NCBI GenBank assembly: GCA_021158225.1
Contig: JAGGUZ010000023.1
Location: forward strand, 1 to 38,463
Source: a bacterium
GTDB taxonomy: Bacteria > Patescibacteriota > Gracilibacteria > UBA1369 > PNNO01
Direction: 5' to 3'
DNA length: 38,463 bases
Notes under the pieces: model-generated
The model's database searches: none
Told to the model about the DNA's origin: nothing
Seen by the model: the letters and a program-made list of their open reading frames with translations, nothing else
Position numbers and translations under genes: made by a program
Part shown: piece by piece, positions 1-38,463 of the stretch
How positions within the stretch are numbered: the stretch's first letter is position 1
Layout: every line of letters begins with the position of its first letter

Positions 1-577
1 ATCGATATTTAAGTAAAGATCTTCTATATTGGCTATCCGATGACAACGATCCGTCAATGAAAAATTGTGTGGCTGGAGTCCCAATTTTTGGTTCTATGGA
101 GAAATATGCATCAGGTTTTGTGTTTTCAACTACATAAATTTTTTGAGTTGTGCTTGAGACATTACCGGCTCGGTCCAGTACTTCCATTCTTACTGTTTTT
201 AGTCCCGGAGTGGTGTAGATATGTTTTTCTGTTTTTGTTGTTGAAAAATATGTATCTACTTGTCCGTCATCTTCAAAATCAAAGCGAACTTCAAGAAAAT
301 ATGTCGAAGTTTCTTCGTCTGTTGATCCGTTTCCATCAAAAGTAAAGACAGTCTTCGTTGTTCCGCTTAGTTGATCTAAGTTTCTACTGTTGTTTCTAAC
401 TTTTAATATGGCTTTCGGTGGAAGATCCTCTTCGTTTTCCCCGTAACTATAAGGGATATAACTATTTGTATTGGTCATATCGCTTGCAAGCATATTCGCA
501 TATACCGTAAAAGGGTTTATAAACGGTAGTATAACGAATATTATGGTAATAACAATAAGCAACATTCTTTTTGTCAT
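1..577 (-). CDS. Secreted PKD-domain protein, C-terminus cut by window edge
   Basis: An open frame of 192 codons runs from an ATG at 577 to the left edge with no stop, so only the N-terminal part is present. Residues about 4-27 form a hydrophobic signal peptide ending in a VYAN-like cleavage region. Residues about 60-145 look like a PKD/Ig-like beta-sandwich: a VFTFDGNGSTDEE stretch, then VRFDFEDDGQ and a strand ending in VEVLDRAGN-like text. A second repeat begins near residue 155 (PDAYFSIEP, then IDGSLSSDS). This family is usually exported and displayed on the cell surface for adhesion or polymer binding. It is a separate unit from the baseplate-like gene, with 65 bp and a probable promoter between them. 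Function beyond surface display is unknown. Confidence 0.75.
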   Translation of the reverse strand, partial: MTKRMLLIVITIIFVILPFINPFTVYANMLASDMTNTNSYIPYSYGENEEDLPPKAILKVRNNSRNLDQLSGTTKTVFTFDGNGSTDEETSTYFLEVRFDFEDDGQVDTYFSTTKTEKHIYTTPGLKTVRMEVLDRAGNVSSTTQKIYVVENTKPDAYFSIEPKIGTPATQFFIDGSLSSDSQYRRSLLKYR

Positions 578-609
578 TTTTTTAGCACATTAACAAAAAC
601 AAGGGATGC

Positions 610-638
610 ATTTTGCTATAAATAATTAAAAAAGTCAA
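610..638 (-). promoter_or_regulatory. Probable promoter of the PKD protein gene
   Basis: On the minus strand TTGACT is followed after 17 bp by CAAAAT, about 33 bp before the ATG at 577. The -35 box is good and the -10 is only a partial match. Confidence 0.4.
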
Positions 639-642
639 GTAG

Positions 643-2496
643 CTATAAAGATTCTACAACTTTAATTTTAATATTATCCGGTACGGACGGAATATTTGGA
701 GACCAAGCTGGCCAGCTGTCTATTGATACGCTGTTAACGGAAGGTAATTGTTGTATGTAGTTTTCAGCTTCTTTTACGCTTTTCCCCATGATATGTTCTT
801 TGATATTCTTGATAATCCTTCTGCCTCCTTCTTTGTCAGGGCTTATCTCGTATTGTTCGAGTCCCTTGATTGTAGCTGTTATTTTTTGTCTGCTTGGGTC
901 ATCGCCTTCTTCAATTGGAATAAGCCTTATACTCACACTGTCAGTATCTATTTTTGTTAGAATTTTTTCCGGGTTTCTTGAGATTTTAAGTTTTGTTCTA
1001 AGAATATTAAGGAGTTCGTTGTAATTGTAAGAAATACCTTTCGCATACATTTGTCCTGTTACTTCAAATGAATCCGTGATTTTTCCTTCCAAATTATCCG
1101 GAATAGAGATCACGGCTTTATCGGTATAAAAAGCTCCATTCCCAGTTAGAAGGGTTAATTCCATGTTTTTTTCTTGATTCAATTTCAAAAGTTGCATTTT
1201 TAATTCCTCTTCAACCGAGTTTGTGAGCTCGGCTTCCATTTTTCCTCGAGCCGCATCAAGATCTTCAGCGGAAATCATTTTATGCGTAATTGTTTCGCCA
1301 CCACTAAAAGCGGACTTATTTTCTGCATATATTTTTCGTCTGTTAGCTTCGGAAAGTCCGGGTAAAAAGAATTTGGTTGGCTCTATATTGCCTCGCTTAC
1401 CTATAATTTGCCCATTTGCATCAGTTTCATCTGCTACAACAAAAGCATTCACTGTGCCCGGAGCGCTAAGAGAAGCTGGGGGAACTGTTATTCCTTTTTG
1501 AATTCTAAAGACCAGTCCATCATCTGTCTGGAACCTTGTTTGTTCTATTAAAGGCCACTTTTTGCCCGAAGTGTTAAAAATAGTTATTGTTCCTTTGGCG
1601 TTTTTTCCTTCAAATTTATTCCCCGTTGGGTGGTATGTAATTGTTTTTATAATTGTTACATCAATGGGGAAACTTGCTATTGCGTTTGATGGATGAGTAT
1701 CCAAGTATTTGCTGTTACTTGTTGCATCCGCCAAGATTACATTGGAAGAAACAGTTAGCGTGTTTGATTTTGGCGTAATTTTAACGGTAGCTCCTGGGAT
1801 TGCTATATAAATAATCAAAAACAATATAAGTACGGAGATTGTTATAAGAATCGTTAATGCTTGTCTGTTTGGAGATACAAGAACATATCGATTTTTTTCT
1901 TTTTTTCTCTTTTCTTTTGCTCTGGCTTTTGGGGTTAAAGGTCTTTTTACGCTTTTATCAGTTTTTTTTGTTCTTCTAATAAGTTCTGCTATTGATATTT
2001 TTTTTGATTTGAGTCTTGTTGGAGTATCGTCTTCAAATGTATTTATACTTGCAGTAAGTGGTGAGATTTTTAAATGATCATCGGTTAATTTTCCAGATAC
2101 AAGAGACGGATGCTCGTTTCCTTCAAGTTTGTCGAAAACTGTGAATCCGGCTCTGCTTGCAAGCTGTATTCCGTTTGTATCATTGGTTATAATAAAGATG
2201 TTTTTCTTGATGTCTTCTGCTTTTCGCTTTAAAATTCGAAGATTTACAATGCTTTGAAACAAAACCGCTCTTTTTGGGATAACAATATAAATATTCTTCA
2301 TTTTATATTTCTTGAGCTTGTCGTAGATGCTTGTAATTTCATCATCTATATCTGTAAAAAGCACTTTCTTCTTTGAAATAATCTTTGTCTGCATCTCAAG
2401 CTTTTTTGCAGAGTTTGTCTCTTTGGAAGAAATGCTTCTTTTTTTCAATGAAACATTTTTGGTTTCCGATTTTTCTTTCTTTCGTGGAGGATTCAT
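643..2496 (-). CDS. Membrane-anchored baseplate-J-like protein
   Basis: 617 residues in three parts. Residues 1-45 are Lys/Ser-rich and disordered. Residues about 46-130 look like a small alpha/beta domain (VLFTDIDDEITSIY, IYIVIPKRAVLF, IFIITNDTNGIQLASRAGF). A basic linker (about 160-205) precedes one transmembrane helix at about 213-233. The remaining 380 residues would be outside the cell and are beta-rich, with a pattern I associate with the baseplate J/gp47-like proteins annotated in many CPR genomes. No enzyme motif is visible. It starts 4 bp after the ftsA stop and is almost certainly co-transcribed with it, which suggests an envelope or division-linked role. The baseplate label is a family resemblance, not evidence of an injection device. 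Confidence 0.55.
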   Translation of the reverse strand: MNPPRKKEKSETKNVSLKKRSISSKETNSAKKLEMQTKIISKKKVLFTDIDDEITSIYDKLKKYKMKNIYIVIPKRAVLFQSIVNLRILKRKAEDIKKNIFIITNDTNGIQLASRAGFTVFDKLEGNEHPSLVSGKLTDDHLKISPLTASINTFEDDTPTRLKSKKISIAELIRRTKKTDKSVKRPLTPKARAKEKRKKEKNRYVLVSPNRQALTILITISVLILFLIIYIAIPGATVKITPKSNTLTVSSNVILADATSNSKYLDTHPSNAIASFPIDVTIIKTITYHPTGNKFEGKNAKGTITIFNTSGKKWPLIEQTRFQTDDGLVFRIQKGITVPPASLSAPGTVNAFVVADETDANGQIIGKRGNIEPTKFFLPGLSEANRRKIYAENKSAFSGGETITHKMISAEDLDAARGKMEAELTNSVEEELKMQLLKLNQEKNMELTLLTGNGAFYTDKAVISIPDNLEGKITDSFEVTGQMYAKGISYNYNELLNILRTKLKISRNPEKILTKIDTDSVSIRLIPIEEGDDPSRQKITATIKGLEQYEISPDKEGGRRIIKNIKEHIMGKSVKEAENYIQQLPSVNSVSIDSWPAWSPNIPSVPDNIKIKVVESL

Positions 2497-2500
2497 AACT

Positions 2501-3751
2501 TTAAATTTGCATTAAACGAACGATCTTTTTTAATATTTTAGATAGTACTTTTTCTTCACCCAAATACTCAAGTCCAAGATTTGCGAGGGAGAGAGGAGTG
2601 ATATCTTGCTGGTCTTTTAGTCTTTTAGTCTCATCCGCCATATTGTTTACCATCTTAGGTTGAAGAAAATTAACATGTGGTTTTTGAGAGAACGGCAATT
2701 TTCTAAACCATTCTCTTGTTTCCAAAACTTCTTTTATCTCAGGTAAATGAGCTCCTCCTCCGCATAACAGAATTTTCGATGGTAATATGTCGATTTCTTC
2801 GAATTCGGCTAATGTTAAAGCTACTCCGGAAAGCCAAACTTCACAATCGCTTTTCATAGCCTCACGTATGATTTTATGAGATTGTTTCTCAAGTTTATCC
2901 GAGCTATACGCTATTTTAACATCCTCAGCTTCTTCGAAAGAAATATTTAAACTCTGTGCCAGTCTTTTTGTAAAAGTTCTGCCTCCAAGAGTAAACATGC
3001 GGGTTCCTTCTACGCTACCGTTTCTTACAACGGCAATATCTGTTGTCCCTCCGCCTATATCAATAAATATTGCTGAAAAATTTCCGCCGTTTTCATCTCC
3101 GAGACATCTTGCTACTGCGTAAGGTTCGGCTGTTATAGCCATTAATTCTTTATTTAATTCGGCGGCTATTGTTTGAAGTGCTCCAAAATGAACTAGCGGT
3201 GCAAACGCATTAAAAATACTTATATCAACATCTTTTCCTTGAAAGCCTATGGGATTTGAAACTTTGTAACTGTCTATTTGAACATCTACAATTGCCGCAT
3301 TTACAAGTTTTACATCTATTTCGTTATATCCGGTTTCGAAGGCAAGATCGCTTCTTACTTTGTCAAAAGCTTTCCATTGGATTTTATGGACGATATTTTT
3401 AAGCTCAGCCAAATCTATTTTCATACTTGGCTCTCTTCTTGTATAAGAAAGTGTTGTTGTAGCCCCTTTTACAAGTTCTCCAGCGATTCCCATAATCATT
3501 TGATTTGCTGAAATACCAGCCATTCTTTCGGCATCTTTAATCGCTTTTTGGCAATTATGTATAACTCCGCTGATATCGGTTACAGCACCACTTTGCATAT
3601 CTCCAAGTTTTTGTTTTTGTCTTCCAACTCCGATTACTCGTCCTTTCGTGCCTTCGGAGACGCAAACAAGAGCTTTTACAATTTCGGTGCCGATATCAAG
3701 CGCAAGGTAAATATTTCTACCACCGGTCGCTTTTCGTGTGAAAATAGCCAT
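2501..3751 (-). CDS. ftsA: FtsA-like actin-fold cell-division ATPase
   Basis: Actin-superfamily protein of about 416 residues. Phosphate-1 motif LALDIGTEIVKALV lies near the N-terminus. The inserted SHS2-type (1C) region follows (MIMGIAGELVKG). Phosphate-2 is FIDIGGGTTDIAVV and the adenosine motif is ILLCGGGAHLPEI. The C-terminus ends in a short amphipathic helix (ILKKIVRLMQI), as in FtsA membrane-targeting tails, which favours FtsA over the shorter PilM. FtsA tethers FtsZ to the membrane at the division site; no ftsZ is in the window. The frame also has a TTG 24 bp upstream (3775). I prefer the ATG at 3751 because the promoter at 3792-3820 would start the RNA near 3785, giving a 34-nt leader. 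The baseplate-J-like gene follows after 4 bp. Confidence 0.8.
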   Translation of the reverse strand: MAIFTRKATGGRNIYLALDIGTEIVKALVCVSEGTKGRVIGVGRQKQKLGDMQSGAVTDISGVIHNCQKAIKDAERMAGISANQMIMGIAGELVKGATTTLSYTRREPSMKIDLAELKNIVHKIQWKAFDKVRSDLAFETGYNEIDVKLVNAAIVDVQIDSYKVSNPIGFQGKDVDISIFNAFAPLVHFGALQTIAAELNKELMAITAEPYAVARCLGDENGGNFSAIFIDIGGGTTDIAVVRNGSVEGTRMFTLGGRTFTKRLAQSLNISFEEAEDVKIAYSSDKLEKQSHKIIREAMKSDCEVWLSGVALTLAEFEEIDILPSKILLCGGGAHLPEIKEVLETREWFRKLPFSQKPHVNFLQPKMVNNMADETKRLKDQQDITPLSLANLGLEYLGEEKVLSKILKKIVRLMQI

Positions 3752-3791
3752 TAGTGAGATGAAAAAAGCCTTCAAGAATTTAAGCTTGTAT

Positions 3792-3820
3792 ATTGTATAG
3801 AAAGCCTATGTTATGGTCAA
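3792..3820 (-). promoter_or_regulatory. Sigma-70-type promoter of ftsA operon
   Basis: Minus strand reads TTGACC, 17 bp, TACAAT. Predicted start near 3785 gives a leader of about 34 nt to the ATG at 3751. Confidence 0.65.
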
Positions 3821-3900
3821 GAGGCAAAGAATAAAGATTTTTTCTGCTCTTGACATATATCTAAAGATTGCTATTGAATACGACCAATAAAATCATCCTT

Positions 3901-5019
3901 TTATTTAAACCAATCTCCGGCTTCATCAAATGAGATTTTTTTCTCGTTTTTTTGATTATGCTTTTCAAATCCCAGTTTGATTATTTCGTCTATTAACTTT
4001 GGGTATGATATTCCTGATTTTTGCCACATTTTCGGATACATGCTTATAGCGGTAAAACCGGGCATGGTGTTTATCTCGTTTAAAAGTAATTGTTTGGTGT
4101 TCTTATCATAAAAAATATCTACTCTTGCAAGACCGCTTGCGTCTAGCACTTTATATGCTTTAAGAGCCATTTCTTGAACCTCTTTTTCAAGAGATTGGGG
4201 AATGTCGGCAGGGACCTGCGTGCTTGATTTGCCATCAATGTATTTGTCGTTGTAATCGTAGAATTCTCCTCCAACCAAAACTTCTCCGACATGTGCAATA
4301 CGAGGATTTTCATTCCCTAACACAGCACATTCCAGTTCTCTTACTTCAAGACCTTTTTCAATCAGAATGCGGTGGTCAAATTGGCATGCTAGATCAATTG
4401 CTTTTTTTAAATCGTCCTGTGTTTTTGCTTTTGTAATTCCAACAGAAGATCCCATGTTGGCAGGTTTTACGAAGATCGGATATTCAAGTTCATTTTCAAT
4501 TTTTTGTATTATTTCGTCTCTATCCATATCCCATGCTTGCTTATTTATCCCAATATAAGGAATAATCGGAAGACCCGCTTGGTCCCAAACCGCTTTTGTC
4601 ATTAGTTTATCCATACCTACAGACGAAGTAAGCACACCGCAACCGGTATATGGAACATTTGCCATTTCAAAAAGCCCTTGAATTGTGCCGTCTTCACCAT
4701 ATGGACCATGTAATGCGGGAAAGAAAATATCTATATGTAATTTTTTGTAACTCTCGTTTTCGGATAGATGTAAAAGTTCATTGGATCCGCTTTTTGAATT
4801 TAATGAAACGGCCGAAAGCCCGCTGTAATCTCCTGCTTGAAATAATTTTATTATGTTATCACCAGAGAACCATCTTCCATCTTTTGTTATCCCTATTGGA
4901 ATAATGTCGTATTTTTTTTTATCTATTGATTCTATGATGTTTTTTGCGGAAACAATAGAAACTTCATGTTCTCCGCTACGTCCGCCGAAAACAATTGCTA
5001 CGCGAATTTTATCGACCAT
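3901..5019 (-). CDS. ddl: D-alanine--D-alanine ligase
   Basis: ATP-grasp ligase that joins two D-alanines for the peptidoglycan pentapeptide in the cytoplasm. The N-terminal VAIVFGGRSGEHEVS signature, the HGPYGEDGTIQG motif (about residues 99-110), the ATP-grasp core around IFVKPANMGSSVGI and the metal/product site LLLNEINTMPGF near residues 310-325 are all present. Length is 372, at the usual DdlA size of about 360 plus a short polar tail. It stands alone on the minus strand, divergent from the Bax-inhibitor operon. Its presence supports a cell wall with D-Ala-D-Ala. No alanine racemase or MurF is in the window. Confidence 0.95.
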   Translation of the reverse strand: MVDKIRVAIVFGGRSGEHEVSIVSAKNIIESIDKKKYDIIPIGITKDGRWFSGDNIIKLFQAGDYSGLSAVSLNSKSGSNELLHLSENESYKKLHIDIFFPALHGPYGEDGTIQGLFEMANVPYTGCGVLTSSVGMDKLMTKAVWDQAGLPIIPYIGINKQAWDMDRDEIIQKIENELEYPIFVKPANMGSSVGITKAKTQDDLKKAIDLACQFDHRILIEKGLEVRELECAVLGNENPRIAHVGEVLVGGEFYDYNDKYIDGKSSTQVPADIPQSLEKEVQEMALKAYKVLDASGLARVDIFYDKNTKQLLLNEINTMPGFTAISMYPKMWQKSGISYPKLIDEIIKLGFEKHNQKNEKKISFDEAGDWFK

Positions 5020-5071
5020 ATTTATATTGGATTAATTTTCTGGTGAAAACTATATCAGATTTACGGTAAGC

Positions 5072-5099
5072 TTGCATTTAGTTGTAACTTTGATAAACT
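5072..5099 (+). promoter_or_regulatory. Possible promoter of the Bax inhibitor-rnc-pepA run
   Basis: TTGCAT, 16 bp, TAAACT with an upstream TGA extension, ending 27 bp before the ATG at 5127. Moderate match only. Confidence 0.35.
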
Positions 5100-5126
5100 T
5101 TACTACCACAAGTTAATCTTAATTTT

Positions 5127-5804
5127 ATGCGACAATTACATCAAGAAACCACTTTTGGGAGAGGTGGAGAAATTACATCAACATTCTTTGGAAAGGTTAT
5201 GTTTGCATTTGCACTTGCAATTTTAGTCTCAACTCTTGGAGTTTGGCTTAGCTTTACTTATTTAATCGAAATTTTTGTAAATACTCCCAGTTTAATTTGG
5301 ATAGTTTTCATAGCTGAGCTTGCTCTTATATTCACTTCTCCGATGTGGAGTAAAAACAGACCTTTTAATTACGTACTTTTTGCGTTATTCGCACTTTTAA
5401 CCGGTATTTCTATCACGCCTCTTCTTCTTATGGCCACGATGACGGCCGGAAGTGGTGTTGTCGTTAAAGCTTTGCTTGCGACTGTTTTTATGTTTATGGC
5501 TACCGGGATAATTGGATGGACTACAAAAAGATCACTCGAAGGAATGAGAGGTTTTTTGTTTATCACTCTTATTGGAATGGTAATTATCGGGGTAATAGGG
5601 ATGTTTGTTCCATGGGGGAGTGGTTTTGAGATGATATATTCCGGGATAGGAGTGATTCTTTTTAGCGCATACACCATGTACGATTTCCAAAAAATCAAGA
5701 AATATCCGGAAGATAGGTATATTGATGCTGCACTTGGACTGTATTTAGATATTTTCAATTTGTTTATTTTTATACTTAGACTTATTTTAAGCCAACGATC
5801 ATGA
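5127..5804 (+). CDS. Bax inhibitor-1/YccA family membrane protein
   Basis: 225 residues with about seven hydrophobic helices after a polar N-terminus. The family features visible are the early FFGKVMFAFALAIL helix, the repeated MTAGSGVVVKALLATVFMFM helix pair, and the C-terminal YTMYDFQKIKK plus ALGLYLDIFNLFIFILRLI signature that carries the conserved acidic residues. Bacterial members are pH-sensitive calcium-leak channels or FtsH-interacting quality-control proteins; which applies here cannot be told. It is first in a plus-strand run and its TGA stop overlaps the next ATG (ATGA at 5801), so the two genes are likely translationally coupled. Confidence 0.9.
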   Translation: MRQLHQETTFGRGGEITSTFFGKVMFAFALAILVSTLGVWLSFTYLIEIFVNTPSLIWIVFIAELALIFTSPMWSKNRPFNYVLFALFALLTGISITPLLLMATMTAGSGVVVKALLATVFMFMATGIIGWTTKRSLEGMRGFLFITLIGMVIIGVIGMFVPWGSGFEMIYSGIGVILFSAYTMYDFQKIKKYPEDRYIDAALGLYLDIFNLFIFILRLILSQRS

Positions 5805-6367
5805 GACAAGATGGGTTTGTGTTTAAGTCCGGAGATCTTGTGCATGAGAAGCAGGGGACTCGGATTGCTTTTGAAATAAAAGAACGATTGGGTTTTGATT
5901 TTGGATTAAATATCAAGCCTGTTTCTTTATTCTCAGCTGAAATTGTTTTTATGAAAATTGATGGAGGAATACATGCGCATATTAAAAATGCACATATTGA
6001 TTTTGAGTTTACTTGTACAAAATGTGGGAAAAAATATACGGAAGAAGTTTATGTGGATGAGGCGGAAAGAGTTTACTTTTTTGAAAGACGGAAAGAGAAC
6101 GGGGATGTGTTTGATAATTACTATGTCGATTTAAAAAATATGACAATTGATATTTCGGAATTTATTAGACAGGAAATTATCTTGCATTTTCCAACGATTC
6201 CAGTATGCTCTAGTAGCTGTAAAGGGCTTTGCCCAATATGCGGAGCTGATTTAAACGACAGTTCTTGTTCATGTGGGAAACTTGAGCCTGAGCAGACTAA
6301 ACCACTCGCAATACTTAAAACATTATATAATGCCAAAGCATCCGGTACCGAAAAAAAAGACCTCTAA
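5801..6367 (+). CDS. YceD/DUF177 family zinc-ribbon protein
   Basis: 188 residues, typical for DUF177 (YceD), which is linked to 23S rRNA accumulation in bacteria and plastids. Two Cys pairs are present: [10 protein letters not shown] near residue 69 and [14 protein letters not shown] near residue 147, with a further SCSCG. The gene lies directly before rpmF, the canonical yceD-rpmF arrangement, and overlaps it by 38 bp. Expected role: large-subunit assembly together with L32, in the same run as nusB and rnc, which also act on rRNA. Confidence 0.85.
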
Positions 6368-6569
6368 GTCAACGACGAAACGCAGATATAGCTCATTCGA
6401 GAAGAAAACGCAAACAAAATTGGCTGATCGTATTCATGTTGTAAAATGTCCAAATTGCGGAGCTGCCAAAATGCTTCATCATGTTTGTCCGGAGTGTGGG
6501 CAGTATAAAGGGCGACAAGTTATCGATCAAGCTAAGAAATTGGATAAAATCACTAAAGTAAAAGCGTAA
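6330..6569 (+). CDS. rpmF: 50S ribosomal protein L32
   Basis: 79 residues beginning [14 protein letters not shown], the characteristic L32 N-terminus, with the zinc ribbon [17 protein letters not shown] at about 42-58. An in-frame upstream ATG (6273) would add 19 residues unlike any L32, so the start at 6330 is preferred; this places the first 38 bp inside the yceD-like gene. All four zinc-binding cysteines are kept. Confidence 0.95.
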
Positions 6570-6575
6570 GAAAAT

Positions 6576-7025
6576 ATGGCAAGTTATCGTCACTTGGCAA
6601 GAATTGCAGTAATGCAAACGATCTTCGAATATGAGTTCGATAGGCAAATCGCTCTTAAAAAAGACGCCAAACCTGTTGATAAGCTTGCGTATAACATAAA
6701 GCAGTTGTCATCAAAGGTTAAAGATCTTTTCTTTGCCAGAAGTACTCTTAAGGGTGTTTTGGAAAATCAAAAAGAAATATATAAAATTCTTAAAAAAAAT
6801 GCTCCCGAATGGCCGGTTGAAAAAATTGCACCTGTTGACCGTGCAATACTTGAAATTGGAATTTACGAAATCGTTTTTTCAGATGATATCCCTCCTGTAG
6901 TAGCTATTAACGAGTCGATCGAAATTGCAAAGGTTTATGGGGATACAAATTCGGCAAAATTTATTAACGGTGTACTTAGCGCCGTAATGACTGAAAATAC
7001 TAATAATAAAAAAAATGATAAATAG
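6576..7025 (+). CDS. nusB: Transcription antitermination factor NusB
   Basis: 149 residues. The N-terminal SYRHLARIAVMQTIFEYEF and the C-terminal signature KIAPVDRAILEIGIYEI...PPVVAINESIEIAKVYG...FINGVL are diagnostic of NusB, an all-helical protein that binds boxA RNA with NusE/S10 for rRNA antitermination. It begins 6 bp after rpmF and its end overlaps the RNase III start by 11 bp. The neighbourhood is an rRNA transcription and processing cluster. Confidence 0.93.
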   Translation: MASYRHLARIAVMQTIFEYEFDRQIALKKDAKPVDKLAYNIKQLSSKVKDLFFARSTLKGVLENQKEIYKILKKNAPEWPVEKIAPVDRAILEIGIYEIVFSDDIPPVVAINESIEIAKVYGDTNSAKFINGVLSAVMTENTNNKKNDK

Positions 7026-7716
7026 ATATGAAGAGCTTGAGAAAAACATAGGTATAACTTTTAAGAATAAAGGACTTTTGGATAATGCTTTTGTCCACAG
7101 GTCATTTATGAATGAGTACAATAAAGGAGATAAGGAGGATAACGAGCGTCTTGAATTTCTTGGGGATGCGGTTTTGGAACTTGTTGTTACGGAGTATTTG
7201 TATAAGACTTATCCTGATGAAGATGAAGGGCATTTAACGAATTGGAGATCGGCGCTTGTTAAAGGAAAACATTTGGCTGAGGTGGGGAAAGAGCTTGAAC
7301 TTGGGAATTATTTGTATTTAAGTCACGGGGAGGAGAAATCGGGAGGAAGAAAGAAAAATTATATATTGGCGAATACGGTTGAAGCTTTAATAGGAGCTCT
7401 TTATCTAGATAAAGGGTACAGGATCTCCCATACTTTTATTTCCAAATTTATTATTACAAGGTTAGAAAGAATTTTAGAGGAAGGGCTTCATGTGGATGCT
7501 AAATCTCATTTGCAGGAGATGTCTCAGGAAAAAATTTCCATAACTCCGGAGTATAAGCTTGTAAGTGAAACGGGGCCGGATCATGCTAAGAGTTTTGTTA
7601 TGGCTGTTTATTTTGGGGATGATAAGGTTGGAGAAGGAGAGGGAAGTAGTAAACAAAAAGCGGAAGAGGAGTCCGCGAGAAACGCACTCTCAAAAATTAA
7701 TTGGGAGAAATTATAA
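7015..7716 (+). CDS. rnc: Ribonuclease III
   Basis: 233 residues, normal for RNase III. The catalytic signature NERLEFLGDAVLELVV (about residues 42-57) and the second acidic site NTVEALIGALYLDKGY (about 119-134) are intact. A double-stranded RNA-binding domain follows, starting at KSHLQEMSQ and ending GEGSSKQKAEEESARNALSKI. It cleaves dsRNA, notably the 30S pre-rRNA. The ATG overlaps the nusB end by 11 bp, indicating coupled translation. Confidence 0.96.
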   Translation: MINRYEELEKNIGITFKNKGLLDNAFVHRSFMNEYNKGDKEDNERLEFLGDAVLELVVTEYLYKTYPDEDEGHLTNWRSALVKGKHLAEVGKELELGNYLYLSHGEEKSGGRKKNYILANTVEALIGALYLDKGYRISHTFISKFIITRLERILEEGLHVDAKSHLQEMSQEKISITPEYKLVSETGPDHAKSFVMAVYFGDDKVGEGEGSSKQKAEEESARNALSKINWEKL

Positions 7717-7735
7717 TTTCTAAATTTAACAATAG

Positions 7736-8149
7736 ATGATTCACGAAAAATCGTGCGGTGTCGTTTTATATTACATGACTAAATCAAGTTCGGCTGAAAT
7801 CTTATTGTTGCATTATCCTGAGGGACATTGGGGTTTCCCCAAAGGGCATACTGAAAAAGGCGAGGATGATTTGCAGACTGCTCTTCGGGAACTAAAAGAG
7901 GAGACGGGGATTGGGTATGTTGAACTTGTTGATGCTTTTAAGGAAAAAATGCATTACCTCTTTAAGAATAAAGGGGAGACGATTTCTAAAGATGTTTATT
8001 TCTTTTTGGCTAAGACGAGCAATAAAAATATTGAGCTCTCTTATGAACATCAAAATTTTGATTGGCTACCTTACGACGAAGCTTTAAAGAGGTTAACTTT
8101 TGATAATGCAAAAGAAATTTTAAAAAAAACAAAGCAATTTCTTGCTTGA
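7736..8149 (+). CDS. Nudix hydrolase (Ap4A-hydrolase-like)
   Basis: 137 residues. The complete Nudix box is GHTEKGEDDLQTALRELKEE followed by TGI (G-x5-E-x7-REL-x-EE), preceded by GHWGFPKGH as in bis(5'-nucleosyl)-tetraphosphatases. The N-terminal KSCGVVLYY strand also fits the Ap4A hydrolase group. Substrate cannot be fixed from sequence. It starts 19 bp after rnc and ends in TGA. Confidence 0.88.
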   Translation: MIHEKSCGVVLYYMTKSSSAEILLLHYPEGHWGFPKGHTEKGEDDLQTALRELKEETGIGYVELVDAFKEKMHYLFKNKGETISKDVYFFLAKTSNKNIELSYEHQNFDWLPYDEALKRLTFDNAKEILKKTKQFLA

Positions 8150-8201
8150 GTCAATTATTTTTTCTATAGTTAAGGTAAATAATATTTTAAAACACATATA
8201 T

Positions 8202-9683
8202 ATGCACATAATCTATTCGAAAGTACTGACAGCAACCCCAGATATGCTTATTTGTCCTATTTTTGAAGATGGGAAATCTGGTGATATTTCTGATACGGGA
8301 CTTGGAAAAATTGTAAAAGATATGCAGAAAAACAAGCTTTTCAAGGCTCAGACAGGAGAATATAAATTAGTTTATAGCTCGTCGAAAGGTCTTCCAAAAA
8401 GAATTCTACTTGTCGGTCTTGGAAAAATTATAAAGGTAAATGATGGGCTTATAAGAAATACCGTTGCGAAAGTTTTAAAGTCGCACTTGGGGAAAGATAT
8501 AAATACTATTGGGGTTTTAACTTATAAGGCTTTGGATTTGTATACGAAACCGCTTGCGGAAGGGATTATGCTTGTCAATTATAATTTTGCTCAATACAAA
8601 ACGGGAAAGGATATGAAAAAGGCTAAAGAAAAATTATTTTCCGATTTGATTTTGTTTGGCAAAAATATTTCGGTATCCGTCAAGAAAGCTGTTAAAGAAG
8701 CTCAAATATTAAGTGATTCGGTGAATTTGGTTAGAGATCTTGTTAATGGGGCTCCAAATTATATTACCGTGGATAATTTTGCAAAAGAGGCAAAAGCGAT
8801 TGCAAAAAAGCATAAATATTCAATTAAGGTTTACGATAGAGCGTGGATCGAGAAAAAAGGAATGGGAGCTTTGTTAAGTGTTAATAATGGGTCGGGGAAT
8901 AAGACGGCGAAACTTGTTGTAATGGAGTATAAGCCAAAAGTAATGACCAAAAAAGATCCGGTTTTATTTGTGGGGAAAGGGCTTATATTTGATGCCGGCG
9001 GATATAATTTAAAGCCATCGAAATATATTGAAGATATGCATCAAGATAAAGCTGGTGGAGCTTTGGTTGTTGGAATATTTAATGCGCTTAAAGATTTAAA
9101 AATTAAAAGACATGTTGTTGGTATTGTTCCCCTAACGGAGAATCTTATTGATGCTTACGCTCAAAAACCTTCGGATGTTGTTACCAGCTATTCCGGAAAA
9201 ACAATAGAAATAAGGAATACGGATGCTGAGGGCAGACTTATTTTGGCTGATGCTCTTGCATATGGAGTTGAAACTTTTAAGCCGGAATATACAATTGATT
9301 TCGCTACTTTAACGGGTGCGTGCATGGTTGCACTTGGAGATAGATATGCTGGGTTGCTGGGGAATAATGAATCTCTTATGAAGGCGATAAAAAAATCAGC
9401 CGATAAAACCGATGAACTTGTTTGGGAGCTTCCGATACATGATGATTTTAGACAAGCAATGAAAGGAAAAGTTGCCGATTTAAGAAATATCGATAATGGT
9501 ACAAGCAGTTTGGCTGGCACTTCAAAAGCAGCTGCATTTTTGGAATATTTTGTTGGAAAGTCAAAATGGGCACATCTTGATATTGCAGGGACTGCTTATA
9601 ATGAAAAGCCTAAAGCAACGGACTATCCCTTTGCAACCGGATACGGTTTAAGACTTATGATCGATTTTTTGGAGAATTGTTAA
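8202..9683 (+). CDS. pepA: Leucyl aminopeptidase, M17 family
   Basis: About 493 residues. The C-terminal catalytic domain carries the M17 metal and active-site motifs: FVGKGLIFDAGGYNLKP (Lys and Asp ligands), the MHQDKAGG segment, and NTDAEGRLILADALAYG. The N-terminal domain is the usual poorly conserved macro-like domain. These cytosolic dizinc enzymes remove N-terminal residues from peptides and form hexamers. The frame extends to a TTG at 8142, but that overlaps the Nudix stop region and adds 20 atypical residues; the ATG at 8202 gives the normal length. Its TAA overlaps the stop of the convergent deaminase gene. Confidence 0.93.
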   Translation: MHIIYSKVLTATPDMLICPIFEDGKSGDISDTGLGKIVKDMQKNKLFKAQTGEYKLVYSSSKGLPKRILLVGLGKIIKVNDGLIRNTVAKVLKSHLGKDINTIGVLTYKALDLYTKPLAEGIMLVNYNFAQYKTGKDMKKAKEKLFSDLILFGKNISVSVKKAVKEAQILSDSVNLVRDLVNGAPNYITVDNFAKEAKAIAKKHKYSIKVYDRAWIEKKGMGALLSVNNGSGNKTAKLVVMEYKPKVMTKKDPVLFVGKGLIFDAGGYNLKPSKYIEDMHQDKAGGALVVGIFNALKDLKIKRHVVGIVPLTENLIDAYAQKPSDVVTSYSGKTIEIRNTDAEGRLILADALAYGVETFKPEYTIDFATLTGACMVALGDRYAGLLGNNESLMKAIKKSADKTDELVWELPIHDDFRQAMKGKVADLRNIDNGTSSLAGTSKAAAFLEYFVGKSKWAHLDIAGTAYNEKPKATDYPFATGYGLRLMIDFLENC

Positions 9684-10174
9684 ATTGACCAGTTCTTTAA
9701 AGTTGGGTTTACATCTTCCGGATATTCTATGTTTGGTCCAACTTCAACTGTTATTCCACGGTCTTTTAATATATCAAAATGAGGAATAACTTCCGGATAT
9801 CCCTCTTGGTAAACAACTCTTTTTATACCGGATTCCGCTATTAAACTGGCGCAAACTCTGCATGGGTGTTTTGTGCAGTATATTGTTGCACCTTTAACGG
9901 GAATACCTTCTTTGGCGGCAATAGATAAACACCATTGTTCCGCACAAAGTCCGTAGCATATCTCGCGTCTTTGCCCAGATTTGATTTTCATTTTATCTCT
10001 AATACAACCGATTTTAGTGCAGTCATATTCCGGATGCCAATCATTTGTGTGTTTAACGAGTATTTTCCCGTCTTTTACTATTGCCGCTGCGATATTTGCT
10101 CTTAAGCAATGAGCTGACGGTTCCATTTCGTCGATTATCCTAAGGAACTCTTTATCTTTTTCTGTGATTGCCAT
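9680..10174 (-). CDS. dCMP/cytidine-type deaminase with CAE zinc site
   Basis: 164 residues of the dCMP-deaminase (ComEB-like) layout. The catalytic zinc motifs are GLCAEQ and KHPCRVC. Most dCMP deaminases have His-Ala-Glu at the first motif; here it is Cys-Ala-Glu as in cytidine deaminases, giving an all-Cys zinc site. A preceding Cys set (DCTKIGC, EIC) resembles the structural zinc site of ComEB-type enzymes. Likely reaction: dCMP to dUMP, feeding thymidylate synthesis with the Dut and Tmk-like genes elsewhere in the window. Other deaminase substrates cannot be excluded. It lies 10 bp after the large orphan gene and its stop overlaps that of pepA. Confidence 0.75.
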   Translation of the reverse strand: MAITEKDKEFLRIIDEMEPSAHCLRANIAAAIVKDGKILVKHTNDWHPEYDCTKIGCIRDKMKIKSGQRREICYGLCAEQWCLSIAAKEGIPVKGATIYCTKHPCRVCASLIAESGIKRVVYQEGYPEVIPHFDILKDRGITVEVGPNIEYPEDVNPTLKNWSI

Positions 10175-10184
10175 TTTAAAATTG

Positions 10185-11888
10185 TTAAAGTTTTGTGGCC
10201 GTCCATTCTACCGTCCTATCAAAGCCCATGTTGCTGTTTACACTTATAGTCCCGCTAAATGTATTGTTTGTCCATGCACCTTTTACGGTAATTGTTCCTG
10301 TGTCGGTTGTTGGAACGGTTTGCCCATTTGTTGTTGATGTGTTATTTGCCGTATATGGACAACTTAATGATAGTATTTGAGTTAAAGGATCAAAAGATCC
10401 GGTTAAGTCACAGGTCATTGTTCCTTTTACGATTGTTTGTACGGCAGGACCTCCTCCCATTTGTATTTTTGCACTACCATCGGTTGTATATGTGATCGTT
10501 CCATAAGGGTCTTTGTCTTCACTTAAATGAAATTCCATCAACCCTTCACTTGGTATACCGGTTTGTTTATCGATAATTGTTGTTTTCGTACTATAATCTC
10601 CAATTCTAAGACTTTCTTTTGTAGGTCCAACAGGGAGATCTTCATCGTTTACTTCCGGGACTTGGGACATCATTTCAGATTCATCAACAGTATTTTTTGG
10701 ATTTAATCCAGGAACAACTACAGGCTTGCCATCAACAATATATGTTCCCGGTGGAACAAGCTGAATGAGAGTTTCCAAAACTTTATCCGGATTTTTGTAG
10801 TCTTTTAGAGAATTTGGATCTCTATTAATCCCAACATAGTCTTTGTTTGGGTCTATAGCCAGATTATAAAGTTGTTCTTCCCCGATATTTTTTTGATCTG
10901 TTATTAGTTTCTCAATTCCTTCTTTATAGCCGTAAAGAGTAATCATATTACTTGCTAAATCAACTTTCTTTTTTAGGTTTTTAAGACTTGTGAACGCAAG
11001 AATACTATTTGGAATTGCGTTAATTTTTCTTGCTTCTTTAAAGAAAGCTTTCCCAAATCGATTATCTATTATATATCCTTTTTCTCCTGCCGAAAAAATC
11101 ATATCTGCACCTCCAAAGGTAAGATTTGCCGCAGCTGTATATTCAGCAATTCCCCATGCGCTTGAACTGCCTGCCGCTGCGAGCGTCCCTCCGGAAGCTA
11201 CTATTCCAAGCCCTGCCACGGTGGTAAAAGATACATCTCTTACTTTTTTTAATAAATAGGCTCTTGTTGCCGTTAAATTTAAATCTGCATTTAGATTTTC
11301 TTGATAATCTTTTCTTGCGTATTCAAGCATGTCCATTGCGGACCTTGAATCTTGCAAATCCCATTTTTTCATAATTCTTTTTAGAATCGGATCTTTTGAT
11401 GTTTCGTTTACAATCTTCATTGTCTCGCTTGTAAGCGGGTTTTCAGTTTGGAGATTCACTTCATTTTCCTGTGCGTATGCGGTTTTAAAAATTCTTACTT
11501 CGTTCCCATCTAAATATTTATATATTCGCTTAGACCTTGTATTTACGGACTTCCATTGGTCGTAGTTGTTATCTATCATGTTTTTCCAAGTTTCCGGTTC
11601 TATTGTAGTTGTATCAATATTCACAATTGCACTTAGTAAGTACATTGCATCGGCATAATCTTCAACGGCAAGCATAAGTTCCTTTGCGTATTCATCATCG
11701 GATACAATAGGAGGAAGTGATTCTTCTTTTTTTTCTTCTTCAAGATCGGATTTGGAATTATCTTCAATTTGTGTTGTTTGTTCTTCTTTGGCGTCTTCAT
11801 TTTGTTGGTTGTTTATATAGAAATAGATTCCTATGCCTATTGCAGAGAAAAATATTACAACCAAAAGAAAGATAATAGTTTTTTTCAT
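10185..11888 (-). CDS. Large exported or membrane-anchored orphan protein
   Basis: 567 residues; family not recognised. An N-terminal hydrophobic helix (about 4-26) is followed by an acidic Glu/Lys-rich linker, so most of the protein should be outside the membrane. Residues about 75-225 are helical. A Gly/Ala-rich hydrophobic stretch (TTVAGLGIVASGGTLAAAG, about 220-265) could be a membrane hairpin. A PPGTYIVDGKPVVVPG segment lies near residue 380. The last 150 residues are Thr/Gly-rich beta strands with a Cys pair (MTCDL and LSLSCPY), resembling an Ig-like or adhesin fold with a disulfide. No catalytic motif is visible. Confidence 0.6.
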   Translation of the reverse strand: MKKTIIFLLVVIFFSAIGIGIYFYINNQQNEDAKEEQTTQIEDNSKSDLEEEKKEESLPPIVSDDEYAKELMLAVEDYADAMYLLSAIVNIDTTTIEPETWKNMIDNNYDQWKSVNTRSKRIYKYLDGNEVRIFKTAYAQENEVNLQTENPLTSETMKIVNETSKDPILKRIMKKWDLQDSRSAMDMLEYARKDYQENLNADLNLTATRAYLLKKVRDVSFTTVAGLGIVASGGTLAAAGSSSAWGIAEYTAAANLTFGGADMIFSAGEKGYIIDNRFGKAFFKEARKINAIPNSILAFTSLKNLKKKVDLASNMITLYGYKEGIEKLITDQKNIGEEQLYNLAIDPNKDYVGINRDPNSLKDYKNPDKVLETLIQLVPPGTYIVDGKPVVVPGLNPKNTVDESEMMSQVPEVNDEDLPVGPTKESLRIGDYSTKTTIIDKQTGIPSEGLMEFHLSEDKDPYGTITYTTDGSAKIQMGGGPAVQTIVKGTMTCDLTGSFDPLTQILSLSCPYTANNTSTTNGQTVPTTDTGTITVKGAWTNNTFSGTISVNSNMGFDRTVEWTATKL

Positions 11889-11954
11889 AACACAGAATTA
11901 GCAAATACAACATTTGCAAGTATAGCAATTCACAAAGAATCTAAAAAGGGATTG

Positions 11955-12131
11955 TTATTTTTTGTATTCTTCATTTCCGCACACTCTTGGTGTCATATAA
12001 AAAATGCCTACCAAAATAAACATTATTGGCAAATACGGAGTAATTCCAATTTGAATAATCTGTAAGCTGTCGAGTAGAAACAGGATTCCACCAACAATAA
12101 CAATTATTCCTTTGCAGTAACATTTTTGCAT
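11955..12131 (-). CDS. Small two-helix membrane protein, LiaI/LiaF-like region
   Basis: 58 residues from the ATG at 12131. An upstream in-frame ATG at 12182 would add 17 polar residues. Two hydrophobic helices, GIIVIVGGILFLLDSLQII and LPIMFILVGIFYM, joined by a short turn, match the pattern of DUF5668/LiaI-LiaF-like transmembrane pairs. Function unknown. It lies between the NrnA gene and the large orphan, same strand. Confidence 0.55.
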   Translation of the reverse strand: MQKCYCKGIIVIVGGILFLLDSLQIIQIGITPYLPIMFILVGIFYMTPRVCGNEEYKK

Positions 12132-12219
12132 TTTTAATTTTGTATTAGAGATTTTTAGAGGCTTTACTCGAGAAGAGTACATTGTTGCGAACTTTTTGTC
12201 AACAAGTGTTCACTATAAC

Positions 12220-13176
12220 TTAATTTGGTTTTTCGATTTTCCAGAATTCTTGGCTTACTATCTTTCCTGGAATTGTGAATCCCGCGGCTTTTTTGTGTCC
12301 TCCTCCACCAAACTGTTCACATAACGAAGATACATCAACATCTTCGTTCCCAGATCGCATGGATCCTTGTATATTCCCGTTCAAATCTTCCGATAGCAGT
12401 ATTGTCATTTTTGATTCGGGAACGCAATTTAAGTAGTTTATCACGCCGGCAAGTTCTCTCGGGGAGGCATTTGTTTTATTTAGTTCTTCCGTACTTATTT
12501 TTGAAACTAAAGTTCCTTTTTCGTTTAGTCTTGCGTTTAGCAGTACTTTGCCCCAAAGCCTTAATTGTTCTATTGAGTGTGTTTTAAAGAGGTTTTTTGC
12601 AATAATCTTTGTATTAGCTCCTTTTGACTGAAGTTCTCCTGCAATTTTGTAAGTTTGTTCTTGAGTATTTGAATGCATAAAACTTCCGGTATCATTATAA
12701 ATTCCAGCCAACAAGCAGGTTGCGACATGGCTTTTATAATTAATATTGTAATGTTTAAAAAAATTATAAAGAATTTCTGTGGCTGATGATGCGTCCGTTT
12801 TTACAATATTTATATCCCCGTATTTCGTATTTGTAGCATGATGATCGATATTTATGATAAAGTTTTTTTTGTTTATTTCATCGGGGAATTTTGTTTGTTC
12901 TTTATTGCTACAATCCAGGGCGATTATACAATCATAATTTTTTGGTAAAACGCTTTCTATTTTATAATTTCCCTTAATGAAAAGAAGAGTGCTCGGCAAA
13001 GGATCAGCACAAACCGATATGATTTTCTTATTAAAAACTTTTTCCAGAACAATTTTCATTGCGATGTTTGCTCCTATGGTATCTGCGTCGGGATGGCGAT
13101 GAGATACAAGTACAATATTATTGCACTTGCGAATTTTTTTAAGAGCCTTTTCGAATTCCGGAATAATGCTTTTCAT
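12220..13176 (-). CDS. nrnA: DHH-family oligoribonuclease / pAp phosphatase (NrnA-like)
   Basis: 318 residues. DHH domain motifs in order: VSHRHPDADTIGAN, ALDCSN and INIDHHATN (manganese ligands), then a C-terminal DHHA1 domain ending in FGGGGHKKAAGF. NrnA degrades 2-5-mer RNAs to nucleoside monophosphates and dephosphorylates pAp to AMP. It has its own promoter (13204-13231) but sits directly downstream of RuBisCO on the same strand; this adjacency is discussed as a finding. Confidence 0.88.
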   Translation of the reverse strand: MKSIIPEFEKALKKIRKCNNIVLVSHRHPDADTIGANIAMKIVLEKVFNKKIISVCADPLPSTLLFIKGNYKIESVLPKNYDCIIALDCSNKEQTKFPDEINKKNFIINIDHHATNTKYGDINIVKTDASSATEILYNFFKHYNINYKSHVATCLLAGIYNDTGSFMHSNTQEQTYKIAGELQSKGANTKIIAKNLFKTHSIEQLRLWGKVLLNARLNEKGTLVSKISTEELNKTNASPRELAGVINYLNCVPESKMTILLSEDLNGNIQGSMRSGNEDVDVSSLCEQFGGGGHKKAAGFTIPGKIVSQEFWKIEKPN

Positions 13177-13203
13177 GTGTGCAGGAAGAAATAAAAGGCT
13201 TTT

Positions 13204-13231
13204 ATTATATGTCTTTTACTTTTCCTTGCAA
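13204..13231 (-). promoter_or_regulatory. Promoter of nrnA-like gene
   Basis: Minus strand TTGCAA, 16 bp, TATAAT. A 15-bp AT-rich palindrome (ATAAAAG-C-CTTTTAT) lies immediately downstream of the -10 box, over the expected transcription start. Confidence 0.6.
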
Positions 13232-13278
13232 GAATCTGCGCTTGCGTTAGGTTGCGTGTCGTTGTGATCTATATTCGT

Positions 13279-14583
13279 TTAAAGACCCCACTTATCAACT
13301 GCCTTCTGCAGAGCCTCGTGTGATTTGGCATATTCTTCAATCGATATTCCTTTCATTGCCGCATCTACAGCTTGTACAATAGCTTGTGCTCCGGCTGCTG
13401 TTCCATCCGGATGACCATGACATCCGCCACCCATCTGACAAACTACATCCTTTCCCATTCTTTCAATAACGACAGGGATTTTTGCAGGTTGTAGTCCGCC
13501 TGAAGCTACCGCCAAAACCGGCTTCATACCATACCATTCTTGTCCAAGAGTATTCATCTCTTCATCTGCTTTTACGCTGTCATGCTCTATTGCGTCGACG
13601 ATTGTAAGCACCTCGCGTGCTCCGCCTTCCATTTTTCCGGCACCGGCAGTTCCTATATGAAGCAGATCAACGCCCAGCATTCTATAAATCTTTGCAAGTA
13701 GTAGCATTGAGATGGTAAATCCCGGTTGTCTTGTTATTGCTCCGTGCATTGCCCTATGGGCATGAATAATTTGTCCGGTATTTTTTCTTCTATAAGTCTC
13801 TACAGCCGAGAATCCTAGTGTTACAACATCAAGCATACAAACTTCTCCGCCAAGACTTTTTACAAGGTCGCTTCTTCTCATCATTTCATCGAAATTGGAA
13901 TGAGTTATATTTGCAAGATAGAGCTTCTTATGTCCGGTTTCTTTCTCCGCTTTATCTCTCATTGCCAAAGTTAATTTCATTCTGGTGTCAAAATCGTTAA
14001 AAGCTTGTGATGTTAGATTTTCATCGTCTTTAACGATATCCAGTCCTTGTCCGTCAATTCCAGACCATGCTTGGTATCCGACTTGTGAATGTTGCTCGCT
14101 TGTTAATCCAACTTTTGGTTTTACTATTGTTCCGGTAAAAGGTCTGTCAGTCACTTTTGTTAGTTCTCTAATCCCTTCAATTCCGTGAGCGGGTCCCGGA
14201 TATTGTTCAACAATTTCTTTAGGAAATTTAATATCGCAAATCCGTAGAGTACTTAGGATTTTCATTCCCAAGATATTTCCACATACGGAAGATAAAATTC
14301 CGGACATATTATTAGTTTCGAAAAGTTCAATCGGATAAGCTATATGAACCAGTTTTTTCTCTTTATTCATCTTGAAAACATGAGGTTTTAGTTTATGAGC
14401 GATTTCATCATTCATTGTTGAAATTTTTGTCCATGTTCCAATTGAAGATTCGGCTGTAATTTGTTCAGCTCCTTCTTCAAATGGGATTCCTTCGATAGTA
14501 TCATACTTGTAAAGACAAATTACATCACTATCTTTTGGAGTGTAATCAGGATCGTAATATTGAAGATTATCTTGGTATTTCAT
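13279..14583 (-). CDS. rbcL: RuBisCO large subunit, form II/III type
   Basis: 434 residues from the ATG at 14583. Catalytic residues are intact: E45 in the ESSIGTWT segment, K155 in GTIVKPKVGL, K185 (carbamylated lysine) with D187 and E188 in DIVKDDEN, H276 in HAHRAMH, loop-6 K317 in GTAGAGKMEG and the SGGLQP and GGGCHGHPDG phosphate loops. It should therefore carboxylate ribulose-1,5-bisphosphate to two 3-phosphoglycerates. Sequence style and CPR context fit form II/III, which in this group is linked to the AMP salvage route rather than the Calvin cycle; no phosphoribulokinase is present. A TTG at 14616 extends the frame, but it lies within the promoter, so it is rejected. The form assignment is from pattern memory, not a tree. 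Confidence 0.93.
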   Translation of the reverse strand: MKYQDNLQYYDPDYTPKDSDVICLYKYDTIEGIPFEEGAEQITAESSIGTWTKISTMNDEIAHKLKPHVFKMNKEKKLVHIAYPIELFETNNMSGILSSVCGNILGMKILSTLRICDIKFPKEIVEQYPGPAHGIEGIRELTKVTDRPFTGTIVKPKVGLTSEQHSQVGYQAWSGIDGQGLDIVKDDENLTSQAFNDFDTRMKLTLAMRDKAEKETGHKKLYLANITHSNFDEMMRRSDLVKSLGGEVCMLDVVTLGFSAVETYRRKNTGQIIHAHRAMHGAITRQPGFTISMLLLAKIYRMLGVDLLHIGTAGAGKMEGGAREVLTIVDAIEHDSVKADEEMNTLGQEWYGMKPVLAVASGGLQPAKIPVVIERMGKDVVCQMGGGCHGHPDGTAAGAQAIVQAVDAAMKGISIEEYAKSHEALQKAVDKWGL

Positions 14584-14615
14584 TTTTGTTTTTGTTAAAT
14601 AATATCTACAAAGCA

Positions 14616-14644
14616 ATTATACAATAGAAAAAACGAGTTGTCAT
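14616..14644 (-). promoter_or_regulatory. Promoter of RuBisCO gene
   Basis: Minus strand ATGACA, 17 bp, TATAAT. Predicted start near 14609 leaves a leader of about 27 nt before the ATG at 14583. It lies just after the DoxX-like gene, so RuBisCO can be expressed independently of the ferredoxin pair. Confidence 0.65.
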
Positions 14645-14648
14645 CTAT

Positions 14649-15542
14649 TTATATTGTTTCTTTTATTTCTCTTTCTTCAAATTGATTTCCTGTAATAATA
14701 ATATATACGATGGCGAAATAAGGGACGGCAATTGGAAGAAACGATATTCCGCCAATAATTACGGTAAGAATAAGTCCGATTGCAATAAGTATCGAGATGA
14801 ATTTTTCAAGTAAACCAAAGGTTAACAAAGCTCCGATTAGAATTCCGAATATTCCTGTATTAAAAACCAAAAGTGTGTTTGGGTAATTGCCCATTCCAAA
14901 AATACTTTGCATTATATTTAAAAGTGGTTTTTCTTGTATAAAATTAATTGCCGGAGTCGGATCGATAATATTGTGATGAAGCGCTATTATTATAAGACCG
15001 AAACCTGTTATAAATCTTAAAATTGGGAGGGCTTGTTTCCTATATTTGTCTAAAAAGTGTTTTTTCTCTATCGGATGAAAAAAGAATGAAAAACTTAAAA
15101 CATCTTTATGAACTAGAAATAAAAACAGTCCTATACCCATAAAGACACTGTAATCAAGCATTTTCAATGGATCAAAGAAGAAAAAGCCTCCTATGAAAAT
15201 TGTCATTATTCCAACAGTGCAAAGTCTGGTGAAAATTCCAAGAACAAGGCCTATCCCTATAATAATTTGCGAAAATTTAAAAACAAGGTGGGGAAGTGAC
15301 TCTCCAAGGCTGATTCCGGGGGCAAACAGATAATTTTGGGCTCCGCTTATAATCAACAGTATCCCGATTGTAATGGATAGTACGGTGGAATCTAAAAAAG
15401 CTCCGGTTCTAAGTACTTCCGTAAGTCGTTTTATAGATTTGTTTCTTCTGGCTCCAAACTCCAAAAAAAGTGCCAATATAAAAATAAAAATGGCAATTAC
15501 TGTAGGAACAACGTACCAAGTTAAGGTGTTTTGTTCAGTCAT
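14649..15542 (-). CDS. Polytopic DoxX-like membrane protein
   Basis: 297 residues, about eight or nine hydrophobic helices arranged as two similar halves: a first set around SITIGILLIISGAQNYLFAPG, and a second around RFITGFGLIIIALHHNI. The pattern recalls DoxX/DoxD-type redox-associated membrane proteins, but no decisive motif is present. Its ATG overlaps the ferredoxin stop (TAATG at 15540-15544), so the two are translationally coupled, which suggests a shared electron-transfer role. Confidence in the family name is modest; confidence in the gene is high. Confidence 0.6.
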   Translation of the reverse strand: MTEQNTLTWYVVPTVIAIFIFILALFLEFGARRNKSIKRLTEVLRTGAFLDSTVLSITIGILLIISGAQNYLFAPGISLGESLPHLVFKFSQIIIGIGLVLGIFTRLCTVGIMTIFIGGFFFFDPLKMLDYSVFMGIGLFLFLVHKDVLSFSFFFHPIEKKHFLDKYRKQALPILRFITGFGLIIIALHHNIIDPTPAINFIQEKPLLNIMQSIFGMGNYPNTLLVFNTGIFGILIGALLTFGLLEKFISILIAIGLILTVIIGGISFLPIAVPYFAIVYIIITGNQFEEREIKETI

Positions 15543-15730
15543 TATGCGACCCAGCTAATGGCATTTACAGGACATGCATCAATAGCGGATTGGATTGTGG
15601 CTTCGTCATCTCCTGCAGGATGAACCGCTTTTGATTTTCCATTGTCTTGTATTTCAAATACTTTCGGACATAATTGTACGCATAGTCCGCATCCAATACA
15701 TTTGTCTTGGTTGACTTGTGCATTTTTCAT
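15542..15730 (-). CDS. Single-cluster [4Fe-4S] ferredoxin
   Basis: 62 residues. Cluster ligands C11, C14 and C17 in CIGCGLCVQLCP plus C53 in DACPVNAISW; C21 is an extra cysteine as in Thermotoga-type ferredoxins, where it makes a disulfide, but here no obvious partner cysteine is visible. The acidic middle part is typical. It is a soluble one-electron carrier. The TAATG overlap couples it with the DoxX-like membrane protein. Partners of the ferredoxin are not identifiable in the window. Confidence 0.92.
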   Translation of the reverse strand: MKNAQVNQDKCIGCGLCVQLCPKVFEIQDNGKSKAVHPAGDDEATIQSAIDACPVNAISWVA

Positions 15731-15798
15731 GTGTGTGTTTGGTTAATTTCCTATATCTTATTGAATAATAAATTCATATCTTGTTTTAGGCAAGAAAT

Positions 15799-16104
15799 TT
15801 ATAGATATTGTTTCAGTGTTGCGGTACGTTCTCTTGTGAGATCCTTGTTATTTGATTCAATAATTCCATTATCCAGATTGATTTCAAGAAATTGATGAAG
15901 GGTGTAAAGATCATTATAATCCAGTCCTTGTAACATAAGTCTTTCTTGAAGTTCGTGCGTTAAGTTGGAAAGATGATGAGTGTGATACGCTAAAAGATGA
16001 TCTAAGTAATTATTAAATCCATTTATATCATTTATTTTACTTAAAGTTTTTTTTATCGAGGGAGGAACATCATCGGACGGAGGAATGTCGTCAGAAATAC
16101 TCAT
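15799..16104 (-). CDS. Orphan protein downstream of PP2C cluster
   Basis: 101 residues from the ATG at 16104; a TTG 9 bp upstream is possible but weaker. The N-terminus is acidic and Pro-rich (SISDDIPPSDDVPPS), followed by helices with a His-rich patch (YLDHLLAYHTHHLSNL). No family recognised and no membrane segment. It is third on the strand after the PP2C phosphatase and a second orphan, separated from the latter by 86 bp containing repeated ATGTTAA motifs. Confidence 0.55.
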   Translation of the reverse strand: MSISDDIPPSDDVPPSIKKTLSKINDINGFNNYLDHLLAYHTHHLSNLTHELQERLMLQGLDYNDLYTLHQFLEINLDNGIIESNNKDLTRERTATLKQYL

Positions 16105-16133
16105 TTTTAACAATTATTTGATTTTGCTGAAAA

Positions 16134-16196
16134 ATGTTAACATAAAGAATGGATTTTGTAAATAAAATAATGGAATGTTAAATGGCTATGTTAAAT
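16134..16196. repeat. Three ATGTTAA motifs, one palindromic
   Basis: ATGTTAACAT, a perfect 10-bp palindrome, lies at 16134-16143; ATGTTAAAT recurs at 16175-16183 and 16188-16196, 13 bp apart. They occupy the gap upstream of the 101-residue orphan and touch the stop of the preceding gene. Possible regulator sites; AT-rich chance is not excluded. Confidence 0.35.
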
Positions 16197-16682
16197 CTCT
16201 TCCGATAATAACTCTGATAAGAATTCCTTAGCCAACTTAAGTAAGTCAGTTTGTATTGTTAAAGCGAGATTATATTTTCTGTGTAACTCAATTAATTCTT
16301 GCGATTGGGGTGCATGCGATTCTAGAATTTCTCTAATTTTTTGTCTGATTTCACTTGTTGTATGTATGTATGTTGTACCGTTTTGCTCGTTACGTATTCC
16401 CGAGAGAAGTATATTGCAAATATGAATGGCAAGTGGTACCGAATTATCTCTTTCTTTATGTAATTCTGCGAATTGGATAATTCTATCAGTTGTTAAATCA
16501 ATTTCTAAAAGATTTTTGATTTTACTGAACATGGGGGCGCAACTAGCTTCTACTAATGCATCAAGTGGAAGATTTTCTTTAGGTATGTAATTTGAATCGT
16601 TGTTTTCTGGCGCCATAACTAAAAAAGGTAGCAAGGTAAGGAGTGTCATTATGCATGTATCTGTAGCAATTGTCAAGCTCAT
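16191..16682 (-). CDS. Orphan protein coupled to PP2C phosphatase
   Basis: 163 residues, no recognised family. The first 24 residues are hydrophobic (IMTLLTLLPFLVMA) and could be a signal peptide or anchor; the rest is predicted helical with LHKERDNS and LIELHRKYN segments. Its ATG overlaps the TGA of the PP2C gene (ATGA at 16679-16682), so it is very likely made together with the phosphatase and may be a partner or target. Confidence 0.6.
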   Translation of the reverse strand: MSLTIATDTCIMTLLTLLPFLVMAPENNDSNYIPKENLPLDALVEASCAPMFSKIKNLLEIDLTTDRIIQFAELHKERDNSVPLAIHICNILLSGIRNEQNGTTYIHTTSEIRQKIREILESHAPQSQELIELHRKYNLALTIQTDLLKLAKEFLSELLSEEI

Positions 16683-17779
16683 TCTATGATTGTGGCGGCA
16701 ATGCTGATATTATCCGGTTTACCTTTCCAATCTTTCATCATTTTAATTGCTTTTTCCTTTAAGGACTCAACGATTTTTTTAATGTTCGTACTTGTTTTGA
16801 GTTGCTCTTGTACATATGTGGCGATTTCTTGCGGTGAAATTGTATCGGATAATCCATCTGAACATATTAAAGCAACATCACCTTTTTGGACTTTTAAAAC
16901 AGTATGATGTGGATTGGTACTATCTTCCGAAGTTTCGCCGGTTTTAAGGTTAATTGCGTTTGCATCATGTCCGAGAGATTGAATAATTGAGCTTGGATTC
17001 ACATCTAATTTTGAAATTAAATCTTTTGCCTTTTCTTCGCCTATGTTCCTGCTTTCCATCATAAATGAAAGTAAATTATCATCTTGAGAATTATAAACAA
17101 GTTTGCCGTTTCTTATTAAAAGGGCTTTACTGTCTCCAACATGAACAAATTCGACTGTTTGATCTTTTTTACTCAGTCGCATTGCAACGAGGGTGGTACT
17201 ACAATCTTCAAATTTTGGACCATTATGTTTTTGATATGTTTGAACAGCTCTGTGCAATAGAGTTGGGAGTTCGTTAAAATGAGTTCCTTTTTTTAGGAAT
17301 TGTGCGGTGCCATATGTTGCAAGTGCGGAAGCAGCGTACCCAGTTCGTGAAGATCCTACCCCATCTGTGATAATCATTGTATCAGTATTTTTATCGATTA
17401 AGATGCCATCGTCATTTATTTCATGATTTACTCCGATATCTGTTGTGGCATATGCTTCGCCTGTTGCAAGTTGTACTTCTGTAGAACCATTTTCGTTACC
17501 TGCGAAGGCATACATATTTTTAGGTAATTCAAGTGTTTTACTGACAGGTTTTTGAAATTTTGTATCCGGTACCCCAAAGGTAATATGTGGAGGTATGATT
17601 TTTTCTCTAGTTTTATGTTGAAGTTCTTGAATCTCGACGAGATCTGTATCCGAAAGTTCAATAACATCATCATCTTGAGGATGAAATTTTTCCAGAAGGT
17701 CGTTGATTTCTTGTTCTGTAGGATTGAATTCAGAGTCCTGATTTGGGCTTGTACTGTGAGCAGTATTGTTGTTTGGCAT
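16679..17779 (-). CDS. PP2C-family serine/threonine protein phosphatase
   Basis: 366 residues. The first 85 are acidic and disordered, beyond the usual catalytic core. Metal and fold motifs in order: TTDIGVNHEINDDG (residues about 113-125, first metal Asp), ITDGVGSSRTGYAA (D139), HVGDSKALLIRNG (about 214-226), LICSDGLSDTIS (D308) and GKPDNISIAATII (D356-N357). This is the PPM phosphatase pattern; it removes phosphate from Ser/Thr on proteins using two Mn or Mg ions. No Hanks-type kinase is visible in the window, so its substrates are unknown. First gene of a three-gene set with two orphans. Confidence 0.88.
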   Translation of the reverse strand: MPNNNTAHSTSPNQDSEFNPTEQEINDLLEKFHPQDDDVIELSDTDLVEIQELQHKTREKIIPPHITFGVPDTKFQKPVSKTLELPKNMYAFAGNENGSTEVQLATGEAYATTDIGVNHEINDDGILIDKNTDTMIITDGVGSSRTGYAASALATYGTAQFLKKGTHFNELPTLLHRAVQTYQKHNGPKFEDCSTTLVAMRLSKKDQTVEFVHVGDSKALLIRNGKLVYNSQDDNLLSFMMESRNIGEEKAKDLISKLDVNPSSIIQSLGHDANAINLKTGETSEDSTNPHHTVLKVQKGDVALICSDGLSDTISPQEIATYVQEQLKTSTNIKKIVESLKEKAIKMMKDWKGKPDNISIAATIIE

Positions 17780-17910
17780 TTTTATTTTTTTATTTGTTTT
17801 GGCTGATATTCTTGAATATGAATATTTTTATTCGTATATCATACCATAAAATACAACCCTAGTCTACCCATGCCGGGTACGGATTTATCATTTTTTACGA
17901 CGATATTGTT

Positions 17911-19083
17911 TTATTTCTTGTACCTAAGAACTTTTTTACTAAGGGGATCTGTTATCTCAATTTCGTTAACTCCTTCTTTTGAGGATTGCTCAACTCGGCC
18001 TATTACTTTTGCTTCTATATCAAAATTGTTGGCCGTTTCAATAATTCCATCAACATCTTCTTTTGTACAAGAGATTATTAATCTGCATCCCATATTGAAT
18101 GTTTTGTATAATTCATATGGCTCAATATTCGAGTTTTCATATACGAATTTAAAGAACGGACCCGAGTTAATCATATTGTCCATTACATATTTTACATTTT
18201 TACCGAATCTTATAGGTTTTGTTAGTCCACCACCCGTACAATTAAAAATGCCTTTTATTTTATATCGTTTGGCTTTTAGTAGCTCTTTTATAAGTGGCAG
18301 ATACGAGCGAGTGGGGGATAGCATTGCTTCTCCCAATGTTAGGCTTGTATTTGGAATTTGTGTTCTTAAATCAAATTTTCCTGAATATGCATTATCCGAG
18401 ATATTCTTATCGTAAGTTTCCGGATATTTATCTTTATAGGAAGAATTTAACATAGCGTGGATCAACAATGTAAAACCGTTACTGCTGATCCCTGAATTGT
18501 ATTTGTCTTCGTATTTGGCTTTCCCATATGATGCGAATCCAATCAAAATGTCTCCATTGTCGGTTTTGCTGGCATCTATTACATCCTCTTTTTTCATTCT
18601 GGCGGAGACATCGGAATTAACAACAATAGTACGCACATTATTGCCTGTATCAGCGGTTTCTCCTCCACACATATCAATTTTTGCGTAATTGGAAAGTTTA
18701 GTGATTGATTCTTCGTATCCATTGATAATTTTTGATATTACTTCATCGGAAATTATTAACGGGTTTCTGTCGATTGAGTTGGTTAGCTTAAAATTATCTG
18801 TAGCACCTACGGCGACCATATCGTCAATATTCATAACAAGGCTATCTTGAGCAATCCCTTTCCATATATCGGGACTAAAGCCTTCTTTTGTTGCTATATA
18901 CGCTACATTTGCTTTGCTTCCGGATCCATCCGTATGTTTAATGTAGCAATATGAGTCATCACCAGCAATATCGGATGAAATAAAACAAAAAGCTCCCGGG
19001 AAAAGCCCTTTGGATAATCCGGTTATTGCTTTATGAACAGCATCTTTATCTGCATCTGATCCCAGTTGTTTGTAAGTAAGCAT
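17911..19083 (-). CDS. purM: Phosphoribosylformylglycinamidine cyclo-ligase (AIR synthetase)
   Basis: 390 residues, longer than the approximately 345 of E. coli PurM. ATP-dependent ring closure of FGAM to AIR, step 5 of purine synthesis. Recognisable parts: KHTDGSGSKANVAYIATKEG, KGIAQDSLVMNIDDMVAVGATD, MCGGETADTGNNVRTIVV, ISSNGFTLL and FNCTGGGLTKP. The wording of these motifs and the length resemble the long PurM variant I associate with Bacteroidetes rather than the short proteobacterial type. It is separated from purF-purD by 7 kb but on the same strand. No Shine-Dalgarno precedes the ATG. Confidence 0.87.
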   Translation of the reverse strand: MLTYKQLGSDADKDAVHKAITGLSKGLFPGAFCFISSDIAGDDSYCYIKHTDGSGSKANVAYIATKEGFSPDIWKGIAQDSLVMNIDDMVAVGATDNFKLTNSIDRNPLIISDEVISKIINGYEESITKLSNYAKIDMCGGETADTGNNVRTIVVNSDVSARMKKEDVIDASKTDNGDILIGFASYGKAKYEDKYNSGISSNGFTLLIHAMLNSSYKDKYPETYDKNISDNAYSGKFDLRTQIPNTSLTLGEAMLSPTRSYLPLIKELLKAKRYKIKGIFNCTGGGLTKPIRFGKNVKYVMDNMINSGPFFKFVYENSNIEPYELYKTFNMGCRLIISCTKEDVDGIIETANNFDIEAKVIGRVEQSSKEGVNEIEITDPLSKKVLRYKK

Positions 19084-19138
19084 TCTAAGGTGAATTAGAC
19101 ATTAAAAGACTTTACTCTTGAGTTTTTTATGGTTGTAA

Positions 19139-19215
<77 letters not shown>

Positions 19216-19255
19216 ATTTGTAAAAGATCAAAAATTAGTTTCATCTTCGAACGGT

Positions 19256-19285
19256 ATTATACATCGAAAACTGTTCTTTGGTGAA
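19256..19285 (-). promoter_or_regulatory. Possible tRNA promoter
   Basis: Minus strand TTCACC, 18 bp, TATAAT, ending about 40 bp before the tRNA 5' end. Good -10 box and weak -35 box. Confidence 0.4.
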
Positions 19286-19311
19286 CACAAAATATCAAAA
19301 CCGCGATCGAA

Positions 19312-19725
19312 TTATCTCACCTCTTTTTTCTCCGCTTTTTTCGTTTTCTCGGCAGAAGTTTCTTTTACATCTTTTTCTTTCTTTATATCTTTTGTATCGA
19401 CTTTTTCCTTTGTAGGCTTACTCTTTTTTGAAGTTTTTACGTTTTTCGTACCAACTTTTGCTTCTCCTATCCTGGCGATTGCTCTGGCCAGTCTTGATTT
19501 TTTGTTGTCGGCATTTTTGTTGTGAATAATATTCTTTTTCGCCGCCGTATCTATTGTTTTATACGCTACCGGAAGTAACTTTTCCGCCTCTTCTTTATTT
19601 CCTTGTGCTGCCATCGTAAGAACTTTTTTGATGTTCGTTTTCATTAAACTTCGTATAGGATAATTCCTTTGGCGTCTTTTTTCTGCTTGTTTAACACGTT
19701 TTTTTGCTGACTTGATTATTGGCAT
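19312..19725 (-). CDS. rpsT: 30S ribosomal protein S20 with Lys-rich tail
   Basis: 137 residues. The first 90 are a normal S20 (MPIIKSAKKRVKQAEKRR, then AAKKNIIHNKNADNKKSRLARAI). Residues about 92-137 form an extra tail of Lys, Glu and Thr, disordered and highly charged, not found in E. coli S20. S20 binds 16S rRNA helices in early 30S assembly. A near-consensus promoter lies at 19764-19792. The downstream tRNA on the same strand has its own weak promoter. Confidence 0.93.
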   Translation of the reverse strand: MPIIKSAKKRVKQAEKRRQRNYPIRSLMKTNIKKVLTMAAQGNKEEAEKLLPVAYKTIDTAAKKNIIHNKNADNKKSRLARAIARIGEAKVGTKNVKTSKKSKPTKEKVDTKDIKKEKDVKETSAEKTKKAEKKEVR

Positions 19726-19763
19726 ATCAATGATTTAGTATTGTTTCTGGAAATTGCCCATAA

Positions 19764-19792
19764 AATATATGCGATACATTCGTTAATGTCAA
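19764..19792 (-). promoter_or_regulatory. Strong promoter of rpsT
   Basis: Minus strand TTGACA (perfect), 17 bp, TATATT. Leader of roughly 30 nt to the ATG at 19725. Confidence 0.72.
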
Positions 19793-19798
19793 ACAATT

Positions 19799-20401
19799 AT
19801 GAATATTATTCTAGCTTCTAAAAGTAAAAGGCGTATACAACTTCTTAAAGGGTTGAATATTTCGTTTAAAGCTGTCCCAAGCGGGTATAAAGAAATTTCT
19901 TTTGAGAAGTCAAAGAAAACTCCTGCTGAATTTGCTCTTTTTAATGCTCGGAAAAAAGTTGAATCGGTAAGGAGCAAGACTGAAAACGCTATTATAATAG
20001 GTATGGATACCATTGGTGAATACAACGGAATGGTTTTTGAGAAACCGAAAGATAGGAAACATGCCGGTCATATGATAAGAACTCTTAGCGGTACAACTCA
20101 TAATGTAATTACAGGCATCTGTATTATGGATGCGGATTCTGGAGAAAGTGTAAAGGGAACTGAAATAACAAAAGTTACTTTTGCGTCACTATCTGATAAT
20201 GAAGTTGAAGCATATTTGGATTTCGGTGAATGGCAAGGACTTGCTTGCGGATATGGGATTCAGGGTATAGGGGCGTTATTTATCGAAAAAGTTGAAGGTG
20301 ATTACTTTAATGTAGTCGGTTTTCCAATTCACAGATTTTATTATCTTATGAAAGAAATGGGTGTGAATCTGCTTGAAAAAATGGGAAAAACCATTTTATA
20401 A
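19799..20401 (+). CDS. maf: Maf-like nucleotide pyrophosphatase
   Basis: 200 residues. Family motifs: ILASKSKRRIQLL (S-x-S-x-RR, phosphate loop), IIGMDTIGEYNGMVFEKP (the ADT-x-V equivalent with the catalytic Asp), LSGTTHNVITG and GYGIQGIGALFIEKVEGDYFNVVGFPI. Maf proteins hydrolyse non-canonical or modified NTPs (dTTP/UTP or m7GTP, depending on subgroup) and have been tied to septum inhibition. The subgroup cannot be told by eye. Divergent from rpsT across 73 bp. Confidence 0.9.
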   Translation: MNIILASKSKRRIQLLKGLNISFKAVPSGYKEISFEKSKKTPAEFALFNARKKVESVRSKTENAIIIGMDTIGEYNGMVFEKPKDRKHAGHMIRTLSGTTHNVITGICIMDADSGESVKGTEITKVTFASLSDNEVEAYLDFGEWQGLACGYGIQGIGALFIEKVEGDYFNVVGFPIHRFYYLMKEMGVNLLEKMGKTIL

Positions 20402-20492
20402 ACGGATTAAATAGCGGATCTTTACAATAAATTCTTCCAATTTTCTCTTAAATAAGGTAAAATAAAAAGGAAATAAAAATAAAATTTCTGTT

Positions 20493-20903
20493 ATGAATGT
20501 TCTAAGCGTGTATATATTCGGGAGATATCTGCTTGTTGCAATGTTTGGGCTTACATGCGACATGACAACACTTTTTTTACTTGTGCAATATGCAAAGTTT
20601 CCTGTTTTGGTTGCAACTGCGATTGCTTTTATGGTGGCCGTTATCGTTAATTTCAATCTCCATAAAAGATGGACTTTTCATGACAATGCAAAGAATGTAA
20701 AAACTCAATTTACATATTTTTTTATTATATCTACAGCGAATTTTTTGCTTACAATGGGTTTTATGTATTTGTTTGTCGATATTGTGAATCTTTGGTATAT
20801 GTTCGCAAAAATTATTACGGCGACTTTGGTTCTTATCTTCAGCTATACAATGAATAGGCTTCTTACCTTTAGGCATATTAGAATAAGAGGGAAAGTGATC
20901 TAA
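20493..20903 (+). CDS. GtrA-like membrane protein
   Basis: 136 residues, four transmembrane helices. Features of GtrA: the FGRYLLVAMFGLTCDMTTLFLL first helix pair, AVIVNFNLHKRWTFHDN between helices 2 and 3, and the closing FSYTMNRLLTFRH. GtrA-like proteins move undecaprenyl-linked sugars or support cell-surface polysaccharide modification. The adjacent S-layer-like gene fits a role in surface glycosylation, but that is only inference. A weak promoter (TTCCAA, 17 bp, TAAAAT) ends about 30 bp upstream of the ATG. Confidence 0.87.
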   Translation: MNVLSVYIFGRYLLVAMFGLTCDMTTLFLLVQYAKFPVLVATAIAFMVAVIVNFNLHKRWTFHDNAKNVKTQFTYFFIISTANFLLTMGFMYLFVDIVNLWYMFAKIITATLVLIFSYTMNRLLTFRHIRIRGKVI

Positions 20904-20925
20904 AATTCTATATTAGAAAAAATAC

Positions 20926-20954
20926 TTGACGAAAAGTAAAGTGGCAGTTATAAT
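20926..20954 (+). promoter_or_regulatory. Near-consensus promoter of S-layer-like gene
   Basis: TTGACG, 17 bp, TATAAT: the closest match to sigma-70 consensus in the window. Predicted start near 20961 gives a long leader of about 113 nt to the ATG at 21074. The leader is AT-rich with a CGAAAGGGGCTGAAAAC stretch at about 21003-21019, too far from the ATG for ribosome binding. Confidence 0.75.
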
Positions 20955-21073
20955 CGTCTCTAATGTTTTTGTAATGGCATGTCAAATCTTGCTTTATAAT
21001 CAACGAAAGGGGCTGAAAACAGTAAAAATACACTATTAATATATATTTTTTATACATCTAAACCATTTTACTT

Positions 21074-23986
21074 ATGTACAACAAAGCAAAAGCTCTCAAA
21101 CGCAGTACAAGCATATTTACGCTTGTTTCTCTTGCGTTTATGATGTTTGTTACAAGTATTGCGCCTGTTAGCGCAGATGCGCCTGCAATCAGCTCATTTG
21201 GGGTGGTCCAATCATCATTTAACCCATCCATTCAAAGAGCACAAATTGGTATGTCTCTTAACACAAGCGGGAAAATCGGGCTTGAAATCCAACAAGGGTC
21301 TAATCCGATTAAAACTCTTGCTATAAGACAAGACGTTGTTGCCGGAAGTCACACCTATTATTGGGATGGAACGGATGATAACGGAGTTAGGGTTGCGGAT
21401 GGAACATATAAAGCGCAACTTCTTTTTTATGGAGATAATTTTACTTTATTTGCAAGTGATAATGTTGTTGTAAGCTCGGATTCCGGTTCTACTCCTCAAA
21501 CGGATGTGATTACAAATGATTATGCTTATCCTTCTTCATTTGATCCAAGAAATGAGTATCCTAAAATATATTTCACATTAACCGAAGCGGTTAGTGATTT
21601 AACGGTACGTATAGAAAAAGATGGAGTCGAAGTTGTTACTCTTGCTTCCGGAGTAAGCAAAGCTCCTGGAACTTATTCTTATCAATGGAATTCCAGGGAT
21701 AAACATAATGTTATAGTTGGAGAAGGGGAGTATCGTTATGTAATTACTGCAAAAGGCGATATAGAATACGGATATCTAATGGCAAGTTATGGAAATGTAA
21801 ACGGAGTTGCTCCAAGTATAACAAACGATTATGCATCTCCATCGTCATTTGATCCTCAAATCGAAAATACTTATGTTCATTACACTCTTAATGTCGGATC
21901 GTATGTAAATGTTAACATTTATGACGGATCTACTTTGGTAAAGAATTTGGTCTATTATGAAAACCAAACTTCCGGAGCTCATTCTGTTGCTTGGAATGGT
22001 CATAATTCAAATGGTGATATTGTTGTGCCTGGTTCATACAGATATGTGATTAAAGCTAAAAATGCATGGGGAGAAGATACGGAAGATGGGACTGTAACTG
22101 TTAACTATACTGTTGTTGATCCTGTAGTTACTCCTGATATTACCAATATGTATGTTTCTCCTAAAACCTTTGATCCATCGGAAAATGAACAGATGAATGT
22201 TAACTATACGCTAAATACTTGCGCTTATGTTACGGCGAAAGTCTATAAAAAATCCGATAATTCTTATGTAGACACTTTAAAAGAAGTTGATTATCAATGT
22301 GCCGGAACTTATTCCGAGGCATGGAATGGTCGTGATTCAAGCAATAATATCGTAAGCAATGATGATTATACAATTAAGGTAAATGCAATTAATTCTAAAG
22401 GTTCCGATACCGAGCAAGATGATGTTACTGTAATTGACGCAAGTGAAACTCATAACGCTCCGAATGTCTCTAATTTGGACGTTTCGCCGGAAACATTTGA
22501 TCCTTCTAACGAAACAACAACTGTTTCGTTTAATCTTAATGAATGTGCGGATACGGATGTACGTGTTTACGATTATAATGATAATCTTGTAACTGAACTT
22601 AGAGATAATGTGAATTTATGTGAAGGATCTCACTCTGTTACATGGGATGGAGAAGATAATCATAATGATAATGTGGATGAAGGTGATTATTATTTCAAAG
22701 TTTCGGCGCAAAACTCTTATGGATATGATAGCGAGAAAGTCTATGTAAGAGTTGACTATTCTTCATACAATGGTAATGAAGATCCAAGTATTACTCGCAT
22801 TGATGTTAATCCGGATGTTTTTGATCCGTACGATGAAAGAACGGAACTTAGTTTTAAGTTAAACACTTGCGCAGATGTTACAATTGAAGTTCGTGATATG
22901 GATAACGATCGTGTTGCGGATATAATTAACGATAGGAACCTTTGCGAAGGAACGCACGATTATAGATGGGATGGTGAAGACAATAGTGGAGATAAAGTTC
23001 GTCAAGATAAATACGAGTTCTATATAAGAGCTGAAAATAGTAAGGGACTGGATACTGCACGTGTTGATGTTGAAGTGGATTATAATAATCATCACATTGA
23101 TTCGGAAGACAGATGTGTAGGATATCTTGATGTAAGTGCAAACGATCCTTATTGTGAAGCAATTGAATATGTTAAAGGTGCTGGAATATTTGATGGATAT
23201 GACGATGGCTTGTTTAGACCGTATCAAGCGATTAATCGTGCTGAAACAACCAAAGTTATTGTAAGAGCCTTTAATTACCCTGAATTACCGCCTGATGGAA
23301 CGAACCTTGGATTTTGGGATGTATCACCGTGGGATTGGTATATGGGATATCTCAGAACCGCCAAAGAATATGGAATTATCCAGGGATATCCGGATGGAAG
23401 TTTTAAACCGGCTCAGGTTACAAATAGGGTTGAACTATTAAAAATCTTTCTAAAGTCTGCAAGTGTTGCTCTTCCTACATGCACTACCGCAAGTTATCCG
23501 GATACGGCTGTTAACGGTTGGTATTCGGATTACGTATGTTATTCGAAGATGCACGGATTAATGGATACTGATTATTATGGAAACTTTAATCCCGGAAAGC
23601 CAATGACAAGAGGTGATGTGGCAAAACTCTTTTACAGATTCTCGAAAAGAAATCTTGGAGGAAACAATTATAATAACTATGGGGATGCGCCACATGTATC
23701 TGATGTAAGATTTTCCGACTATAGTCTTAGCGAAGGAGATTCTTTTAGAATTTATTATACGGTTGACGAATCGGCTGATGTAACCGTAGAAATTTTGGAT
23801 GACAACAAACATGTTGTTAGAACACTTGTTGATGATCTTTATAAATCACGAGGGGATCACAGTGTCTATTTTGACGGAGAAGATAAATATTCCGATGACT
23901 TACAAAATGGAATGTACTTTGTAAGAATTGAAGCAAAGAATAGTGATGGCTTTTATAAAGTTGATGTTAGATTTGAAGTTGAGTAG
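21074..23986 (+). CDS. S-layer-like protein: Ig/FlgD-like repeats with central SLH triplet
   Basis: 970 residues. The signal peptide ends at VSA (about residue 34). Six repeats of about 100-110 residues begin near residues 35, 146, 249, 356, 465 and 573; each has a TFDP or SFDP motif, a central W(D/N)G-(E/R)D motif and a closing YxxxAxNxxG segment, matching FlgD-type Ig domains. Repeats 4-6 each carry one Cys pair (TCAY/QCAG, ECAD/LCEG, TCAD/LCEG), likely a disulfide. Three SLH domains follow (about 684-865; GIFDGYDDGLFRPYQAINRAE, IIQGYPDGSFKPAQVTNRVE and LMDTDYYGNFNPGKPMTRGD). A seventh Ig repeat (about 872-970) closes the protein. SLH domains bind pyruvylated wall polymer. The strong promoter and intrinsic terminator suggest high monocistronic expression. 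Confidence 0.88.
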   Translation: MYNKAKALKRSTSIFTLVSLAFMMFVTSIAPVSADAPAISSFGVVQSSFNPSIQRAQIGMSLNTSGKIGLEIQQGSNPIKTLAIRQDVVAGSHTYYWDGTDDNGVRVADGTYKAQLLFYGDNFTLFASDNVVVSSDSGSTPQTDVITNDYAYPSSFDPRNEYPKIYFTLTEAVSDLTVRIEKDGVEVVTLASGVSKAPGTYSYQWNSRDKHNVIVGEGEYRYVITAKGDIEYGYLMASYGNVNGVAPSITNDYASPSSFDPQIENTYVHYTLNVGSYVNVNIYDGSTLVKNLVYYENQTSGAHSVAWNGHNSNGDIVVPGSYRYVIKAKNAWGEDTEDGTVTVNYTVVDPVVTPDITNMYVSPKTFDPSENEQMNVNYTLNTCAYVTAKVYKKSDNSYVDTLKEVDYQCAGTYSEAWNGRDSSNNIVSNDDYTIKVNAINSKGSDTEQDDVTVIDASETHNAPNVSNLDVSPETFDPSNETTTVSFNLNECADTDVRVYDYNDNLVTELRDNVNLCEGSHSVTWDGEDNHNDNVDEGDYYFKVSAQNSYGYDSEKVYVRVDYSSYNGNEDPSITRIDVNPDVFDPYDERTELSFKLNTCADVTIEVRDMDNDRVADIINDRNLCEGTHDYRWDGEDNSGDKVRQDKYEFYIRAENSKGLDTARVDVEVDYNNHHIDSEDRCVGYLDVSANDPYCEAIEYVKGAGIFDGYDDGLFRPYQAINRAETTKVIVRAFNYPELPPDGTNLGFWDVSPWDWYMGYLRTAKEYGIIQGYPDGSFKPAQVTNRVELLKIFLKSASVALPTCTTASYPDTAVNGWYSDYVCYSKMHGLMDTDYYGNFNPGKPMTRGDVAKLFYRFSKRNLGGNNYNNYGDAPHVSDVRFSDYSLSEGDSFRIYYTVDESADVTVEILDDNKHVVRTLVDDLYKSRGDHSVYFDGEDKYSDDLQNGMYFVRIEAKNSDGFYKVDVRFEVE

Positions 23987-24018
23987 TAAGCTATGAGATA
24001 AATTCTTGGAATTACGGT

Positions 24019-24058
24019 AAAAAGAGCATTTTATCAATTGATAAAATGCTCTTTTTTT
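24019..24058 (+). terminator. Intrinsic terminator of S-layer-like gene
   Basis: A perfect inverted repeat of about 17 bp (arms 24019-24035 and 24040-24056, loop AATT) ends in a run of seven T. It lies 33 bp after the stop codon. The A-rich upstream arm could also work in reverse. Confidence 0.88.
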
Positions 24059-24066
24059 GCTAAAAT
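24038..24066 (+). promoter_or_regulatory. Promoter overlapping the terminator, for first ytxH gene
   Basis: TTGATA, 17 bp, TAAAAT with TGC directly before the -10 (extended -10). The -35 box lies in the loop and descending arm of the terminator hairpin. Confidence 0.55.
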
Positions 24067-24098
24067 AAAACGATGAACAACAAAATAAAAACAAAACT

Positions 24099-24332
24099 AT
24101 GAAAACAGAAAAATTAGCTATTGGAGCATTAATCGGTGCGGTGTTTGTCCTTTTATTTGCTCCTCAAAAAGGTAGGAATGTTCGCATGCAAATAAAAAGA
24201 TCAAATGATGGGTTAGAACCTTTGGCACGCGGATACAAGAATCTTTTTTCTGAATTTTTTCGAGTTGTAACAATGCGTATACCACATACAATTATGAGGA
24301 ATCCGTTTACGGTTACTTCTCTTAAGAAGTGA
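24099..24332 (+). CDS. Short YtxH-like membrane protein
   Basis: 77 residues. An N-terminal helix GALIGAVFVLLFAPQKGRNVR matches the YtxH start (glycine-rich helix followed by LFAP-x-KG), then a basic tail without membrane segments. YtxH proteins are general-stress-associated small membrane proteins of unknown biochemistry. The second YtxH gene follows 64 bp later with its own promoter. A 9-codon A-rich ORF at 24073-24102 ends in a TGA overlapping this ATG. Confidence 0.7.
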   Translation: MKTEKLAIGALIGAVFVLLFAPQKGRNVRMQIKRSNDGLEPLARGYKNLFSEFFRVVTMRIPHTIMRNPFTVTSLKK

Positions 24333-24340
24333 TTAAAATC

Positions 24341-24368
24341 TTGCTTATTTATGAAACTGATTTATAAT
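24341..24368 (+). promoter_or_regulatory. Promoter of second ytxH gene
   Basis: TTGCTT, 16 bp, TATAAT, about 28 bp before the ATG at 24397. Confidence 0.5.
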
Positions 24369-24396
24369 TATATTTGCACATAACTTTTTATTTACT

Positions 24397-24789
24397 ATGA
24401 GTAAAAATCATTCAGGACTATTTTTAGGTATTATTGCCGGTACGGCGCTTGGTATTCTTTTCGCTCCAAAAAAGGGGAAAGAACTTCGTGAGTCTATTAA
24501 AAAGGAGAGGAGAGAAGGGGGATATGGTTTTGAATCAATTAAAGACGGTTTTGTTGAGATGGGACAAGAAGTAATAACTACCGCAAAGATGGCTTATGAT
24601 TCAGATCCTGTCCAGGAACAGATTGATAAGGCTAAACAGGTAGCTGAAGAAAAATTTCAGGAGGGGAAAAAACAAGCCAGAAAAGCGGTAAAAAAAGCCA
24701 CTAAAAAAGTTGCTAAAAAAGCTAAAACAACAGCAAAACGCGCAAAGAAGAAAGTTGGTAAATTTACAAAAAAGAAGATTGGAAAATAA
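24397..24789 (+). CDS. YtxH-domain membrane protein with Lys-rich tail
   Basis: 130 residues. The N-terminal helix FLGIIAGTALGILFAPKKGKELRE is the classic YtxH signature. A central helical region (residues about 40-90) leads into a strongly basic Lys/Ala-rich C-terminus of about 45 residues that resembles histone-H1-like tails and may bind nucleic acid or acidic envelope polymers. Membrane-anchored with a cytoplasmic tail is the likely topology. Confidence 0.75.
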   Translation: MSKNHSGLFLGIIAGTALGILFAPKKGKELRESIKKERREGGYGFESIKDGFVEMGQEVITTAKMAYDSDPVQEQIDKAKQVAEEKFQEGKKQARKAVKKATKKVAKKAKTTAKRAKKKVGKFTKKKIGK

Positions 24790-24888
24790 AGAATTATTAG
24801 GATTCTTAAGTTTTTATAAATAGTTTGCTGATTTTATAATTCTAAGCTAGATTATTTTTTATTTTTATCTGAAAATCTAAAAAGAACA

Positions 24889-25133
24889 ATGGTTAAAGAA
24901 GCTGAGGCGGAAAGGGAAAAAGAGCTGTTATTATTAAGGCTGAGGGAGAAGTTGTTGTTTTCAAGAATATGGCAAAAGTTGCAAATATGTTTAATGCTAC
25001 GCCGGGAGCTCTTCATTTAAGAACATTGCAATCAGTTAATGATTTGTCTTCGGATCAATCAAATACAACGGTTTGGATGCTTCCGATTGAAGTACTTCGT
25101 GCTATTGAAACTATTGCTGATATGAAGAAATAA
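24889..25133 (+). pseudogene. Slipin/stomatin (SPFH) C-terminal fragment, frameshifted
   Basis: The reading MVKEAEAEREK in one frame continues as AVIIKAEGEVVVFKNM...TPGALHLRTLQSVNDL...PIEVLRAIETI in the next frame, the well-known C-terminal part of slipins/stomatins (EAEAERE-x-RA-x-II-x-AEGE, TPGALQLR). The frame changes at a run of five A near 24922; six A would restore it. The N-terminal 170 or so residues of the SPFH domain are absent upstream, where only AT-rich DNA and the ytxH gene are found. Thus it is both truncated and shifted. A 54-residue remnant from the ATG at 24969 remains open. It fills the gap between ytxH and purD. Confidence 0.75.
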
Positions 25134-25139
25134 TTAGAT

Positions 25140-26456
25140 TTATCCGCGAATTTCTTTCATATGATCGATGCGCTTTTGAATTAAAGCATCAGTACCAATA
25201 TCATCTCTGTAAAACACTTTACCACTGATGCTCGAAAGAGCCGATGCGGCAATTTTTTCCGCATCGGAAATTGTGTCTGCGATCCCAACAAAGGCAAGGG
25301 CGCGTGAAGAGCTCATATAAATGCCATCTTCTTTTTGGTCAACAGAAGCGTAGTACATTTTAACTTCTTTCGGCACCTTTCCTATTTCGATTTTTTTACC
25401 TTTTACAGGATTTTCCGGATATCCTTCCGGCACGACATATTTGCAAACCGTAGCTTTTGGAGCAAATTTAACATCCAGTTGATCTAAGGTTCCGTCGATT
25501 ATACGTTCGCAAATTTCAACAAAGTCGGTTTCTAAAATCGGTAGTGCATTCATGGCTTCAGGATCGCCAAAACGAGCATTAAATTCGATTAATTTCGTGC
25601 CGTTTTTAGTGGCAATGAATCCTCCATACATAATTCCTTTAAATTCGGCACCGGTTTCTTTAAAAAGAGCTTGTGCCGTCTTTTTAGTTATTTCAATAGC
25701 TTCTCTTATGTCTTGATCGGTAATAAACGGAAGTTTGTGGTCTGCGTCTGAATAAGTGCCCATTCCTCCAGTATTTGGGCCGGTATCTCCATTATATGCT
25801 CTCTTATGATCCTGAATCGCAGGCATTGGGACAACATGAGTCCCATCGCAAAAACACATCAAACTAAATTCTTCTCCAATCAATTTCTCCTCTATAACGA
25901 CTCGACCGAATTTATCAATGCATTGTTTTGCAAAGGTAGTTCCTTCTTCGGTTGAATGTAAGTGTTCTCCCGATACCTTTACTCCTTTTCCGCCCATAAG
26001 TCCGTCTGCTTTTACTACAAAATTCCCGCCAAGATCGTTATCGATAAATTCTTTAATTTCTTTTGTATCAACGAATACTTTAAATTTAGGGTTGCCGGGG
26101 ACACTGTATTTGTTAAGCAAATTTCTTGTAAACGATTTTGATGATTCAAGCCGTGCAACTGTTTGAAGAGGTGCCATCGAACGGATGCCCATTTCCAACA
26201 AAGTATCAACTGCTCCATCCGCAATCGGATCGTCAGGTCCAACAATTGCAAAATCCGGTTTCTCTTCAGCTACCAATTTTTTTAATTGTTCAAATGTATC
26301 AAGTGGTCCGATTTCATACTTGTCAGCTAAAGTTGCAATCCCGGGATTTTTGGCTTTTCCATAAGCGATTATAGATATTTCTTGAGGACTTCTTTTTAAT
26401 GTTTCAGCAATAACATGCTCTCTGGCGCCATTGCCAACAAGGAGAATTTTTTTCAT
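25140..26456 (-). CDS. purD: Phosphoribosylamine--glycine ligase
   Basis: 438 residues. ATP-grasp enzyme of purine step 2, joining phosphoribosylamine and glycine. The N-terminal KILLVGNGAREHVIAETL, the ATP-grasp core (NFVVKADGLMGGKGVKV, then LIGEEFSLMCFCDG), DHKRAYNGDTGPNTGGMGTYS and the FNARFGDPEAMNALP metal site are complete. It follows purF by 26 bp at the end of a leuS-folD-purF-purD run. Its 3' end lies only 6 bp from the slipin remnant, in opposite orientation. Confidence 0.95.
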   Translation of the reverse strand: MKKILLVGNGAREHVIAETLKRSPQEISIIAYGKAKNPGIATLADKYEIGPLDTFEQLKKLVAEEKPDFAIVGPDDPIADGAVDTLLEMGIRSMAPLQTVARLESSKSFTRNLLNKYSVPGNPKFKVFVDTKEIKEFIDNDLGGNFVVKADGLMGGKGVKVSGEHLHSTEEGTTFAKQCIDKFGRVVIEEKLIGEEFSLMCFCDGTHVVPMPAIQDHKRAYNGDTGPNTGGMGTYSDADHKLPFITDQDIREAIEITKKTAQALFKETGAEFKGIMYGGFIATKNGTKLIEFNARFGDPEAMNALPILETDFVEICERIIDGTLDQLDVKFAPKATVCKYVVPEGYPENPVKGKKIEIGKVPKEVKMYYASVDQKEDGIYMSSSRALAFVGIADTISDAEKIAASALSSISGKVFYRDDIGTDALIQKRIDHMKEIRG

Positions 26457-26482
26457 TCTAAATAAACGTTAAGGTACAAATT

Positions 26483-27970
26483 TTATAAAAGGCTCAAAGG
26501 TTCACTGTTTTCTTCGGGGCTTGGATGAGATAGTTTTCTTACTTCTTCAACTTCCTTTAAAACTTCTTCTGTAACTTCAGGTGTAGGGTATTTGCCGGAA
26601 AAGCATGCTCCGCAAAAACTTGTAATGTCTTTATTCCCTTCTTTTGCGGCTTTTTCAAGGTCTTCAAGTGTTTGATAAATAACTTTATCCGCACCTATTA
26701 CTTTTGCAATAGTTTCCTCGGATAAATTATATGCGAGAAGGTCCTTTCTTGTAGGCATGTCAACACCGTAAACGCATGGAGAAACAAGCGGAGGAGCGCA
26801 AGATGCGAAATATACTTTTTTTGCTCCTGCATTGCGTACCATTCCAACGATTCTTTTTGATGTGTTTCCCCGCACTATGCTATCGTCAACCAATAAAACG
26901 TTTTTATCCTTAAATTCGAGTTTTATCGGATTTAGTTTAAATCTGATGGATCTTTGTCTTTGTGATTGGTTGGGCATTATGAATGTTCTGCCGATATATC
27001 TGTTTTTTACGAGTCCTTCTCTATATTTAACTCCAAGCTCATGTGCTAATGGTATTGCGGAACTTCTTGCCGAATCGGGTACCGGAATAACAACATCTAT
27101 ATCCAGTTTTTCTTTTTTAATTCGTTTTGCCAAATATTCACCAAGTCTAAGTCTTGTTTTATAAACGCTGATACCATCAAGAGTTGAGTCTGGACGAGCA
27201 ATATAGACCCATTCAAAAAGACATGGCGCCCATGATCTTTTTTTTGCGCATATTTTTTTGTGTATTTGAAATTTTGTGTCTATAAATACAACTTCACCCG
27301 GTTGAATATCTGCGATGTAATCAAATCCAAGAGTATCCAAAGAAACGCTCTCCGAGGCAATTACATAATCACTTGTCATTTTAGAGTCTTTCTTCCCGAG
27401 AATAAGCGGTCTTATTCCGTATGGGTCTCTAAATGCAATTAGTCCATGACCTGCAACAAGGGCTACAACCGAGTAACTTCCTTTTACTTTCTTATATACT
27501 TCTTCCATGGCCTTAAAAATTTGCTCAGGAGTTAATTTGTTTGAATTCATTGCTCTTAATTCATGAGCTACTATATTTAAAAGGACTTCCGAGTCCGATT
27601 TCGTATTTAAAAAACGCATTTCTTTTTCTATAACTTGTTTTTTTAATTCATTGTAATTTGTAAGATTTCCATTATGTACAAGGGCAATTCCAAAAGGGGA
27701 GTTAACATAAAATGGTTGAGACTCTTCCGCATTGTAACTTCCAGCCGTTGGATAACGAGTATGTCCTATGCCCATGTTCCCGGTCAGACGTATCATATTC
27801 TTTGTTCTAAAGACATCTTTTACAAGACCGTTTCCTTTTTTTAGATGGAACTTGTTATCAAATGTAACTATTCCGGCTGAATCTTGACCTCTATGTTGTA
27901 GAGTTAAAAGACCATCATAGATTTCTTGTGCTACGTTCTCACTGGACATTAAACCAAGAATTCCACACAT
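26483..27970 (-). CDS. purF: Amidophosphoribosyltransferase, Fe-S type
   Basis: 495 residues. First committed purine step: PRPP plus glutamine to phosphoribosylamine. Begins MCGILGL with no propeptide, so Cys2 becomes the glutaminase nucleophile after Met removal. PRTase motif NVLLVDDSIVRGNTS is near residues 355-369. The four cysteines that hold a [4Fe-4S] cluster in Bacillus PurF seem present: APCLFEW, the SP-x-V segment with CVYG, and CGAC near the C-terminus. It starts 15 bp after folD and precedes purD, consistent with an operon. Confidence 0.95.
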   Translation of the reverse strand: MCGILGLMSSENVAQEIYDGLLTLQHRGQDSAGIVTFDNKFHLKKGNGLVKDVFRTKNMIRLTGNMGIGHTRYPTAGSYNAEESQPFYVNSPFGIALVHNGNLTNYNELKKQVIEKEMRFLNTKSDSEVLLNIVAHELRAMNSNKLTPEQIFKAMEEVYKKVKGSYSVVALVAGHGLIAFRDPYGIRPLILGKKDSKMTSDYVIASESVSLDTLGFDYIADIQPGEVVFIDTKFQIHKKICAKKRSWAPCLFEWVYIARPDSTLDGISVYKTRLRLGEYLAKRIKKEKLDIDVVIPVPDSARSSAIPLAHELGVKYREGLVKNRYIGRTFIMPNQSQRQRSIRFKLNPIKLEFKDKNVLLVDDSIVRGNTSKRIVGMVRNAGAKKVYFASCAPPLVSPCVYGVDMPTRKDLLAYNLSEETIAKVIGADKVIYQTLEDLEKAAKEGNKDITSFCGACFSGKYPTPEVTEEVLKEVEEVRKLSHPSPEENSEPLSLL

Positions 27971-27985
27971 GAGCGCATTTTGTTA

Positions 27986-28843
27986 TTAAGTAATTTTATT
28001 TAGATTCTTAGTGGCTTTAACGGTATTTTCCATTAGGCAAGCTACAGTCATTGGACCAACCCCACCGGGTACAGGAGTTATATAACTCGCTTTCTTTGAA
28101 ATGCTTTCAAAATCTGAATCTCCGCAGAGTTTCCCATCTTCTTTTTTGTTTATTCCTATATCAACCAATATTACTCCATCTTTAACCATATCTTCTGTAA
28201 TAAGATTTCTTTTTCCAACAGCTACACATACAAGATCTGCTTTTAAAGTATTGGCTTTCAGATCCTTTGTTTTTATATGACATGTTGTAGTTGTAGCTCC
28301 ACGATTTAATAACATTGTTGTAAGCGGTTTTCCAACAATATTGCTTGCTCCCACGATTGTTGCGTCCATACCACTAACATCTATATTGTAATAATCGAGC
28401 ATTTTTATAACTCCGGCAGGTGTGCAAGGAGGTAAATCTTCAAAATCCGGGCTTAAGAACATTTTCCCAAGATTATAAGCGGTGAATCCATCGACATCTT
28501 TTTTGGGATCGATGGCTCTTATTACATCTGGAGTAAAAACTTGTTCCGGAACTGGAAGTTGTACTAAAATTCCGTGTACATCATCACGATTATTTAATTT
28601 TTTTATAGTATCAATTAATTCGTTTGTTGTAATGGATTCATCGTAATTTATTTGTTCCCATAAAATGCCTGTTTTTTCGCATGCTTTTCTTTTTTGTTTT
28701 ACATAAGAAAGACTGGCTGGATTATCTCCGACCAAAATAACAACAAGTTTAGGCAAAATATCTCTTTTTTGAAGCGAGTCTACTTCAATTTTAAGAGTAT
28801 CAAGCAGATCGTTGGCAACTTTTCTCCCATCGAGTAATTCCAT
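27986..28843 (-). CDS. folD: Methylenetetrahydrofolate dehydrogenase/cyclohydrolase
   Basis: 285 residues from the ATG at 28843. A GTG 24 bp upstream would add RVSLRIY-like residues and is less likely. FolD interconverts methylene-, methenyl- and formyl-THF, the formyl donor for purine steps. Motifs: LVGDNPASLSYVKQKRKAC (catalytic Lys), GILVQLPVP, the NADP-binding TIVGASNIVGKP and the closing PGGVGPMTVACLMENT. Its operon position just before purF and purD supports the supply role. Confidence 0.95.
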   Translation of the reverse strand: MELLDGRKVANDLLDTLKIEVDSLQKRDILPKLVVILVGDNPASLSYVKQKRKACEKTGILWEQINYDESITTNELIDTIKKLNNRDDVHGILVQLPVPEQVFTPDVIRAIDPKKDVDGFTAYNLGKMFLSPDFEDLPPCTPAGVIKMLDYYNIDVSGMDATIVGASNIVGKPLTTMLLNRGATTTTCHIKTKDLKANTLKADLVCVAVGKRNLITEDMVKDGVILVDIGINKKEDGKLCGDSDFESISKKASYITPVPGGVGPMTVACLMENTVKATKNLNKIT

Positions 28844-28897
28844 ATAAATGCGCAAAGAGACGCGCACATATTAGCAGGAAAGATTATTGCTTGCAAA

Positions 28898-31315
28898 CTA
28901 TTTAACTACAATGTTGATTATTTTCCCAGGTACATAAATTTCTTTAACAATTTTGCCTTCATTTAAATATTTCTGTACCTTGTCTATATTTTTTGCAGTT
29001 TTAAGAGCATCTTCTTTTTCGATATTTACATCAGCGTTAAATTTAGCACGAACTTTCCCGTTAATTTGAACAACAATTTCCGTGTTTTCTTCTATTAGCA
29101 GTTCAGAGTTATATATAGGCCATTTTGAATTAAACACACTGTCTCCTTCGTCGAGTTTTTCCCATAATTCTTCAGCAAGATGAGGAGCAAGTGGCGCAAT
29201 TAATTTAACCGCGATTTTTTTAGAGTCTTCATCAATCCTTGTTTTTGTAGCGATATTGGTAAACTCCATTAGTGCTGAAATAACTGTATTAAATTGCAGT
29301 TTTTCCATATCTTCCGTTACTTTTTTTATAGTTTTATGCAGTGTTTTTTTTAGTAGTTTCTCATCTTGTACTTCGGCTTTTGTGTAAATAAGGTCATAAA
29401 ATTTATCGACAAAGCGAGCAATTCCTTTTATTCCGCTATCGTTCCAATCTCCGCCATCTGTAAATGGTCCCATAAACATAAGGTACATTCTAAACACATC
29501 ACTTCCGTATTTTTCTACAAATTCGTCAGGGGATACGGTGTTTCCTTTTGATTTTGACATTTTCGCTCCGTCTTTCGTTATTAATCCTTGATGGACAAGA
29601 GTCTTAAAAGGCTCTTCGAAATTAATAAATCCAAGATCCTTCAAGACTTTATTTATAAATCTTGCGTATAGAAGATGCATACATGCATGTTCCGGGCCTC
29701 CAATATACATATCTACAGGTAGCCATTTATTGGTTACCTCTTTATCAAATGGGACTTCTTTATTATGTGCGCTCGGGTATCTTAAATAATACCAACTTGA
29801 ACATACGAAAGTATCCATCGTGTCAACTTCACGTTTTGCTGGGCCTCCACAATTTGGGCAAACTGTGTTTGTAAATTTATCTACTGTTGCGAGTGGAGAT
29901 TCACCTTTTGGTTTAAAATCGACTCCTTCAAGTGGTAATGTAACCGGAAGATCTTCTTCTGGGACGGGGACTTCTCCGCATTTATCGCAGTAAATAATGG
30001 GAATTGGAGCTCCCCAAAAGCGTTGACGCGATATTAACCAATCTCTTAACTTGTATTGTGTTTTAAAATCTCCTTTTCCAGATTTTTTTAGAAAATTTGT
30101 TATATTTTTTTGAGCTTCTGCCGAAGATTGTTTGTTAAAATCTCCGGAGTTAATTAAGTAGCCGTCATCTGTAAAAGCTTCTTCTTCTATGTTTGAGTTT
30201 CCTTCTTTAGGTTTAATAACTTCTATTATCGGGATTTTATATTTTTTTGCGAAGGCGTAATCTCTTTCGTCATGAGCTGGGACAGCCATCACTGCCCCTG
30301 TTCCATAGCTTGCAAGCACATAATCTGCAATCCAAACCGGAATTATATTGCCGTTAACCGGATTTTTTACGAACGCACCTGTTTCTACTCCTGTTTTTTC
30401 TCTACCTTCCGCGCTTCTGTTTATGTCGGTCTCTTTTTTTGTTTTTTCGATGTAATCGTTAACATTGTCTTTATGCTTCTCTATTATTATTTGTGGGACA
30501 ATTTCATGTTCGGGAGCTAGTACTATGTATGTTGCTCCGAATAAAGTGTCGATTCTTGTTGTAAACACGGTTACGGATTTCCCTGTTGGTTCTTTAGTGT
30601 CGGGATTAACAAAATCAAATACTATTTCGCTTCCCGTACTCTTTCCGATCCAATGTTTCTGCATCAATTTTGTTTTTTCTGGCCAGTTTAAACCATCAAA
30701 ATCAAGTAATCTCTCCGCGTAATCTCGGATTTTGAAAAACCACTGAGAAAGAGTTTTTTTTGTAACTTCAGTATCGCATCTCTCGCATTTACCATCCGAA
30801 ATTTGTTCATTTGCAAGTACGGTTTGACAATGAGGGCACCAATTGACCGGCGATTTTTTCTTATATGCAAGCCCGTTTTTATATAATTGTAAGAATATCC
30901 ATTGTGTCCATTTGTAGTATTCGGGGGAGCTTGTACTAAGTTCAGTTTTCCAATTGTACATTGCTCCCATAGCTTTTAACTGTTTTCTCATGTAGTTAAT
31001 GTTTTTTTCCGTACTTTTTGCAGGATGCACAGAGTGTTTTATCGCATAATTTTCTGCAGGAAGCCCAAAACTGTCATATCCTATGGGTTCGTAAACATTA
31101 AAACCTTGAAGCCTTTTATATCTACCCCATGAATCTGAAGGTGCAAAATTATACCAATGTCCTATGTGGAGTTTGTCCCCTGAAGGATAGGGAAACATAA
31201 TCAGATTATAATATTTTTCGCGCGAATTATCTTCAAAATCAGTTTCGTAAAGTTTTGTTTTTCCCCACTTCTTTTGCCATTTTTCTTCGGTTTTACGGGC
31301 ATTATAGAGTGACAT
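28898..31315 (-). CDS. leuS: Leucyl-tRNA synthetase
   Basis: 805 residues, normal for bacterial LeuS. Class I signatures: FPYPSGDKLHIGHWYNF (HIGH-type motif KLHIGH at residues 48-53) and KMSKSKGNTVSPDEF (KMSKS at 585-589). A CPHCQ/CERCD zinc knuckle lies after the first catalytic half. The CP1 editing domain with VFTTRIDTLFGATY and GAVMAVPAHDERD is intact. The anticodon-binding and C-terminal domains are complete. A strong -10 box (TATAAT at 31366-31371) with a weak -35 is found about 50 bp upstream. folD follows after 54 bp. Confidence 0.97.
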   Translation of the reverse strand: MSLYNARKTEEKWQKKWGKTKLYETDFEDNSREKYYNLIMFPYPSGDKLHIGHWYNFAPSDSWGRYKRLQGFNVYEPIGYDSFGLPAENYAIKHSVHPAKSTEKNINYMRKQLKAMGAMYNWKTELSTSSPEYYKWTQWIFLQLYKNGLAYKKKSPVNWCPHCQTVLANEQISDGKCERCDTEVTKKTLSQWFFKIRDYAERLLDFDGLNWPEKTKLMQKHWIGKSTGSEIVFDFVNPDTKEPTGKSVTVFTTRIDTLFGATYIVLAPEHEIVPQIIIEKHKDNVNDYIEKTKKETDINRSAEGREKTGVETGAFVKNPVNGNIIPVWIADYVLASYGTGAVMAVPAHDERDYAFAKKYKIPIIEVIKPKEGNSNIEEEAFTDDGYLINSGDFNKQSSAEAQKNITNFLKKSGKGDFKTQYKLRDWLISRQRFWGAPIPIIYCDKCGEVPVPEEDLPVTLPLEGVDFKPKGESPLATVDKFTNTVCPNCGGPAKREVDTMDTFVCSSWYYLRYPSAHNKEVPFDKEVTNKWLPVDMYIGGPEHACMHLLYARFINKVLKDLGFINFEEPFKTLVHQGLITKDGAKMSKSKGNTVSPDEFVEKYGSDVFRMYLMFMGPFTDGGDWNDSGIKGIARFVDKFYDLIYTKAEVQDEKLLKKTLHKTIKKVTEDMEKLQFNTVISALMEFTNIATKTRIDEDSKKIAVKLIAPLAPHLAEELWEKLDEGDSVFNSKWPIYNSELLIEENTEIVVQINGKVRAKFNADVNIEKEDALKTAKNIDKVQKYLNEGKIVKEIYVPGKIINIVVK

Positions 31316-31405
31316 GAAATATATAGGTTAATTGTTTTATATGTACATCAAAAAATAGCAGACCAATTATATCCGATTTCTTTTTAAATCGCTATCTTGA
31401 AAGAT

Positions 31406-31960
31406 TCACTCATCACTATTTTGTTCCCCGAGTGGTTTTGAAATATCTTTTAATATTATGGCGGAAGCTATTTTTTCGTTGTTTTCATCGAAAATAGGAA
31501 TAAGCGTTAATACATAACTGATATAATTCCCGGCTTTTGTTCTTATTCTAATAGGGCCGATACTGCTTCTTATTTGCGGATTCTTATTGTAGTCCATGAG
31601 TGTGTTGGCGAATTCCGTGAGATCTTTCGGGTGTATTAATGTTAAAGCATTTAAATCTTTATCATCTGTTAGCTGTATTCCATGGACTTCTTCCAGATGA
31701 GGGGTTATAAATTTAATGTTTCTGTTTGAATTTACAATTGCAAAATCATCTGTTTGATTCTCGATCAAGTCTCTATAAAAGGATTCATCGTGCTTTGTTT
31801 TAAGTTGATCCGATTGAAGCATAAATGTTTGCAAATCATGATTATCTATATCAACCGAGATTTTGTCTTCTCCAACAAGAAAAAGCACCGAACTCATGGT
31901 AATGAGAAACATGCACGTTGCAATTATGAACATTTTCCTGTTTGTAAATATCGATGTCAT
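31406..31960 (-). CDS. Membrane-anchored PAS-domain protein without output domain
   Basis: 184 residues from the ATG at 31960. One N-terminal helix (MFIIATCMFLITMSSVLFLV) is followed by a short linker with a helix and a PAS domain of about 110 residues (DFAIVNSNRNIKFITPHLEE, IHPKDL, KAGNYISYVLTLIPIFDEN, ASAIILKDIS). No kinase, GGDEF or helix-turn-helix follows. Longer starts exist at 32005 and 31996, but the promoter at 32011-32039 would start the RNA at about 32004, so the inner ATG, with a 44-nt leader, is favoured. Family proteins sense small molecules, light or redox; the signal here is unknown. Confidence 0.7.
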   Translation of the reverse strand: MTSIFTNRKMFIIATCMFLITMSSVLFLVGEDKISVDIDNHDLQTFMLQSDQLKTKHDESFYRDLIENQTDDFAIVNSNRNIKFITPHLEEVHGIQLTDDKDLNALTLIHPKDLTEFANTLMDYNKNPQIRSSIGPIRIRTKAGNYISYVLTLIPIFDENNEKIASAIILKDISKPLGEQNSDE

Positions 31961-32010
31961 TTGTTTTTGTTTGATTATAATGAGGGTTTTTCCCATTCCT
32001 AACATAGTTA

Positions 32011-32039
32011 ATTATGACATAAAAAATGTAAAAAGTCAA
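32011..32039 (-). promoter_or_regulatory. Promoter of PAS-domain gene
   Basis: Minus strand TTGACT, 17 bp, CATAAT with TGT before the -10 (extended -10). Transcription start near 32004 coincides with the outermost ATG. Confidence 0.62.
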
Positions 32040-32074
32040 TGCAGTATAGCCTTCAGGGAATTTACAGTCTTGTT

Positions 32075-32103
32075 TTTACAAATAGCAAAAACTGTTATAT
32101 AAT
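32075..32103 (+). promoter_or_regulatory. Promoter of the 49-codon membrane peptide gene
   Basis: TTTACA, 17 bp, TATAAT. Predicted start near 32110, 23 nt before the ATG at 32133. Confidence 0.68.
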
Positions 32104-32132
32104 AATATGAAACAAAAACAAAAATAAAAATT

Positions 32133-32282
32133 ATGAAAATAAACTACAGATTAAAATTTATATATGGTTTTGCGGATATACTAAACTATTTCCCATGGTT
32201 TCTCTCGGCCGTTTTAATAACGCTTTTGGGCTTGTTCGTACTATTTGAAATTGGAAGATTTTTTATTATGATTGCGATATGA
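32133..32282 (+). CDS. 49-residue membrane peptide
   Basis: A short open frame, MKINYRLKFIYGFADILNYF followed by a strongly hydrophobic helix (WFLSAVLITLLGLFVLFEIG) and ending FFIMIAI with a TGA. A near-consensus promoter sits directly upstream and the frame fills exactly the gap between the PAS gene promoter and the tmk-like stop (4 bp apart). No homologue is recognised. A single-helix membrane micro-protein is the best reading. Confidence 0.6.
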   Translation: MKINYRLKFIYGFADILNYFPWFLSAVLITLLGLFVLFEIGRFFIMIAI

Positions 32283-32286
32283 ATCT

Positions 32287-32886
32287 TTATTTTTCTGAAT
32301 AATCGAAGAATTCTTTTGTTGTTTCCCATATTAATTTTGCCGTGTCCATCTTTTTTTCTTGCAGTTTAATTATGTACCAACTGTATTTTTTAGCGCAATA
32401 CAAATGAGCCTCTCTTGATTTTCTCATAAGAGAATTGTTTGTTTCATGTATGTGGTTGGCTTCTATGGCTTGTTTTGTTCTTTCTCCGTCTATTAAAATT
32501 GCAAGGTCGGATCTAAGCAGGTATTTGTTAATTTGTTCAAGCCATTCTTCATTTGAACCTTTTGCGATTCCCCAAGCAATGCCTGTGCCTATATAATCCT
32601 CAGCGACTACAGTTTTCCCATTCATAAGCATAGACTTCAATGTTTCTTGGTATTGATGTCTGTTTATAGCAAACCAAAGTTGGAGTTCTTCTTCTGAAAT
32701 CTTTTGTGATTTATTCCTAAGAATTTTATTTAAATATGGACCGGAAGGTTGTAAATCGTATATGGGATATTTTATGTAGATCGGGTCGTATCCTTTATCT
32801 TTTAGTCTTTCACACAAAATTCTTGCATGAGTGGATTTGCCAATATTGTTTATTCCGTAAAATGTAATTAATTTTCCTCTTAACAT
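32287..32886 (-). CDS. tmk: Divergent thymidylate kinase-like P-loop kinase
   Basis: 199 residues, usual for Tmk. P-loop is FYGINNIGKST, where most Tmk enzymes have G-x-DG-x-GKST; the Asp is replaced by Asn. The usual DR(Y/H) motif region reads VVAEDYIGTGIAW: the Arg that contacts the substrate phosphate is missing. LILID-like strand and an ERTKQA lid follow. It lies 9 bp after dut, so dTMP/dUMP metabolism is a reasonable context, but substrate could differ (another deoxynucleoside monophosphate). Confidence 0.75.
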   Translation of the reverse strand: MLRGKLITFYGINNIGKSTHARILCERLKDKGYDPIYIKYPIYDLQPSGPYLNKILRNKSQKISEEELQLWFAINRHQYQETLKSMLMNGKTVVAEDYIGTGIAWGIAKGSNEEWLEQINKYLLRSDLAILIDGERTKQAIEANHIHETNNSLMRKSREAHLYCAKKYSWYIIKLQEKKMDTAKLIWETTKEFFDYSEK

Positions 32887-32895
32887 TGTAAATAA

Positions 32896-33339
32896 TTAAA
32901 TTGATATATCCGTCGAGCCAAAACCACCTCTGGAATTATTGTTCATGGTATTTACTTCATTCCAAGACAATTTATCGATTCTAATAAACACTCCTTGTGC
33001 GATTTTTTCACCTTTCCCAACTATAACAGAATTGTTGGTAAAATTATATACTTGAATTTTAATTTCATCTTGTTCGCCACAATAATCGTGGTCTATTATC
33101 CCGAGTCCATGTGGAGGTGTAAGCCCTTTTTTCTTTGGAGTACTGCTTCTTGAAGCAACCATGAGCATATATCCTTTTGGGACTTCAACTATAATGTTTC
33201 CTGGAATAAGCTTTATTTCTTTTGGAGGGATAGTTGTTTCTTCTCTTGCCAGTATATCAAAACCAACAGAACCTTCTGTCTCGTATGTGGGGAGAGGGAG
33301 GGTTGTGTCAATCCGTTTAATTTTAGCTTTTAAGACCAT
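32896..33339 (-). CDS. dut: dUTP diphosphatase
   Basis: 147 residues with all five trimeric-dUTPase motifs: EGSVGFDILA, ASRSSTPKKKGL, GIIDHDYCGE, GKGEKIAQGVF and RGGFGSTD. Converts dUTP to dUMP, removing uracil from the precursor pool and feeding thymidylate synthesis. Its start overlaps the MBL gene by 17 bp and tmk-like follows after 9 bp. Confidence 0.95.
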   Translation of the reverse strand: MVLKAKIKRIDTTLPLPTYETEGSVGFDILAREETTIPPKEIKLIPGNIIVEVPKGYMLMVASRSSTPKKKGLTPPHGLGIIDHDYCGEQDEIKIQVYNFTNNSVIVGKGEKIAQGVFIRIDKLSWNEVNTMNNNSRGGFGSTDISI

Positions 33340-33973
33340 GTATAAGGGGAAAATCGTTTATAACAATTGAATGCAGTTCATTAAAAAGTTTACCTTTAAT
33401 AATCCTTCCGTGTCCAGGAATAATAACATCGGCTTTTTTAAAAATCAGTTTCATACTGTCGTAAAATTGTTGAGATACACCATTTGCCGAAAAACCTTTG
33501 TTTCTGATTATATCTTCTCTAACAATATCTCCGGCTATTACATAATTAATATTATTATATTTATAAAGTACAGACTTGTGGTCTTTAAAATGGCCGGGAG
33601 TGGGGAAGAACTTTATTTCGCTCGGGATATGTTCGTTTAGTAAATTTATATTACTGTAGATGTCGCATTTGCCTGTTTTAAGGTCAAAAATTGCATGCGC
33701 GGAAACCTGTTTTGCGTTAAAAAACACGCTATTGTTTAAAACATGATCCAAATGGAAGTGTGTGTTAAAAATATAATTAATGTCTTTTGGATAAATGTTG
33801 TTTTCTTGGAGAGTTTTCAAGATTTGTTCCCTATATGTCAAACTTCCGGTATCAACTAGAATATTAGCTTGTTTTAGTTTTATAAGCGTAACACTCGATG
33901 TTAAATCTTCTATACGATAATACTCATCAAAATAGGTGTTTGTGTGTTTTCCTTCAAGAATAACTTTTATCAT
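33323..33973 (-). CDS. Metallo-beta-lactamase-fold hydrolase
   Basis: 216 residues. The zinc motif is FNTHFHLDHVLNN (H-x-H-x-DH), followed by further ligands at PTPGHFKDH, VIAGDIV and IPGHGR near the C-terminus. Probably a glyoxalase II-like or other small MBL enzyme with two metals; substrate unknown. It is first of the MBL-dut-tmk run and divergent from the DUF1385 gene. Confidence 0.82.
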   Translation of the reverse strand: MIKVILEGKHTNTYFDEYYRIEDLTSSVTLIKLKQANILVDTGSLTYREQILKTLQENNIYPKDINYIFNTHFHLDHVLNNSVFFNAKQVSAHAIFDLKTGKCDIYSNINLLNEHIPSEIKFFPTPGHFKDHKSVLYKYNNINYVIAGDIVREDIIRNKGFSANGVSQQFYDSMKLIFKKADVIIPGHGRIIKGKLFNELHSIVINDFPLIHGLKS

Positions 33974-33987
33974 GATAATTTAAATAA

Positions 33988-34016
33988 TTGAATTGACATT
34001 TGATATTGTGTATAAT
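33988..34016 (+). promoter_or_regulatory. Promoter of DUF1385 gene
   Basis: TTGAAT, 17 bp, TATAAT. A better -35 (TTGACA at 33993) exists but would leave only a 12-bp spacer, so the first is chosen. Leader about 40 nt. Confidence 0.58.
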
Positions 34017-34063
34017 TGAATGAAAGATCAACCAATTTAATTAATTAACATAGATTTTAATAT

Positions 34064-35035
34064 ATGAACAGTAAAGCTGAACAAAAGTTCGATTTTGCGG
34101 TTGGGGGGCAGGCTGTTATTGAAGGTGTGATGATGAGATCAAATGGATTTATTACCGTTGCCGTGCGTAAAGAAGATGGGACGATAAGAGTTAAAGACGA
34201 TCCGTTTAAATCAATTTCATCGAGAATAAAATTCTTGGGATTACCTTTTATAAGAGGTGTTGTGGGTCTTGGTGAAATGATGATGGTTGGTATGAAATCT
34301 CTAAATTATTCAGCCAATCAAATGATTGAAGAACCGGGGCAAGAAAATGTTAAAAAAACAAAAGCCAACAAGATTATTGAAGGAATTACATTCGCTTTCT
34401 CTTTTGTCTTTGCTATCTCGCTTAGCTTGTTTCTTTTTAAGTTTCTTCCGCTATGGATTACCGAGTGGGTTAGCGGAATGTATCCGTCATTTCGTAATTC
34501 AATTTTGTATAATGTTCTAGATGGAGTTTTAAAGACTTCGTTTTTCATTCTGTATATATTTTTATTGGGTTTTATGCCCAGTATAAAAAGAGTTTTCCAG
34601 TATCATGGGGCGGAACACAAATCTATTTTCACATACGAGGAAGGGCTTCCTTTAACTGTTGAAAATGCAAGAAAACAGTCAAGGTTTCATCCAAGGTGCG
34701 GAACCAGCTTTATATTTATTGTTTTTATGATAAGTATACTAATTTACGTGTTCCTGCCAAGAAATCCGGATTTTACTTTGAATTTTTTAAACAGATTATT
34801 TCTATTGCCGATTATTGCTGGCATTTCATATGAATTCTTAAAATGGAGTGCGAGGAATCAAGATAATCCGCTTATAAAAATTCTTATTGCTCCGGGGCTT
34901 GCGTTTCAGAGGCTTACGACAAGAGAGCCCGATGATAAGCAACTCGAAGTTGGGCTGAACGCTCTGCAAAAAGCGCTGGACTTGGAAGCTGAGACTTCGC
35001 TATCCAAAAAGAAGAAGGTGCTTTTTGTTCCTTAG
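34064..35035 (+). CDS. DUF1385 (YqhQ-like) membrane protein
   Basis: 323 residues. The opening GGQAVIEGVMMRSNGFITVAVR is diagnostic for DUF1385; two central hydrophobic helices (about 110-135 and 155-175) are followed by FQYHGAEHKSIFTYEEGLPL and HPRCGTSFIF, then two more helices. The family is common next to prfA/rpmE in Firmicutes and may act as a membrane metalloenzyme or transport component; the function is not known. The HGAEHK and HPRCG motifs could bind a metal. Confidence 0.85.
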   Translation: MNSKAEQKFDFAVGGQAVIEGVMMRSNGFITVAVRKEDGTIRVKDDPFKSISSRIKFLGLPFIRGVVGLGEMMMVGMKSLNYSANQMIEEPGQENVKKTKANKIIEGITFAFSFVFAISLSLFLFKFLPLWITEWVSGMYPSFRNSILYNVLDGVLKTSFFILYIFLLGFMPSIKRVFQYHGAEHKSIFTYEEGLPLTVENARKQSRFHPRCGTSFIFIVFMISILIYVFLPRNPDFTLNFLNRLFLLPIIAGISYEFLKWSARNQDNPLIKILIAPGLAFQRLTTREPDDKQLEVGLNALQKALDLEAETSLSKKKKVLFVP

Positions 35036-35056
35036 ATAAATTTTCTTGATAAGGAT

Positions 35057-35755
35057 TTATTTTGCTGTTGCTTCTTGAACGTTCAAATGTATGCCGGGTC
35101 CCATTGTGGTAGTGATTGTAATTGATTGTATGTAAACGCCTTTTACGCCTACAGGCTTTGCATCTACAACCGCTCTGATATAGCTTTTAAGGTTTTCCTT
35201 GAGTTTTGCTTCTCCGAATGAAATTTTCCCGAATACATTATGAAGATTTCCTTGTTTGTCGTTACGATATTCGATTTTACCTTTTATTATTTCTTCTATT
35301 ACTTGTTTTACATCATCTGTGATGGTGCCAGATTTTGGATTTGGCATAAGACCTTTTTGTCCAAGTGTTTTCGCGATTTTCCCGACTTCTTTCATTATGC
35401 TTGGAGTTGCTACTACAACATCAAAATCCATCCATCCGCTGTTAATTTTATCTATTAAATCTGTATTTCCTGCTTCTATTGCGCCGGCATCTTTTGCTTC
35501 TTTAATTTTTTCATCCGGAACAATAGCAATTACATTAACTTTTTTCCCAGTTCCGTTTGGCATAATTAATGTTCCTCTAACAAGTTGATCGGCATGTTTC
35601 GGATTAATGCCAAGTTTCATGTGTATCTCGCAAGATTCGTCAAACTTTGTTTTTGAGGTTTTAAGAAGAATGGGAAGAGCTTCGTCAATGCTGAAAAACT
35701 CTTTGTTCTCGAGCAATTCTTTTGCAGCTCGATAATTTTTGCTACGTTTAGCCAT
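35057..35755 (-). CDS. rplA: 50S ribosomal protein L1
   Basis: 232 residues from the ATG at 35755 (start MAKRSKNYRAAKELL). An upstream TTG would add 8 residues and is rejected. Two-domain L1 with GTLIMPNGTGKKVNVIAI, GLMPNPKSGTITDDV and the closing PVGVKGVYIQSITITTTMGPG. L1 forms the mobile stalk near the E site and can repress its own operon. Several CPR lineages lack L1, so its presence is informative. It is separated from rplK by an orphan membrane gene. Confidence 0.95.
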   Translation of the reverse strand: MAKRSKNYRAAKELLENKEFFSIDEALPILLKTSKTKFDESCEIHMKLGINPKHADQLVRGTLIMPNGTGKKVNVIAIVPDEKIKEAKDAGAIEAGNTDLIDKINSGWMDFDVVVATPSIMKEVGKIAKTLGQKGLMPNPKSGTITDDVKQVIEEIIKGKIEYRNDKQGNLHNVFGKISFGEAKLKENLKSYIRAVVDAKPVGVKGVYIQSITITTTMGPGIHLNVQEATAK

Positions 35756-35795
35756 GATAAATGGGATTAAGTGGTTCAAACGAAACTAAAGAATA

Positions 35796-36254
35796 TTAAT
35801 TTCTCCCACGAGTTTTAAGTTTTTTCCTGTCTCTTTCGATTATGCTCCAATGGAATAGCCATAATGGTAGAGCTACAAGTACTTGCGCAATACCTATTGA
35901 TAATTCCCTTGCTGTTTGTTCGTTTATCCACATTGAATTTTTTTTGTCTTCGATTTGTTTTTGCTTAGCCATACAATCTTCGTAGGCTTTATTCATTAAG
36001 TCATCATTTGTTTTGCTTTCTCCTTCAATAGGTGGAGTTTTAATAATATATTGCTCGCAAACCATCATTGGCCTGTTGTAATCGTAAGGATTTTCAGTTA
36101 TGCCGAAAACAAAAACTTTAAGTCCAAGATTCACAAGCGCAACAGCTCCTATTAAAAATACAATAAATGTAATTGCACTAATTAAATACAAGTAAACAAG
36201 CCTTATTATTGATACTTTCCTGTCTGTTGAAATTGTTGTTTTTTTCTTCTGCAT
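35796..36254 (-). CDS. Orphan membrane protein inside ribosomal operon (DUF5671-like)
   Basis: 152 residues. A long hydrophobic N-terminal segment (LVYLYLISAITFIVFLIGAV, about 20-50), an extracytoplasmic loop of about 65 residues with two Cys (MVCEQY, YEDCMAK), and a second membrane helix (about 115-140) with a basic tail (RDRKKLKTRGRN). The start resembles DUF5671-type CPR membrane proteins. It is inserted between rplK and rplA with 18 and 40 bp gaps, so it is co-transcribed with them. No catalytic motif. Confidence 0.6.
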   Translation of the reverse strand: MQKKKTTISTDRKVSIIRLVYLYLISAITFIVFLIGAVALVNLGLKVFVFGITENPYDYNRPMMVCEQYIIKTPPIEGESKTNDDLMNKAYEDCMAKQKQIEDKKNSMWINEQTARELSIGIAQVLVALPLWLFHWSIIERDRKKLKTRGRN

Positions 36255-36272
36255 AATCTAGTAATTAAAACT

Positions 36273-36701
36273 TTAATTTTCAACGGTTACGCCCATGCTT
36301 CTGGCGGTGCCGGCAATAATTTTTACGGCCGCATCGATATCGTTTGCATTTAAATCTTCCATTTTTTCTTCAGCAATTTTAACAAGTTGTTCTCGTTTAA
36401 TTGATCCAACTTTGTTTTTATTCGGTTCTCCGGAACCTTTTTTAAGATTTATAGCTTTTCTAATAAGAACTGCTGCCGGGGGTGTCTTTGTTACAAAACT
36501 AAAAGTTCTGTCTTCGTAGACTGTAATTTCAACCGGGATAATAGTATCTCCTTGTTTCCCCGTTTTATTGTTAAATTGAGTACAAAAATCTTGTATATTA
36601 AGCCCATGCTGACCAAGTGCTGGACCAACCGGGGGAGCAGGGTTTGCTTTACCGGCGGGGATTTGTAATTTTATCATAGTTATTACTTTCTTTGACGCCA
36701 T
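36273..36701 (-). CDS. rplK: 50S ribosomal protein L11
   Basis: 142 residues. Signature motifs: [26 protein letters not shown] and [15 protein letters not shown] with the C-terminal RNA-binding domain ending [15 protein letters not shown]11 binds the GTPase-associated 23S rRNA region. In most bacteria it follows nusG and precedes rplA; here an orphan sits on each side. Confidence 0.96.
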
Positions 36702-36720
36702 ATTATAGTTTTGTTAAACA

Positions 36721-37362
36721 TTATAGTGATTGCAATAAATTTTTCATCTTATTGTGATTTTTGGCCGGGTAGTGCAAAGTATACAACCGGTTGCCAAACT
36801 TGACAACTAAAAATACAAAGTTGCTTTCTTGTGGATTGTTAGCGAAAAACGAGGTATCTCCGTATTGATTTGTTTCATTTACATCAAACGGCGAATCTTC
36901 TCCGCTCATTTTGGTTTTTAAGTGTGCGTAAACACCTTTTGCAATTTCATCCGAGGGATAAATAAGCTCATTTATCGTTCCGGCATTTTCCGACCCTTCT
37001 TTTATTATGTATTTAATATCTTCGTCATCTTGATATTCGGAAATATCGTAATCGTTAAAAATTAAGCCGTTAAATTTTTCTATCGCAATATCTGCGTTTT
37101 TAAAACCTGCGTTTAAAACCATTTGCAGATCTATACTTGCCAGTATTTCTATTAGAGGACTGTCACTTTCTTTTTCTTTAATTGGTTCAATAGGCTTCGG
37201 GTCTATCGGCTTAGAATCAACAATCTTTTGTGTGGATTCTACCACTTCTCGCTTTATTTCTTGAGTTGGTTGTTTATCGAAATATTTATAACCAAGAAGA
37301 GTCCCGGTGATTCCGATAACAAGGACAGTAACGCCTATAAAAAAAATAGTGAGTTTATTCAT
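36721..37362 (-). CDS. Orphan single-pass membrane protein between nusG and rplK
   Basis: 213 residues. N-terminal hydrophobic helix (LTIFFIGVTVLVIGITGTLLG, about 4-24), a Pro/Lys/Glu-rich linker (about 30-68), and an extracytoplasmic domain of about 145 residues (residues about 69-213; IYPSDEIAKGVYAHLK, FVFLVVKFGNRLYTLHYPA). No family recognised. Its ATG overlaps the nusG TAA (TAATG), so translation is coupled, and rplK follows after 19 bp. Confidence 0.65.
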   Translation of the reverse strand: MNKLTIFFIGVTVLVIGITGTLLGYKYFDKQPTQEIKREVVESTQKIVDSKPIDPKPIEPIKEKESDSPLIEILASIDLQMVLNAGFKNADIAIEKFNGLIFNDYDISEYQDDEDIKYIIKEGSENAGTINELIYPSDEIAKGVYAHLKTKMSGEDSPFDVNETNQYGDTSFFANNPQESNFVFLVVKFGNRLYTLHYPAKNHNKMKNLLQSL

Positions 37363-37907
37363 TATTTCTTCTTAACTTGAGTGAAATCGAGTTCCACTGG
37401 AGTTTCTCTTTCGAAAATTGTAATCATAACGGTAACTTTTCCTTTCTCATCATCAATTTTATTGATTACTCCTTCATAATTTGCAAATGGACCATCTAAA
37501 ATGGCTACAGTATCACCCATTGTAAAGTCGATTTTAAATCGAGGTTCATCTTTACCCATATGCTTTTCTATTACGCCCCATTCGTCTTCCGAAACCGGAA
37601 CAGGAGTGGTTCCAGATCCAACAAATCCCGTTACATTTGGCGTATTTCTAACTACATACCATGATTCGTCGGTTACTATCATATCTACAAGAACATAACC
37701 TGGAAAAATTCTTTTCTCTTCGGCTACCGGTTCACCTTTTTTAATAACAATTTGAGTTTCTTTAGGAACAACAACATCAAAAATGTAATCTTGCATATTC
37801 ATTGTTTCTATACGCTGTAAAAGTGCTTCACGTACGGCGTCTTCGTACCCGGAGTATGTGTGTACCACATACCAATGACGACCTGTTCCAGCTGCTTGTT
37901 TAGCCAT
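37362..37907 (-). CDS. nusG: Transcription elongation/antitermination factor NusG
   Basis: 181 residues. NGN domain RHWYVVHTYSGYEDAV...PGYVLVDMIVTDESWYVVRNTPNVTGFVG, then a KOW domain FTMGDTVAILDGPFANYEGVI. NusG binds RNA polymerase and couples it to the ribosome or Rho. secE lies 3 bp upstream, the canonical secE-nusG pair. Confidence 0.96.
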   Translation of the reverse strand: MAKQAAGTGRHWYVVHTYSGYEDAVREALLQRIETMNMQDYIFDVVVPKETQIVIKKGEPVAEEKRIFPGYVLVDMIVTDESWYVVRNTPNVTGFVGSGTTPVPVSEDEWGVIEKHMGKDEPRFKIDFTMGDTVAILDGPFANYEGVINKIDDEKGKVTVMITIFERETPVELDFTQVKKK

Positions 37908-37910
37908 AAT

Positions 37911-38105
37911 TTAAGAGAGAGTAAGTAAATATTTATATCCCGAATTAAAGAGTGCGTCGAAAATTCCAATAGACAGAGCCATAAACAAAGAAAATCCGAG
38001 CACGATAGCTGTTAATTTTAAGGCTTGATTTCGTGTTGGCCATGTTACTTTTTTAAGTTCATGGAATGAATCGATAGCATATTTTATAATAATGTTTTTT
38101 GACAT
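37911..38105 (-). CDS. secE: Preprotein translocase subunit SecE
   Basis: 64 residues from the ATG at 38105; an upstream TTG at 38111 is ignored. The amphipathic segment SFHELKKVTWPTRNQALKLT and one membrane helix (AIVLGFSLFMALSIGIFDAL) are the minimal one-helix SecE form. It forms SecYEG with SecY and SecG for protein export, needed here for the secreted surface proteins. First gene of the secE-nusG-orphan-rplK-orphan-rplA run. Confidence 0.92.
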   Translation of the reverse strand: MSKNIIIKYAIDSFHELKKVTWPTRNQALKLTAIVLGFSLFMALSIGIFDALFNSGYKYLLTLS

Positions 38106-38170
38106 GTGCAAGGTGTTTATGAGTGTTTTTAAGCAAGTACCTTTAAAAAGCCATTGCTCGCTTCGATGAG

Positions 38171-38199
38171 AGTATAGTAAAAAGCATGATTTTTTACAA
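38171..38199 (-). promoter_or_regulatory. Promoter of secE-nusG-rplK-rplA operon
   Basis: Minus strand TTGTAA, 17 bp, TATACT. Predicted start near 38164, about 59 nt before the secE ATG. Confidence 0.65.
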
Positions 38200-38207
38200 G
38201 GGAAAAA

Positions 38208-38222
38208 TAGTACTTAGTACTA
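38208..38222. promoter_or_regulatory. Palindrome copy 1 (TAGTACTTAGTACTA)
   Basis: Perfect 15-bp palindrome around a central T/A pair. It starts 9 bp upstream of the secE -35 box, the position where an activator often binds. Copy 2 lies 49 bp away with the same orientation. Confidence 0.55.
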
Positions 38223-38258
38223 AAGCTTTAAGCGCTTATTTAAGTTGTTTCCGATGAT

Positions 38259-38275
38259 GTACTTAGTACTAGAGC
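38259..38275. promoter_or_regulatory. Palindrome copy 2 (GTACTTAGTACTAGAGC)
   Basis: Shares the GTACTTAGTACTA core and a similar 3' flank (A/G-AGC) with copy 1. It ends 6 bp before the TTGAAA -35 box of the plus-strand promoter at 38282-38310. The DNA between the copies contains two further short palindromes, AAAGCTTT and AAGCGCTT. Confidence 0.55.
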
Positions 38276-38281
38276 TAAACA

Positions 38282-38310
38282 TTGAAAATTTACCTTATTT
38301 ATGATAAAAT
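38282..38310 (+). promoter_or_regulatory. Promoter of the right-edge gene
   Basis: TTGAAA, 17 bp, TAAAAT with TGA before the -10 (extended -10). Predicted start near 38317, leaving a leader of about 80 nt. Confidence 0.6.
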
Positions 38311-38324
38311 ATATAGAACATAGT

Positions 38325-38372
38325 TGAGTTTGCGGGACTCATGCGCGAGCTAGTGTGAGCAATGCAAACTCA
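38325..38372 (+). promoter_or_regulatory. Structured leader hairpin upstream of right-edge gene
   Basis: TGAGTTTGC (38325-38333) is the exact reverse complement of GCAAACTCA (38364-38372), enclosing 30 nt with a smaller CTCA/TGAG pair inside. It falls within the predicted leader RNA. No T-run follows, so it is not a simple terminator. Confidence 0.45.
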
Positions 38373-38396
38373 TTAAACAAAAATGAAAATAAACAT

Positions 38397-38463
38397 ATGA
38401 AAATTTGGCATAAATATTTGAGGGAAGAAAATTTGCTTACTTATGGGCGATATTTGGTGTATA
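38397..38463 (+). CDS. N-terminus of an unknown protein, cut by window edge
   Basis: An open frame from the ATG at 38397 begins MKIWHKYLREENLLTYGRYL and runs off the right edge. The family cannot be identified from 22 residues. A promoter (38282-38310) and a structured leader precede it; a 5-codon ORF (38383-38400) ends in a TGA that overlaps this ATG. Confidence 0.5.
   Translation, partial: MKIWHKYLREENLLTYGRYLVY

Follow-up and report, generated by a model that had tools for sequence, protein, structure and literature searches.

A RuBisCO gene followed on the same strand by a gene for an RNA-trimming DHH phosphoesterase raises the question of whether the two products form one route from RNA to 3PG or are neighbours by chance. 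This pair was found in a tiny, uncultured CPR bacterium, in a contig of 38,463 nucleotides that was analysed at its full length (the window, one entire contig) and that belongs to a genome of 990 kb and 99% completeness. The explanation that we regard as probable is that a form III RuBisCO acts in a pathway of NMP breakdown, that the DHH enzyme is a housekeeping neighbour, and that a deaminase gene further along the locus is a relocated partner of the pathway. In what follows, genomes, contigs, loci and families carry G, C, L and f numbers, with G000 the window genome and f1 the family of the window.

The genes of the locus are collected in Table 1. They are ordered along the minus strand, in the direction of transcription, as ferredoxin, DoxX-like membrane protein, RuBisCO, DHH phosphoesterase, a 567-aa protein and deaminase. 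Both the RuBisCO and the DHH reading frames are intact at exactly the positions first given for them, in the same orientation and with a gap of about 100 nt; in the list of open reading frames RuBisCO appears as a longer version of 445 aa that starts from an upstream TTG.

Table 1. Features of the RuBisCO locus and other genes observed in the window
Feature	Position	Strand	Remarks
Form III RuBisCO large subunit	13279..14583	-	434 aa, ATG at 14583; TIGR03326, solved relatives, motifs, tree
DHH-DHHA1 phosphoesterase, NrnA/pAp-phosphatase/DhhP-like	12220..13176	-	318 aa; PF01368 and PF02272 above cut-off
dCMP-deaminase-like protein, CAE..PCxxC zinc site	9680..10174	-	164 aa; PF00383
DoxX-like membrane protein	14649..15542	-	297 aa; PF07681 21.9 bits, slightly under the cut-off of 23.6
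Ferredoxin	15542..15730	-	62 aa; PF13370 Fer4_13, 61 bits
567-aa protein without known domain, between DHH and deaminase genes	10185..11888	-	position not kept in relatives
Leucyl-aminopeptidase-like gene, convergent	8142..9683	+	closes the RuBisCO gene block
Promoter-like site 5' of RuBisCO	14616..14644	-	ATGACA-17-TATAAT, 11/12
Promoter-like site in RuBisCO/DHH gap	13204..13231	-	TTGCAA-16-TATAAT, 10/12
PP2C-like protein phosphatase	16679..17779	-	near the RuBisCO block
purD, purF, folD cluster and PurM-like synthase	25140..28867 and 17911..19083	-	purine biosynthesis in a reduced CPR genome
970-aa protein	21074..23986	+	repeated FlgD Ig-like and S-layer homology domains; surface protein likely

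The edges of the block can be followed in relatives. The ferredoxin and membrane-protein genes share the letters TAATG, with the stop codon of the first overlapping the start codon of the second. In family f1 the DoxX-like gene stays with the locus: it lies upstream of RuBisCO in L114, L115, L117 and L118 and adjoins the DHH gene in L194, a locus without RuBisCO. Ferredoxin is also found near RuBisCO in families f4, f2 and f12. At the other end, the aminopeptidase gene is an old boundary of the locus: it directly adjoins RuBisCO in several f4 and f2 genomes and does so often outside the family (L123, L124, L129, L241), which implies that the DHH and deaminase genes arrived at the locus later. 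In the f4 and f2 loci, RuBisCO is preceded by a gene for a thioredoxin-reductase-like flavoprotein and mostly also by a ferredoxin gene (L123:843-4039, L124:9442-12686, L125:329-3421 and L129, which ends at a contig end), and a redox link to RuBisCO is possible there. L123 additionally has a NifU-like protein.

Pathway genes and their distribution

In the proposed pathway, AMP phosphorylase (AMPP), ribose-1,5-bisphosphate isomerase (R15Pi) and form III RuBisCO would carry the ribose of an NMP to RuBP and on to 3PG. The preliminary description had named AMPP and R15Pi as the genes to look for, and both were found in the window genome, adjacent to one another. AMPP (C33:11070-12551) scores 498 bits, below the NCBIfam equivalog cut-off of 535; its best solved relatives are 4ga5 and 4ga6 (E 1e-96), with the N-terminal domain included in the match. 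Similarly, R15Pi (C33:10192-11052) scores 230 bits, below its equivalog cut-off of 314, and its best solved relative is the ribose-1,5-bisphosphate isomerase 5yfj (E 5e-59), with methylthioribose-1-phosphate isomerase (MtnA) at 5e-32; the THCHS and GCDAI motifs align. Enolase was found in the genome as well. Across the 89 genomes of the window's order on which all co-occurrence counts are based, RuBisCO is present in 23, AMPP in 38, R15Pi in 36 and an NrnA-like DHH protein in 88, and R15Pi accompanies RuBisCO in 22 of the 23. This gene content supports the assignment of the RuBisCO to AMP/NMP-to-3PG salvage, as had been suggested, and predicts that the locus can turn the ribose of RNA building blocks into fuel by way of two partner enzymes encoded elsewhere in the genome. 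One complete genome (G242; L128, L274) has RuBisCO while AMPP, R15Pi and the small deaminase went undetected; its sister genomes have them.

AMPP and R15Pi lie in an operon with two genes of acetate metabolism, in the arrangement pta-ackA-AMPP-R15Pi (L113, G000 C33:10192-14762), with gaps of 17-22 nt and one overlap of 4 nt. The same operon is common across the order and connects nucleotide salvage with acetate formation. We infer both the fluxes of the pathway and a tie, through this Peregrinibacterial operon, between NMP breakdown and acetate-forming ATP synthesis.

Many relatives retain the RuBP-forming enzymes though RuBisCO is absent. AMPP and R15Pi are found without RuBisCO in 14 genomes of the order (G003, G045, G114, G126, G153, G191, G223, G231, G271, G280, G283, G294, G310 and G316; e.g., L257, L258, L259). 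A class II aldolase, sought as a sink for RuBP, was found in none of the 14, and where RuBisCO is lacking, the AMPP-R15Pi loci hold no obvious RuBP-consuming genes. These 14 genomes pose the question of what RuBP serves in bacteria without RuBisCO.

The deaminase and the isomerase gene

The small deaminase at the far end of the locus follows R15Pi rather than RuBisCO. Within the order, 34 genomes have both deaminase and R15Pi, 1 has the deaminase only, 2 have R15Pi only and 52 have neither, an agreement in 86 of 89 (Fisher p = 5e-21; family-stratified permutation p ~5e-5). Since 13 genomes with the deaminase are without RuBisCO, it is the isomerase that the deaminase tracks; the deaminase was also absent from the RuBisCO loci examined in other CPR and in archaea. 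In families f2, f4, f5, f6, f8, f9, f12, f13 and f33, orthologues (46-83% identical) lie directly or closely behind the R15Pi gene, giving the order pta-ackA-AMPP-R15Pi-deaminase. The f1 deaminases nest among these isomerase-linked sequences in the gene tree, so that the window copy looks relocated: it would be a pathway partner moved from its usual place behind R15Pi. In one genome (G305; L254:1-1439) an acetate kinase gene, a 97-aa ORF and the deaminase gene remain in a row, and AMPP and R15Pi have apparently been lost.

The zinc site of the protein (C77-A-E79, P104-C105, C108) is invariant in 25 sequences, as is a second cysteine cluster. Its AlphaFold model (pLDDT 86) matches the dCMP deaminases of T4, S. 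mutans and cyanophage S-TIM5 (1vq2, 5c2o, 4p9c), the type of enzyme to which its closest solved relatives also belong, while its score with the NCBIfam ComEB model is 42.7 bits against a cut-off of 219. A rival reading takes the protein for a dCMP deaminase of the ordinary kind, serving dTTP synthesis, and its place in the R15Pi operon for inherited gene order without function. The fold and these relatives speak for it, and the order behind R15Pi is largely ancestral in this group. We nevertheless consider this reading unlikely. Deaminase and R15Pi are gained and lost jointly inside families f4, f2, f8 and f5; the tracking persists in f1, where the two genes are no longer neighbours; and the deaminase is absent from f10 genomes, which have AMPP but no R15Pi. 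The window genome, moreover, encodes a separate, canonical dCMP deaminase with an HAE motif, fused to a P-loop kinase-like domain (L272:5082-6116, G000 C16), and for this reason dCMP need not be the substrate of the small enzyme. Many genomes of the order that have RuBisCO also have this fusion; the larger matches returned by the deaminase search in the order are such fusions and were set aside as a different protein.

The gene distribution thus leaves the relocated partner as the preferred reading, and the deaminase appears to belong to the NMP pathway. Its role is probably to prepare NMPs for the phosphorylase. The Thermococcus kodakarensis phosphorylase takes AMP, CMP and UMP (PMC9700705), and acceptance of CMP and UMP by this type of enzyme makes deamination of CMP to UMP, ahead of phosphorolysis, a reasonable first guess. 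Comparative genomics here singles out an unstudied deaminase as a near-constant companion of a pathway, and the link raises a testable question about how nucleotide-eating CPR bacteria handle CMP.

The DHH neighbour

The DHH protein is less easily tied to the pathway. Its description as an NrnA-type phosphoesterase holds at the level of the superfamily, where the DHH and DHHA1 domains exceed their Pfam cut-offs and the DHH and GGGGH motifs are present, and fails at the level of the NrnA equivalog (NF053633), with 113.6 bits against a cut-off of 350. Its best solved relatives are TmPDE, the TM1595 phosphodiesterase (5o1u), and NrnA (8iu7). We propose that it would act across the order as a housekeeping enzyme, converting nanoRNA, pAp or pApA to nucleotides.

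The alternative, put forward in the preliminary description, is that the DHH gene is a dedicated supplier of AMP for the start of the pathway and that the pair is an RNA-to-3PG module. NMPs are the release products of NrnA-like enzymes, the genes are closely spaced on one strand, and their adjacency is kept in 6 of the 7 genomes of family f1 despite differing flanks (L117, L118). The wider distribution makes this improbable. The DHH protein occurs in 88 of the 89 genomes irrespective of RuBisCO (Fisher p = 0.26 for association), and of the 55 RuBisCO neighbourhoods outside the family that an HMM search covered in the phylum, some truncated at contig ends, none has it beside RuBisCO; none of 74 further archaeal loci has it there either. 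Adjacency that is confined to one family, in which the surrounding synteny is conserved too, amounts to a single historical event, and chance gene order largely accounts for it. A second full-length DHH paralogue is encoded elsewhere in the window genome, the same DHH lineage occurs in family f3 without RuBisCO or AMPP, and among the DHH loci fetched from other families no orthologue lies near AMPP-R15Pi.

Promoter sequences and gene loss point the same way. The separate promoters reported earlier are borne out by TATAAT boxes 5' of both genes in five genomes of the family: one upstream of RuBisCO (G000, G061, G259, G250 and G227) and one, conserved likewise, in the RuBisCO/DHH gap, where G061 also shows, by eye, a hairpin that resembles a terminator and has a run of T. 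The DHH gene persists where RuBisCO has left the locus: in G132 (L194:8397-12789) the block of ferredoxin, membrane protein, DHH, deaminase and aminopeptidase genes is intact and RuBisCO is gone. The same genome has a form II/III RuBisCO elsewhere (L116:9333-10709).

On these grounds the DHH gene was rejected as a part of the pathway, and we infer that its adjacency to RuBisCO is without function. The RNA-trimming gene is probably a chance neighbour and its product probably a housekeeping enzyme; a single rearrangement in the ancestor of family f1 would most simply explain how it came to lie beside RuBisCO. Some contribution is still plausible, since RNA-derived NMPs all need some nuclease and the DHH enzyme may give a share of them to the pathway, though nothing singles it out for this task.

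The RuBisCO, its form and its known relatives

The large subunit had been described as complete and as form II/III-like. Completeness is confirmed: the motifs AESSIGT, GNILGM, KPKVG, VKDDE (with the carbamylated lysine), HAHRA, loop-6 GKM and SGG are intact, and the residues for RuBP carboxylation are all present (KPK, KDDE, HxHR, the loop-6 K, SGG, the N of GN[IV] and the E of AESS). The form, judged from profile scores and phylogeny, is III. The enzyme scores 543 bits with the type III model TIGR03326, above the cut-off of 497, and 315 bits with the form II-type model PRK13475, below the cut-off of 489; form II/III relatives score in the reverse pattern on these two models. Among solved structures, archaeal form III enzymes are its best relatives. 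A tree of 96 RuBisCO rows places the window enzyme with those of its own family (G259, G250, G227) and order (G179, G268), in a group that also holds further form III sequences from CPR and archaea; the form II/III clade of Methanococcoides burtonii is separate, and a form II/III identity was rejected on the scores and this grouping. A RuBisCO-like protein of form IV, or an enzyme that serves a different cycle (e.g., one dependent on phosphoribulokinase), is barely credible: form IV-like proteins exist in some genomes of the class (L242), but here all the catalytic motifs are in place, the form III cut-off is exceeded, and R15Pi and AMPP are both in the genome.

A close relative of the window carries a different form at this position. 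The sequences of G061 and G132 fall with M. burtonii, and G061, of the same genus, has the same gene block with flanking proteins 74-81% identical and a form II/III RuBisCO (L114:9019-10440, against 13279-14583 in the window) that is 77% identical to the M. burtonii enzyme and 42% to that of the window. An identical neighbourhood around a different form implies replacement at the same locus, and thus an apparent exchange of RuBisCO form within one genus, which would be a natural experiment on the interchangeability of the forms. A broader reading, possible but on the doubtful side, is that the NMP pathway of this CPR order is an extended one, with a CAE-type deaminase as obligate partner of R15Pi (e.g., for CMP to UMP), that about 14 genomes run AMPP-R15Pi, usually with the deaminase and with neither RuBisCO nor the haloarchaeal aldolase, so that the fate of their RuBP becomes a question, and that forms III and II/III have been swapped at one locus.

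Form III and II/III RuBisCO in AMP salvage is established in archaea and CPR (PMC9700705, PMC7304191, PMC7495880). The core pathway is therefore already known, and the window is one more well-documented member. For CPR, a nucleotide-salvage RuBisCO of form II/III and III goes back to Wrighton 2016 and Jaffe 2019, as cited in PMC7304191; the window resembles that system in its CPR host, in the same three enzymes and in a patchy, laterally transferred RuBisCO. Our literature search, for which the primary CPR RuBisCO papers lay outside the scope, met no description of the deaminase partner or of the same-locus form swap, and the novelty of both is provisional; the deaminase companion is, provisionally, new relative to the literature found.

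The closest counterpart is the pentose bisphosphate pathway of T. kodakarensis, whose NMP phosphorylase, R15P isomerase and form III RuBisCO are all present in the window genome (PMC9700705, PMC12628685). The R15Pi and AMPP of the window genome have T. kodakarensis-type enzymes as their best structural relatives. In T. kodakarensis, the ribose of nucleosides ends chiefly as acetate and alanine (PMC12628685), and pyruvate and acetate as end products are plausible in the window genome through pta-ackA. The window differs in its bacterial host, in the operon that AMPP and R15Pi share with pta-ackA, in the extra deaminase gene that tracks R15Pi in its order, and in a RuBisCO gene unlinked from AMPP and R15Pi. 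A second counterpart is found in the Nucleotidisoterales (Ca. Nanohaloarchaeota), for which oligonucleotide breakdown has already been proposed as the feed and in which deoA, e2b2 and form III rbcL are likewise coupled to lower glycolysis and acetogenesis; these organisms are archaeal, and the sections of that source drawn on here describe no deaminase partner (PMC9563170). The DHH protein of the window, for its part, shares domain architecture, DHH and GGGGH motifs and a full-length match with the NrnA/TM1595 DHH-DHHA1 phosphodiesterases and differs from them in scoring far under the NrnA equivalog cut-off. Finally, the 14 relatives with R15Pi and without RuBisCO resemble the haloarchaeal non-carboxylating pentose bisphosphate pathway, in which the isomerase also occurs without RuBisCO (PMC9700705). 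They differ from the haloarchaeal route in having no class II aldolase and in retaining an NMP phosphorylase, an enzyme found in the surveyed archaea only together with RuBisCO (PMC9700705).
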